This document shows, piece by piece, positions 1 through 64,000 of a stretch of DNA of 64,000 bases. Source of the DNA: Paramacrobiotus metropolitanus (taxonomy: Eukaryota; Tardigrada; Eutardigrada; Parachela; Macrobiotidae). The translations under genes were made by a program, and so were the position numbers. Within the stretch, counting starts at the first letter, position 1. Each line of letters starts with the position of its first letter. Location: NCBI RefSeq assembly GCF_019649055.1, contig NW_026570270.1, positions 434,001 through 498,000 on the forward strand, in the 5' to 3' direction. The notes under the pieces are model-generated. The model saw only the letters and a list, made by a program, of their open reading frames with translations. It did no database searches and had not been told where the DNA came from.

Positions 1-1815
1 AACCATCGCTCGTTTTTTGTGAATTAAAGTATATCTTTTTTACACTGACGTAGGTATAAGACGTAGCACAAAAACAGCAAAAACTGTTTGTTTTTATGTT
101 AATCGGCCAATGCCTGTACAAGTATCAAGCCTTCGCCAGGGAGTTCCATTTAAACTCAATTAGATTTTAAAAACCGATAAAGCAAATAAAATCTCCGTAG
201 TCGATCCCGTACTTAATGTTTCTAAAACAGCAGCCACACGCTAAAATCAACGTTTGATTGGTGTTTCTTGTCTAGCTCTGTATATCACATTGCCTTTAAA
301 GAGCTTTGGATAGTGTTGACCGGAAGTCTGTCGCATCACTGAAAAAATTTTACCACGCTGACCACGTTGAGGTACTGGAAATGCAATAGCTCTAGTTTTT
401 TTTAGCGAATCGTACTTCATGTTCTCTTGCAGATTTGGTTTTTCTGTTGTGGAACTGGGTGTAAACCCAAACTGTGTGCGGACGTCAAAGGATTAAACGT
501 TAAACATTGCTGTAGTGGACATCATTCTAGGTATGTGTGCATTCGTTAACGAATACCTATAAAGGAGCTCTGCCTCTTGTTGTTACAGGATTTATTGGTA
601 GATGTAATTATAAAGGTCATCGTCCACCTGATAAAGCAGGTTCAGATGCGCTACCAGAAAACTATAGGAAGTTTAAGAGTTTTAGAAGTCCACGAGTTGC
701 CGGGTTAGATGTTTCCCAAGTTGCAAGTGATACTAAAACCGACACTTGATCGTTTAATCCATGCACTTCCGGTTGCTCCATAGTCAGCCTTGGTCTGCAG
801 GAAGTGGCGAACAGGCATACGTTTTTTCTTGTAGATGCCACGTGCTCGAATAATGCGTCTGGCCGTTCGTAAATTTTCCCAGGATATATTTAAAAAAAAT
901 TAGTATATTAAATATCCCAACTGAGAGTGGGTAATATGCGTAGTTAACAAAAATAGATCGACTATTTTATCCATACTGCTTTATATGCCCAACTGGGTAA
1001 GGCGGTTTTACGAAAGCCGGCCAATTAAAAAATTTTAACGGTCTGAATTAAATATCACTATCGACAGCCAATAAATAGAAAAGTACTCGTATGTTTATGT
1101 GGTCAAAGCATGCCAGAGTATTTACGATTAAATCATCTGCGCGACTAATGTGCGTCATTATGCGGTATGTACGTTTCTTAGCTTAAGGCTAAGCATGTAG
1201 TAATAAGCATTACATATATAATTCACATGCAATCAGCATATGCCAGTTGAATCTATGCCGAAACAAAGCTTTTATCCAGCTACCAACCGTAAGCGCAGAC
1301 TGAGCCGGTGGACTTGCAACGCCATAATAGGATATGCCATAATCGCAATTATTATTAATTGATTGTTGTAAATATGTATTACCGCTTTTTTCACCGATGC
1401 ATAAGTCAGACTTTTTTATGAGGCGTGCCTTAGGTGAATTCGGTCAACGTGGTTGCATAACACAGCTGCCTGGGTATAATCCACATGAATAGCTTATTTG
1501 CAACTGCACTTGCATAAGTACTGCTCTTAAATAAAACTCGGTTAATCGTGCAATTACTTACGAAATATGAAAGCAGGTAGACTGGTTGTTAAGCCAGTAA
1601 CGTTTATGTGAAAAAATTGGTTTTAAGAGATTTTTATTTTAAAAAAGTCCACATCCAACACAAATTACGTCACAAATTTTATAACATCAGTTTAAATCTC
1701 CCATTCCTCATTAATAATATTTGTACGCACGTCAACTTTATTTTAAATTGCTAAGTATGAATTTTCAAATCCAAGTCAGTCACCCTCACTGTTAGATCCA
1801 TACCCAATCGAAATT
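1..1815. other. No supportable gene; degenerate remnant of the array repeat
   Basis: I see no convincing coding region here. Short open frames lack good starts, signal peptides or recognisable motifs. Positions about 1296-1440 resemble the sequence upstream of array gene 3 (about 13010-13105): both have GCCGGTGGAC, then a TTATTGTTGTAA-like stretch, a pyrimidine-rich run and GAGGCGTGC. This stretch therefore looks like a worn copy of the upstream flank of the array unit. Confidence 0.5.
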
Positions 1816-2690
1816 ATGACAAACTGTCAATTAGTTGTATTCTTCATAAATTTTCATTTCAGGCGCTTTCTAACGATCGACAAAATGGCAACAAGACAAA
1901 TAACTGTATTACACGGCGTGGTTGCACTTTTTCCGAGTAGGTTATGTTATTATATTCTGATAACTGTTTTGCATTGTACAGATACGAGTACTGAGGGGCA
2001 GTGGATACATCGATAAAAGTATTACTATTAATTGTGGTTCGAATTATTTATTTCTAGTCGTATAATCGCAACAAAATGAATAATTCTTGCATAAAAGTGA
2101 TATAAGTAATAACATATATGGATATTGGATGTTACAATGATTGTACAGACCTAAAAAATTCGAAACCTTAGTTGGTGCTGGTTAATGAAAAGAATTAAAG
2201 CGCTGCACTGCGGCATATTAATGCATTATTGACTAGTGCAGTATTGCTGCAATGTACTACTGTATAAATTTTCGTGTATAATAATTATAATATGTTATAC
2301 GTACATTATACGTTTCGTGTAGAACATACTTATCTACTTATCTATACTTATCTTACTATTTACTTATCTTCGTGTATAATACAATATATAGCGTTTAATT
2401 TCTGCCGATACTTCCGGCTTACCGTAGAAATACAAGTATGCCTGTATTGCACAGTTTTTCACCAGTATCATCGCATGCTGAGTTACCTTTGTTAATATTT
2501 GTTTCACTGTTCACGCTCAGGTTTGAAAGCGTGAAACAGTTCAGGATTTTGCGCCGTACCCGGTATTTGTTTGGCTGCTAGCCATGGCTTCTAACAAAAA
2601 CCCACTCGGGCCTGGAAATGATGGCTCCCAGCGTATTTATATTTTCAACAACAACGCATTTGGCGCACCTGCTTCCTAGTCGAATACTTA
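1816..2690. repeat. Upstream flank of array unit 1, repeated at 6785-7590
   Basis: Blocks recur in the same order upstream of gene 2: GATACGAGTACTGAG with ATCGATAAAAGTATTA (about 1980-2020 and 6905-6940), and the segment from GGATTTTGCGCCGTA through the TATA box (about 2543-2697 and 7438-7592). The two copies are diverged. This shows that genes 1 and 2 arose by duplication of a unit that included long 5' flank, not by retroposition. Confidence 0.75.
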
Positions 2691-2697
2691 TTTAAAG
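2689..2697 (+). promoter_or_regulatory. TATA-like box of array gene 1
   Basis: TATTTAAAG lies 83 bp before the ATG. It is preceded by the block GCACCTGCTTCCTAGTCGA, which is conserved upstream of all array genes. Conservation among diverged copies supports a core promoter role. Confidence 0.65.
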
Positions 2698-2779
2698 CCG
2701 GGTGCAGCTAACAAAAACATTCATACCCACCACCTTCCATTTTTCTTCATCATACATCTACTGCATCACCACATCCAAC

Positions 2780-3558
2780 ATGTTGAAGGTGTCGCTGGTA
2801 CTGCTGTTGGCTGTCGCCTACGTCGCCGCTATGAAGGGCGATGCGGATTCCACCAAAGTCGCCAACGTACGCTTAATAATTTAAATACATTTTTCCGCTG
2901 AATTTAATTATCAGAATTTATCGCACAATGTATTTTTAAGGACGCATGGAAGGCTAACATCGTGGATGGGAAGCCGATCTCTTCCTACTGCGGTGGCCGT
3001 ATGAATTCAGCCACTCTGACGGTCAAGAGCTATGAACTGTCGGCTACGACACCCGGCATCACCAAATACTCCATGAAGGTAAAGAAACGTGCCTATGTAT
3101 TTATTTACTGCGGTTTTCGGTTAATAATATTGTCGCAACGTCGCAAAAGAAATATATACACGTATATAAATAAATATAGATAGTTATAAAGCTAATGGCT
3201 GTAGCTACTGTATATATATTTATATACATATAAATATATAAATATAAAAAAAACGCACGCAGAGTAACCCGCATCCGTAGTAAACTAGATCTGCGTTGGA
3301 ACTCTGTTTCGTAAAAAAAATATGCCTAAAGTAATGGCAGTAGAAAAAGTGTTAGAGCTTGTGTGCAAAAAAGCGTCTTTGTAACGCTTGCATTCAGTGA
3401 AATAATGAACGTCTCTGACTGACTAGGTGGACATCGCGGCGGCCCCATCCGGTTCCAGCCCGCCCGTCACCATGAAAAACAAAGTGTTCGAGGTGACCAA
3501 AGGACCCGGAAAGAAACTCACCATTGGAAAGAATCCTTGCCGCAGTGATTTATCATAA
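2780..3558 (+). CDS. Array gene 1: small secreted protein, three exons
   Basis: I do not recognise the family. Exons are 2780-2866, 2941-3078 and 3427-3558, with two GT-AG phase-0 introns of 74 and 348 bp, giving 118 residues. Residues 1-17 form a signal peptide (MLKVSLVLLLAVAYVAA), so the product should be secreted. The mature part is about 100 residues with two cysteines, one in the SYCGG motif of exon 2 and one in the NPCR motif near the C-terminus, which could form one disulfide. Exon 3 carries the conserved VTKGPG..LTIG block. The ATG was chosen because it gives the signal peptide and is conserved in all copies. An AATAAA lies at 3771-3776. This is the first of seven paralogues in the window; its role is unknown. 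Confidence 0.85.
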
Positions 3559-4742
3559 ATCACAATTTTACCGGCGATTTGAGTATCTGCAGACCAGCAC
3601 AGAGCTCTGCTGCAATTACAGACTCAAAAACAGATCTGCCTGATTCGATCGTTTCTTGTTGCACAAACCGAAACGGGTTCTGCCCGTGCAAATACTGTCG
3701 ACAAAACTAATGACAAATACGGTGCCAAATATCTTATGACAGTGATAAGAATGATGCGTTTGAAGGTGTGAATAAAATAAACAATGAAATAATCAAAGCG
3801 TGGAAACCGGAGTACAGAGAACAGTACCTGCGTTGTGGCACCGGCTGCTGATTTAAAGTCATCAACATGATACTTTATGTACGAGTATATTACGGTACTA
3901 CAGCATGTGTATTACGAGTATTTACTGCTGCAATGTTCGGCTTCGTGCGTGGCAGCATTGATTTGCCGCTATCTTAACAACATAAGTGCATGTAAAAGTA
4001 ATATTGAATTTGATATTGATTAGAATATTGATATTGACTGATACTGATATTTTTTACTGATTTTTTTAAATTTTTGTTATACCTTCATAGGGTTAAAATT
4101 CACCTAATAGACTGCTTTGGTTATATTAATTGAATTTTCGTGGATACGAAGAAACAAATACAGCGACAAAACACAAGAACCTGCTGACAACCGTTTATGC
4201 TGACCTACGTGTACAATGCTACCTAATTCCGCGAATGTATACAGAAAAGTACTGCGTTGTCTGTTCGTGCGAAAGTTTGTACAGCGCTCGATCCTGCTCT
4301 TTACAAAATACCGCTTATGTATAATGTATATACGTAGATCATACAAGAAACCGACAGCGACATGGAAGCCGGGCAGGAGCGTCTGTAATTAATTAATAAT
4401 ATATATTCGTATTTTTATGTCGGTATATTGAGCGTCTGTAATTATTCCATATGAGTCTTGCAACGACATGTGAAAATTTCATTGTTTATTTAGCCTAAAA
4501 TGTTGGGCTAGACAGTGAAAACGAAAATAAAAAAACACACAGACTCCTTGCGTGCAGCCAGAACGATCCCGCCCGGTACGCACAGAGTACAGGTGTTAAA
4601 CATAGTATAACAGAAAGTTACATCTACACTCTACAGATCTACAGAAGTTCAAGAAACTTGCACACTCACCCGAAAACAGGAAAACTGAAAATTACGAAAT
4701 TATTATTTCTTACATAAAATAATGTATAAACTTTAAATCATC
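3559..4742. other. Intergenic; downstream flank of array unit 1
   Basis: No gene is supportable. About 4575-4755 (from GGTACGCACAGAGTACAG to ATCATCTTAATCAG) is a diverged copy of about 8995-9165 downstream of gene 2, so the duplicated unit also included 3' flank. The remainder is AT-rich. Confidence 0.55.
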
Positions 4743-5075
4743 TTAATCAGCATCTGCAGTTCGCACAAAGCACGAAGTCACAAAGCACAAATTCTCGCCT
4801 GAAAACTTGTTCGGATACATATCGGACACAATGGATAGAGGTCCCTGTGCAACGTTTTTCCAGGTATCCTTAGCGTTCCCATCGGCCGGGACAATAACGT
4901 CATTCGGAGTAACAATAATCGCAAATGGGAGCTCTTTCCGGAACTCATCGGGATTCTGCTGTGGAACGCTTTGGGACTTATTTATTATCCTACACATCTG
5001 GTCTCTGCATTTCAGGATAAGATTTGTAATCGGAGCTGGTATTATGCAGGAATAAGTAAACGCTTTCCTCATCAA
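4743..5075 (-). CDS. Possible coding exon, 110 codons, unknown product
   Basis: An uninterrupted minus-strand frame of 110 codons with an ordinary amino-acid mix and several cysteines. A stretch of it (residues 45-95) reads like a soluble domain rather than random translation. I recognise no family, see no clear signal peptide, and see no second copy at the matching place downstream of gene 2. It could be a terminal exon of a spliced gene, a decayed gene, or a chance frame. Confidence 0.2.
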   Translation of the reverse strand: MMRKAFTYSCIIPAPITNLILKCRDQMCRIINKSQSVPQQNPDEFRKELPFAIIVTPNDVIVPADGNAKDTWKNVAQGPLSIVSDMYPNKFSGENLCFVTSCFVRTADAD

Positions 5076-5220
5076 TCAAACGCTTAATAAGTCATTTTAT
5101 ACTCCTGCGGTGTGCTCTACTGGTGGACAGCGTCTGGATCCTTATGCAACAGACGAAACGTTCCGTGGAAGATTATTCCAGCCTTGCGAATCTCCTGACC
5201 GTGACAGCCCAAGTGCAGTC

Positions 5221-5480
5221 GCGAGACATTTCGCCGTGGGACAGTTCGCCACACGTTTTTCGTCGCAACGGCTAATTTTTTTGGAACAACTTGTTTTGCA
5301 GCCGTTCTGTTGTGTGCCATTTTGGGGAGTCGAAAATGTATCGACTGGTTTATGGCAGCGAACAGTCTTTGTCAAAAAGACGAGTTGTCCTTAGACGAAA
5401 TGTCCGTAAAGCCAAATGTCCCGCAACGAACTGTCACGTAGCCGACCGTCAGGATCCTGACGGTCATGCAAACAAAACCG
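5221..5480. repeat. Imperfect inverted repeat, possible decayed MITE
   Basis: GACATTTCGCC and GGGACAGTTCG near 5221-5250 reappear inverted as CGAAATGTCC and CGAACTGTC near 5396-5435. A perfect 22-bp palindrome (centre AGGATCCT) occupies 5444-5465. The arrangement resembles a small foldback element, but no clear target duplication was found. Confidence 0.35.
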
Positions 5481-6784
5481 TTCTGACCACATTGGGTGGA
5501 TTTTGTGCTTGTGACCGGCAAACTTTCGCTACGGTAAGTAACGATAAAATACAACAGTAGACGGTCATTACAGACTACAGCGTTCGTATCTGGCAGTCAT
5601 CACCTACTGCGCATTTCTCAACTATGACATTGGGCTCTGTTCGAAGAAAGATACAGAACTTTTGCGTTATCGTTCTGTTGCTCGAAGAATCGAGGTGTGT
5701 GCACTGCTACCGGAAGAGTGGTCTTCGAATTAGAAGAGTGTTTTTCTTTCATCATGCTGATGCACCTTATCCGTCTAGTGTCAGTTGTTTTGTGCGACCT
5801 TAGCGCATTCCATACGGCCATACAAGATGGTAGTCCGCACAAGTGGCAGCGTTTATTCTGCCAAGCCGCTGTTTTGGTCTGGAACATCAGGGGCTGATTG
5901 TCGTTCCTACCTATACGGCGATAAAATTCTATAACCGGGTGCGTTAGCGCTGATAAATGCTTGCTAAAGTGGTATATACCGCTTTTACTTATTAATTTGT
6001 GAAGCAGTTGCGGTAACTTTTGTTTTCCTAAATAAAACAAAACCTGTGCACCGCAGCATTTTGAGTTCTTAGCGCTTGCACAAAATACTAGTTTTTAGTG
6101 CTCTTGTTTTGAAATTGTAAAATTACAGTTTCACGTTTGTAATAAATTATTAGTCCCCGGTGGCTCTACGGCAGTGTTTGAAACTGCATACGACAGTTCA
6201 GCGTGCCGCGTCAACCTCACCATGCTTAGATCTGCTTATATAATTATTTCAAGGGATTGCGGTTCGTGTGATATACTAGTTTGCAGTACATTTGTAGCTT
6301 TTAGTACGGTACATGTAAACATGCCATGGCTGTTGATACGGAAGCTTACGGAAAAATTATGGAATGATCTGCAGGATTTTGGTCAGGCTTTGAAGAATCC
6401 CCACTTGAACTATTTATTAACTATAGATAAGATGCCAATTCGACCTTCTTCGCTGACTCTTGGAGGATTCTGTTCATTCGATAGGCCGATTTTGGTAATG
6501 TTACGTAAGTACTGAATTTGTTACCCGCTATAATTCTTTCTTAGCTGAGCGTTGCTTACAGATCATTGGATTTTGGGTGACCTATCTACTCATAGTCAAG
6601 TAACTGATTAATCGAGTTTCTACAGAAAAGATGTGTGCGAATGTCAGTTTGTAAGAGACGATGCGCAGATGCTGGCTGGCAGAAACTGTCTACTTCGATG
6701 ATTAATTTTCAATTGACAACATGATGTTGTGCTCCATTTTATTCTCTTCTAAAAATGCTGATTTTTTTATAAACTATCCCTTTA
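5481..6784. other. No supportable gene
   Basis: A 140-codon minus-strand frame (5618-6040) and a 113-codon plus-strand frame (6174-6515) are open, but neither shows a signal peptide, a domain motif or a paralogue. I treat both as chance frames. Confidence 0.4.
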
Positions 6785-7590
6785 TGTGTTTTTTTCTAGC
6801 GGTCGATAAATGGCAACAAGGATATTATGTACAAAAAGTTGTTTTTATCGCATAGTAGCACTTTATATAATTTATATCCTTATAAATAAGTTTCGTACCA
6901 TACGGATGCGAGTACTGAGTGGGCACATCGATAAAAGTATTATGTACAGTTAATTGTGGCTCGAATTAATTACTTTGAGCCATATAATCGCTACAAAATA
7001 TCTATACATAACTATTGCATATTATGTAGTATTTACATGCACTGATATTACAATGGTTGTAGGGAACTTAAAAAGGCGAAGTTTTCGTTTGGGGCTTTGC
7101 GAGGGAGAGCTTTGAATGAAGAGCATTATTGCGTGCATTAATTCTTGCATATGATAACATTATTTATTATTGCATTATTGTTGTATCGATGTACACATAA
7201 GGCATAGATATTGGCTATTACTGCATAAATCTACATTTTCAAAATATAAAAAATATATACAACTTGTGCCTTGTATTGTATTTCCGACTTACCGCAAAAA
7301 TGCATGTCCTTCAATATCATTTATTTTTCAATATCACAAATTTTCATTCAATATCATTGCATGCTATGATGCTTAGTACATTTGTTATTATTTATTTTAC
7401 TGTCCATGTTCACGATGGAAAGAATGGGACGGTTGAGGATTTTGCGCCGTATACCCGGTATTTGTTCGGCTGCCAGCCATGGCTTCTAACAAATAACCAA
7501 CCCGAGCTGGAATCATTGCTCCGAGCGTATCTATATTTTCAACAAACAACGCATTCACCGCACCTGCTTCCCAGTCGAATGCTTATTTAA
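6785..7590. repeat. Upstream flank of array unit 2, repeat of 1816-2690
   Basis: This is the second copy of the upstream flank. It contains GATGCGAGTACTGAGTGGG, ATCGATAAAAGTATTATG, and the TTTTGCGCCGTATACCC to TATTTAAAG segment in the same order as unit 1. Confidence 0.75.
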
Positions 7591-7592
7591 AG
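7584..7592 (+). promoter_or_regulatory. TATA-like box of array gene 2
   Basis: TATTTAAAG, 83 bp before the ATG, in the same context as gene 1 (GCACCTGCTTCCCAGTCGA just upstream, CCGGGTGCAGC just downstream). Confidence 0.65.
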
Positions 7593-7674
7593 CCGGGTGC
7601 AGCCAAAAAAACCATTCATACCCACCGCCTTCCATTTTTCTTCAATATACACCTGCTACATCACTACACTCAAC

Positions 7675-8392
7675 ATGTTGAAGGTGTCGCTGGTACTGCT
7701 GCTGGTCGTGGCCTACGTCGCCGCTAAGAAGGGTGATACTGATTCCACCAAAGTCGCCAACGTATGCTTAATTTAAATATATTTTTCCGCTGAACTCAAT
7801 GATCAGGATTTATCGCACAATATACTTTTCCAGGATGCATGGAAGGCACCCATCGTGGACGGGAAGGCAATCGCTTCCTACTGCGGAGGCCGAATGAATT
7901 CGGCCACCCTGACGGTAAAAAGCTATGAATTGTCGGCTACAACACCCGGCATCACCAAATATTCCATGAAGGTAAAACAATTTCATGCCTATTTATTACG
8001 GTAGTCGATTAACAATATTGTCGCAATGTAACATAAGAAATATATATATATATATACATATATACGAGTATATATACTATTGAGTAGCCCGTATCCGTAG
8101 AAAACCAGTGTCGGGACCGGGTCCCTGGTTTGTAAAAGTAATATGTGTAAAGTGCAGTACAAAGTATGAAGAGTAGGAAATGTAGTGGAGCTTTTGTGCA
8201 AAAATGCGACGTTGTAACTCTGTTAATCCAATAAAATAATGGATGCATTTGACTGAACAGGTGGACATTGCGACGCCCAAATCCGGTTCCAGCGAGGCAT
8301 TCACCTTGAAAAACCAAGTGTTTGAAGTGACCAAAGGACCCGGAAAGAAACTCACCATTGGAAAGAATCCTTGCCGCGGTGATTTATCATAA
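7675..8392 (+). CDS. Array gene 2: small secreted protein, three exons
   Basis: Exons are 7675-7761, 7834-7971 and 8261-8392, with phase-0 GT-AG introns of 72 and 289 bp and 118 residues. It has the same architecture as gene 1: signal peptide over residues 1-17, a variable KKGDTDSTKVAN linker, exon 2 with the SYCGG cysteine, and exon 3 with VTKGPGKKLTIG and NPCR. It is the closest relative of gene 1 in the window; exons 2 and 3 differ by few residues, while the introns are more diverged. A possible AATAAA is at 8596-8601. Secretion is inferred from the signal peptide; molecular function is unknown. Confidence 0.85.
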
Positions 8393-10404
8393 ATCACAAT
8401 TTACCGGCAATTTGTGTAGACCTGCACAGCGCTCTGTTGCAGTTGTTGATTTGATTGTTTCTTGTTGCACAAACCGAAACGGGTTCTGCCCGTAGATACA
8501 GAACCAAAAATGCCAATGAAAAATCCGGTGCCAAAAATTTTGACAGTTGACAAGAATGATGCGCTAGTTAAAGGTGTGAGTAAAATGAACGATGAAATAA
8601 ACAAACGTGGAAACTGGAATACAGTACATGCGTTGCGGCAACGGCTGCGGATTCGAAGTCAATAATTATACGAGTACGGCACATGTATAAAACTGCAGCT
8701 ACAGTACGTTCGGCTTCATGCTTGTTAGCATTCACTTTCCGATATCTTACTAACACAAGTGCAGGTAATGTATTCAATTTTTTAGATATTGTTATACTTT
8801 AAATGATCAGAATTTAATTTAAACTAAATTGACTACATTAACCAAATTTTCATGGATCCAGCGCCAACACACAAGAAATTGCCGACAAAAATTCCTGCTG
8901 ATTCAAAAAGCATAATTCAGTGAAAGCGACCGGGGCGGCTCTACGTATTTTGAGCGTAGCTAATCTTTGCGAGCACCGGAAACGATCCCGTTCGGTACGC
9001 ACACAGCACAGGTATTAATTTTAAATATGGTATAACAGCGAGCTGCATCTGTTCAAGCTCAAGAGACCTGCACACCAATTCAAAAGCAGAAATATTTAAA
9101 ATTACCAAAAGTATTATTACATAAGATATTATTGTCTAAACTTTGAATCATCTTAATCAGCTGTATCTGCAACTGCGCCACTCGTGTAGCCTCGATCTCT
9201 GTGTGCAGAATTATGTAGAAAATTTTAAGTAATTTTGTCTGTACAAGTACGATTAAGTTGGTAATATCGACTTTCGACCAGATGAAAATTTCCAGATGAG
9301 AATTTCGACCAGATGAGATGCGCGCGCGCGCGGTTCTGATCCGAGCTGGCAGTAGAAATTACATAAATTATACGATCTAACTAGTGGACCTAACTAGTGA
9401 GCACATATATTATACTGATAATGCAAATAAGTGATTGTTATATTATATAACTTCAGTTTGTTCAGAAATGTTGAGTGTAACGACAAATTATGGACCGATT
9501 TCCAGCCCAGCTAGCCAGTCCATAATGCCATTAGCCCTAGGGTAGCTAACAGGGATAATTTCGCAAAACAGAAATGCTCTCGGTATAAACTGTTTTCTTT
9601 ATACCTCATATTTGTGCCCTTTTTTAGCCGGCAAATGTATGGGTTCTTACCTCCATAATGTCATTCATTCATGTGAAAACGACCACCGCTTCCCAGCTAC
9701 CAGGCGTGGCAAGTAATGTTCTGGAATCATGAAAACGGAATTCGCCGGTTGGGTGGTAAATAGCTGCTCCGCGCAATACTGCAACTTTTAAATGCACTTG
9801 CATCCTTGTGCAGGATTTAAAGCTGTCCAGGGATGTCACGTTTGCGTAACAAACCCCAACTTAAAGACAACTAAATTAGAGGTATTATGTGCTGAAATGA
9901 TGTAGTTGTAATGCGTGATTTTGTGAGTAACTAACGTACTCGTACAACCGAGTACTGATTGGTTAACCGCTGTTGCCGTTGTCTCGGCTTCTCGGTTAAC
10001 GGTCTTAATATTTTCTAGTGTTCTATGTTATAGGCGAAGAACTTATGTAATCTATCTTCCGGCAAACAAAGACGTTTTTTTTATTAATAACGGTGACATC
10101 ATTATTCTAATTTATTGGTGTCTTGATAGTTGATGTGAAAAGCATAACCCGATGTCACGCATTAAACTAAGGACTTTGTGATACCGGAAAACGATTTGCA
10201 TTATTCGACGACGTTATGCATCAGCCAAGGAAAACATTGATTTTGTTGCTAAAACACGAGATATATTTATAGTACCATCTGAAACTAATCGCAAGCTATT
10301 TTGGCAATACATTTTGAAAATTATGTTAAAAATTAATCCAGTCAACATGTACAGTCAACTAAATATCTGTATAGAAAGCTATTTGCATAAAATCACAAGG
10401 AGTT
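8393..10404. other. Intergenic; downstream flank of unit 2
   Basis: No gene is supportable. About 8995-9165 repeats the downstream flank of gene 1. A short CG dinucleotide run sits near 9320. Nothing else was identified up to the gag-only LTR element. Confidence 0.5.
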
Positions 10405-10573
10405 TGTAGTGTAGTGGCTACGCGCCATATTAGCGCGTAGCAACCCGCATGACTGTGTTGACCTGTAGAGGACGCATTTTATGTGGTACTACGAGTATTT
10501 CCATTATTATCATTATTACTCAGTATCTATCCGGCCAGAGTGGCACAATAAACATCTGTGCCAAGACGTGACA
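10405..10573 (+). repeat. 5' LTR of the gag-only element
   Basis: 169 bp with TG..CA ends, repeated at 11531-11699. Near its start it contains the short palindrome CTACGCG..CGCGTAG. Confidence 0.85.
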
Positions 10574-10650
10574 ATTGGCGTGAAGTGTAGTATTCTCTGA
10601 ACTCTGAAGCGGAAGGAGAAAAGCGAGCGCTATATAATAAGAGATCGAAA

Positions 10651-11495
10651 ATGACGACCACAACCGATCAATTGACCAAGTTCAATCCGGAAACCATGGA
10701 CTGGAAGGCGTGGAAGTTTTGTATGATAATTATACTGTGCTGACCGACCTTCATACGGACAAGCACCGTGCCTTGCTAATAAACAGTCTGGACACGAAGG
10801 CCCTGCAGCTTTTAGTTTCGATGTGCAAACCCAAGATGCCGTCCGACTTCACACTGGGTGAACTGGTCACGAAGCTGGAAACGGCCTACGCCCCGTACAC
10901 AAACCAAATAACCGAGTGGGCGCTGTTCTTCAGTCTTCGGCAGGACGAAAAAGAAAGCCTGGTGGACTTCGCGACACGTTTACGTGACAAAACGATCCTA
11001 TGCGACTTTCCGGCAACAGTGCTGGAGAAGAATTTAAGTGCTGTGCTCGTGGCAGGCGTCAAAAGCGACGCAACAAGACGCTACCTAATGCTGCAAGAGC
11101 TGAAGACGTTCGACGCCGCCCTCCAAATTGCTATCAAATATGAAACAAGCGTGAAAGAGGCGAGAAAAACTAATGTGGAAGAGAATGTGGTGAACAACAT
11201 TAAGAAGCGAGAAATAAGAGTGAAGAAAGAGGAGAAGAGCAGTAGAGAAAAGAGACAGGAAGAGAATGATGACGAAAGTGGAAGTGAAGAAGAGATGCCG
11301 TCCCGGCGGAAATGTAAAAGATGTGGATCCTGGCGGCATACGCCAGAAGAATGCTGGTATAAAAACACCAGATGCAATGGTTGCGGCATGAAAGGCCATA
11401 TAGAGAGGGCATGCCAGCAGAAGGACAACAAGAAGAAGGAAAAGGTCAATACCGTCTACAATGTCGAGGAAGATTATTTCGACATTTTGCCATAA
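10651..11495 (+). pseudogene. gag: Gag protein with two zinc knuckles, apparent frameshift near its start
   Basis: The long frame (about 10710-11495) encodes a capsid-like alpha-helical region, then a Lys/Glu-rich stretch and two CX2CX4HX4C zinc knuckles (CKRCG..H..C and CNGCGMKGH..C), typical of retrotransposon Gag. No ATG begins that frame. The natural start is the ATG at 10651, whose frame reads TDQLTKFNPETMDWKAWKF and then hits a stop soon after 10720, where Gag homology continues one frame over. I read this as a 1-bp frameshift between about 10715 and 10725, either a real lesion or a sequencing error. About 280 codons if uninterrupted. Confidence 0.75.
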
Positions 11496-11530
11496 TGTTC
11501 TGCTTTTTCACTTCATTTTAAGGGTGAAGA

Positions 11531-11699
11531 TGTAGTGTAGTGGCTACGCGCCATATTAGCGCGTAGCAACCCGCATGACTGTGTTGACCTGTAGAGGACG
11601 CATTTTATGTGGTACTACGAGTATTTCCATTATTATCATTATTACTCAGTATCTATCCGGCCAGAGTGGCACAATAAACATCTGTGCCAAGACGTGACA
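11531..11699 (+). repeat. 3' LTR of the gag-only element
   Basis: 169-bp copy of the 5' LTR, followed directly by the GAGTT target duplication at 11700-11704. Confidence 0.85.
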
Positions 11700-11704
11700 G
11701 AGTT

Positions 11705-12490
11705 TTACTTCAAGCAGCTAAACCTATATATATTGAATTATGGATGGCTCAGCCATCCAACCGCGGCTGGCATCACATTGAATTGTCATGTTGCGTATAA
11801 ACGGGCGCCACATTTGCTAATACATACACGTATGGTTCCACTCTGCAGACAGATCCTGTCCGAATTCCAAAGCCCCTTACAGTAGGGATCCAACATATAC
11901 GAGCACCAGCACGTACCAGCACCTCGTACCTCGTACCAGCACCATCCTCAATCATATGTCGACATTCTGCGGCTCTAGGCTCTTCAGCAATAACAATCGT
12001 AGTGCATATGAAGCCACGTATTACGCGGCATAAGCACTACGTATTAATGCAGCAGACTATCTGTTTACTAACTTTACTTATAAAAGTCAGATCACGCTCA
12101 CATAGCCGTTGCAGGAGAATAAAATACAGTAATTAAGACAAAGGTCAGACGGTCAGCTTCGACACTTACAAACTGTGTAAATTCATTCAGCCATCGCCCT
12201 ACTCAAAGGGCTCCACTGTATTGTATACGTATACAATACATACGTATACTGTATACAGTGAAGATATTGTATACAGTGAAGTCTGTATTGTATGAAATAC
12301 AATACAGCCCCTAGAGAACCGCGTCGATTCAGCTGACTAATTTGATTATTTATTAAAATATAATTTCCTCGCGTCGTAATGGTGAGCCTTTCCTATAAAT
12401 CATTCGAGTTCTGTCTATCAGGCGCACGATGAAAATTCTGTTACTAAGTAATCTTAATTACTCCCTACTCCCGGCTAGTCGAGCCCGGGC
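11705..12490. other. Intergenic with AT-rich palindromic repeats
   Basis: No gene is supportable. Around 12215-12300 TGTATAC/GTATACA units repeat in several orientations, including the palindrome GTATTGTATACGTATACAAT. About 11750-11800 is a diverged copy of 16765-16810 (CCGCGGCTGGCAT, then GAATTGTCATG). Confidence 0.45.
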
Positions 12491-12491
12491 T

Positions 12492-12533
12492 TTGGTAACA
12501 CCATCTTCGAGGCCTCGAAGATGGTGTTACCAA
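12492..12533. repeat. Perfect 42-bp palindrome
   Basis: Two 21-bp arms meet at AGGCCT with no spacer; the left arm begins TTGGTAACACCATCTTCGAG. The related but non-palindromic sequence at about 17085 (CTTTGGTAACAC) suggests the palindrome arose by inverted duplication of one arm within this copy. Confidence 0.85.
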
Positions 12534-12540
12534 TTATAAC

Positions 12541-12594
12541 TGCGAACACTGAATGTCTCTGTGCCTATAGGCACAGAGACATTCAGTGTTCGCA
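12541..12594. repeat. Perfect 54-bp palindrome
   Basis: Two 27-bp arms meet at CTATAG with no spacer; the left arm starts TGCGAACACTGAATGTCTCT. It begins only 7 bp after the 42-bp palindrome, so the two would form adjacent cruciforms or hairpins. Confidence 0.85.
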
Positions 12595-13324
12595 ATCGCC
12601 ACAAATCTTCAGAGTATTCTGATTTTATGCGAGATGGTTGGCCCATAAGAAAGTCTTTTTTCAAATTGAGGGTGGATACCAGTCACAAAAAGGGATGGTT
12701 TTCTATGCGCCTCATAGATATCTTTTTGTGTGTTCCGGCCGGGCCAGGCACGGTTTTACGGAAGTCAGAAAATTAACAAAACTCTTATAGTCAGGGTTGA
12801 ATAACGCATAGTATTGACAGGCGTGATCGATAATTGTAATTATGACTTATGGTTAGACATGTCTGTTCAAATTACCTGCAACAACAAACGGCACTCCTGC
12901 CTTGACGGTGGCGACGAACATTAATTACGAGTATCTGAATGATTGCGCACATTATAATGATTAAATCGTCCCGAAATGAAGAAAGGCTTAATCCAGCGAA
13001 GCAGACATAATACAGCCGGTGGACACGACCATCATGATAATTTATTGTTGTAATTTTTACCGGTTTTATCAACGCAGAACACGTCAACATTTTTCAAGAG
13101 GCGTGCGTTGTGCCAAAGTGGTTAGTGATTATGCAGTTTGTCTGGGTAGAAAGCCTGGAATAGTTCCGGATAGTGCGCCGTAGTCGAGACAGAGTATATT
13201 CCTTTGGCAACTGGCGTCGTCTGACGGACCTTAAGAACTTACACATGCCTGGAAACGATGGCCTTCAGCATACACTTCTAGCAAACAAAGTATTTTTACC
13301 GCACCTGATTCCTCGTCGATTTCT

Positions 13325-13333
13325 TATTTAAAG
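13325..13333 (+). promoter_or_regulatory. TATA-like box of array gene 3
   Basis: TATTTAAAG, 100 bp before the ATG, preceded by GCACCTGATTCCTCGTCGA, the same block found upstream of the other array genes. Confidence 0.65.
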
Positions 13334-13432
13334 GCGGGTACAGAATGGAATCAAAACATTCATATCGGATATCCACTACTTAATTTTTCTTCAACTTACC
13401 CTTCAACTTCAACTTATCTCACCACGCTCAAA

Positions 13433-14142
13433 ATGTCGAAGGTTTCGCTGGTACTGCTGCTGGCCGTCGCCTACGTTGCCGCTATGGACGGAGACGAAGA
13501 ATCCAACAAAATTGCCAACGTATGCTTAACCTCAGTGCTCCAACAGCAAACGCATGAATGACCTTTTATCATTTATTAAAGGACGCATGGAAGGCGAACA
13601 TCGTGGACGGGAAGCCGATAGCTTCCTACTGCAGTGGCCGACATATGAAGGCAACTTTGACCGTCGTGAGCTATGAAACGTCGGCTACGGAGCCCGGCAT
13701 CACCAAATACTCGATGGTGGTAAGCGATTTCGTCTTCCAACTGCAGGATAATACGATTCACTGGAGAATATTGCCGCATATGATCGGCACGTCTAACAGA
13801 AGTTTATAAGTATAACATACGAGCTGTAACAAATAAATAGCGGACCTCATTTCATTAAATAATTCCGTTTCGTCTATGTAGCGCTGTATAGGGACAAGTA
13901 CATACACGTACGGATAGCCGGAAATTTTATAATTACGTTTTTTGAGTATAAATGTGGTTTTTTTATTATATCTGTATCCCAAAGGAGCAGCAACTTTCTT
14001 TGCTTGTCAGGTGGACATTAGCGTGCCCAAATCCGGTTCCAGTGAGGCCTTCACCGAGACAAACAAGGTCTTCGTGGTAACCAAAGGACCCGGAGAGGAA
14101 CTCACCATTGGAGAAAATCCATGCCGCCCTGATTTATCGTAA
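13433..14142 (+). CDS. Array gene 3: small secreted protein, three exons
   Basis: Exons are 13433-13519, 13582-13719 and 14011-14142, with phase-0 GT-AG introns of 62 and 291 bp and 118 residues. The signal peptide (MSKVSLVLLLAVAYVAA) is followed by an acidic MDGDEESNKIAN linker that it shares with genes 4 and 6. In exon 2 the usual SYCGG is SYCSG, with the cysteine retained. Exon 3 keeps VTKGPGEELTIG and NPCR. Its upstream region (13010-13105) preserves, uninterrupted, the site into which the giant retroelement inserted ahead of gene 4. Confidence 0.85.
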
Positions 14143-16312
14143 ATCATATCTACATGGCCGCCCAGAGCCGATTGTGCTTCTAATCGCATAATACTTCGTT
14201 AAGATTACAGGGAATCAGAGCTAATTCTGCTGTCTCGATGCTATCATGCTTTTTCTTGCCGCGCGAAACGCTTATATCATACATACGCCGCTGACAAAAT
14301 TAATGACAATTACAGTGGTAACAATATTTGGCCATGGCGGGAATGATGTTTATGATGCTTTTGAAGGCGTCAATATCATAAATGGCCAGAAACAATTAAA
14401 ACTAAAAAGCAAAAAGCGTGGAAGATTTTTTTTCAACGCCGACTGCCGAATAAAAGTTAATATATTGCAATTTCCTTCACAAGCTTGGTTGGCCAGTTTC
14501 CGATATCCCAAAATAATTACGCGAGTAAGTGTAAACTTTAAATGTTTTTGTTTTGTATTATATAAATAAGATTGTTTATATGCGATAACTGTTTGTAAAG
14601 TGAAGTACTTGTAAATTGCCGCTGATATGTGCACGCCGTCACTGATAGCACCGGGAGATTTACTGTACTCACCGGTCAGTTTGCTTAAACGGGTAATCCG
14701 CTACTTCCAAATATCGGTTATGGATTAGATATCAATTATCAATGTAGCGTTCCACATATATGAAACCCGTACAGAAGCTATCGTAATCAAAAGATTCAAA
14801 ACCTATTACAGTAGTTTTGCGGCAACACGTACAGCAAGAAATCAGAACTGTGTCCAGCTGAAAATATTGTTCGCACAGATCACGAAGCAACAAAATAAAG
14901 TACCGATGAGCACATGAACATACGAGATTGAATTCGGCCAGGTATCTACCTAATAATCATAACGGTCCTTATACTCATAATCCTATTCTTAATTCAGAAT
15001 TCATACTCATAATGGCTCTCATATTCATAACCATACTTTGGTCCTACCGGTCATCATATTTTTATTCATAATCATAACTCATACCTTAATTGCCGCTACT
15101 CATAGCAGTGCGCTCCTGAACTGAATATTAGTAGCAAATGCATTATAATATATATATTCAATACCGCATTATGAATACCGGTACATAGTAATAGCCCGTG
15201 TTAACAGTAATAGCTGCTGCGCGTATCACCGTTCCTGAATTTTTTCCAAATCTTTGTTTAATATATCTGCTGTTGCCGTGACTAACAACGATCCAGCTAA
15301 CTGCTTTATTACTGTTCCATTGCTGTACACGCTGCTTTTGTCCGAATTTAATTTTGTGGAAATGAATAGTGGACGGGTATATTGTATAGAGACCAACTCA
15401 CAGATTCAAAACAACCGAAACATGATTCGTATCAAAAACGTGAATTGTTTAGATAACTTAAACTCAATCTGCTTTTCTACCATTCCTTTTCTGTGGACAG
15501 GAAATTCAGCGAATTTTGTCCCGTTTGTGCTAGCATGTACCCTAACCATACAGTTGGTCCTTGGCCTGCACGACCACCTCCCGTCACCTTGACATGGGTG
15601 ACGGGTTTTATAACCGTCACCTTACAGTTCCGGGGAGCGATAAGGACCCGTCATCTTGGCACGGGTCCTTACCGCCCTCCGGGAATCCATCGCAGATCTG
15701 TATATACCGGAAAAACCATCTTTACAATACTGAATATAATTATATTGTTTATGTGATTACATTATACGGTCCCGGTCTGCACGAATGCCGCTCACTGGGG
15801 TCTGCACGGTATCGGATCAAAAATGGGAACCCCGAATGCGAATTGTATCAGAATTTTGAACCCTTTTTTGTTGTGAAAATAGCCGCTTTCTAATCGCGAC
15901 TAACAGCTGCTTTAGTTGTTGCTGAATATCAGCTCGCTGCAGTTTCAGTAAGACTGACACGAAAAAAAAATTTGGTATCGTTTTCGGGTACATATTAAAT
16001 TATCCAGTTTGTATCACAAGTGACGCCAGTGCAAATACGCTAAACTCAGCCCTGAGAATTAAGTTTAAGAGGCACAGGACAGTCTTATTCAATTTTAGTC
16101 TCAAATCATTCTGAAAAAGGCTTTCGGAACCGGGGGTTAGATATATCACATACATATATATAATTATATTATATTTCAGCATTTGCTCTTTAATTAAGTG
16201 CTTACAAGTTACAGGACACCATTATACCGGTACATATGATCATATTATACGTCGATTTTTTAACGGGTAATTTATATATACGTATATGTTGTATACGCGG
16301 GTGGTTGTTTAC
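14143..16312. other. Intergenic; two strong hairpins
   Basis: No gene is supportable. Two hairpins lie close together. One spans 15580-15605 with a 9-bp CCCGTCACC/GGTGACGGG stem. The other spans 15641-15671 with an 11-bp TAAGGACCCGT stem and a 9-nt loop. Their GC-rich sequence stands out from the AT-rich surroundings. Confidence 0.5.
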
Positions 16313-16478
16313 CATCGCTTTGTAATCCAAGTCCATGCCATTTCGGCTCACAAATCAGACCAGTCGGGCAGTCAACGGGGGTCTGGAAGTCGGAAAATGC
16401 TTGTATCACGTGGCTAGAACCAAGAGCCAACACGACTTTTAACAGCTGTAAGAGCGCGGAAATTATCCACCGTATCAT
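16313..16478 (-). CDS. Possible signal-peptide exon, unknown product
   Basis: A minus-strand frame starts MIRWIISALLQLLKVVLALG, which looks like a signal peptide, continues for about 55 codons with two cysteines, and meets a GTAAAC donor candidate directly below 16313. A TTTAAA motif lies about 30 bp upstream of the ATG. No further exon could be assigned with confidence, so this may be the first exon of a secreted-protein gene or chance. Confidence 0.2.
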
Positions 16479-16739
16479 CACACTCAATACCGAGCATGAA
16501 GTCTTTTAAAGCTGGCATAGAGTGAAGGTACACCCAGTAGACTCTTTTTAATAGTACAGTTAAAATTTACTGCTGCTATCGCTTGGTATACTACACACCA
16601 CTGCACAAGGTCACCGGTTTTCCTTCATGCGCTAACTTAGAGCGAACGGGCACTTATCGCCACGCGCTTCCATCAGACTCCCGAAAAAAGCCACAACAAT
16701 CAGTAACCACAATCCGCTACAGTAACTTAAAGGTCAGCA

Positions 16740-17230
16740 ACTCATGATGCCAGTCCCGGTCGACCTCGGCGACCGCGGCTGGCATGATGCTGAATTGTCA
16801 TGCTACACATTGCCGGAGCCCCGTTTGCTTAAACGTAAGGACAGCCACGCTGTCTAGTCGTTGCAAGAACATTTAATAGCAAAATCTGCAGTTTCCACCT
16901 GATAGACAGGAATTAAATGTAATACGGAAGTGAATCAAGTGAAAAAGACTCATCTTTACGGCGCGTGGAAAATATTTTTAATAACAATCACATTAGTCAT
17001 CTGAATAAATCTACATAATTTTTACGCAACATCTAAGCCGACCACCTGTCCTTTGTCTTAATTACTCCCGGCTACTCGAGCCAGGGCTTTGGTAACACAA
17101 CGTCTGAAGCCGAGAGATGCTTAAGCTTCGTAATTTCCCCAAATTTCTACTCTGGTTGTATACGAAATGGTTGGTCATGCAAGTCTTTTTTTGAATGGAA
17201 GATCGATACCAGTCAGCGAAAGGGGATATT
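16740..17230. repeat. Diverged copy of the 11740-12700 segment
   Basis: Blocks shared in order with 11750-12690 include GCGGCTGGCAT, GAATTGTCATG, TAATTACTCCC..GGCTA, TCGAGCC.GGGCTTTGGTAACAC, and GATACCAGTCA near the end. This marks another boundary of the old tandem unit behind the gene array. Confidence 0.6.
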
Positions 17231-18239
17231 AGCAGACCTCAAGCATATCCAGCTTTATCTTTCCCAGCCTGGTATTGCATTAACAATTTTTTTGGTTCGA
17301 AGTCCAAAGAGATAAGCAATAACCAATTACAACACATACCGATGGACTTATGCGAGCGATGTTTGAATGCTACTCTTACTGGTCGCACATCACCGGTAAA
17401 ATGCATTTATCGTAAGACGATTTGCATTAGCGGCACCGGAGACTCGAAGAGCAGCGAAGAGATAAGGAATGAGAATGATAACAGGAAATGATACTTCAAG
17501 AATTTTGACTAAAAGAATCTAATATTTTTCTTACAAAATAATCTTCGCTTTAAATTTTCTAAAGAGAAGCTACGTAGTACGTTGCTAATTGCACGTATAA
17601 GAGGGAAACAATTAGCGCGATGGATCATGGATAAGAATGTTTTGCACCGCTTTTCTAAAGAATGTGCTGAGATATTTTTCGCAAGGTTTCGCCTTTGGCA
17701 AAAATTAATTGATTAAGCAGATTAATTAACTAATTAAGCAGATCAGTTGCTAATTAAGTGTCAGTTCATTTTGTGGCGCTGAATTAAACTGGAAACGTTT
17801 ACATACCGTAGTTAGCCGACATGGTACAGTACATTTCTGACTTGATTAACGCAGTGTAAACTGTAAATTGCAATTAACGTAAGTTGATAAGTTACTTAAT
17901 AGCCTGATAATAGATCAATTTATAATTGCTTATTTAGACGCTTATGTATATATATGTATTAAAGTGTATGTGCGTAGTAGGCTGTTGTTTTCATGACTTG
18001 CATGCCTGATGCCATGATGCGTATTTGCAAAACGGAGCTGTTCACGCGGGTATTTGTAAAACGTGCCGTATCTTTCCTTCGACCAGTTAAAAAGCAGATC
18101 GGTTCAGAATATTATGATTCATAATCCTGGTCAAAACAAAACCAGACCGGAGATAAGAAAGCCAGAGGTGATTGAGGACGCGTATTCTATGTATTCTGTG
18201 TATTCTACAGTATTCTACAGTATGTATCTCAATGTTTCT
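17231..18239. other. Intergenic, nothing identified
   Basis: AT-rich sequence with no convincing frame, repeat or RNA signal. Confidence 0.45.
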
Positions 18240-18504
18240 ATGAATCAGGCATATGATTGACAGCCATAGTCGAGAATTATGTAACTTAGACATGCCAGTG
18301 TTTAAATTACATGCAACTGCAAACGGCACTAGTGCCTTGAATCTGGCGATGAACATTAATTATGAGTACATAAATAACTTGCGCACATTAAGTATATTAA
18401 TGATTAAACGGTCCAGACATGAAGTAAGGTTTACTCCAGTGAAGCAGGCACAGTTCAGCCGGTGGACATGACCATCATAATTTATTGCTGTAATTTTTAC
18501 CGGT
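18240..18504. repeat. Array-unit flank left of the giant element insertion
   Basis: This matches about 12840-13064 upstream of gene 3: AAACGGCACT, GCGAACATTAATTA-like, CAGCCGGTGGACA and TTTATTG.TGTAATTTTTACCGGT. The match stops at CGGT (18501-18504), which is the target-site duplication. It resumes beyond the element at 49897 with CGGTTTTATCAACG. Confidence 0.8.
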
Positions 18505-19076
18505 TGTCGTGTATAAGCGTTCACGCCGATTAAGGCTCCATGAACAATCTTTACTCTTCCACGCCTGTAATGCTCAATCGGTAGGCACTCGTACTCTCAA
18601 ACTGTAACAGAAGAACTATGGTGGAAATAAGACGAACGAATCAGGAACACGAGTCAGGAATCCCTAAACGATAGTCCAACTACAATCTCCGGTCGTAAGT
18701 CCTGTGAGGATCGGCAAGAGCTAGGACGATTGTGTCACGAGCAAACCTGTATACTAAGCGATAATCCGGGAACGACTATGCACTTCCGTAGGAACAAGTA
18801 TTGCTGCCTCTTTATCCAATTCACATCACAGTTCACAACGCTAGGAAATCGTAAATAGAAAGCAGTCTCAGAAGTAAATCTCAGACTACTGATCCCGATA
18901 TTAGAAGTAACAAGAACTTATATAGACTTCGCGTTATGACATCATATACATCGCTAGTAAAAGAGAACAGCAAATCACAGAAGAGATTGACTAGATTATC
19001 CGTTGTGTTGCAGGTGGAAGGCGGACAGTCAGCATCCAGTACGTACTCCGGCGTGTGATCCTATTCCCACACGTCA
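18505..19076 (-). repeat. 3' LTR of the giant element
   Basis: 572 bp, the same as 49325-49896 as far as I can compare. On the minus strand it runs from TGACGTGTGGG to CACGACA. A TATA motif (TCTATATAAG) lies at 18917-18926. Confidence 0.92.
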
Positions 19077-19084
19077 CCCCCACG
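19077..19084 (-). promoter_or_regulatory. Candidate polypurine tract
   Basis: On the minus strand CGTGGGGG directly precedes the TG of the 3' LTR, the position where plus-strand priming would start. It is short for a polypurine tract, but the place is exact. Confidence 0.55.
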
Positions 19085-19738
19085 AACGATGCTTGGCCGT
19101 GCCAAAATAAACAATCCATCCCGCAACATCCCAGTGCGATTGTGCACTTCCATCCATCCTGATCCCGATCCACCGCACAATCCACGCGTCCATCCGATGC
19201 CCAATGTGACTGTACGCCGCGATTCCCAGAGAGTTAGTGAGTGTGGAATCCTTGGCGAAGAGGCATCCGGAAGTCCACGGGTTTGGCAGGGCGGAGGTCC
19301 AAGGGATCCAGGAGGGCAATACTATGAGTTACCGATACTGTGCCGTTTGAGTTTAGACGGTGCTTTGTATGTACAGGAGACGGCATAAGGCTTTATTAGC
19401 TGACAATAAATGCTTAAAGTTGAATATGGCTTGTGGTTGATTGAACTATTATGTATTGACGTACGAGCGAAACGAAACGGAACAATGAATCATCCGACTG
19501 GTATTCTTACGAATTCTCGAATCCAGATTGCACCACAATAACAAGGTCAACAACAACAAACAAGCTAGACAAAATCATATAAAGATCAGTACAGATTACT
19601 GGTACACAGAACCAAATTTAAACGAGTAGAGAAGCAGTAATAATATCAAAAAAGGCAAAATAGCTTCAGTACAACAAAGTGAGAAACAATATGAGATCAA
19701 GGAAAGCAAACAAGGTCAATGGCAAAGGTGAGTCAAGG

Positions 19739-20533
19739 TTACTTGCCAGCACTGGGAGCCAATGAAAAGAGACCAGTAATACCAGAGCTAGACGCAGCGG
19801 CATCCAAACGGCGAGAAACTTCTGCAGCCATCTGTCGTCGGCGATCAGCATCCAGTTCACGCTGCTGCTGCTGGGCCAAATAACCAGGTACAAAATTGTG
19901 CTCAGCAGAACCAACAGGACCAGAGGGCGCAGACGGCGCACGTGGACGATCAGCCGGTGAACGATCGCGGGCATCGCGGACAATCGGCACTTCGGGAAGC
20001 GGCAGCACATTTGGTGGCAAACCGGGAAATTCAGCGTTCTGCGGGGCTTGCTGCTGCGCAGGTGGAATGACAGCCGGAGGAACGACAACGGCATTCAAGG
20101 CTGGCGGGCCATGTAGATTGACAGCAGGGTTGACACCATTGGGCTCACCTGCAGCCACATTTCCGTTGCCTTGGACCGGATTCGGTGCATTCGCTGCTTG
20201 GTTGCCCGGGTCGTCAACCTCCATGTTTGCGGCGGCAGCTTCCACTGGAGCAACTGGGTGATCGACTCCATCAGGTACTTCAATAACTTCCGGTGCGCCC
20301 AGAGGTCGGCCATTACGACGCCAATGATCGTTTCCACGACGCAAGTTATTGTCTCCAAAATTCCTATGATTTCCTCGGCCGTACGGACGAAAGTTGCCAC
20401 GGTAAGAACCACGGGCTCCACCCCTTCCTCGGTTATTATAACCGGCATTATACTGTTGCTGCTGATTGGAAGACGAATGAAAAATGGCGTCTACCAATTT
20501 ATCGAAAGCACGGTTAGGATCAATAGGCGGCAT
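19739..20533 (-). CDS. Accessory ORF A: RGG-box, Gln- and Pro-rich protein, 264 aa
   Basis: The N-terminus (about residues 1-25) is a short helical segment with FDKLVDAIF. Then come a QQQQ run and an arginine-glycine region at about 30-75 with RGRGG, YRGNFRPYGRG and similar repeats, followed by a long Pro/Ala/Asn-rich linker and a C-terminal helix near 220-250. RGG boxes normally bind RNA, so an RNA-binding or nucleocapsid-like role is an inference; the polyprotein's Gag region has similar RGG/Asn repeats. It is the last ORF before the 3' LTR. The ATG at 20533 is the first in frame after an upstream TTG. No enzymatic motif is seen. Confidence 0.6.
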   Translation of the reverse strand: MPPIDPNRAFDKLVDAIFHSSSNQQQQYNAGYNNRGRGGARGSYRGNFRPYGRGNHRNFGDNNLRRGNDHWRRNGRPLGAPEVIEVPDGVDHPVAPVEAAAANMEVDDPGNQAANAPNPVQGNGNVAAGEPNGVNPAVNLHGPPALNAVVVPPAVIPPAQQQAPQNAEFPGLPPNVLPLPEVPIVRDARDRSPADRPRAPSAPSGPVGSAEHNFVPGYLAQQQQRELDADRRRQMAAEVSRRLDAAASSSGITGLFSLAPSAGK

Positions 20534-21072
20534 GCCCAAACTAAAGGAAACTAGTGACCTTAAACGCTAAAAGTATAGAGTGAAAAAGCGTGAAATCACT
20601 GTCTACACACACTGAAAATCCGGCGTGCCAGAAGGCCGAGACGAAAAATCCACAATGCCGATTTCTGCACGCGACGCACAAGTGATTTTATACCTGTCTG
20701 CTGGAGCGAAATTTTAAACTGCGGCAGATTCCATACTGGTAAGAGAAGCAACCAATCAGCGCTTCGCGCTATATCCTTTAATTCAACTTAATCATCCGAT
20801 CAGATCTATCCAGGTACAATGGAAGATTCGGCAGTGATAGCCACTATACAGCGACAATATGGCAATAACCAGTTCGTTGACTCAGCGCACAAAATTAAAA
20901 GAGTAAAAATGCAATAAGACAGAAAATTCTCCTTGGACTCTACGATAAAATACCACACTAGGAAACACAACTACAAGTATAAAATAAAAGGAACCATCAT
21001 GATATCAACTGAAGAGACCACCGATACCACAAGGATAGAGCAAAGACAGTACAATAGCAAGCGATAGTAACA
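20534..21072. other. Spacer between accessory ORFs A and B
   Basis: No supportable gene on either strand. It probably acts as leader sequence for ORF A. Confidence 0.4.
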
Positions 21073-21903
21073 TTACAGCTCATTTGAATGCGGCTGATGC
21101 TGACCAAAAACTGCTGGTTCCGCAATTTCGGGTGAATCCTCACGTGAAGCAGCGGCAACAGGTGGCACAGCAGGGACAACTGGCTGCAAAGACGGCAGCG
21201 GATCGACATCCATTTTTTCCAGATCGGATCCATCATCGCCACCACAATCAACTTCCATATCAACGTTCTCATCAGCTTCGACATCGGCACTCTGCTCAGG
21301 AGATAACACGGCCGAAGGATCCTCACGATCTTCCCCATCATCCGAAACGGAAACTTCACTTGGCGCAGAGGACGAGGACGGCGAAACCTCCTTGTACTTG
21401 CGCTTTTCCCCACGAGTGCGAAAATTATACGGGCGTGTAGCAGAAGTTGAAGCCTGCGGTTCAGCATTTCCCACGACGCCAGCATCGACTACCGCTTGAC
21501 GAGCCACCGCATCACGCTGCTGACGATTGGCGAGTTCTTTAAACAGACCAATAAAAACAGGATTGAGATAGAGATATTGGCCTCGTAATTCAAGAGCGAT
21601 AGCCGTAGGAAGCATCCGAGTAAATGCACATAAGTCAAAACGGTTAATCAGCGCTCCGTCACGGAATAAAAAGCGCGACAAATATAGACGTGGATAAAAA
21701 GGATGAAAGCGGTTTAGTCCAGAAAAGAAGGCTTCAGATACAGCCAGCTCACCCTGCTTATCCGCAATAGCCATTCTTGGAAACACTCCGGAGTGCGCTC
21801 GTTTGCGAGCCGTCTGCTTGGTCTTAAAGACCGGCCGCGGTGCATCCGGGTTGTACGGGGCATAAAGGATGCCACCTTTACGCAGATGCTCCTCATCTGT
21901 CAT
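21073..21903 (-). CDS. Accessory ORF B: PYNPD-family protein with acidic tail, 276 aa
   Basis: The start is set at the ATG at 21903 (MTDEEHLRKGG), because the frame upstream of it reads like non-coding sequence. The N-terminal part contains GGILYAPYNPDAP, a central helical region (FYPRLYLSRFLFRDGALINRF..) and then, after about residue 150, a low-complexity tail rich in Ser, Asp and Glu with a KRKYK basic patch that may be a nuclear signal. The N-terminal half resembles the ORF at 33699-34331 and 36945-37577: PYNPD box, then RYLR-like, FR.G.LI and a helical end in the same order. I infer an ancient paralogue pair inside one element. Function unknown. Confidence 0.6.
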   Translation of the reverse strand: MTDEEHLRKGGILYAPYNPDAPRPVFKTKQTARKRAHSGVFPRMAIADKQGELAVSEAFFSGLNRFHPFYPRLYLSRFLFRDGALINRFDLCAFTRMLPTAIALELRGQYLYLNPVFIGLFKELANRQQRDAVARQAVVDAGVVGNAEPQASTSATRPYNFRTRGEKRKYKEVSPSSSSAPSEVSVSDDGEDREDPSAVLSPEQSADVEADENVDMEVDCGGDDGSDLEKMDVDPLPSLQPVVPAVPPVAAASREDSPEIAEPAVFGQHQPHSNEL

Positions 21904-22136
21904 TGAATAAAACGTACAATCATCAGTAACACGGCTGAATGATGAGCCTGGACTACATTGTAGACAATACAGCAAGTAGGAGGAGTGATTAAAAACAGTG
22001 AAACACCGATTAATCACGGTGAAGTAAAGCACGCAAATAGACAGACAAGAACAGAACAGCTATACAAAGCGATGAAAAGCAAGCCAAATATGAATTGAGC
22101 AAATAGCAGACCAATAAAAGGTAGCCCGAATAGAGA

Positions 22137-22577
22137 CTAGGTAATACCTCGCTTTGCCTTTACAGACGAAGTCTCAGAAGACGATGGTTCTTCTTCCGTC
22201 AAGTCTGGAGTACCCAACTGTCTTTCTGCCTGCGTCTGCAGTTTCTTCGGTGACGGCTGACGGATCTCAACGTCAGGATTGGCAGGGAACGATCCTCGGC
22301 GGGCCTGACGGCGAACCACAGCAGCATTGCGTCGCAAAATCGTTCGTCGCCGTTGCTTATCATATCGGCGACTTGCAGATGGTGCAGGAGATTGTGCAGA
22401 AAACACTGGCTGAGCGGAGGTACGGCGAGAGACGCGAGATCGAGTGACACGCGATGAAGAACGGGCTTCATCGCTGTCCGGAGAATAACCAAAACTTAAT
22501 CCCGCTGTTGCACGATTCGGACGCGGAGTACGTGATGCAGTCTTCCGCGCAGTCGCTTTCTTTGCGGGAGGCGACAT
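22137..22577 (-). CDS. Accessory ORF C: small basic protein, 146 aa
   Basis: The ATG at 22577 gives MSPPAKKATARKTASRTPRP, a Lys/Arg/Ala/Ser/Pro-rich start resembling histone tails or chromatin-binding basic peptides. A central arginine-rich block (RRYDKQRRRTILRRNAAVVR) follows, then a Ser/Glu-rich C-terminus. It begins with the same MSPPA as the 60-codon ORFs at 31356-31538 and 34604-34786, and like them it precedes a PYNPD-type ORF, so the pair order is conserved. Nucleic-acid binding is inferred from composition only. Confidence 0.55.
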   Translation of the reverse strand: MSPPAKKATARKTASRTPRPNRATAGLSFGYSPDSDEARSSSRVTRSRVSRRTSAQPVFSAQSPAPSASRRYDKQRRRTILRRNAAVVRRQARRGSFPANPDVEIRQPSPKKLQTQAERQLGTPDLTEEEPSSSETSSVKAKRGIT

Positions 22578-23204
22578 TCTCAAAACATGAAAATGACAAA
22601 TCGTAAGAAGACGAGGAAAACAGAAATAAAACAAATGCCAGCTGGAAGACAAAACAAGCGAATGCCAGCAGAAAATGAAAGGACTGGAGCGCAGAGAAAA
22701 GGCACAACAGATAATCTGCACTGGCACCGACGCCGGAAGTACTCAAATACCGCAACCTGCCCCCGAAGCGGTTGACAGGCGACAGACTGAATTTTTCGAT
22801 TTCCAAAATTGAAAGTACTTCACACAATGAAACAAAAGGACCAATCTTTTCCGGGAAAAATGGACAATTTTAAAGCGCTGTAGCTAGTTTTTAATAATTA
22901 TACGCTTGATGCTCGAATGAACGACAGCCATCACAAGACGAAAAAGCGAAACACGCGGCTGGGTTACATTTAAAACACAGACCGGAAACCACACAGTTTC
23001 CGAGCACACTGTCAAGTCAAGACGGTTGACAGGCGACAAAATACCGGTACATGGCACGAGAAATGTCAGCTGTTCTTTATTAATAGCGAAAGTGAAGAAC
23101 CCAACAATATTTATCTTTTATGGTGACGGGATTTTTCTGTTTCTCATTTACTAGCGTATTCCATTCCTTGAATTGCATTCCAATTTTAATCTTTACTAAT
23201 CATC
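22578..23204. other. Divergent intergenic region
   Basis: This separates minus-strand ORF C from the plus-strand spliced gene and may hold promoters for both. CGGTTGACAGGCGACA occurs twice, at about 22768 and 23023. The function of that pair is unknown. Confidence 0.4.
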
Positions 23205-24579
23205 ATGTCAGCACAGCCTGTGGGGCCAACTGGAGAGCCTCTGCCATCGCCCGAAGCGGACGCGATTGCCCACTATGAATACTGGAAGGGACGAACTCGC
23301 GAATCAGTTCAGTTTGCCATGGCAGAGCCTCTACAGCCAAACGAAACCATCCGAAGCCGTCGACAATTGGCGATGCATACGGCAGCCCACGCGTGCATTC
23401 TTGAGGCTGACATTACGGGATATTATGTGGACATGTCATCTATCAAGAAATTCATTGTGGAAATGCACGATGATTTCACGGAGGAACGAGTGGATTTCTT
23501 CCTCGGCGACGCTATTAATGCCGGAATCTTGCTCAAGAAGATGTCGCGCGACGGGCGCTTCGTCCTAGAAGTCGCCGAAGAAGTCAAGAATAACCGCGAT
23601 CCAGAGACGAAGATAATCGACACAACCGGAAAATTTCGTCGAATGATTCGCGTAATCCTGTACCACGGCCGATATGCCATGTCACGGACCGAAATCCAAC
23701 ACTGGATCTGTACGTTCGACGTACAGCTGCAGGACGTAGACTACTGGCTGGACCGCGGGCTGCGCCAACTGGTTAAAAAGAAAGATATCGTCGTCGTCTA
23801 CGGGAATCTTTTCGTGGATAGTTGCATCGACCTGTGGCTACGAAGCATTCGCGGCTGCTGTCTCTGCACCACTCTAGCCCAGACCATCAGTGAGTGTTTC
23901 TGTATTTTTCGAAGTGGCATTCTTGATATTTACGCTTTACAATAGCACAACAACGCTGCCTACTGCAAATCACCTTGCCTTCCGTAATTTAACCAAAGTG
24001 ATTTAAATTGTAGATATCAAAATGGGCACTATGAAGGTGACAGTCAACGGAAGAGACACCGAACAACACGTTGCCGATTGTAGCTTCGGTTACGTGGGAC
24101 AAGACGGGGATTTGGTTGTCGATGGCGTCATGGAGCGGCTGGACGCAATCGAGCCGGCAAAGAATAATACCGCCAACGTGAATTTGGTAATCCGGGCTAG
24201 CAAAGACAGACGCATTGAGCGAGAACCAATTATCACGCTCACTCAGCTGAAAGCAATGGGCGGCCGTCCGAAATATGTTGCCCCAGAGAAAAATGCGGAT
24301 GCGAAGAAGAAGAACCAGAAGACCAAAGAGAAGGCCGAAAAGCCTGACAATGAAGTGAGCACTGCAGAACCGGATGCTATTAAAAAGCCAGACTCAATCG
24401 ACAAGTTACTGGAACAGGTTGAACGCGAAAAGGATATTATGGATAACTGCAAGGCGCTGGTAAATACGCTGAAGGCTCGAGCGACGATGGATGCTAAACA
24501 TATCGCATATATCCGTGAGGCGCTGGAACAACGTCTTGCGAACTTGAAAACTGCGAAGGAGAATCTGGATCTGGACTAA
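23205..24579 (+). CDS. Spliced antisense gene in the giant element, 416 aa, possible winged-helix protein
   Basis: Exon 1 is 23205-23889 and exon 2 is 24014-24579. The 124-bp intron has a GTGAGT donor and a TTGTAG acceptor, and the phase-1 join keeps the frame open. Exon 1 shows two candidate winged-helix segments. Residues about 75-125 (KKFIVEMHDDF..DAINAGILLK..GRFVL) have the helix-helix-wing pattern seen in linker-histone H15 folds; residues about 145-205 (FRRMIRVILYHG..VVVYGNLFVD) look similar. Exon 2 adds a Lys-rich stretch and a C-terminal coiled coil. Its orientation is opposite to gag-pol, and its intron would be lost if the genomic RNA were spliced in its sense, so antisense placement fits survival through retrotransposition. 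It could be a captured host gene. Confidence 0.6.
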
Positions 24580-25006
24580 CAGCAGTTGTAATATATCTGA
24601 TGATTTCCCGCGGCTGTCTGATAATTTTGTTCTAAAATTCGGCCGACTGTTATTTCTTCCGTTTAATCTCACTCTTGTTGGTTTAATAATTCTCATTCAT
24701 ACAGATTCTCGTATAGTCGTTAATTATGCTGGTCGGACAGATCTTAATTTGAGATTAATTTTGGATTTATGTAAGGCTCTTAATAACCGGAATAAAATCA
24801 GTGTAGGAGAATACGCAGTCGCAGCTGCAGTCAATTCCGATATAGAATAGCCAATTAACAGAGTAAAATCAAATATCACACCGTAAGCGTGAATCAAACG
24901 CTAAAAACAATTTTAATATTCCATCCTGGGAATAAAGTTACAGAGAACACCAAAGAAAGGAAAAAAGAATGAAGAGAAACTCGTAAAGCTTTGCAAAATT
25001 TGTATT
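24580..25006. other. Spacer before the tRNA-like array
   Basis: No coding region is supportable. An A-rich stretch near 24955-24970 may correspond to the tail motif of the first tRNA-like unit. Confidence 0.35.
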
Positions 25007-25083
25007 CACGCAGGATTGAACCTTGCATCTAGGTGGACAACTAAATCCTGCTCTTGCCCATACGCTAGCATGGCTATACCACA
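25007..25083 (-). ncRNA. tRNA-like unit T1 (weakest of the array)
   Basis: On the minus strand a B-box-like AGGTTCAATCCT lies about 55 nt after an A-box-like TAGCCATGCTAG. The T-stem pairs poorly and no good acceptor stem is visible. It is included because its spacing (284 bp) and strand match the seven better units. Confidence 0.35.
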
Positions 25084-25290
25084 TTTCACTTTTAATTTGG
25101 CAATCACTAGAGGCGCTGTACTACGAAAATTCACAATATAATAAAAATTCACCACTGAAGCAGCTGATAAGTTTTAAGATTTCACCGTCACCGTGGCTAT
25201 AAAATTCATTCCGTCAGCGGCAATATTTTCACAATAACAGTAATAAATTCACAAAAGCGAAAAAGATAAGGTTTCAGAAATTGCATATTA

Positions 25291-25370
25291 ATTGTAGGGG
25301 ACTCGAACCCGCAACCTTCATTGCACCTGTTGTTGTGGTTCAACAGTTCAGTGCACTACGCCACTACAAT
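25291..25370 (-). ncRNA. tRNA-like unit T2
   Basis: On the minus strand the ends pair as a 7-bp acceptor-like stem (ATTGTAG with CTACAAT). The A box is TGGCGTAGTGC and the B box is GGTTCGAGTCC. A CTGTTG/CAACAG stem sits at the anticodon-arm position with an 8-nt loop. The T-stem is only 3 bp (GGG/CCC), so it is not a canonical tRNA. A T-run follows about 30 nt downstream (minus strand). Confidence 0.65.
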
Positions 25371-25505
25371 CTGCGGAGTTAAACTTTAACTTCGCTCGTC
25401 GGGAGTGACCGTAAAATTAGCAATCTCGAAGCCAACATAATGCTGCATATTAATATAAAAAAAAAAAATGTAAAACCGAAAAAGAAGGTTTTAAATTAAG
25501 GTCAC

Positions 25506-25602
25506 TGCTATGCGCCAGGAAAATTCCTGGCGCATAGTCAATTTGCTATGCGCCAGGAAAATTCCTGGCGCATAGTCAGTTTGCTATGCGCCCAGAAATT
25601 TG
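25506..25602 (+). repeat. Left TIR of the MULE
   Basis: Two 30-bp near-palindromes at 25508-25537 and 25546-25575, then the half copy GCTATGCGCCCAGAAATTT. It matches the reverse complement of 29423-29517. Confidence 0.9.
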
Positions 25603-25886
25603 CAGCTAAAAATAAAACAAAATTGCTTAAAATCGTTGAAATCGTTCGATACACCACAGTAAGGCCTATTTCAGGTAGACAACCATAGCAACACTAAAGA
25701 ATTATCACAGAAAGTACAGTACGTATTATTACAGGTACTTACAAGTACTAACTACAAGAAATGATATACTTGTACAGAAATAAAATACAAGTACTTTCCT
25801 GCTCTGGAAATCGAAGAACTTGGTAAACAATCTTACTTCCTCACTAAAACTGATATTGAAATTTCGCAAATCTGATACTAATAATT

Positions 25887-28800
25887 GTGATATTAATATC
25901 TGATCCTCCATTGCTGCAAATGGCAGAAAACGCTCCAGAGCCAAATGCAGAGCTGCAGCTAAAATCCTTCGAAGAGCTTGAAAACTATATGAAGCAATAT
26001 ATGAAGCAAACCCATCAAATGTTTGTCAAAGGACGACGGGTCGACGCTTTGAAAGCCACCGATAAGCTCAAAGAAAGTCACAAGTATTATCTCATTCAAT
26101 ACGAATGCATTCATTATGGAGAATCTCGCACACATCGCCCAGGGGAAATCCCAAAAGCCCGTCCAAATCAAACATCTCTGAAGCTAGGTTGTCCCGTGAC
26201 CCTTGTGGCAAAACTGATCAAAACGCCCACGCTAGCCTATTTTACGTTTACGAACGCACCCAACGCTGATGAGCAACCCCTGACAGCGAAACATAATCAT
26301 CCATTATCCTCTGAAATTTTTGCGTTTTACCCGAAAAATCGCCAATTGACCCCAGAAGAAGTAGCAAGGGTTAATGATATGCTAAAATCAGGCATGCCAC
26401 CCACGGCGATTGCTCGAACGGTCAATTTAATCCGCGATACGGAGGGAAGAGTTATTTCGAAAAACATTTCCAATGTCCAAACTAAACTTCGAGCAGATTC
26501 AAGGAAAGGTAAAACTGAGGAGCAGGTCATGGAAGACGTGATGGCCAAAATCCGCGCACAAGATCCCGAAGCCGTTGTCACAGCAGTCACTGACAAGGAC
26601 AAAAACCTGCTGTGCATCTACATCCAAACATCCGAGATGAAAGACCTTGTTAGCAAATTCCCGGAAGTTTTGTTTGTTGACGGGACTTACCGCATAAATA
26701 TCGAAAGGTGATTATATCAGTTAGTCAATTACTTGTACATATAGTAATGTGCATATATGTGTAATGTGATACAAGGTTTTCTGTTTACATACGTGATGTG
26801 GGCCATACTGGTTATGGACAACAATGGATTTGGACGCTGTGCTGCAATTGGGTTTCTTGCAAACGAAAAAGCGGAGACGATGAGAACGTTTTTTGAAACA
26901 TTTGGCGAGCAGAACGACCTGGCTAAACTGTCAGCTGTTTTCTGTGATAAAGATCTGAAAAATATAGAAATCCTCGACGATGTCTTCAATCCAGCTGCTG
27001 TACTCCTTTGCGTTTTCCACACCATGAAAGCAGTTAAAACTTGGATTGCGCATTTAAAACTGTTTGCGCCAGAGAAGCAGCAAATACTATCGTTATTCAA
27101 AAAACTCGTCTACGCTGTGGACGAGACCCAGTTTAAAGCAAAGGAAGCGGATCTACGTAACGATTGTCCAGACGAATTTTGGGACTATTATGAAGCTAAT
27201 TGGTCTACATGTCAGGCACGGTGGGCGTTACATCTGCGAAAGCACTTGCGATTACTCGGGAACAATACTACCAACAGAATTGAACGCTTTTTCGCAATGA
27301 TTAAAGCGGTAATGAGAGGACAAGGACGAAGAACGCCGAAGAAAATGCATCTTTCTGAATGCATCGACGTCGTGATGGCTGCCGTTGAGAGTAAAACTAC
27401 ATTGTCCAGTTTTGCTGAGTTCACCAATCAAGCCAAAAAATTGGTCATGCATGACTTTCCCGATATCAAAACCGGATCAAAAGTTGGCACACAGTTGACA
27501 AACTTTGCAGCGCTCATTGTCAAAAAACAGTTTCAACTGTTCACCAATGAGAAGTATGTTGTCGCCGGTGAGACGGATGCATCCTTCGAAGTCCCACATG
27601 AAAAAAGCGGGAAGCAGTATCAAGTGGTGATAGCTGCGGAAACAGGAGAACACACGTGTAACTGCTATGTATCCTGTGTCTTCGGACTTCCGTGTCGGCA
27701 TATATTTCACGTAAGGAAATTCCGCAAGGCTGATTGGTTCTCTTCTGGCGATTGTCTGATCAGATGGCACCGAAATTCGATAGAATCTAACGGTGAAGTT
27801 GAGCTTTATCGGGAAATTGTAGAAGATGCAATTAAAGGAACAATGGACGAGGACATGGAAGATATTGCTGGAGAAGCGGCCGCTGTCGAAAAGAAAGCGT
27901 CACTGAGACCAGAGCAGAAGTTTCATGACTCATTTCGGCACTTCAGTCGTGATTTTGCTTCGGTTCTGTCGTCACAGAGCGGCCCACGGTATGCCTACAT
28001 TATGTCTGAGCTTGAAAAGGCCTATAAGCTCCTTGACCAAGGATACTTGTTTGTGGTTCAGCCATTAGAGAAGTTTACGCCTAAATCCACGCAAACGGAA
28101 CAAGTGGCGAGCACGGTTACACCAGAGCGTCCCACTTCAACCTCAAAGCGGGCATCGAAGCCGTTACTTTCACCAGATAATGTGGCTGTATCTGGAGAAG
28201 TCGCAAGCAAGATTACTAAGCGCTCTAAGCGGACTATATCGCCAACACCATCACCCGAACACGCGCCGACTGGCCAGGCGGTAAAACGACTAAGCGAGGC
28301 GCCAGTTGTTTCCGAACCGCAGTTCCGCCTGATGAGAGCCAGTGTCCGCGAAAGAGGCAGACCACCAGGTACTGGCCTCGGTTTCTATCAGACACAAGGC
28401 TCGCAAGCAGCCGGTACTCCAACGGAACCACCAGTCAAACATATGTCAAAAAGGAGAAAAACGATGGGTGACCTCCCTGCTACGCAGATACCAGAGCAAA
28501 GGGAAGCGGCATCTTTGTTAGGAGAAGACGAGCTTCAAACAGTTAAGCGCGTGGGAGAAAGGTGGGCTATTTGTCGAATCGATATTGTCTATTTGGGAAA
28601 AATTGGATATCTGTTGGATGTGAGAGTGCTAGACGTGATTTGCTTTCTATCTCGTGGCCTCTTACGCAATAACGGCCTTACTGGAATGCTGGCGCTCGGT
28701 TGGGTTTTAAAGTGTCACCGGCCATACCAAGTTGTCCAGCAAACACGGGCAGATTTGAAAAACGGTCTTACTCTCATCCAACCACTTTACGATCCAGTAG

Positions 28801-29279
28801 GGCGTCATTTTGTTACCCTAAAAGCATCCTGGCAGCCACATCCAAAAATTGCCGTTTTATGCACACTTGGATGGGAACCGACGGATTGGGTCAAGCTACA
28901 AACGTGGACACTGTGCAGTGAAGGTAATGAAATGCACATTGAGTGCCCGTCTGTTCCGCAACAAGGTGGTGGATCAAACAATTGTGGTGTTTATGGAGCA
29001 GCCTTTTGCGTTGACCACGTTCTCTCTAAAAACCCAGGTGTCGAAACTGCCAATTATGTAGAAGAGTTCAAATTTCGAAGCTGGTTAAATGAAATTATTG
29101 AAACAGAAACCCTGAAGAAACCGCCACGAAAGCGAGGTGTCAACAATCACCCGAGAACCGAACCAAAAAAGAAAGTAGTAGTTGTCACATCGAAAGAGAT
29201 CGCTGAAATCAGAAAGCGTAGAAATATTCCGGAAAAAGTCCGTCTCGACGAAATAGACGGAGTGCCGCACATTGCATAA
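25887..29279 (+). CDS. MULE transposase with SWIM finger and Ulp1-like C-terminal domain (two frames)
   Basis: Segment 1 (25887-26708) has a GCM/FLYWCH-like zinc fold (YECIHYG..LGCPV..KHNHPLS) and ends at the first catalytic Asp motif VDGTYRIN. Segment 2 (26757-29279, read from about 26776) continues with a DNNGFGR strand, CDKDLKNIEIL (second Asp), CVFHTMK, NRIERFFAMIK (catalytic Glu) and the SWIM finger CNC..CRH at residues 301-315 of that frame. The C-terminal third carries H684 in GRHFVTL and QQGGGSNNCG with C743, the His..Gln..Cys pattern of Ulp1/C48 cysteine peptidases. A 68-bp GT-AG intron (26708-26775) is possible, but joining there leaves the frames one base out of register, so a 1-bp lesion or sequencing error is likely. 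Confidence 0.8.
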
Positions 29280-29422
29280 GATCTTGTTTTGCAGCCTGTC
29301 TAATTTTCTGATCGCGAGTGTTTAGTGCATTTCATTTGAAAGAAGTTATGGTGGAATTGTAATACTTACTTCATACAACGTTTTTAACAACTTGAAACAA
29401 TAATATTTCGTTTTTGTTGGCG

Positions 29423-29517
29423 AATTTCTGGGCGCATAGCAAACCGACTATGCGCCAGGGAATTTCCTGGCGCACAGCAAATTGACTATGCGCCAGAAAT
29501 TTTCCTGGCGCATAGCA
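29423..29517 (-). repeat. Right TIR of the MULE
   Basis: Inverted copy of the left TIR with a few substitutions (for example CGCACAG in place of CGCATAG). Confidence 0.9.
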
Positions 29518-29540
29518 CTTTCGTTAAATTAAACGGATTA

Positions 29541-29618
29541 ACTTTAGGGATTGGAACTCTAGACTTGCGAGAAGCGGGTCGGTATGGATTCTCAGTCTAG
29601 CCACTACGCCACAAGGTG
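29541..29618 (-). ncRNA. tRNA-like unit T3
   Basis: On the minus strand the A box is TGGCGTAGTGG, a full match to the eukaryotic consensus, and the B box is AGTTCCAATCC. Acceptor pairing is weak (CCTT with AAAG). The MULE lies between this unit and its downstream tail motif at 25476-25491. Confidence 0.6.
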
Positions 29619-29771
29619 CTCTACGGTAAAGCCGAGTTAGAATTGACACCGGAAGCGCCATGTCGTGTATATTTAACCAGACTGTAATAAGGCAGCAAAC
29701 CATTAAGGCTTGATCCCACAAGGGTACAAAAATATAGGGCAGGAAAAATGTAGTTTTTAAACATGCAGCAT

Positions 29772-29855
29772 GCAAGCCTGAGATTAAGACTAGCCGTTTA
29801 GGAGGTAGTACATGAGGCGAATGGCCGTCATTCATAGCCACTGAACTACAAAGTC
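29772..29855 (-). ncRNA. tRNA-like unit T4
   Basis: On the minus strand the A box TAGTTCAGTGG is perfect. The B-box position reads AGTCTTAATCTC and is degenerate. Spacing to its neighbours is 231 and 261 bp. A T-run (CATTTTTCCTGC) follows on the minus strand. Confidence 0.5.
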
Positions 29856-30032
29856 ATTCGAATGCAGACAGACAGACGGCCAAGCGCAATGTCAACCCTT
29901 AAGTGTGCATACAATTTTACGCCCAGCTCTTTGAGTTTAATTCTGACATTCTGGAAACTATTGTCAATACTTTTCCAAGGACGAAAACAAAAATATAAAA
30001 CGAAAAAAGTAAGTTTCTCAAAATTGCTAATT

Positions 30033-30115
30033 AGCTGTAAGGGACTCGAACCCGCAACCGTTTCATTTCCCCGTTGCTGTAGTTCAACGGTGCAAAGCAC
30101 TATACTACGCTGTTC
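30033..30115 (-). ncRNA. tRNA-like unit T5
   Basis: On the minus strand the A box is TAGTATAGTGC and the B box is GGTTCGAGTCC. The block GGTTGCGGGTTCGAGTCCC is shared with T2, so these two are the closest relatives. The ends pair as AGC-GTA with TACAGCT (one bulge) next to a 3-bp GGG/CCC T-stem. The tail motif follows at 30001-30016. Confidence 0.65.
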
Positions 30116-30242
30116 TACGACAGTAATTTTTGAATTTGCTCATCGGAAACGATCGTAAAATTACCACGGGCAGCGGTAATGCATATTTGATGCTACTACA
30201 ACAAAATAAAATCCAAAAAGAAGGTTTAAAGAAATATGCATT

Positions 30243-30324
30243 ACTTGTAGGGTTTTCGAACCCAAGGCCCTAAATTGACTGAGTCGTAGCGGAGACAAGA
30301 CGGACAACCACTACACTACGAAGT
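30243..30324 (-). ncRNA. tRNA-like unit T6
   Basis: On the minus strand the A box is TAGTGTAGTGG and the B box is GGTTCGAAAACC. The acceptor-like stem pairs ACTTCGTA with TACAAGT with one bulged base, again abutting a 3-bp GGG/CCC T-stem. The tail motif CTTCTTTTTGG is downstream at about 30213-30224. Confidence 0.65.
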
Positions 30325-30483
30325 CTCACGGTAAAAGAACAAAATGTGAACGGTAAGGGCTGTGCAAATGTGCACCGCTCGTTGAAAACCAATAGGAAAT
30401 TAACGGTATCACACCGAATGTGTAAGTACAGCCAAATGCAAAAACTTAAACACGAAAAAGAAGGTTTTATGAAACGCTTTTAA

Positions 30484-30572
30484 ACTTTTAGGGATTGGAA
30501 CCCAGGACCAGCAACAGGTAAACGGATTCGCCTGGTATTGTCCACTTTACTGGACCACTCGACTACAAGAGT
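30484..30572 (-). ncRNA. tRNA-like unit T7
   Basis: On the minus strand the A box TAGTCGAGTGG and B box GGTTCCAATCC are both good matches. ACT..TT pairs with AAAAGT at the ends and the T-stem is 3 bp. A hairpin GTCCAGTAAAGTGGAC sits in the D/anticodon region. The tail motif AACCTTCTTTTTCG is at about 30453-30467. Confidence 0.65.
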
Positions 30573-30730
30573 CATCGACAAAAATAATACTAATAACACA
30601 GCTTGCAGGGTTCATTTTGTCACCTCTCAACAGCGATTCACCCAATATTCCCCATGTTAAATCCCGCTAATAAAAATATAACGATTCATGAGATAAAAAC
30701 CAAAAAGGAAGGACATTTACAAAATCGCAT

Positions 30731-30813
30731 TTTTATGTGGACTGGAACCTCCGACCTCCAATGACGAAGCAACGGAAGCCTCTACTATACTAGCGGGGCC
30801 GCTCTACACAAAA
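30731..30813 (-). ncRNA. tRNA-like unit T8
   Basis: On the minus strand the ends form an 8-bp stem (TTTTGTGT with ACATAAAA, one G-U pair). The A box is TAGTATAGTAG and the B box is GGTTCCAGTCC. The tail motif CCTTCCTTTTTGG is at about 30700-30713. This is the unit nearest the accessory ORF block. Confidence 0.6.
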
Positions 30814-31086
30814 TCCTGTTTAACGGAAGCGCCGAAGGCGTACACTGACAACAACCCATAGTGAATGTGCCTGTGGCCTACCAACCCAAGTGACCAGCTG
30901 CATGAAAACCAGTACGGCATCCCAACGAAAGTGTAGTCTCGTGCGGTCGTGCGTTACACTGTTCAGAATTTACCAACAAACGGCACGGACGGTGACTACT
31001 TAGACTTTATTTATTTCGCAACTCGCATAGTAACCAAACGTCAAAAGTGTCTTGTGGAACGAAACGCAAAAACCATAATGTACCAA
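30814..31086. other. Spacer between the tRNA-like array and the duplicated block
   Basis: No gene or further tRNA-like unit is convincing here. Confidence 0.4.
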
Positions 31087-31356
31087 CTAAACGGTGTACA
31101 ACACGTGTGGTGAAACGCAATCTGAACAGAGGAGAAAACTAATCGTAAAACAATAAAGGCAAAAGATAAAACGATACACCAAATCTACAATATGAGATCT
31201 CAGAAAAGAGAGACATGAGCGTACGAATAAAAGAATGAAAGCAAAAGAGATCATACGCGTGTAGTGATGGATCTCGAGCATTTCGAACAAAACACCAGAG
31301 ATTCTAGCGATAGTGGGCAAAATCCACCTCCAAAAGTCCACCAAATGATGCCACAT
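31087..31356 (-). CDS. Small hydrophobic ORF, 89 aa, stop-start coupled to the preceding ORF
   Basis: About two thirds of the residues are hydrophobic, with candidate membrane helices near residues 8-25, 35-50 and 60-78. Its ATG overlaps the TAA of the MSPPAN ORF as TAATG (31358-31354), an arrangement used for termination-reinitiation in some viruses and non-LTR retrotransposons. It could be a small membrane protein. No envelope-type glycoprotein features (signal cleavage, furin site, ectodomain) are visible. Confidence 0.45.
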   Translation of the reverse strand: MWHHLVDFWRWILPTIARISGVLFEMLEIHHYTRMISFAFILLFVRSCLSFLRSHIVDLVYRFIFCLYCFTISFLLCSDCVSPHVLYTV

Positions 31357-31538
31357 TAAGGAGTCTTAGGCGGGAGCTTAGACACGGCCTCCTTGACAGC
31401 AATTCTTCCACGCTCGAAACGTTGCTGAGCTTCTGTGCGTTCAGCCATCTTCTGCGCCACTATCTCCGTCCATGCCGTCACACGGGCTTCCAGCACCTGC
31501 TTGGCCGCTTTCTTCTTCTCATTAGCCGGCGGTGACAT
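31356..31538 (-). CDS. MSPPAN ORF, unit 1: 60-aa Lys/Glu-rich helical protein
   Basis: The ATG at 31538 gives MSPPANEKKKAAKQVLEARV, and the rest (TAWTEIVAQKMAERTEAQQRF..) should form one amphipathic helix or coiled coil. The MSPPA start and its position before a PYNPD-type ORF parallel ORF C at 22137-22577. The longer upstream frame (to 31781) lacks a plausible protein-like composition, so the internal ATG is preferred. Its stop overlaps the next ATG. Confidence 0.45.
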   Translation of the reverse strand: MSPPANEKKKAAKQVLEARVTAWTEIVAQKMAERTEAQQRFERGRIAVKEAVSKLPPKTP

Positions 31539-32137
31539 AGTGATTAAGAGATAGAGACTATATCTCGAATTCCTCTGAGCAAAGTTTACGCGGCTAAATT
31601 TAGCAGAATAAAACACAGAAAACTGCAAACGATTGAATTTTAACAAAATTACCAACTGGGATACATTCAGATTACGATTCTGACAACCGCCCACACACGG
31701 CGACCGCATACTTCGCAACCAGCGAAGTCCATCAAATGAGAGTGCCACCCGGCGGTAGGCTTGCCATTCCTTGTTTACCACACAGACTACCCTTGTTTGT
31801 AATTTTGAGACTGTTTTAATTTGTGTTACAATTTACCGAAAGCTATAAAAATTACAGCGGTACCAGAAAAATTATTGGGCTACCGCATAATTCACAGAAA
31901 ACGAAAGCCCTAACGATCAGGCTTATCACAACTGTTGAGAGGAGCAAACAGCGCTCATTTAGACATTAAAAACGCAGCAGCTAGAAAATTATACGCGATC
32001 AGCCGCGCCACGCTGAGACATCATTGAAAACGCACAAAAAGAGCAGAAAACAGCAAGAGATTTAAACAAAAGGGCCCATACAGTTTAGATCATCCCGCCG
32101 TGCTTTAGAAATACAAACGGCCGATCGGCAAAAATCC

Positions 32138-32929
32138 TCACTTCCAATAGTTGTGGGGAATGCCACGCAGAACATGGCGCTGCCCAGCGATGTGCTTGCG
32201 CTTCTTCTTCGGTTTCTGGTCAGGACCGAAATTTTCGTCCACCCAGAGCATGTCCACAGGCAAGACTTTGACTGGATCCGGAAAATCCAGCTTGTGCTCT
32301 GCCCACCAGTCATCCAAATCTGAATCTGGCTCTTTCCAATCTTCAAGATTGCCAGATCCCCAGATATTTGGAACAGGCTCGTCATCATCCAAGGTGTACA
32401 AAATACGGCCACACGAACCCGGGCCATTATTCTCACACTCCACACAACAAAGCTCTTCTTCCATCACACGCTTGTTGTGTTCCAGCATGCGCTGATGACG
32501 CTCACGTGGAGTTTCCGGCGGGTTAAATAAGGATGGCAAGCCAAATTCCTTTCGAAGGCGTTCAGATGCTTCACGAAGGATAGGAGTGTCGGGATACAAA
32601 ATGAAACCGATCCTCAAGTAATACATCTGCATTTCCGACGCGCGAACTTTCTCGATCTCTAAAGCCACCTGAGCCTCAAAATCCAATGGCTCGGGTTCTG
32701 TAAAATTCAAGGCCATAATTTCGGAATGAGAGAGTTTACAAAGCTCCGAAATAGAAATATACGGGCCGTCCAAAGAACGCCAAAAGTACACAAACTCGGA
32801 AATGTGTTCCTGGTTCGCCAGAACATACGCAACAGAATCAGAAAATCTGACAAACTTACGGCGCTTCTTTTCATCTTGCTCAGCACAAATCATACGCCCG
32901 CGCTCGGATTTATAAAATTCCATCTCCAT
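32138..32929 (-). CDS. MEMEF ORF, unit 1: 263-aa acidic protein with basic C-terminus
   Basis: I recognise no family. The first 130 residues look globular and helical (FSDSVAYVLANQEHISEFVYF). A Cys cluster follows (CCVEC..GSCGR near residues 157-170) and might bind a metal. Then comes an acidic, Trp-rich stretch (DLDDWWAEHKLDFPDP) and a KPKKKRKH patch near residue 240 that fits a nuclear localisation signal. The copy in unit 2 differs by a 1-base indel in the last codons, which changes the C-terminus. Confidence 0.6.
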   Translation of the reverse strand: MEMEFYKSERGRMICAEQDEKKRRKFVRFSDSVAYVLANQEHISEFVYFWRSLDGPYISISELCKLSHSEIMALNFTEPEPLDFEAQVALEIEKVRASEMQMYYLRIGFILYPDTPILREASERLRKEFGLPSLFNPPETPRERHQRMLEHNKRVMEEELCCVECENNGPGSCGRILYTLDDDEPVPNIWGSGNLEDWKEPDSDLDDWWAEHKLDFPDPVKVLPVDMLWVDENFGPDQKPKKKRKHIAGQRHVLRGIPHNYWK

Positions 32930-33482
32930 TTTAAAAGAAAAGTGAAGAGTTTAAACCAGAGAGGCTATGAATAAGGTGAAAAGAGAAAGCTGCAAATCTG
33001 AACATGAAACGACTGTGCAGACCAAAAACAGCTGTGTGCACTCAAACTGCGACTGCCCTAACATTCGACTACATGCGGGCGGTTGATACAGTGACATAAT
33101 TGTTTACATGTTCAAACGTGAAGACTTCGCATTTTTAGACTGTCATTTGTGTGTTAAAATCGTTTTCTGTCGGATTATCTGCCAAATTCTGATTTTAAAC
33201 AACCGGAGAAATCTGATTTAAACCGATTTATTTCTGAACAGCCAAATCTGTGCTCCAGAGAATGAATGGTAAGCCACTTCATAGGAAAGCTGCACATAGC
33301 ACAGGCTGTAACAATAACGCTAAAGAGCTAATTGTAAACGGAAAACAGGTTCTGTACAAGATTCTATGAACTTGGAGTAAAATGCCCAACACTAAAGATA
33401 ATGCTCCTCCGTAAAACGAAAAATACAGAAGCTAAAATAAGAGAGCACTAAAACAGGGCTGTGATTGCAGGGGAAATCCTCA

Positions 33483-33698
33483 TTACACCGCAGCGCCCAT
33501 ATTGTCATCATCGTCATCACGGCGTGGGCGATGGCGTTTGGCGATCGAAGCATCCAATTTACCCGGACCCCGCTTCTCCTGTCCTTCATGTAACAGCCAA
33601 CGAGTTTGTTGCAATTGCTGCTGCTGTTGGGATGACGAGCGCGGATCCGCTGCATTCAGACGATCGAAATAGCGCTGCTCTGCTTCCAAGCGGTGATC
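33483..33698 (-). CDS. In-frame extension of the PYNPD ORF beyond an amber stop, unit 1
   Basis: Directly after the TAG of the PYNPD ORF the same frame stays open for about 70 codons: a Gln run, then RHRPRRDDDDD and the end. Its basic/acidic low-complexity nature matches the tail of paralogue ORF B, which has no stop at this point. Either the stop is read through or it has truncated the protein in this lineage. The same TAG is present in unit 2. Confidence 0.45.
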   Translation of the reverse strand, partial: DHRLEAEQRYFDRLNAADPRSSSQQQQQLQQTRWLLHEGQEKRGPGKLDASIAKRHRPRRDDDDDNMGAAV

Positions 33699-34331
33699 CT
33701 AGTCAATATTGGAAACCAATTCCTCAATATGTTGATTATACGCGTCCACGAGCGTAACAACGGCACCATGGTCTCCCGTTTCCCCGGGGACATAATCCAA
33801 CGCAGTGAGAAACTCGACGGGATTGCGCACCACATTGATGCCGAAGTTCCGACGGAGTTCGCAAACAATTTGCCCGATGAGCCATCCTTGGCGGAAGTCC
33901 ACCCGCAGGTAACGCAACAATGCATAGTGTGCGTCCTTTGACAAATCTAGAGTGTGAACAAAGCGGTTGTATTTATCCAACGTCATCTCCGATCCATTAT
34001 GGTAAATCTTGCCGCGGAAACGCAATCGAGTTTCGGGATGCAGCTCCACATAATCGGTGTCCGGATTGTAGGGACAATGAATCAAACCAGAAGGGGGAAT
34101 ATAACTCTTTCCTCCACGAGCGTAGTCGTGCGGAGACGGACGAAGGCCACAATCCACCATGCAATGGGACCATTCAAATGTTGGTTCAGGCCATCCAACA
34201 TGAGGATCGGGATACATTGGCGGCTGAACATCGGGCAGGACATCTGCCAAAACCTGCACTGAATCTTCCGAGGAACTCGTGGTATCCTCATGCTGATAAG
34301 AAGGATGTGACGGCACTTTCGGACGATGCAT
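33699..34331 (-). CDS. PYNPD ORF, unit 1: 210 aa
   Basis: The start is the ATG at 34331 (MHRPKVPSHPSYQHED). After a Ser/Asp-rich N-terminus comes GLIHCPYNPDTDY, then a helical domain (YALLRYLRVDFRQGWLIGQI..PVEFLTALDYV) related to ORF B. The duplication junction places the hydrophobic ORF of unit 2 in frame upstream, so 33699-34604 is one 301-codon frame; I take that fusion as a by-product of the duplication. Function unknown. Confidence 0.6.
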   Translation of the reverse strand: MHRPKVPSHPSYQHEDTTSSSEDSVQVLADVLPDVQPPMYPDPHVGWPEPTFEWSHCMVDCGLRPSPHDYARGGKSYIPPSGLIHCPYNPDTDYVELHPETRLRFRGKIYHNGSEMTLDKYNRFVHTLDLSKDAHYALLRYLRVDFRQGWLIGQIVCELRRNFGINVVRNPVEFLTALDYVPGETGDHGAVVTLVDAYNQHIEELVSNID

Positions 34332-34604
34332 TGCAGTGATATACAGTAACACGTGTGGTGAAACGCAATCTGAACAGAGGAGAAAACTAATCGTAAAACA
34401 ATAAAGGCAAAAGATAAAACGATACACCAAATCTACAATATGAGATCTCAGAAAAGAGAGACATGAGCGTACGAATAAAAGAATGAAAGCAAAAGAGATC
34501 ATACGCGTGTAGTGATGGATCTCGAGCATTTCGAACAAAACACCAGAGATTCTAGCGATAGTGGGCAAAATCCACCTCCAAAAGTCCACCAAATGATGCC
34601 ACAT
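34332..34604 (-). CDS. Small hydrophobic ORF, unit 2 (fused in frame to the PYNPD ORF)
   Basis: Same sequence as the 89-aa ORF at 31087-31356 up to SPHVL. It then runs through the duplication junction into the PYNPD ORF without a stop. TAATG coupling to the MSPPAN ORF is preserved at 34606-34602. Confidence 0.45.
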
Positions 34605-34786
34605 TAAGGAGTCTTAGGCGGGAGCTTAGACACGGCCTCCTTGACAGCAATTCTTCCACGCTCGAAACGTTGCTGAGCTTCTGTGCGTTCAGCCATCTTC
34701 TGCGCCACTATCTCCGTCCATGCCGTCACACGGGCTTCCAGCACCTGCTTGGCCGCTTTCTTCTTCTCATTAGCCGGCGGTGACAT
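34604..34786 (-). CDS. MSPPAN ORF, unit 2
   Basis: 60 codons with the same product as 31356-31538, including the TAATG overlap with the following ORF. Confidence 0.45.
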   Translation of the reverse strand: MSPPANEKKKAAKQVLEARVTAWTEIVAQKMAERTEAQQRFERGRIAVKEAVSKLPPKTP

Positions 34787-35332
34787 AGTGATTAAGAGAT
34801 AGAGACTATATCTCGAATTCCTCTGAGCAAAGTTTACGCGGCTAAATTTAGCAGAATAAAACACAGAAAACTGCAAACGATTGAATTTTAACAAAATTAC
34901 CAACTGGGATACATTCAGATTACGATTCTGACAACCGCCCACACACGGCGACCGCATACTTCGCAACCAGCGAAGTCCATCAAATGAGAGTGCCACCCGG
35001 CGGTAGGCTTGCCATTCCTTGTTTACCACACAGACTACCCTTGTTTGTAATTTTGAGACTGTTTTAATTTGTGTTACAATTTACCGAAAGCTATAAAAAT
35101 TACAGCGGTACCAGAAAAATTATTGGGCTACCGCATAATTCACAGAAAACGAAAGCCCTAACGATCAGGCTTATCACAACTGTTGAGAGGAGCAAACAGC
35201 GCTCATTTAGACATTAAAAACGCAGCAGCTAGAAAATTATACGCGATCAGCCGCGCCACGCTGAGACATCATTGAAAACGCACAAAAAGAGCAGAAAACA
35301 GCAAGAGATTTAAACAAAAGGGCCCATACAGT

Positions 35333-36175
35333 TTAGATCATCCCGCCGTGCTTTAGAAATACAAACGGCCGATCGGCAAAATCCTCACTTCCAATAGTTG
35401 TGGGAATGCCACGCAGAACATGGCGCTGCCCAGCGATGTGCTTGCGCTTCTTCTTCGGTTTCTGGTCAGGACCGAAATCTTCGTCCACCCAGAGCATGTC
35501 CACAGGCAAGACTTTGACTGGATCCGGAAAATCCAGCTTGTGCTCTGCCCACCAGTCATCCAAATCTGAATCTGGCTCTTTCCAATCTTCAAGATTGCCA
35601 GATCCCCAGATATTTGGAACAGGCTCGTCATCATCCAAGGTGTACAAAATACGGCCACACGAACCCGGGCCATTATTCTCACACTCCACACAACAAAGCT
35701 CTTCTTCCATCACACGCTTGTTGTGTTCCAGCATGCGCTGATGACGCTCACGTGGAGTTTCCGGCGGGTTAAATAAGGATGGCAAGCCAAATTCCTTTCG
35801 AAGGCGTTCAGATGCTTCACGAAGGATAGGAGTGTCGGGATACAAAATGAAACCGATCCTCAAGTAATACATCTGCATTTCCGACGCGCGAACTTTCTCG
35901 ATCTCTAAAGCCACCTGAGCCTCAAAATCCAATGGCTCGGGTTCTGTAAAATTCAAGGCCATAATTTCGGAATGAGAGAGTTTACAAAGCTCCGAAATAG
36001 AAATATACGGGCCGTCCAAAGAACGCCAAAAGTACACAAACTCGGAAATGTGTTCCTGGTTCGCCAGAACATACGCAACAGAATCAGAAAATCTGACAAA
36101 CTTACGGCGCTTCTTTTCATCTTGCTCAGCACAAATCATACGCCCGCGCTCGGATTTATAAAATTCCATCTCCAT
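35333..36175 (-). CDS. MEMEF ORF, unit 2: 280 aa
   Basis: Near-identical to 32138-32929 over about 257 residues, apart from one N/D change before the KPKKKRKH patch. One G fewer at about 35401-35404 (TGGGAATG against TGGGGAATG in unit 1) shifts the frame, so this copy ends 17 residues later with a different tail. One of the two ends must be derived or a sequencing error. Confidence 0.6.
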   Translation of the reverse strand: MEMEFYKSERGRMICAEQDEKKRRKFVRFSDSVAYVLANQEHISEFVYFWRSLDGPYISISELCKLSHSEIMALNFTEPEPLDFEAQVALEIEKVRASEMQMYYLRIGFILYPDTPILREASERLRKEFGLPSLFNPPETPRERHQRMLEHNKRVMEEELCCVECENNGPGSCGRILYTLDDDEPVPNIWGSGNLEDWKEPDSDLDDWWAEHKLDFPDPVKVLPVDMLWVDEDFGPDQKPKKKRKHIAGQRHVLRGIPTTIGSEDFADRPFVFLKHGGMI

Positions 36176-36728
36176 TTTAAAAGAAAAGTGAAGAGTTTAA
36201 ACCAGAGAGGCTATGAATAAGGTGAAAAGAGAAAGCTGCAAATCTGAACATGAAACGACTGTGCAGACCAAAAACAGCTGTGTGCACTCAAACTGCGACT
36301 GCCCTAACATTCGACTACATGCGGGCGGTTGATACAGTGACATAATTGTTTACATGTTCAAACGTGAAGACTTCGCATTTTTAGACTGTCATTTGTGTGT
36401 TAAAATCGTTTTCTGTCGGATTATCTGCCAAATTCTGATTTTAAACAACCGGAGAAATCTGATTTAAACCGATTTATTTCTGAACAGCCAAATCTGTGCT
36501 CCAGAGAATGAATGGTAAGCCACTTCATAGGAAAGCTGCACATAGCACAGGCTGTAACAATAACGCTAAAGAGCTAATTGTAAACGGAAAACAGGTTCTG
36601 TACAAGATTCTATGAACTTGGAGTAAAATGCCCAACACTAAAGATAATGCTCCTCCGTAAAACGAAAAATACAGAAGCTAAAATAAGAGAGCACTAAAAC
36701 AGGGCTGTTATTGCAGGGGAAATCCTCA

Positions 36729-36944
36729 TTACACCGCAGCGCCCATATTATCATCATCGTCATCACGGCGTGGGCGATGGCGTTTGGCGATCGAAGCATC
36801 CAATTTACCCGGACCCCGCTTCTCCTGTCCTTCATGTAACAGCCAACGAGTTTGTTGCAATTGCTGCTGCTGTTGGGATGACGAGCGCGGATCCGCTGCA
36901 TTCAGACGATCGAAATAGCGCTGCTCTGCTTCCAAGCGGTGATC
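36729..36944 (-). CDS. In-frame extension beyond the amber stop, unit 2
   Basis: Same arrangement as 33483-33698: TAG, then an open Gln-rich and Arg/Asp-rich stretch in the same frame. Confidence 0.45.
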   Translation of the reverse strand, partial: DHRLEAEQRYFDRLNAADPRSSSQQQQQLQQTRWLLHEGQEKRGPGKLDASIAKRHRPRRDDDDDNMGAAV

Positions 36945-37577
36945 CTAGTCAATATTGGAAACCAATTCCTCAATATGTTGATTATACGCGTCCACGAGCG
37001 TAACAACGGCACCATGGTCTCCCGTTTCCCCGGGGACATAATCCAACGCAGTGAGAAACTCGACGGGATTGCGCACCACATTGATGCCGAAGTTCCGACG
37101 GAGTTCGCAAACAATTTGCCCGATGAGCCATCCTTGGCGGAAGTCCACCCGCAGGTAACGCAACAATGCATAGTGTGCGTCCTTTGACAAATCTAGAGTG
37201 TGAACAAAGCGGTTGTATTTATCCAACGTCATCTCCGATCCATTATGGTAAATCTTGCCGCGGAAACGCAATCGAGTTTCGGGATGCAGCTCCACATAAT
37301 CGGTGTCCGGATTGTAGGGATAATGAATCAAACCAGAAGGGGGAATATAACTCTTTCCTCCACGAGCGTAGTCGTGCGGAGACGGACGAAGGCCACAATC
37401 CACCATGCGATGGGACCATTCAAATGTTGGTTCAGGCCATCCAACATGAGGATCGGGATACATTGGCGGCTGAACATCGGGCAGGACATCTGCCAAAACC
37501 TGCACTGAATCTTCCGAGGAACTCGTGGTATCCTCATGCTGATAAGAAGGATGTGACGGCACTTTCGGACGATGCAT
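36945..37577 (-). CDS. PYNPD ORF, unit 2: 210 aa
   Basis: Same protein as 33699-34331 with a few substitutions (HRM for HCM, HYP for HCP). Here only a short open stretch, not the hydrophobic ORF, precedes the ATG, so this copy shows the arrangement before the duplication. It is the first accessory ORF after gag-pol. Confidence 0.6.
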   Translation of the reverse strand: MHRPKVPSHPSYQHEDTTSSSEDSVQVLADVLPDVQPPMYPDPHVGWPEPTFEWSHRMVDCGLRPSPHDYARGGKSYIPPSGLIHYPYNPDTDYVELHPETRLRFRGKIYHNGSEMTLDKYNRFVHTLDLSKDAHYALLRYLRVDFRQGWLIGQIVCELRRNFGINVVRNPVEFLTALDYVPGETGDHGAVVTLVDAYNQHIEELVSNID

Positions 37578-37594
37578 TGCAGTGATATACAGTA

Positions 37595-37924
37595 ATTTTA
37601 ACCACAAATTCGGTGTATAAAAAGAGCAAACTCAGACGAGACTGAAGGCGAATTGACGACTAATGCTGATCTTACAGGTATGAATATCATTTGCGGCCAG
37701 CTATCAGCAGCTTTCCTACAGCTGTTTGCAGAAAGAGCAACGAACGCTACTACGTCACCGCGGACTGTCCAATGGCGACTATACACACTCAATCTGTACG
37801 TACAAGCGACTTTGGGAATTTTCCAGACAGCTTGGGTGCATTGAAGGTAAAATTTCAATTCTTAAAATTCAAAAATAAAATAAAATAAAATAAATGTACA
37901 AATTTACACGGCCGCTCAGCTTGT
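37595..37924. other. Spacer between gag-pol and the accessory block
   Basis: No gene. An AAATAAAATAAAATAAAATA run lies at about 37875-37893, just beyond the gag-pol stop in element orientation. Confidence 0.45.
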
Positions 37925-40900
37925 TTAATCGTTATTGCATAAGGTACAGATTTTTATGAAATTAACACAATCACGCCTCATTTCCGGCCAGAAGAGACGA
38001 AGACTTCTATACAAGTAATCATACGGCGTAATATTACTGTTATACTTATGCAACAACCGCCGATTTACAGACTCAACTAAGATTTTACGCCACTGATAAG
38101 GAATGAGAATTTTAGGTACCCTTTTTGCAATGTCCTGTTTTTCTCCATAATGGCAAATAATGCCGTTTACTTTTAGAACTAAAGGAAGATGCCAGGCCGC
38201 GTATGCAGTTTCCTCAAGAGTGCAATCTCCATCAACAACGGCGTCCCACAACATCAAGTCACTACACTCCATTTGTCGATACTTCCAGAATTCCTGCTTA
38301 TCAAGGGCGTCATCGGATATTACGCCTTGTGGCCAGAACTGCTCAATTGGACGTGCCCAAGCCGGAACTGGAAGAATTCTGTCTTCCACAACTGCTAAAG
38401 AAGTTTTTGCTGGCTGCGCCGGCCCAATCTCCATTGCGTTACAGGTAATTGACGAAGTATGACTGGCCAATGGTTCAGCTGGTTCGGATTGACCCCCTCC
38501 CGGCTGGGATACATTCAGAATAGCCGTTTCTCTATCATTTGTGGCCATGCGCTTTTTAGCATCAGCCGACGGGTCTCTTTTACGCTTTTTGTCGTTCATC
38601 TGGTTTACAAGTCTTTCCACAGGTTTCACCACACGCCCGGAGCGGGTTTTAAGCAATGGAACCGCTTCCATCTGATTATCCAGATATTCCGCATACTCAG
38701 CATCAAGGCGCGACGATGCTGAATCGACAGACGGGATCACCGGCGGCGGCGCGGGCGCCTCAACTAGTTCATCGGGGCATTCCTTCTCCACACAGTCAAG
38801 CAACTTCGGTAAGTGCTCATCTTGTAGAATAGTATCGACATCGCGAAAGTTATACGGCTTTAGACGGCTGACATGGACTGTGTCAGTTTTGACGTTCCCA
38901 CGCCTGCTACTCTTAACTACGTAATGCACTGGCCCTGACTGACGAACGATTTCCCATCCAGCAGTCCAACGGGGCATAAGGGATGGATTCTTCCCCACTT
39001 TTCTGTGAAGTACGTACACCAGAACCTGATCTCCCGGTTTATACGATACATGCGAAATATTTGCATCGTATCGAATTTTGTCCTTAAGTTTATGGCGAAA
39101 CTCTTCTGCATTCACCAAGTCCAAGGCCTCACCAAGGCCACGCTGCATCTGCTGTACATATACGTGAGCGGGAATTACGAAATCCTCTTCAAATGGCAAG
39201 AAGTTATTTATCGGTAAGCGCATCTCGGTGCCGTGCATCATGAAGAATGGTGAACGGCCCGTTCGCTCCACAACCTTACTGTTAAAGGCAGCACAGAGTG
39301 CTGGGAGAAATATATCCCAGTCACTTTGCTGCTCATTAACATACTTCGCCAACGCCTTTTTGATTTCCCCTACACGTTTTTCAACAAGACCGTCACCCTG
39401 CTGGTGGCCTGACGCCGTCGGTGCGTGAGCAACACCAGCGAGAGCGAGAAGCTCCCGAAACATTTCCGACATAAAATTACTGCCACGGTCTGAAGTGATG
39501 TGTACAGGCATACCAAAGACTGTCAGTATGCGGCGATAAAAGAACAACGCCAATGTGGCAGCGTCATTTCTCTCGACTGCCTCAGCCACAATGTATTTGC
39601 TCCCGTAATCTACTGCAATAATTATATTTTTGTTTCCAGATTCCGTCGTTGGGAGGGCCGGGGCAACGTCAATTGCCCAAACTAACCGAGGAGGAACGGT
39701 CGGGTTTGACTGGAGAGCGCCGGCCGGTGCCGTAGCGAGAGGATTTTGTGCAAGGCACGCCGGGCAAGAGGCACAATAACTTTTAACAGACTCGAACATA
39801 CGGGGCCAATAAAAATACTTGTACATCCTTTTATAGGTGGCCAGGACGCCCAAATGTGCCGCTAACGGAGAATCATGGTTATCCTGAAGGAACTGAAGCC
39901 GCCAGTGAACAGGTACATACATGCAGTAATAGATCTTCCGGTTTAATTCGAACTTGTAGTATACAACGCCCTGTTTCACTACAAATTTGTTTAGGTGTAA
40001 TTTCTCGTGCTCTGACATTTTTTCCTTTTTGTTTTCTAGGAGCAATCGCCATCGGACGATCCGGGCATCGCGAGACTGCTCCTCAGCCCAATGAGAGGCT
40101 TTATCATCCGTAATCAACTTTTGAACTTTATCGGCGTCGAAGGCTTGCATATCTTCTTGAGAGACTGCCTTCACCTCGGCTGACATCATTTCGAACCGGA
40201 TATCCACATAATCTCTCTCCAAAACCGCAAAGCAACATTCGATCATCGCTGCATCGCCGGCGAAAGGGTAAGTTTGCCTATAGTCAAATTCAATATCCGA
40301 GTCATCCGAGTCGGGTTCCGGTTGCTCTCCTGGATTTCTGCTCAAGGCGTCAGCAATAACGTTCTCTTTGCCAGGTATGTGAACAGGTTTAGTGTTAAAT
40401 TGCTGGATATATAGCGCCCAGCGCCCGAGGCGGCCAGCGGCATCGCGCATATTATTGAGAAAGACCAGCGCCTGGTGATCAGTTTGGACTTCGAACTGGT
40501 AGTCCGATAAGTAGTGTTTCCATTTTTTAAGAGCACAAATAACCGCATAAGCTTCAAGCTCAGTAGGGAAATACAGTCTTTTCTGTGTTTCAGTCAACTT
40601 GCGGCTTAGGTATGCAATAGGACGCCAGTTGGTCGGCACATCCGTCGGTTTGTCCCTGGAGCATTGCATGAGAACAGCCCCCACAGCGATTGTGCTGGCG
40701 TCCACGATAACTCGCGACAAAGCCTCTGGATCATAACGGGCCAAGACCGGCGCCGTTACCAAGGCCTCCTTTAATTGTTCCACAGCCCTACACTGATCAG
40801 TTCCCCACTCAAAGGTAACTTTTTTAGGAATTAACTTTTGAAGCGGCTCCGCGATTTCTTGAAAGTTTTTAATAAATTGACGATAATATCCTACCATGCC

Positions 40901-43900
40901 CAGGAACCGTAATATGTCTTTTTTGTCTTTTATAGGGCCGAATTCCTTAACCGCCTGGATTTTCTCTGGATCCGTACTTATACCAAATTGATCGACCGTA
41001 TGACCCAAAAAGGTAATCGAATTTACGAATAATTCTGTCTTTTCAGGATTAATGGTCCAGCCGCATTCCTGGAGCCGCAGGAAAAGCTCCTGTAAGTCTC
41101 GCACGTGATCAGCCAGGTTTTTACTGAAGACAATAATGTCATCAATAAAAACCAACACATTCCTCCACTTCATGTTTGCAAGCGTCAAATCCAAGGCGCG
41201 CTGGAAAGCCGAAGGCGCGTCCTTCATCCCAAAAGGTAAGACTTTGTATTGAAACGTGAAGTCTTCACCAACCATTGTGGTTTTACATCTGTCTTCCGGT
41301 TTAATCTTTATTTGCCAAAATCCACTCTTTAAATCGATTTTACTAAAGACCGTAGCTTTATCCAACGCGTTTAAAATGTCGTCAACTCTGGGAAGCGGGT
41401 AACTGCTGCCCATTAACCGTTCGTTTAATTTACGAAAATCCACGGTTAATCGCCGAGATTTATCCTTCTTTTTTACGATGCAAATAGGACTGCCCCACGC
41501 CGAATTTGTTGGCTCAATGATACCGTCTTTAATCATTTCCTGTGTTTTAGCCTGAAGCCACTTCCTATCTTCAAACGATGTCCGGTACGGAGGAGTTCTA
41601 ACCGGCAAACTGGTGCCTGTATCCACGGAGTGCTCATAAATGGTACAGCATCCCACTGGACGCGCTTTAGTCGGTAAGACTGACTTTGCCTGATAAAATA
41701 TGGCTTTCAATTCATCCTTACTTGGACAAATGTCTCCAACTTTAATTTTTGCGAAAGTTTCCTCTGTTTCAGGATCAACAGCACTGACGGCGGGTGGCGG
41801 CAACTGCATGGCCACACATTCATGGATTTTCCCCGGCACTGGAATGCCTTCCTCCTTACTGGGAATGTCACCAATCGCCTCTTGACAATTCTCCTGGAAC
41901 TCCGGAGAGTCCATCTGATAAACCGCATCAACAAGCGCAACTTCGCCAAGGTTAGTTTCTTCGTTTAAAACCAGCGGTTTGTCAGACACATTAACGACGC
42001 AGACTCGACAATTTCCGTATTCGTTTAGCGTTAAAACGCCGTCCAGTAATATCGCATTCTTGTTTGATTCAGGAATTTTTCCTTCGTAGAGAAAGGGCTG
42101 AGTATATAAATACTCATCCTGGAACTCCATAAACTGTTCATCAGACATGAACGTTGTTGCACGAATAATTCCCTGCGAATGGGGCTGGATAATAACCGGC
42201 GAAGCTGGAAACAGCTCCATTTTGAAGCAATCAATCGGACCGGGTTCTGGCTCGAAGCGGTAAATATCATGTTCTACCGAATTAACTTCAACCTGTGCTT
42301 GTGCCTGTTTCAGATGGGCGTCCCTGTACGCCAGCTCGATGACATCCTTCGAATACACGCAAGCCGGAATATCTGTGGACTCACGGACGTACTGAGACCG
42401 TTTGGGCAAATTTTTAGCCACCGGCTGTTGTACTACCAGTGCTGGCTGCACTGTCTCAGCTGACATCTGGCTTGCAGCCTCGCGCTCTGCATACTCCCGC
42501 CGAATTCTGCGGCTGTAACTGGACTTTTTACGCCTGGGCGAGCTTCTTCCTGAACCTTCCAGTGACGGTTCATAATTTCCCACGGTTGGTTGGACTAGAC
42601 TGACAGCTGCAGATTCACTCAATGCTTTTTGTTTCTGAATTTCATTCCAGATTTTCCACTGTTCATTCATATTAACATTTGTCGAGACATCGTAGGTCGC
42701 TCTGACATCCTCTGAAACGAACTCAGACGGCTTCGGCGGCGGTGAGTTACTAATCATTTGAGAATTTATTTCCCTTTGCTTCTCCGCTTGTTTATCTTCG
42801 TAGGAAACCGGACACGGGCCGATGTTAATGGGCTTCATGCTTTCCGCGGGGATAAAGCTACCATTCTCGAATTCACCTGCTGGTGCCGGGTTATCCACAG
42901 AAAAGGTAACTTTACGTTTTCCTGTAGCTCTCTGTGCGTGTAATTGCTCCGTGCGTTTCAAGGTTTCAAAATGCCGGCGATCATTAATCGAGTTTCGACA
43001 GACATCGCAGTTCTTTTCATAGCGTTCGATTTCAATTATACAATCAGGCCAGTAAAATAATTTCACCAAGTACGGATATAGCTTTTCATGCCGGCCATAC
43101 GCTTGCTTATGAATTAAGATTTCGTGGAACCAGGCAATTAATTTCTGTCGCCATTGGTGCGGTACGTAAATCCGTGGGCAAGCGCCGGAGTGATCAGGCA
43201 CTCTACATAATATTCCTTCACAAATGATAAACCGATTTATTTCATACTTGGTAAAATTTGTATTAGCGTGCGACGGCTTTTTGTACATCTTGTACCACAT
43301 CCGGCTATCAACACACTGCTGTTGGGTTTCACGCCAAAACTGTGGGTCACGAAATCTTTTTTCTGAAGGGAAGAGCTGCTTATCCTGTGGCCTGTCCATC
43401 GGCGTCATCCACTTCTTCAACTCTGGATTACGTGCCATGTAAGACGGATAATCGTGGACTTCATCGACATCTCTGCGGTCGCGCTCTACCGGTATGACAT
43501 TAAGCAATTTATTATCCATACTCAGACACTCCACTGACTTTGATGATTTGTCTAGCACGCCCATATACAGGTATTTCGCAGCCGGATGGTGCTTCAAAAC
43601 CGAATCCATTGACGAAATTTGAATTGGCAGTTGCAGGGAATCATCACCCCCACGAACTTGACTGGAGCCAGAGTTAAGCACAGGACTAATCAGTACCGCA
43701 GGTGAGGTACTTGGGCTGCTTGCCGGCGACGGCTGTACAGCCTTTTCCTTTCTAATTGGCGGTTGGGAAGACGCCTGTTCTCTCCCCCGCGAACTAGACT
43801 GGATATTATTTACAATTATTTCACCGCCTCCCCCACGAACTTGACTTGGTACTGGGTTTTTCTCCGGCTTAATCTCTTGCTTAATTGCAGGACGAACGGG

Positions 43901-46900
43901 TTCATCCACGACGGAAGCTGCTCTTGGGAGATATTGGCGAATCATCTCCTGTACTACACTGCGCACAAACTCTTCGTCACGCTGGTCGGATCCCTTTTTT
44001 GTCGGCACCGACTGTACGGGTGCTGTTTCTTTAACTTCCGTTTTCACCGGGGCAACAGCCACTTTTATCACTGGTGGCGACGGGACTGGACGCGGCCACT
44101 CTTGCTTGGCCTTTTGTAAGTGCAGGATACAAATTTCTGGATCGGCTTTCGCTAATATTAAATGTGCAGATTCGTATGGCACAAATTTTGCCTCTTTAGC
44201 CACACCAATACGCTCCGTCAACATCAGTGCGGGAATTGCGGGTGACGGCTTAACTCCTGCAGGAATTAACGGGTCAAAATCGTGTGAGCGGATGACATCC
44301 GACATCAGGTAAGTTTCGCGGCGAAAGAATGCCGGAGAATTAGGCTGTCTACGCGAGAGGCGCCAAGTCATAGTATTCATATCTAAAATAAAAGGCTTTG
44401 TAGCTAAAAAGTCTAAACCTAAAACAACGTGGTCCCTATCGAAAGTGGAACTCACAAGCATTGCGTGCTCAAAGGCCATCCCAAATTCATGGATGGTGAC
44501 CACCACCGACAACGGCTCAATCAACTGTCTTCCCTGGTAAGCTGTGTGGACAACCCTGCCCTTAATGTGATCGGGGCAGCGATGAATATTTAATTTTAAA
44601 TCTTTAGCCATTTTTAAAGACATAACAGAAATGCTAGAACCAGTATCCAGCATGGTTTTTACTTTCTGATAGTTAATGTCGATTACAGAATACCAAGCCT
44701 GGGCATCAAGCGTCGGCAGCAGACACACGTGATCCGCTAGAGGATACTGTGAAAAGTCCTGGACTTCCATTTTGTTGCACTGGGGCGTCGGAGAAGACAA
44801 ACCAGCCGGTAAGTCCAACTCCATCATATTAATTTGCTGCTGCGGGTTGTTGTACCTTGCCAACAATTCTGCAGACGGTTCATACTGTCGAGGCAGGACA
44901 AACTGATTGGTGCAACCCGCCGCTGGATGTAGACCATGACAGCGGAAGCAAATCTCCACTCCGCGATTCGTTCGCCACTTATCCTTTAAAATGTTTCTTT
45001 CGTCAAACGGGGGTTGATTTCCCGCCTGTTGGTTTTGCCGATAATTTTGATTCTGATTTTGCTGGCGGTTATTATTATTGTTATTGAAACCACCGCGTCC
45101 GTGATAATTATTATTATTATTTCGGTAATTTCCCCGATTATTACCGCCATTATAATTGTTGTTATTCGCAGGGCCACCCTGTTGGTACTGTGGATCAAAG
45201 TTCTGAACCGGTTGCTGGAACTGAGGTTGCATGACCGGCATCATTGGATTCATCATCTGAACTGGAACAAACATAGGAGCCTGCATAGGAATTGGCTGTG
45301 GGAAGGTCTGCGCAAATTGCGCCGGGTGTTGTTCGACGAATGGAGGCTGTGAATACACCGGAACTGGAACAAATTGCGGCTGGGGAACATTCAGGACAGG
45401 CTGCACAGGAGCCACGGAATTCTGCGGCTGAGGAATCACTGTCTCCGTGTACGAGCGGGAATATCCACCGCGATTATTCCCATAATTTCCCCTGCCTCCC
45501 CGGTTCGAATAATAATTTCCTCTTTGAGACGAGCCACCACGGCCGCCTCGATTTTCGTAATTCGAATTATTATAAATGTTATTACCGGCACTTCTCGGTT
45601 CTGAAGGAGCACTTTTCTGTGTTGATTCGGGTGCCTTTTTATCCTTATTCATACGCTTCCATAGCTTCTCGCACTCTTGTAGTTTCTTTTCAAATTCGGT
45701 GTAATTTTTAGGCGCTGCGTTATATATTTCGCGGAACCATGCCGGTCTGTGCTCCTGAACGCCCTCTAGGAGTGCTTCAACTTGTTCCTCATCGGATACT
45801 TTTAATTCTTCGAACCATGGGAGGAAGCTATCAAGGTAAGCACGAACTGGTTCACAGAACTCCAATTTGCGGTTATTCATTTTTCGACGAATATCGGCTT
45901 TAGACAAAGAGCCGTTAAAGTGCTCTACAATAGCCGGCTTGAAGAAATCTGACCACAATTTGCCTTTATTGTCCTTCCAGAATTTTTCAAACCATTGAAA
46001 AGACGGACCGGTGAATGCACCGATTACTCTGCGACACGTTGTTTCATCATTCCAATTATTTGTGGCTCTGCATTGTTCAACATTCATGAGCCATCTTTGA
46101 ATTTTTTCTGGATGAGCATCGTCAAAGGCAAGTAACTTCATGCCTCCCACCGTTTTATCGCTGTCCTTTTCCGCAAATTTCGCTAAAAGTTCAACCACGC
46201 TTTCCTGTGTAAGCGTCGTTCTATCCGAGATTTGGGTCTGCTTAATCAGCCATTCCTCCAGCTGAGGATTTCTAGAAGCCGACTCGTTACTGGCTGTGCT
46301 GCTAGGGCGACGGTGTTCATCCTCCAACAGGGCATCATCCATCAATTCATTTTCTGTGTCGGAACTATCCCTGTTTTTTGTTCCGCGCGTCTGGCGACTA
46401 GCGTCGTCAGATATTCTTTTAAATACCTCTTGGCGTAAATCTGTTGGTTTATTTTTCTTTTGCCTAGGTGGCACCGTTTCCCTGGGAATCTGGCTCTCTG
46501 AAGATGAACGCGGCATGGCCTGAGCCTCCGAGAATTCGACTCGTGATTCCTGTCTAGGCCTCCGCAAGATACCAGCTGGATTACTGCCAGTAGCTACAGG
46601 CTGATCCACGTATGACGAAAAATTTTGGGTATTAAATGGTGTAAAAGCGGGAGGACGTAATACGTCTCCTGTTGCTACCGGCGCTTCCCTTTGAAAGTAT
46701 CCCTCACCACCGCCAAGAGCAGCATCTGTATTTCGAAGCTGACGAAGTTCGTCATACGCTTGCTTTAAGTCCACTTCCATCTTGGTAAGTTGATCTTGTT
46801 TTTCATGCCATTCCTTTCGGCATTGCGCATTTTCTTCATACAGTCGATTACACCTTTCAGACTTTTCATATGCGTCAGCTTGTGCTGTATTTTTCGCTTG

Positions 46901-48533
46901 AATCGCGTTCTCACAATTATTACATCTTTTATCCTTTTTCGAATCTTTTAATTCCTTTTGGGCCTTTTGAACATTCTCTCGCTCTGTGTTCAACAAACCC
47001 TGTAACCTTTCAATTTCTTTTTGTGACAAATCATCCTTTTCCTTAGGAATATGCATCGGGCCGACCGAAGACTTGTTATTCAGCTGCACTCTCGCTTGTG
47101 TGAGATCCCGTTGAAGGGACTCTTCAGCGTCTTCAGCTCGCTTCTTTTCGGCTTCCAAGTCTTTGGTAAGTTTTTGGGATACATTCTGCGCATCAGTCAG
47201 TTTTTTATTTGTGACTTGGTGCGCATCTTTTTCGGCACTCAAATCTCTCAGTGCTTTATTCAATTTTTGGTCTAAATCCACAATCTGTTTTGCCGTATCC
47301 GGTGTTGGATGAGCACTAAGGCCATCAATCGTAGCTTTCGCATTTGAAAGATCTCTCTGAGCATTTTCCAACTGTTTTTCCAAATTACGATTCGTGTCTG
47401 TTAAAGTATCGCGCTCATCTTTCATTGCATTAAATGCGGCCTCCGCATTTCTGTTGGCTTGTCTTAGACTGTGCAAATTGTCATTCGCAATGCGTATTTC
47501 GTTGGCCAATCTGTCATTTTCTATTTGTTCATTTTCGAATTTGACACGCATCTCATTGAAATCGTTTTGAAATTTCAATTTTTCGTTTCTTTCCGCATCT
47601 ACACGAGCGTCTAAAGACATTGTATTACCCATTTCATCTACTTTTGTTTTCGTAGATGCAATGAGTGTGCGGAGACTTTGGATCAATACAGGCATAGTTT
47701 GCCGAACTATCAAGCCCACATCCTGGTCAGTTTCTGCCGCAGCTAACTGCTCATCGACTTCCCTAGCTTGAGTAAGGAAGTCCTCATCTGGTTGCTCAAA
47801 ATCTTTTTCTGACACAAAACTGTGTAATTTTAACTGTGCCGGGTGGAATGTCATTGTTCCACCACGAATGCTTTTACTTGCTCTTGTTTCAGATCCTTCG
47901 GAGATATCCGCCTTGTCCGCAGCCGCCAACGCTATCAAATTATTGTCCGACTGGGACGACTGGGGTTCTGTCTGGCTCTCAGCCACGCTTGGAGTTTCCG
48001 ATATGGGTTCATCCAATATCGCACCGGATGCCTGGGCTGGAATTCTCTCCTTGGCACCGCGCGTGACGCGCTCATTTACTGCCTGTTTTTTGGAGTTTTT
48101 CCGGTTGCTTTTGCTGCTAAATGGGCTGCTTGCGCTGCTTGCCTGCGCTTCCCAAATCTTCCATATAACCTGCCTTCCAATTATATGCCTCATTGACTGC
48201 CTTTTCAAACTGTTCATCTGTGATATCCAGGTAAGCTTCTGGAATACACTCTTCATGATCTACCCACGTCTTATAATATTTGGGTTGCTTTATTTTTGAA
48301 TTTAAAAATCGTCTGATTTCCTGATATTCAACCCACTCCTTTCCACAGAATGCTTCTAGAGCTTCTGGTGGTTCAACATTCAGGGCTAAATACATTAGTC
48401 CCAACGGTATTTCTTTAGTTTTGAACCGGAATCTGGTCTGGGTATGAGCTCCTTCGTATGCACCAATTATTACCCTTTCTTCCGGTACCTTACGCGGTGG
48501 TGGACGAGTCTTTACGACTGTGTCACCTGACAT
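37925..48533 (-). CDS. gag-pol: Gag-Pol polyprotein, Ty3/gypsy-like, single frame of over 3,400 codons
   Basis: One frame (37925-48256, 3,443 codons) holds, in its numbering: coiled coil about 205-510; Gag capsid 700-870; RGG/Asn-rich region 890-1080; CX2CX3HX4C knuckle 1103-1115; aspartic protease DTGSS at 1204; an HHCC-like domain about 1640-1756 (H1711, H1716, C1750, C1753); reverse transcriptase about 2215-2420 with FIDD at 2370; RNase H 2516-2640; integrase with HHCC (H2794, H2801, C2831, C2834) and D2863, D2923, E2959; a GPY/F-like module 3071-3135; and a third HHCC-like domain about 3310-3440. The natural start appears to be the ATG at 48533 (MSGDTVVKTRPP..), one frame off; the copy at 55087-55878 stays open across the region, so 1-base homopolymer differences near 48150 and 48086 break this copy. 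No stop or shift separates gag from pol. Confidence 0.9.
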
Positions 48534-49307
48534 CTTACTTTTTGTTTTGAATTAACCTTTGCGGTTAATTAAAATACCAAAACAGCAGCGATTGTGCTAC
48601 TGATTTCTGACGAGTATCGTTATTGCGATTGTGCAATAATTCCCAAAAACTCACAAGCAATCCTCCTTTTAGGTTTGAATTGTTCAGTGGGTTTAGACAC
48701 AGCCGACCTTTGCGGTTCGACTGTAACAAATTCCTAAAATTACGCTGCTGCACTTTGCGTGCTGTCGTAATTTTAAGATTCACAGGTCAATCACCGTTTG
48801 CCGGTGTTTACCTTGTTCACGGTCAACTCTCTAGCTGCTGATTTTGGCTACCGCTTGCGGCTTGCCTTTATCAGTCTTGCTGGAGATCGTTATCTCACCT
48901 GGCCACTGACAATGGCTCGGTGCTTACTATCTGCTCTATCTGCAGGCCAGGTACACTGACACTGCAGATTACGCTTTATTCGCCGCGGTTACTGCTTTGC
49001 GCAGACAACCCGGAAATTACCCACAGACACCAATTAATTACACAGCCGACCTTTAAGGTTTCGACTGTTTAATCCTACGGTCCAACTTAATTAAATTTAA
49101 TTTAATTGGCGAGGAAGCTCACCAGTGAGGAAGCTCACAATTGCGAGGAAGCTCGCTAAAAATAAATTAACTAGGCCAGATCAGGAACGCTGACCTCCTT
49201 CGGCGTACCTTTGCGGTTCGACGCCTTTCAAAACGGACCACTTTTACCAATAAATTACCATCAAACTTTTCCACCATCAATTTTCTGCTACATCGGGAAA
49301 ATTAAAA
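48534..49307 (-). promoter_or_regulatory. Structured leader: repeated GCAAA stem-loops between PBS and gag
   Basis: In the RNA sense, at least four stem-loops share the apical form C-C(or CG)-GCAAA-GG: 48551-48569 (7-bp ATTAACC stem, 18 nt before the ATG), 48700-48723, 48792-48806 (CACCG/CGGTG) and 49202-49225. A fifth, at 49043-49067, has the same CAG.CGA stem but an altered loop. Such repeats near the gag start suggest a packaging, dimerisation or translation signal. This role is inferred. Confidence 0.55.
49108..49156 (-). promoter_or_regulatory. Three tandem GAG-CUUC-CUC hairpins in the leader
   Basis: GAGGAAGCTC occurs three times with different but complementary flanks: GGCGAG/CTCACC (one mismatch), GTGAG/CTCAC (49125-49138) and GCGAG/CTCGC (49143-49156). 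In the RNA sense each is a hairpin with a CUUC loop. Flank changes that keep pairing argue for selection on structure. Confidence 0.6.
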
Positions 49308-49324
49308 GACACCGGTGGGCGCCA
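49308..49324 (-). promoter_or_regulatory. Primer-binding site of the giant element
   Basis: On the minus strand TGGCGCCCACCGGTGTC starts immediately after the CA end of the 5' LTR. TGG complements the CCA tail of a tRNA, and TGGCGCC is a common PBS start. The cognate tRNA would end in GGGCGCCA; I cannot identify it from the window. Confidence 0.8.
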
Positions 49325-49896
49325 TGTCGTGTATAAGCGTTCACGCCGATTAAGGCTCCATGAACAATCTTTACTCTTCCACGCCTGTAATGCTCAATCG
49401 GTAGGCACTCGTACTCTCAAACTGTAACAGAAGAACTATGGTGGAAATAAGACGAACGAATCAGGAACACGAGTCAGGAATCCCTAAACGATAGTCCAAC
49501 TACAATCTCCGGTCGTAAGTCCTGTGAGGATCGGCAAGAGCTAGGACGATTGTGTCACGAGCAAACCTGTATACTAAGCGATAATCCGGGAACGACTATG
49601 CACTTCCGTAGGAACAAGTATTGCTGCCTCTTTATCCAATTCACATCACAGTTCACAACGCTAGGAAATCGTAAATAGAAAGCAGTCTCAGAAGTAAATC
49701 TCAGACTACTGATCCCGATATTAGAAGTAACAAGAACTTATATAGACTTCGCGTTATGACATCATATACATCGCTAGTAAAAGAGAACAGCAAATCACAG
49801 AAGAGATTGACTAGATTATCCGTTGTGTTGCAGGTGGAAGGCGGACAGTCAGCATCCAGTACGTACTCCGGCGTGTGATCCTATTCCCACACGTCA
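49325..49896 (-). repeat. 5' LTR of the giant element
   Basis: 572 bp, TG..CA, followed on the plus strand by the CGGT target duplication at 49897-49900. Confidence 0.92.
49737..49746 (-). promoter_or_regulatory. TATA box in the 5' LTR
   Basis: On the minus strand TCTATATAAG. The same motif and the nearby TAGCGATGTATATGATGTCA are conserved in the diverged plus-strand LTR at 61482-61738, which supports a promoter function. Confidence 0.6.
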
Positions 49897-50164
49897 CGGT
49901 TTTATCAACGCAGAACACGTCAAAATTTTTCAAGAGGCGTGCGTCGTGTCAAAGTGGTTAGTGATTATGCAGTTTGTCTGGGTAGAAAGCCTGGAATCGT
50001 TCCGGATATTGCGCCGTAATCGAGACAGACTATATTCCATTGGCAGTTGTCGTCGTCTGGCGGGCATTAAGGACTGACACAGGCCTAGGCCTGGAAATGA
50101 CGGCTTCCAGCATAATTCTAGAAAACAAAGTATTTTCACCGCATCTGATTCCTCGTCGATTGCT

Positions 50165-50173
50165 TATTTAAAG
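50165..50173 (+). promoter_or_regulatory. TATA-like box of array gene 4
   Basis: TATTTAAAG preceded by GCATCTGATTCCTCGTCGA. The giant element ends 268 bp upstream, leaving this core promoter intact. Confidence 0.65.
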
Positions 50174-50260
50174 GCGAGAACAGTAGGGAATCACAACATG
50201 CATATCTTCCATTTTTCTTCAACTTACCCTTCAACTTCAGCATACCTCACCACGTTCAAT

Positions 50261-51028
50261 ATGTCGAAGGTTTCGCTGGTACTGCTGTTGGCCGTCGCCT
50301 ACGTTGCCGCTATGGACGGGGACGAAGAATCCAACAAAATTGCCAACGTATGCTTAACCTCAGTGCTCCAACAGCAACCGCATGTATGACCTTTTATTGT
50401 TTGTTAAAGGACGCATGGACAGCGAGCATCGTAGACGGTAAGCCGATCGCTTCCTACTGCGGTGGCCGGTTTATGTCGGCAACTTTGACGGTCGTAAGTT
50501 ATGGAAAGTGGTCTTCGGAGATGGACATCATCACATACGACATGAAGGTAAACTATCACGTCTTCGTGTTTCAGAATAGTATTAGCTTCTGATGAATATT
50601 AAGAATATTGTCGCTTATTATCGACATTATTCTGTCGTCTTAAACAGTTCTGGATCTAATACAAAACCTTTCTTGAGTAACGCTACGTTATATACGGATG
50701 GTAGCAAAAAATAACTTATCTCATAATACTTGTATTAGTTATTTCTGGTTCTTCTATGTGGCACTGTACGACGTATGTAGTGCGAAGTGTTTGCACGTAT
50801 GGATAGCAGGAAACCTCATCTACGTATTTAAAGTGTAAATGTGGTTTTTTATATCTGTATTCCCTCAGAAGTATATTGACTTTCTGCGATTATCAGGTGG
50901 ACATTGACCTGCCCCAATCCGGCTCTAGCCCGGCCTTCTCCAGGAAAAACCAAGTCTTCGAGGTGACTAAAGGACCCGGAGAGGAGCTCAAAATTGGAAA
51001 GAATCCATGCCGCAGTGATCTATCATAA
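50261..51028 (+). CDS. Array gene 4: small secreted protein, three exons
   Basis: Exons are 50261-50347, 50410-50547 and 50897-51028; phase-0 GT-AG introns of 62 and 349 bp; 118 residues. The signal peptide and MDGDEESNKIAN linker are shared with gene 3. Exon 2 differs more (SYGKWSSEMDIITYDMK in place of SYE..TTPGITKYSMK), so the surface around this segment has diverged while both cysteines and the VTKGPG..LKIG block are kept. The giant retroelement is inserted just upstream, so its LTR could alter expression. Copied as gene 6. Confidence 0.85.
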
Positions 51029-51743
51029 GTCACAATTCTGCCGGCTTGAGCAGATGGTGCTTCGCAATCGCGTAACGCTTCGCTGAAATAACAGGGAATC
51101 CTGCTGTCTCGATGCTGTCACGCTTTTTCTTGCCGGACGAAACGGGTTGTGTCGTAATATCGCTGACAATTACAGTGGCAAAAATATTTGGCAATAGCGG
51201 GAATGATGCTTATAAAGGTGTGTGGGTCGGCTAAAGTAAATAAAAATTTAAAAGCACAAAGCGTGGAAGATTCAATTTTCAAGACCGTATGCTGAATCAA
51301 AGCTGTTTATATTTTTGCAATTATTGTTGGCCAGCTTGCATGGCCACACCCACTTCCCGATATTATTCCAAATGATCAAAAGAATAAATGGAAGATTTAA
51401 ATATTCGTTGTATTGTACACCATACTAATCGTAGCAGAATAACACAAAATATTTTTACATGCACGTACACTATAGTACATTGTACACTGGTAGTACAGAA
51501 TCAAACAAAATTCTTAAATCTAATTTCGCCTTGTTGGATTATACTTTCTGTGCTGGCGTCTAGGGTAGATATTCTCGTGTAGCGCTATTACTGCACAGTT
51601 ATATAAAACTGCTGCTAATAACACCTGCCCGCAGTTTTTCATTACGGATAAGTTTGTACATGCCTGGTAACAAGTTTTTTGCCAGCATCACTGCATGTAA
51701 GCGTCTTTATTATTTTTAATTCTGCTGACCGTATAAGTCTACT

Positions 51744-51879
51744 ATATTTGCGAAAAATTACCAAACAAAAAAATCCCCCGTGCCGGCCGCGCTAGGCGTC
51801 GGCTCCTTTGACTTAGAAAAGCGGACGTCTAGCGCGGTTAATCGAGGGAGGTTCTTTGTTTGTTAATTTCGCGTAAATA
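51744..51879. mobile_element. Foldback MITE of about 136 bp, copy 1
   Basis: Arms of about 50 bp pair across a short centre: TATTTGCGAAAAATTACCAA pairs with the inverted TTTGTTTGTTAATTTCGCG end, and CCGCGCTAGGCGTC with GACGTCTAGCGCGG. It has no coding capacity. No target duplication was confirmed. Confidence 0.6.
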
Positions 51880-52178
51880 CAGTAATAGTGCCTGGAACGG
51901 TTCCGGATTTTGCGCCTACTCGGTACAGACTATATACCTTCGGCAGTTACCGCCGTTTGACGGCCATTAAAACTTTAAACATCCCTGAAAATGATGGCTT
52001 CCGGCGTAAAGATATATTTCGAATAACAGTAACAAGCAACGTACGCAAGTTCTTACCGCACCTGCTTCCTAGTCGATTACTTAACAAAGCCGGATACAAC
52101 CAACAAAAAACATTCAAATCCACTCCCTTCTATTTTACTTCAAGCTACATCTACGAGTACTACATCATCACGCTGAAA

Positions 52179-52932
52179 ATGTTGAAGATGTCGTTGGTAC
52201 TGCTGTTGGTTGTCACGTCCGTCGCCGCTAGTTTTAGAAAGGGCGATGCGGAATCCACTAAAATTGCCAACGTACTGTATGTGCTCTTCAACAACAGCCG
52301 CATGATTGACCTTTATTGTTTTTTTTAAAGAACGCATGGACGACGAGCAACGTTGACGGGTTTCCGATCGCTGCCTATTGCGGTAGCTGGTATAGGCCGG
52401 CCACGTTGACAGTCCGCAAGTACGAAGCGCGGGCTACGACGCCCAACAGCACCAAATATTTCATGAAGGCAAGCCATTCTGTCTTCCTGTTGCAGTACAG
52501 ATATATTTGCTGAAGTTTATTGTCGCACATTATCAACAAGCTTGACAGACGCTTGCATAGGAATATCTAAGAACTATAACAAATAAATAACGTACCTCAG
52601 ATCATTAAACAGTGCTGTTTCGTCTACCTATCGATCACTTGCAGTACTTGTACAATCACAGGTACGTAGTGCAAAAATCCATGCGTACGGATAGAAAAAA
52701 CTTATATATACGGAGTACGTATTCGAGTGTACAATAAATGGGGGTTTTTATAACATCTGTATTGCAGCAATCAATAACGGTCTTCTTTGATTGCCAGGTG
52801 GACATCAGCGTGCCCAAATTCGGTTCCATCGAGGCTTTCACCATGGAAAACCAAGTCTTTGTGGTGACCAAAGGACCCGGAGGGGAACTCACCATTGGAG
52901 AGAATCCATGCCGTGATGATTTACCTCAATAA
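52179..52932 (+). CDS. Array gene 5: divergent small secreted protein, GC-AG second intron
   Basis: Exons are 52179-52271, 52331-52468 and 52798-52932, giving 121 residues. Intron 1 is GT-AG (59 bp). Intron 2 begins GCAAGC instead of GT, a GC-AG intron (329 bp). The signal peptide is followed by SFRKGDAESTKIAN, two residues longer than in the others, and the C-terminus is DDLPQ. Exon 2 is the most diverged of the array (DGFPIAAYCGSWYRPATLTVRKYEARATTPNSTKYFMK) but retains the cysteine. Its TATA region is altered (TTAACAAAG), so its regulation may differ. Copied as gene 7. Confidence 0.82.
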
Positions 52933-53178
52933 CAGTTTTGCCGGCGTAGCTTGAGCAGACAATACTTTGGATAACGATTCGCTTGTACAATAATTAAGCT
53001 AAACCTTTCACGCTTCGTCTGGCAGTTTCTTGCCGCACGAACCGGTTTATTTAGAGTGAATAACGCTCGCAAAATTAATGACGAATAAGCTGGCTAAAAA
53101 TATTTAAGTATAGCAAAAAATGATGCGTAATGATACAAATATATATGGTGGTGCGAACAGTTAATAGCAAACACAGGC

Positions 53179-53214
53179 TGAAATAGCTATAGGTAAAAGC
53201 CTATAGCTATTTCA
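53179..53214. repeat. Perfect 15-bp stem hairpin, copy 1
   Basis: TGAAATAGCTATAGG and its exact inverted copy, separated by the 6-nt loop TAAAAG. It lies downstream of gene 5 and could be a foldback remnant. Confidence 0.7.
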
Positions 53215-54130
53215 GGTAATGCTTTCCACACCGACTAATAGGGAAAAACGTTAGTGACAGTTTTGTAATTGTTTTCGGTAGATCGCATGGCGGTACTAAC
53301 CAGGTAAGACTAACTTCCGATATCTCAATAATTGCATTATATGAGCAAGCGTAAGGTTTAATTTTCGTATTGCTGTATATATATATAGTTATATACCTAT
53401 AAATAAGATCCACTGCCTTTGCAATTACGCTGTTACATAGTAACTTAGTAGACACTAGACATACAAATACTACAAGTAGTAAGCACAGTATAACATGTAG
53501 ACTGTAGAGTAAATGCACATACATATGCAACCCATTTAGAAGCGTTCGCAACTGTTGCTTATTGGCGGCAACACCACAGAAAATTATAGAAACAGTAATT
53601 TTATCCAGCTGAAGGTATGGAAGTGTATGGCGAGGTACAGTATATACTGTAGCCCGAACTGTAGCATTGTGTGACCTTAGCTTGTTCGTTGTACCGTTAC
53701 GACAGCATCAACAGGGCGACTCTGCATCCCAAACTAACTGTTACAGTGAAACTCGAGTGGGAGATATAGCCTGCAAGCTCTGGAATCCCTGTCTGGAACC
53801 CTAAAGAATCCAGTGGTAAATCCGATCGTCGTAAAAGAGAAGAATCAGAAGTCCCATATGGCGTGTCTCCAGAAGGAAGCAGAGACCATCGAGCAAGGTT
53901 TAACGTGAGCACTGCTCCAGATGATGAGATCCTTGATAACGAGAATGGGTGTGAACCGCCGATATTCGTGTATCACCTTTCTGTAGTCCGAGAACAACTA
54001 TAGATAGAAGTACAAATAACAGCGATGTATAGGAAAACCTATGAGATACAGAGTACACGACGAATTTGGGAAATCTCAACGTTCATTTCACTAACTCCTT
54101 CCGCTGGCCTTTGTGTAAAGATTTTGGGGT

Positions 54131-54387
54131 TGACGTGGGGAGGAGGATACACCCACATCGTACGTACAATTCCCTAATGATGTCCGCCTTTATCAGTGAA
54201 TAAACCTACCTCCATGTTATTATCTAGTCATCTTGTTACCTGTGATTGGCTGTACCTAAATTCCTAGCGATGTATATGATGTCAGAACTGCTACGGGTAG
54301 TCTATATAAGCTTGAGTGATGCCTAATATCGGCAGTGGTCAGGAATTAGTCTTCTGATTTCTGATATTCTTACTTTTCTCACTTTCA
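54131..54387 (+). repeat. Diverged related LTR, left half, copy 1 (plus orientation)
   Basis: It begins TGACGTGGGGAGGAGGATAC, like the TGACGTGTGGGAATAGGAT start of the giant-element LTR. It shares TAGCGATGTATATGATGTCA, the AGTCTATATAAG TATA box and TAATATCGG, and stops where the TIR element begins. Confidence 0.7.
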
Positions 54388-54746
54388 GGCCAAGGTCAAA
54401 AAGAGGATGGAATAATTAAAGGAAGGAAATTTTTTTGGTCAAAAAGAGGAAGGAATGAATAAAGGAAGGAAATTTCATGGTCAAAAGAGGAAGGAATATT
54501 TAAATGAAGAAATGTTTTTTTGACCAAAAAGGAAAGAAATTTCGATGGTCAAAAACAAAAAACATTTTTTTTGCCTTTAATGCGCTAAGAAAATTTTTAA
54601 AAGTTTGGGGAATTAAGCAAATACGCGCTGCTTTCCGTTTGATAAAGTAATGCAGAATAAGCGTTACAGCCAAACCTATTAAGTTTGCGATAAGAGTTCG
54701 AACGGCGCAAACTGTTCTTACAGAATGTTTTAGAGGTCTGACGTTT
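54388..54746 (+). mobile_element. Truncated end of the 1.8-kb TIR transposon, copy 1
   Basis: It starts GGCCAAGGTCAAAAAGAGG and is A/G-rich like 61739-62098, then is cut by the duplication junction at about 54746, where gag sequence resumes. Confidence 0.8.
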
Positions 54747-55878
54747 AAAGTATCGCGCTCATCTTTCATTGCATTAAATGCGGCCTCCGCATTTCTGTTG
54801 GCTTGTCTTAGACTGTGCAAATTGTCATTCGCAATGCGTATTTCGTTGGCCAATCTGTCATTTTCTATTTGTTCATTTTCGAATTTGACACGCATCTCAT
54901 TGAAATCGTTTTGAAATTTCAATTTTTCGTTTCTTTCCGCATCTACACGAGCGTCTAAAGACATTGTATTACCCATTTCATCTACTTTTGTTTTCGTAGA
55001 TGCAATGAGTGTGCGGAGACTTTGGATCAATACAGGCATAGTTTGCCGAACTATCAAGCCCACATCCTGGTCAGTTTCTGCCGCAGCTAACTGCTCATCG
55101 ACTTCCCTAGCTTGAGTAAGGAAGTCCTCATCTGGTTGCTCAAAATCTTTTCTGACACAAAACTGTGTAATTTTAACTGTGCCGGGTGGAATGTCATTGT
55201 TCCACCACGAATGCTTTTACTTGCTCTTGTTTCAGATCCTTCGGAGATATCCGCCTTGTCCGCAGCCGCCAACGCTATCAAATTATTGTCCGACTGGGAC
55301 GACTGGGGTTCTGTCTGGCTCTCAGCCACGCTTGGAGTTTCCGATATGGGTTCATCCAATATCGCACCGGATGCCTGGGCTGGAATTCTCTCCTTGGCAC
55401 CGCGCGTGACGCGCTCATTTACTGCCTGTTTTTTTGGAGTTTTTCCGGTTGCTTTTGCTGCTAAATGGGCTGCTTGCGCTGCTTGCCTGCGCTTCCCCAA
55501 ATCTTCCATATAACCTGCCTTCCAATTATATGCCTCATTGACTGCCTTTTCAAACTGTTCATCTGTGATATCCAGGTAAGCTTCTGGAATACACTCTTCA
55601 TGATCTACCCACGTCTTATAATATTTGGGTTGCTTTATTTTTGAATTTAAAAATCGTCTGATTTCCTGATATTCAACCCACTCCTTTCCACAGAATGCTT
55701 CTAGAGCTTCTGGTGGTTCAACATTCAGGGCTAAATACATTAGTCCCAACGGTATTTCTTTAGTTTTGAACCGGAATCTGGTCTGGGTATGAGCTCCTTC
55801 GTATGCACCAATTATTACCCTTTCTTCCGGTACCTTACGCGGTGGTGGACGAGTCTTTACGACTGTGTCACCTGACAT
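54747..55878 (-). pseudogene. gag: Truncated 5' end of gag from the duplicated giant element
   Basis: It starts with the MSGDTVV.. ATG at 55878 and keeps the N-terminal Gag frame open through the region that is broken in the full element. It then shifts near 55150, where one T is missing compared with 47815, and ends at the duplication junction. It has the leader and 5' LTR upstream but no pol or 3' LTR. Confidence 0.8.
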
Positions 55879-56674
55879 CTTACTTTTTGTTTTGAATTAA
55901 CCTTTGCGGTTAATTAAAATACCAAAACAGCAGCGATTGTGCTACTGATTTCTGACGAGTATCGTTATTGCGATTGTGCAATAATTCCCAAAAACTCACA
56001 AGCAATCCTCCTTTTAGGTTTGAATTGTTCAGTGGGTTTAGACACAGCCGACCTTTGCGGTTCGACTGTAACAAATTCCTAAAATTACGCTGCTGCACTT
56101 TGCGTGCTGTCGTAATTTTAAGATTCACAGGTCAATCACCGTTTGCCGGTGTTTACCTTGTTCACGGTCAACTCTCTCTAGCTGCTGATTTTGGCTACCG
56201 CTTGCGGCTTGCCTTTATCAGTCTTGCTGGAGATCGTTATCTCACCTGGCCACTGACAATGGCTCGGTGCTTACTATCTGCTCTATCTGCAGGCCAGGTA
56301 CACTGACACTGCAGATTACGCTTTATTCGCCGCGGTTACTGCTTTGCGCAGACAACCCGGAAATTACCCACACAGACACCAATTAATTACACAGCCGACC
56401 TTTAAGGTTTCGACTGTTTAATCCTACGGTCCAACTTAATTAAATTTAATTTAATTGGCGAGGAAGCTCACCAGTGAGGAAGCTCACAATTGCGAGGAAG
56501 CTCGCTAAAAATAAATTAACTAGGCCAGATCAGGAACGCTGACCTCCTTCGGCGTACCTTTGCGGTTCGACGCCTTTCAAAAACGGACCACTTTTACCAA
56601 TAAATTACCATCAAACTTTTCCACCATCAATTTTCTGCTACATCGGGAAAATTAAAAGACACCGGTGGGCGCCA
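55879..56674 (-). promoter_or_regulatory. Second copy of the retroelement leader and PBS
   Basis: Repeats 48534-49324, including the GCAAA stem-loops, the three GAGGAAGCTC hairpins and the PBS TGGCGCCCACCGG next to the LTR. Confidence 0.8.
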
Positions 56675-57246
56675 TGTCGTGTATAAGCGTTCACGCCGAT
56701 TAAGGCTCCATGAACAATCTTTACTCTTCCACGCCTGTAATGCTCAATCGGTAGGCACTCGTACTCTCAAACTGTAACAGAAGAACTATGGTGGAAATAA
56801 GACGAACGAATCAGGAACACGAGTCAGGAATCCCTAAACGATAGTCCAACTACAATCTCCGGTCGTAAGTCCTGTGAGGATCGGCAAGAGCTAGGACGAT
56901 TGTGTCACGAGCAAACCTGTATACTAAGCGATAATCCGGGAACGACTATGCACTTCCGTAGGAACAAGTATTGCTGCCTCTTTATCCAATTCACATCACA
57001 GTTCACAACGCTAGGAAATCGTAAATAGAAAGCAGTCTCAGAAGTAAATCTCAGACTACTGATCCCGATATTAGAAGTAACAAGAACTTATATAGACTTC
57101 GCGTTATGACATCATATACATCGCTAGTAAAAGAGAACAGCAAATCACAGAAGAGATTGACTAGATTATCCGTTGTGTTGCAGGTGGAAGGCGGACAGTC
57201 AGCATCCAGTACGTACTCCGGCGTGTGATCCTATTCCCACACGTCA
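56675..57246 (-). repeat. Third LTR copy (duplicated 5' LTR)
   Basis: 572 bp, same as 49325-49896, followed by the same CGGTTTTATCAACG flank, showing that it was copied with the flanking array DNA and not inserted independently. Confidence 0.92.
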
Positions 57247-57514
57247 CGGTTTTATCAACGCAGAACACGTCAAAATTTTTCAAGAGGCGTGCGTCGTGTC
57301 AAAGTGGTTAGTGATTATGCAGTTTGTCTGGGTAGAAAGCCTGGAATCGTTCCGGATATTGCGCCGTAATCGAGACAGACTATATTCCATTGGCAGTTGT
57401 CGTCGTCTGGCGGGCATTAAGGACTGACACAGGCCTAGGCCTGGAAATGACGGCTTCCAGCATAATTCTAGAAAACAAAGTATTTTCACCGCATCTGATT
57501 CCTCGTCGATTGCT

Positions 57515-57523
57515 TATTTAAAG
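57515..57523 (+). promoter_or_regulatory. TATA-like box of array gene 6
   Basis: TATTTAAAG, the duplicate of 50165-50173. Confidence 0.65.
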
Positions 57524-57610
57524 GCGAGAACAGTAGGGAATCACAACATGCATATCTTCCATTTTTCTTCAACTTACCCTTCAACTTCAGCATACCTCAC
57601 CACGTTCAAT

Positions 57611-58378
57611 ATGTCGAAGGTTTCGCTGGTACTGCTGTTGGCCGTCGCCTACGTTGCCGCTATGGACGGGGACGAAGAATCCAACAAAATTGCCAACGTA
57701 TGCTTAACCTCAGTGCTCCAACAGCAACCGCATGTATGACCTTTTATTGTTTGTTAAAGGACGCATGGACAGCGAGCATCGTAGACGGTAAGCCGATCGC
57801 TTCCTACTGCGGTGGCCGGTTTATGTCGGCAACTTTGACGGTCGTAAGTTATGGAAAGTGGTCTTCGGAGATGGACATCATCACATACGACATGAAGGTA
57901 AACTATCACGTCTTCGTGTTTCAGAATAGTATTAGCTTCTGATGAATATTAAGAATATTGTCGCTTATTATCGACATTATTCTGTCGTCTTAAACAGTTC
58001 TGGATCTAATACAAAACCTTTCTTGAGTAACGCTACGTTATATACGGATGGTAGCAAAAAATAACTTATCTCATAATACTTGTATTAGTTATTTCTGGTT
58101 CTTCTATGTGGCACTGTACGACGTATGTAGTGCGAAGTGTTTGCACGTATGGATAGCAGGAAACCTCATCTACGTATTTAAAGTGTAAATGTGGTTTTTT
58201 ATATCTGTATTCCCTCAGAAGTATATTGACTTTCTGCGATTATCAGGTGGACATTGACCTGCCCCAATCCGGCTCTAGCCCGGCCTTCTCCAGGAAAAAC
58301 CAAGTCTTCGAGGTGACTAAAGGACCCGGAGAGGAGCTCAAAATTGGAAAGAATCCATGCCGCAGTGATCTATCATAA
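57611..58378 (+). CDS. Array gene 6: duplicate of gene 4
   Basis: Exons are 57611-57697, 57760-57897 and 58247-58378. I see no coding difference from gene 4, so the predicted 118-residue secreted protein is the same. It came with the 7.35-kb tandem duplication and has a complete core promoter and the duplicated LTR upstream. Confidence 0.85.
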
Positions 58379-59093
58379 GTCACAATTCTGCCGGCTTGAG
58401 CAGATGGTGCTTCGCAATCGCGTAACGCTTCGCTGAAATAACAGGGAATCCTGCTGTCTCGATGCTGTCACGCTTTTTCTTGCCGGACGAAACGGGTTGT
58501 GTCGTAATATCGCTGACAATTACAGTGGCAAAAATATTTGGCAATAGCGGGAATGATGCTTATAAAGGTGTGTGGGTCGGCTAAAGTAAATAAAAATTTA
58601 AAAGCACAAAGCGTGGAAGATTCAATTTTCAAGACCGTATGCTGAATCAAAGCTGTTTATATTTTTGCAATTATTGTTGGCCAGCTTGCATGGCCACACC
58701 CACCCCCGATATTATTCCAAATGATCAAAAGAATAAATGGAAGATTTAAATATTCGTTGTATTGTACACCATACTAATCGTAGCAGAATAACACAAAATA
58801 TTTTTACATGCACGTACACTATAGTACATTGTACACTGGTAGTACAGAATCAAACAAAATTCTTAAATCTAATTTCGCCTTGTTGGATTATACTTTCTGT
58901 GCTGGCGTCTAGGGTAGATATTCTCGTGTAGCGCTATTACTGCACAGTTATATAAAACTGCTGCTAATAACACCTGCCCGCAGTTTTTCATTACGGATAA
59001 GTTTGTACATGCCTGGTAACAAGTTTTTTTGCCAGCATCACTGCATGTAAGCGTCTTTATTATTTTTAATTCTGCTGACCGTATAAGTCTACT

Positions 59094-59229
59094 ATATTTG
59101 CGAAAAATTACCAAACAAAAAAATCCCCCGTGCCGGCCGCGCTAGGCGTCGGCTCCTTTGACTTAGAAAAGCGGACGTCTAGCGCGGTTAATCGAGGGAG
59201 GTTCTTTGTTTGTTAATTTCGCGTAAATA
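59094..59229. mobile_element. Foldback MITE, copy 2
   Basis: Duplicate of 51744-51879, carried by the tandem duplication. Confidence 0.6.
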
Positions 59230-59527
59230 CAGTAATAGTGCCTGGAACGGTTCCGGATTTTGCGCCTACTCGGTACAGACTATATACCTTCGGCAGTTAC
59301 CGCCGTTTGACGGCCATTAAAACTTTAAACATCCCTGAAAATGATGGCTTCCGGCGTAAAGATATATTTCGAATAACAGTAACAAGCAACGTACGCAAGT
59401 TCTTACCGCACCTGCTTCCTAGTCGATTACTTAACAAAGCCGGATACAACCAACAAAAACATTCAAATCCACTCCCTTCTATTTTACTTCAAGCTACATC
59501 TACGAGTACTACATCATCACGCTGAAA

Positions 59528-60280
59528 ATGTTGAAGATGTCGTTGGTACTGCTGTTGGTTGTCACGTCCGTCGCCGCTAGTTTTAGAAAGGGCGATGCGG
59601 AATCCACTAAAATTGCCAACGTACTGTATGTGCTCTTCAACAACAGCCGCATGATTGACCTTTATTGTTTTTTTTAAAGAACGCATGGACGACGAGCAAC
59701 GTTGACGGGTTTCCGATCGCTGCCTATTGCGGTAGCTGGTATAGGCCGGCCACGTTGACAGTCCGCAAGTACGAAGCGCGGGCTACGACGCCCAACAGCA
59801 CCAAATATTTCATGAAGGCAAGCCATTCTGTCTTCCTGTTGCAGTACAGATATATTTGCTGAAGTTTATTGTCGCACATTATCAACAAGCTTGACAGACG
59901 CTTGCATAGGAATATCTAAGAACTATAACAAATAAATAACGTACCTCAGATCATTAAACAGTGCTGTTTCGTCTACCTATCGATCACTTGCAGTACTTGT
60001 ACAATCACAGGTACGTAGTGCAAAAATCCATGCGTACGGATAGAAAAAACTTATATATACGGAGTACGTATTCGAGTGTACAATAAATGGGGTTTTTATA
60101 ACATCTGTATTGCAGCAATCAATAACGGTCTTCTTTGATTGCCAGGTGGACATCAGCGTGCCCAAATTCGGTTCCATCGAGGCTTTCACCATGGAAAACC
60201 AAGTCTTTGTGGTGACCAAAGGACCCGGAGGGGAACTCACCATTGGAGAGAATCCATGCCGTGATGATTTACCTCAATAA
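59528..60280 (+). CDS. Array gene 7: duplicate of gene 5
   Basis: Exons are 59528-59620, 59680-59817 and 60146-60280; 121 residues, the same as gene 5 as far as I can compare. The GC donor (GCAAGC) of intron 2 is retained, so that variant predates the duplication or is not a sequencing error unique to one copy. It is the last member of the array in this window. Confidence 0.82.
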
Positions 60281-60527
60281 CAGTTTTGCCGGCGTAGCTT
60301 GAGCAGACAATACTTTGGATAACGATTCGCTTGTACAATAATTAAGCTAAACCTTTCACGCTTCGTCTGGCAGTTTCTTGCCGCACGAACCGGTTTATTT
60401 AGAGTGAATAACGCTCGCAAAATTAATGACGAATAAGCTGGCTAAAAAATATTTAAGTATAGCAAAAAATGATGCGTAATGATACAAATATATATGGTGG
60501 TGCGAACAGTTAATAGCAAACACAGGC

Positions 60528-60563
60528 TGAAATAGCTATAGGTAAAAGCCTATAGCTATTTCA
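60528..60563. repeat. Perfect 15-bp stem hairpin, copy 2
   Basis: Duplicate of 53179-53214. Confidence 0.7.
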
Positions 60564-61481
60564 GGTAATGCTTTTCCACACCGACTAATAGGGAAAAAAC
60601 GTTAGTGACAGTTTTGTAATTGTTTTCGGTAGATCGCATGGCGGTACTAACCAGGTAAGACTAACTTCCCGATATCTCAATAATTGCATTATATGAGCAA
60701 GCGTAAGGTTTAATTTTCGTATTGCTGTATATATATATAGTTATATACCTATAAATAAGATCCACTGCCTTTGCAATTACGCTGTTACATAGTAACTTAG
60801 TAGACACTAGACATACAAATACTACAAGTAGTAAGCACAGTATAACATGTAGACTGTAGAGTAAATGCACATACATATGCAACCCATTTAGAAGCGTTCG
60901 CAACTGTTGCTTATTGGCGGCAACACCACAGAAAATTATAGAAACAGTAATTTTATCCAGCTGAAGGTATGGAAGTGTATGGCGAGGTACAGTATATACT
61001 GTAGCCCGAACTGTAGCATTGTGTGACCTTAGCTTGTTCGTTGTACCGTTACGACAGCATCAACAGGGCGACTCTGCATCCCAAACTAACTGTTACAGTG
61101 AAACTCGAGTGGGAGATATAGCCTGCAAGCTCTGGAATCCCTGTCTGGAACCCTAAAGAATCCAGTGGTAAATCCGATCGTCGTAAAGAGAAGAATCAGA
61201 AGTCCCATATGGCGTGTCTCCAGAAGGAAGCAGAGACCATCGAGCAAGGTTTAACGTGAGCACTGCTCCAGATGATGAGATCCTTGATAACGAGAATGGG
61301 TGTGAACCGCCGATATTCGTGTATCACCTTTCTGTAGTCCGAGAACAACTATAGATAGAAGTACAAATAACAGCGATGTATAGGAAAACCTATGAGATAC
61401 AGAGTACACGACGAATTTGGGAAATCTCAACGTTCATTTCACTAACTCCTTCCGCTGGCCTTTGTGTAAAGATTTTGGGGT

Positions 61482-61738
61482 TGACGTGGGGAGGAGGATA
61501 CACCCACATCGTACGTACAATTCCCTAATGATGTCCGCCTTTATCAGTGAATAAACCTACCTCCATGTTATTATCTAGTCATCTTGTTACCTGTGATTGG
61601 CTGTACCTAAATTCCTAGCGATGTATATGATGTCAGAACTGCTACGGGTAGTCTATATAAGCTTGAGTGATGCCTAATATCGGCAGTGGTCAGGAATTAG
61701 TCTTCTGATTTCTGATATTCTTACTTTTCTCACTTTCA
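61482..61738 (+). repeat. Diverged related LTR, left half, next to the TIR element
   Basis: Second copy of 54131-54387. The LTR resumes on the far side of the TIR element at about 63546: CATTGGATTAAAGGGCAGTA matches the ATTGGATAAAGAGGCAGCA region of the giant LTR, and GAGTGCTCTACCGACTGAG matches GAGTGCCTACCGATTGAG. Confidence 0.7.
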
Positions 61739-62104
61739 GGCCAAGGTCAAAAAGAGGATGGAATAATTAAAGGAAGGAAATTTTTTTGGTCAAAAAGAGG
61801 AAGGAATGAATAAAGGAAGGAAATTTCATGGTCAAAAGAGGAAGGAATATTTAAATGAAGAAATGTTTTTTTGACCAAAAAGGAAAGAAATTTCGATGGT
61901 CAAAAACAAAAAACATTTTTTTTGCCTTTAATGCGCTAAGAAAATTTTTAAAAGTTTGGGGAATTAAGCAAATACGCGCTGCTTTCCGTTTGATAAAGTA
62001 ATGCAGAATAAGCGTTACAGCCAAACCTATTAAGTTTGCGATAAGAGTTCGAACGGCGCAAACTGTTCTTACAGAATGTTTTAGAGGTCTGACGTTTAAA
62101 TACC

Positions 62105-62216
62105 GTAAAACCCGATATTAACGCCCTGGGCCTTTATTATTTCGTGACCTACGGGAGGGGGCGTTTAAAACCGCACGGGGCGTTAATTTCGGGGGGGCGT
62201 TAATATCGGGTTTTAC
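62105..62216. mobile_element. 112-bp MITE with 21-bp perfect TIRs
   Basis: GTAAAACCCGATATTAACGCC (62105-62125) and its exact inverse at 62196-62216. The interior repeats the GGGCGTTAAT.TCGGG theme, so it looks like a small foldback element nested in the 1.8-kb transposon, 5 bp from the 7.35-kb duplication breakpoint. Confidence 0.75.
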
Positions 62217-62559
62217 ACCATGCCCATGGTGTTTTGCTGAAATGAGTGAATGAGGAATAACGCATGCCAACTAAATTATGCCAGCCTTCTTAACCATTCT
62301 GCCACTGCTTCTGATTTCACTGCATTCTGCAAAAAAAGGCAGGCGCCTTACTCCTACTGATAAGTCTCGTATCATAGCATGAACGCAGAGTCGCATACTA
62401 AAAAGTTATAACCCCCGCAAAAACGGCGCAAAACTTTTGTCTCTTGTGTGTTAACGTGCTGCAGTGTCCGTTATTTCAGAAACCATTCATTTCGGAAACC
62501 GTACATTTCGAAATATTTCCTTCGGTTTTCTTATGCTTCTTATGTTACTGTTCAAATGA

Positions 62560-62970
62560 CTCTAAGGTTTCTTGATTTTCTTAAGTTCATAATTAGGTTT
62601 CTTAATTAGGGTTTTAATTAGATGGTTTTCTTGGTATTATTCAAATGTTTTCTTAGGTTTTTTAAGTTCTTAAAGTTCTGAGGTTTCCTTAAGTTCTTAA
62701 TTAGGTTTCTTAATTAGGGCTCGTAATTAGGTGGTTTTCTTAATGAGGTGGTATTATTCAAATGTTTTCTTAGGTTTCTTAGGATTTCTTATGTTCTTAA
62801 TTACGTTTCGTTATTAAATGGTTTTCTTAGGTTTCCTTATGTTATTCTAGTTTTTCTGGGTTTCTTAGGTTTTCTTATTTTTGTTATTTGTGTCTTAAAA
62901 TTTTGTTATGTTTTCTTGCGTTATTTTTTTTTATGTGATCCTATGTGATCTTATCTTTCTTTTGTTTTTT
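62560..62970. repeat. T-rich imperfect repeats (GGTTTCTTA / TTAATTAGG)
   Basis: Irregular repetition of TTAGGTTTCTTA, AAGTTCTTAATTAGG and TTTTCTTAGG over about 400 bp inside the TIR element. The 66-codon frame inside it is a composition artefact. Confidence 0.7.
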
Positions 62971-63545
62971 TATGGTTTCCGAAATGATAGGGTGCCGAAA
63001 CGTCCAGCCGGCGTATGTACATTATAAATAAGGAATATTAATAGCAGGATGTATTAAGTAGGATATGATTTCTAAATGGGGGCTGCCTGATCGGGCATCA
63101 AAGGCGACCGCCACTGCTGTTACTTTTCATTAAGAGGCTTATTCAGGCCTCAACGATTCAGCACATCAAAGCGAATAACGTTGTGGAGTATTCGTTTTCC
63201 TGTTATTTTTTTTCAACAAAATATTCCTAGCACCAAAGCACACTAAGAGCACGTTTAGTTACTTGTCATCGTAAAATTAATATGTTTTGCTGTAACGCTT
63301 AATCTGCATTACTTGATCAAAAGGACAGTAACGCGTAAGTACTTAGTAATTCCCCAAACCTTTTAAAAATTTTTTTTTGCGCATTAACTGCAAAAAAATT
63401 TTCCTTGTTTTTGGCCATCGAAACTTCTTTCCTTTTTTGACCACGAAAATTTCCTTCATTTTTTTTACCATCGAAATTTTCTTCCTTTTTGGTCAAAAAA
63501 ATATTCCTTCCTTTAATTATTCCTTCCTCTTTTTGACCTTGGCCG

Positions 63546-63912
63546 ACTTTCATGTGTCGAGGATTACGATATGCATTGGATTAAAGGGCAGTATTTTCTA
63601 AAGGTTACCTAGAAGTTCGGGATTCGAGTCTAATCTTAGCTTTGGGTTACCGCAGTATACTCGCGCCGCACAGGCCATCGCCTTTATCTAATCCACGTAA
63701 GAACCGAGACCGGAAGTGAGAAGTAAGGCATTCATTCGTGTTTCGCAGGGCTCCTGATAAGGATTCCTGGTTCCTGAGTTCGTACGCATACCTCCATCGA
63801 TCCTCCAAGTTATTTCGCAGTACCAGTTTGGGATTTAAGAGTGCTCTACCGACTGAGAGATAGGCAGGGAGAAGACCACAGCCAAATCCCGTGCGTCCTT
63901 GTTAATACGAAA
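63546..63912 (+). repeat. Diverged related LTR, right half
   Basis: Continues the LTR started at 61482. Its end (GTTAATACGA, about 63912) corresponds to the CTTATACACGACA end of the giant LTR and is followed by TAACGCTACCGG, which resembles the TGGCGCCCACCGG primer-binding site. If so this is a 5' LTR and another element continues past the window. The exact end is uncertain. Confidence 0.55.
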
Positions 63913-64000
63913 TAACGCTACCGGATGGTTGTACTAGTCTTTCACCACGACAGGGTGTAGGCATCAATCATACGTCCCGCTCTGATCCATGAAACCAATC

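Follow-up and report, generated by a model that had tools for sequence, protein, structure and literature searches.

What is a row of tRNA-like promoter units doing within a retrotransposon? The question is raised by a 64,000-nt stretch of the genome of the tardigrade Paramacrobiotus metropolitanus (the window), in which an earlier note had recognized an array of such units inside a giant element and suggested that it encodes a battery of RNA polymerase III (Pol III) small RNAs. To our knowledge Pol III genes have rarely been shown in retroelements, the examples being miRNA genes in a small number of vertebrate retroviruses and, in tiny elements, LTR sequences that resemble promoters. We conclude, with a probability of about 0.7, that the array comprises eight compact type-2 Pol III genes of the element, and that these are predicted to give non-coding RNAs serving it in trans.

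The carrier element and its array

The carrier is a Ty3/gypsy LTR retrotransposon, having LTRs, a target-site duplication (TSD), a primer-binding site (PBS) and the domain order PR-RT-RH-IN. It is protein-coding, with gag-pol present, and occupies 31 kb of the window; the units sit between the LTRs.

18505-19076, minus strand: 3′ LTR, identical to the 5′ LTR; TSD ACCG outside
25500-29523, plus strand: MULE DNA transposon that interrupts the array, with a 9-bp TSD at 25491-25499 and 29524-29532
37925-48256, minus strand: gag-pol open reading frame of 3443 aa, with protease, reverse transcriptase, RNase H and integrase (Ty3/gypsy)
49308-49324, minus strand: PBS, the first 13 nt complementary to the 3′ end plus CCA of host tRNA-Lys(CTT) (L090)
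49325-49896, minus strand: 5′ LTR

The LTRs at 18505-19076 and 49325-49896 are identical and both are bordered by ACCG, so the minus strand is the gag-pol sense. This bears out the claim that the units run in that sense. The target duplication of the MULE is TTAAATTAA (9 bp). Its terminal repeats (25508-25599 and 29448-29516) contain matches to miRNA families, all below the gathering scores and lying outside the units.

We name the units T1 to T8; terminators are runs of five T unless stated. T6 of the window copy is interrupted by the MULE between its B box and its terminator.

T1, 30702-30805, minus strand: A box 30782-30792, B box 30739-30749, five-T run 30702-30706
T2, 30455-30578, minus strand: A box 30555-30565, B box 30492-30502 (interbox 52 nt), five-T run 30455-30459
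T3, 30215-30331, minus strand: A box 30308-30318, B box 30252-30262, five-T run 30215-30219
T4, 30004-30120, minus strand: A box 30097-30107, perfect B box 30042-30052, T-run 30003-30008; a paralogue of T7
T5 unit, 29744-29861, minus strand: good A box 29838-29848, no recognisable B box, five-T run 29744-29748
T6, 5′ part, 29534-29624, minus strand: A box 29601-29611, B box 29548-29558; separated from its terminator by the MULE
T6, 3′ part, 25479-25490, minus strand: five-T terminator 25479-25483, joined to T6 in MULE-free copies
T7, 25260-25376, minus strand: A box 25353-25363, perfect B box 25299-25309, five-T run 25260-25264
T8, 24962-25094, minus strand: A box 25071-25081 (or 25057-25067), B box 25012-25022, T-run 24961-24966

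The consensus sequences are TRGYNNARNGG for the A box and GGTTCRANTCC for the B box. Scanning 24901-25490 plus 29534-30900 for both, with at most three mismatches in total, gave seven units on the minus strand and none on the opposite strand. Dinucleotide shuffles (n = 500) gave a mean of 0.13 and a maximum of 2, and the remaining 58 kb of the window contained three matches (two minus, one plus). When a five-T run was required 25-50 nt past the B box six units were found, compared with a shuffle mean of 0.02 and none elsewhere; T6 was missed because the MULE separates it from its terminator in the window copy. Box scores above those of shuffled sequence had been proposed as a check, and in seven of the eight units an A box is followed by a B box, which exceeds the chance expectation. 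The claim of eight A/B-box units thus holds for seven, the T5 unit having the A box alone. Among the units of the window the B box is perfect in T4 and T7 alone, and T8 has two competing A boxes (25071-25081 and 25057-25067) together with a B box that is two positions off the consensus. The distance between successive A boxes is 209-283 bp in three MULE-free copies, in agreement with the 210-285 bp given previously.

Recurrence of the array

The array is present at no fewer than 43 places in the genome, which answers the question of whether other copies of the element carry it. It usually follows, at 6-7 kb, the reverse transcriptase of a Ty3/gypsy element of one clade, with 6.2-7.0 kb between the end of the reverse transcriptase and the T1 core in 31 of 35 pairs. 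These distances were taken from 98 of 105 reverse transcriptase entries (leaving aside six that were the second piece of a place already counted, and C69:540007, where the array is on the other strand) and from 40 places with the B-box/terminator pattern, drawn from the leading part of the 327, as far as contig C37. Sister clades of the carrier have reverse transcriptase identities of 86-90% and 57-71%. The pattern itself, a B box followed after 30-37 nt by CTTTTT, occurs at 327 places in the genome against 64 for a reversed control.

A 37-nt core of T1 is found at 39 places (24 exact, 11 with one mismatch and four with two), and a 35-nt core of T8 at 42, of which 36 are exact. All 42 T8-core places coincide with arrays that had been found (compared by eye). 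An array of SINEs was considered and rejected; in searches with the T1 and T8 cores (up to three mismatches) the T8 core never occurred alone outside arrays. The unit set differs between copies. Recognisable T2, T3 or T4 is missing from several, T3 going undetected by blastn in L055, L060, L064 and L067-L069, and on contigs C1, C3, C34 and C36 the arrays retain the arrangement of B box and terminator with the T1 and T8 cores absent.

Conservation of the units and their terminators

Rates and T-runs were analysed in 27 MULE-free arrays (L009-L035) of the 43, excluding the window copy and partial arrays; columns below 60% occupancy were dropped from the array alignment, and those below 80% from the rate analyses. 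The rate of evolution in the units is 0.41 times that in the spacers. Relative rates are 0.47 for units, 0.94 for trailers, 1.12 for spacers (with the trailer of T6 counted as spacer) and 1.47-1.59 for flanks. The units have remained nearly constant between copies while the intervening DNA drifted, and they therefore probably make RNAs that are used by the element. Private substitutions are also depleted in the units (ratio to spacers 0.56, compared with 0.45 for shared substitutions; Fisher p = 0.14; units versus flanks p = 2.5e-5), so that the units may also have a lower mutation rate.

Conservation extends across the whole unit. Interbox identity is 0.89-0.995, close to that of the boxes, and in T8 46 of 48 interbox columns are invariant in the 27 copies. 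This points to constraint on an RNA, beyond protein binding alone. The B box is often imperfect; that of T8 is two positions off the consensus in all 27 copies, that of T1 is equally far off in nine of 27 and the T5 unit has none.

The T-runs are the most conserved class of all, with an identity of 0.98 over 36 columns (seven units, T6 excluded, 27 copies). Their distance from the B box is 31-37 nt, or 44 nt in T8, as expected of terminators, and by arithmetic the T6 terminator at 25479-25483 falls about 31 nt past its B box. T3 has merely a four-T run in six of 27 copies. Runs of five or more T occur twice within units (23,882 nt), where one of the two may be the T6 terminator itself because the end of T6 was set close to a neighbouring T stretch (25472-25476), and 155 times in spacers (22,220 nt) of the 27 arrays; the T content is 0.26 in units and 0.38 in spacers, so that composition alone predicts about a sixfold difference. 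Host tRNA genes have a run of at least four T within 10 nt in 34 of 34 examples and of at least five T in 33 (34 examined of 60 listed). The units thus end at a host-like T-run with no earlier one, though four-T runs are present inside several.

The proposed battery of Pol III genes is strongly supported as a set of transcription units by this comparison of copies, on account of slow evolution of the units, conserved T-runs and avoidance of five-T runs within units; its RNA output is a prediction from sequence. An alternative role at the level of DNA, in which TFIIIC bound to the units insulates the element or opens its chromatin and any RNAs are by-products, we consider unlikely. The clustering of B boxes in one direction and the variation in unit set between copies would fit such a function, and tRNA genes can act as insulators; yet T-runs at a nearly fixed distance, the avoidance of five-T runs within units and an interbox that comes close to the boxes in conservation are all unnecessary for TFIIIC binding.

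The units are neither tRNAs nor hairpin miRNA genes

ARAGORN found no tRNA gene in the window or in any of 27 array loci, while detecting the control L090, and there was no match to the tRNA model at E ≤ 10 in 24500-32000 of the window or in the 15 of 27 loci searched. The description tRNA-like is consequently apt for the promoter boxes and not beyond them, as no unit fits the tRNA model. An apparent acceptor-stem pairing of T7 in the window is absent from other copies (by eye). Best similarity scores of units to host tRNAs are 29-36, against 30-39 for the best of 60 shuffles; the scores, to which the boxes themselves contribute, are above every shuffle of the same unit only for T1, T3, T4 and T7. 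Similarity near the shuffle level with the boxes included does not establish descent from particular tRNAs.

Ten sequences (the eight L009 units with T4 and T7 of the window) were folded, and none was significantly more stable than its dinucleotide shuffles (z = -0.68 to 1.41). Covariation in the units is slight, so a function as structured RNA is not established. None of the ten provides the stable hairpin precursor of a Pol III miRNA gene of the bovine leukaemia virus (BLV) or foamy virus type. The arrangement of the TMERs (tRNA-miRNA-encoded RNAs) of MHV68, a tRNA-like part followed by pre-miRNA hairpins, is likewise absent, there being just 31-37 nt (44 in T8) from B box to T-run. It is thus quite improbable that Pol III transcribes the units into precursors of miRNA-like small RNAs, as happens in BLV, foamy viruses and MHV68, even if a retroelement with a number of compact Pol III genes follows the same logic (PMC4267658).

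An internal copy of the LTR end and primer-binding site

29645-29671, minus strand: copy of the LTR end and PBS start, in the spacer between T5 and T6

A 17-nt core of this copy is present in all 27 aligned copies. Together with tRNA-like promoters inside an LTR element, the PBS-like site might suggest that the units are self-encoded primers for reverse transcription. This is hardly credible, since the PBS of the element fits host tRNA-Lys and complementarity between units and element lies within the shuffle range (best 25.7 bits; for the shuffles, 25.7 at the 95% point and 27.6 at most).

The array may have originated from a captured Helenus-like element. Helenus LTRs are described as containing tRNA-like sequence (PMC10886601), and the LTR-end and PBS-start copy between T5 and T6 would fit such an origin. 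That the array is now simply a relic of one or more such elements, tandemly amplified and decaying, is highly improbable, for the units are conserved without decay, and in L013, where this was searched, no other unit has a clear upstream LTR-end copy (best 14 of 25 matches, for T8; shuffle p = 0.05).

Comparison with known Pol III genes

The nearest known systems are the Pol III miRNA genes of BLV and foamy viruses, the TMERs of MHV68, and the Helenus and Cassandra elements. The earlier statement that no LTR element had been described with such an array needs limits, given the Pol III miRNA clusters of BLV and foamy viruses and the LTR sequences of Helenus and Cassandra (PMC4267658, PMC10886601).

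BLV and foamy viruses are described as LTR retroelements with clusters of several independent Pol III miRNA genes; the five of BLV are compact, carry boxes that are A-like and B-like, and have poly-T terminators (PMC4267658). They differ in producing hairpin pre-miRNAs and in having a terminator between the A and B boxes, whereas the tardigrade array has its B box before the T-run, longer units without a stable hairpin, and an invertebrate Ty3/gypsy carrier. MHV68 resembles the element in that one virus encodes eight Pol III RNAs with tRNA-like parts (PMC4838037); it is a herpesvirus, and its TMERs are 200-250 nt with two downstream pre-miRNA hairpins, compared with about 100-130 nt predicted and no hairpins for the array. 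Helenus, Ajax and Cassandra (TRIMp3) are also LTR elements with sequences like Pol III genes (PMC10886601), but are short and non-autonomous, with the sequence in the LTRs and thought to drive the template RNA; the tardigrade element has eight internal units and codes for protein, over 31 kb in the window. The A and B boxes and five-T terminators are shared with host tRNA genes; the array units differ in having no match to the tRNA model and in the distance of 31-37 nt between B box and T-run.

Probable function of the array

The architecture of the array, its recurrence and its constraint are observed. From these we infer transcription, the ends of the RNAs, a benefit to the element and a mode of action. 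As Pol III genes, the units would each be transcribed from an internal A and B box (the A box only in the T5 unit), ending at the T-run past the B box, and the predicted unprocessed RNAs would be about 100-130 nt long, starting a few nucleotides before the A box. As the promoter lies inside each unit, RNAs could arise from an integrated copy while the LTR promoter is silent, and with the genomic RNA uncut. They might then act in trans as non-coding RNAs serving the element, by analogy with viral Pol III RNAs, most likely by binding host proteins.

A more specific proposal is tentative. Eight different Pol III RNAs, constrained in sequence, might affect the host or the replication of the element in trans. 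They would have subfamily-specific versions, such as the arrays lacking the T1 and T8 cores, as expected in a conflict with a host factor, and the conserved internal LTR-end/PBS copy next to T6 could be part of this system.

If the array is indeed a set of Pol III genes, RNAs of this class that form no hairpin can be standard equipment of a retrotransposon. The dozens of natural copies make the array testable, and clusters of A and B boxes that are overlooked by tRNA finders may be real genes.

The element carrying the array

The eight A/B-box units (T1 to T8, 24962-30805, minus strand) lie within a Ty3/gypsy element of the host genome (169.8 Mb in 533 contigs). The features of the element are:

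37925-48256, minus strand: gag-pol ORF of 3443 aa, with protease, RT, RNase H and integrase domains of Ty3/gypsy type
18505-19076 and 49325-49896: LTR pair, mutually identical, with ACCG on the outer sides
49308-49324: PBS, complementary to the final 13 nt of host tRNA-Lys(CTT) including CCA
31100-37595: 3.25-kb tandem duplication inside the element (99.8% identity), doubling two accessory ORFs
47401-62100: 7.35-kb tandem duplication (99.8% identity), covering the element 5′ end and flank
23205-24579, plus strand: antisense gene inside the element

The closest named relatives of the RT found by protein search have at most 41% identity. Neither doubled accessory ORF has a Pfam match, and the 301-aa one has no relative in a protein search. 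The 7.35-kb duplication may be an assembly artefact. The MULE (a DNA transposon) within the element is bordered by a 9-bp duplication. The antisense gene is apparently made of two exons; its first ORF (23205-23945, plus strand) corresponds to an uncharacterised protein annotated in P. metropolitanus (95% identity across 93% of the ORF), and tblastn gave matches to it in 35 of 66 loci that overlap in part.

Box architecture and termination signals

In the array, a scan for A and B boxes found seven units in sense orientation and none on the opposite strand, compared with a mean of 0.13 in 500 shuffles (maximum 2). Unit T5 has an A box and lacks a B box. Five units (T2, T3, T4, T6 and T7) align over their full length including the trailer, and T4 and T7 are 80% identical over 109 nt, so duplication accounts for at least part of the growth of the array.

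The T-run lies 31-37 nt from the B box in T1-T4 and T7, about 31 nt in T6 and 44 nt in T8. Within the units, trailers included, there are two runs of five or more T in 23,882 nt, compared with 155 in 22,220 nt of spacer. This is a roughly 70-fold depletion, about sixfold of which is accounted for by base composition alone. In host tRNA genes (34 examined of 60 listed) a run of at least four T begins within 10 nt in all 34, and of at least five in 33.

The units are not recognizable as tRNA genes; ARAGORN gave no match in the window or any of 27 further aligned loci, nor did Rfam at E up to 10 in the window stretch or 15 of the 27. None of 10 sequences folds significantly better than shuffles; a single compensatory pair was noticed by eye, a T-A/C-G difference in a hairpin common to the paralogues T4 and T7. 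Complementarity of the units to the element does not exceed that of shuffles.

Copies across the genome

DNA searches with both parts of the array, joined by eye, gave at least 43 array places, a lower bound with 40 candidates scored per search. The T8 core (35 nt) occurs at 42 places (36 exact, five with one mismatch, one with two, none with three) and the T1 core (37 nt) at 39 (24 exact, 11 with one mismatch, four with two); the reversed cores occur at none.

Forty-nine RT places reach 95% identity or more: 32 are followed downstream by a T1 or T8 core, five by the B-box/terminator pattern only, and 12 by neither. Two of these 12 (C23:1426183 and C11:6260) are less than 7 kb from a contig end; the remaining ten lie past contig C37, the last for which pattern matches were listed. 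On contigs up to C37, 11 of 13 such RT places have signs of the array. At lower identity, there is a pattern match at one of three places (92-94%), a core at one and a pattern at another of 12 (86-90%, ten having neither among the matches listed), a core at one of three (83-84%), and a core at three of 31 (50-78%). These last three (C456, C96 and C122) look like decayed copies, since their RT stretches contain four to nine stops. T1 lies 6.2-7.0 kb behind the RT in 31 of 35 pairs. From these tallies and the distance behind the RT, the array is a fixed component of one clade.

We note that arrays on contigs C1, C3, C34 and C36 have the B-box/terminator layout and lack either core (up to three mismatches). 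These are subfamilies whose units differ in sequence.

Constraint between copies

Constraint was analysed in the 27 aligned arrays, all without the MULE. Mean column identity is 0.981 for T-runs, 0.965 for A boxes, 0.941 for B boxes, 0.933 for the remainder of the units, 0.881 for trailers, 0.853 for spacers and 0.78 for flanks; interbox identity is 0.89-0.995 unit by unit. In a partitioned tree the units evolve at a relative rate of 0.47, compared with 0.94 for trailers, 1.12 for spacers and 1.47-1.59 for flanks. When the unit mask was slid along the array it performed equally well at 2 of 1811 shifts.

Units are depleted in shared polymorphic sites, at 0.169 (spacers 0.376, flanks 0.578). 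The simplest reading is purifying selection on the units while the element spread. A lower mutation rate in the units is a possible alternative, as singletons are likewise depleted there (0.221, compared with 0.395 in spacers and 0.386 in flanks) and the shared-versus-singleton contrast with spacers is not significant (p = 0.14); the same contrast against flanks is significant (p = 2.5e-5).

A 27-nt duplicate of the LTR end and PBS start lies in the T5-T6 spacer (29645-29671, minus strand). Its 17-nt core is present in 27 of 27 aligned arrays and a 23-nt form in 25. The joint LTR-end and PBS-start pattern has 68 matches genome-wide, nine with the internal (27-nt) spacing.

Comparison with known elements

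A search of the open-access PMC literature found no LTR retrotransposon with such an array, which does not prove absence. The closest comparisons there are Helenus, Ajax and Cassandra (PMC10886601), the Pol III genes of bovine leukaemia virus (PMC4267658) and the TMERs of MHV68 (PMC4838037). The units are likely to be Pol III genes maintained to the benefit of the element and, by analogy, their RNAs may act in trans.
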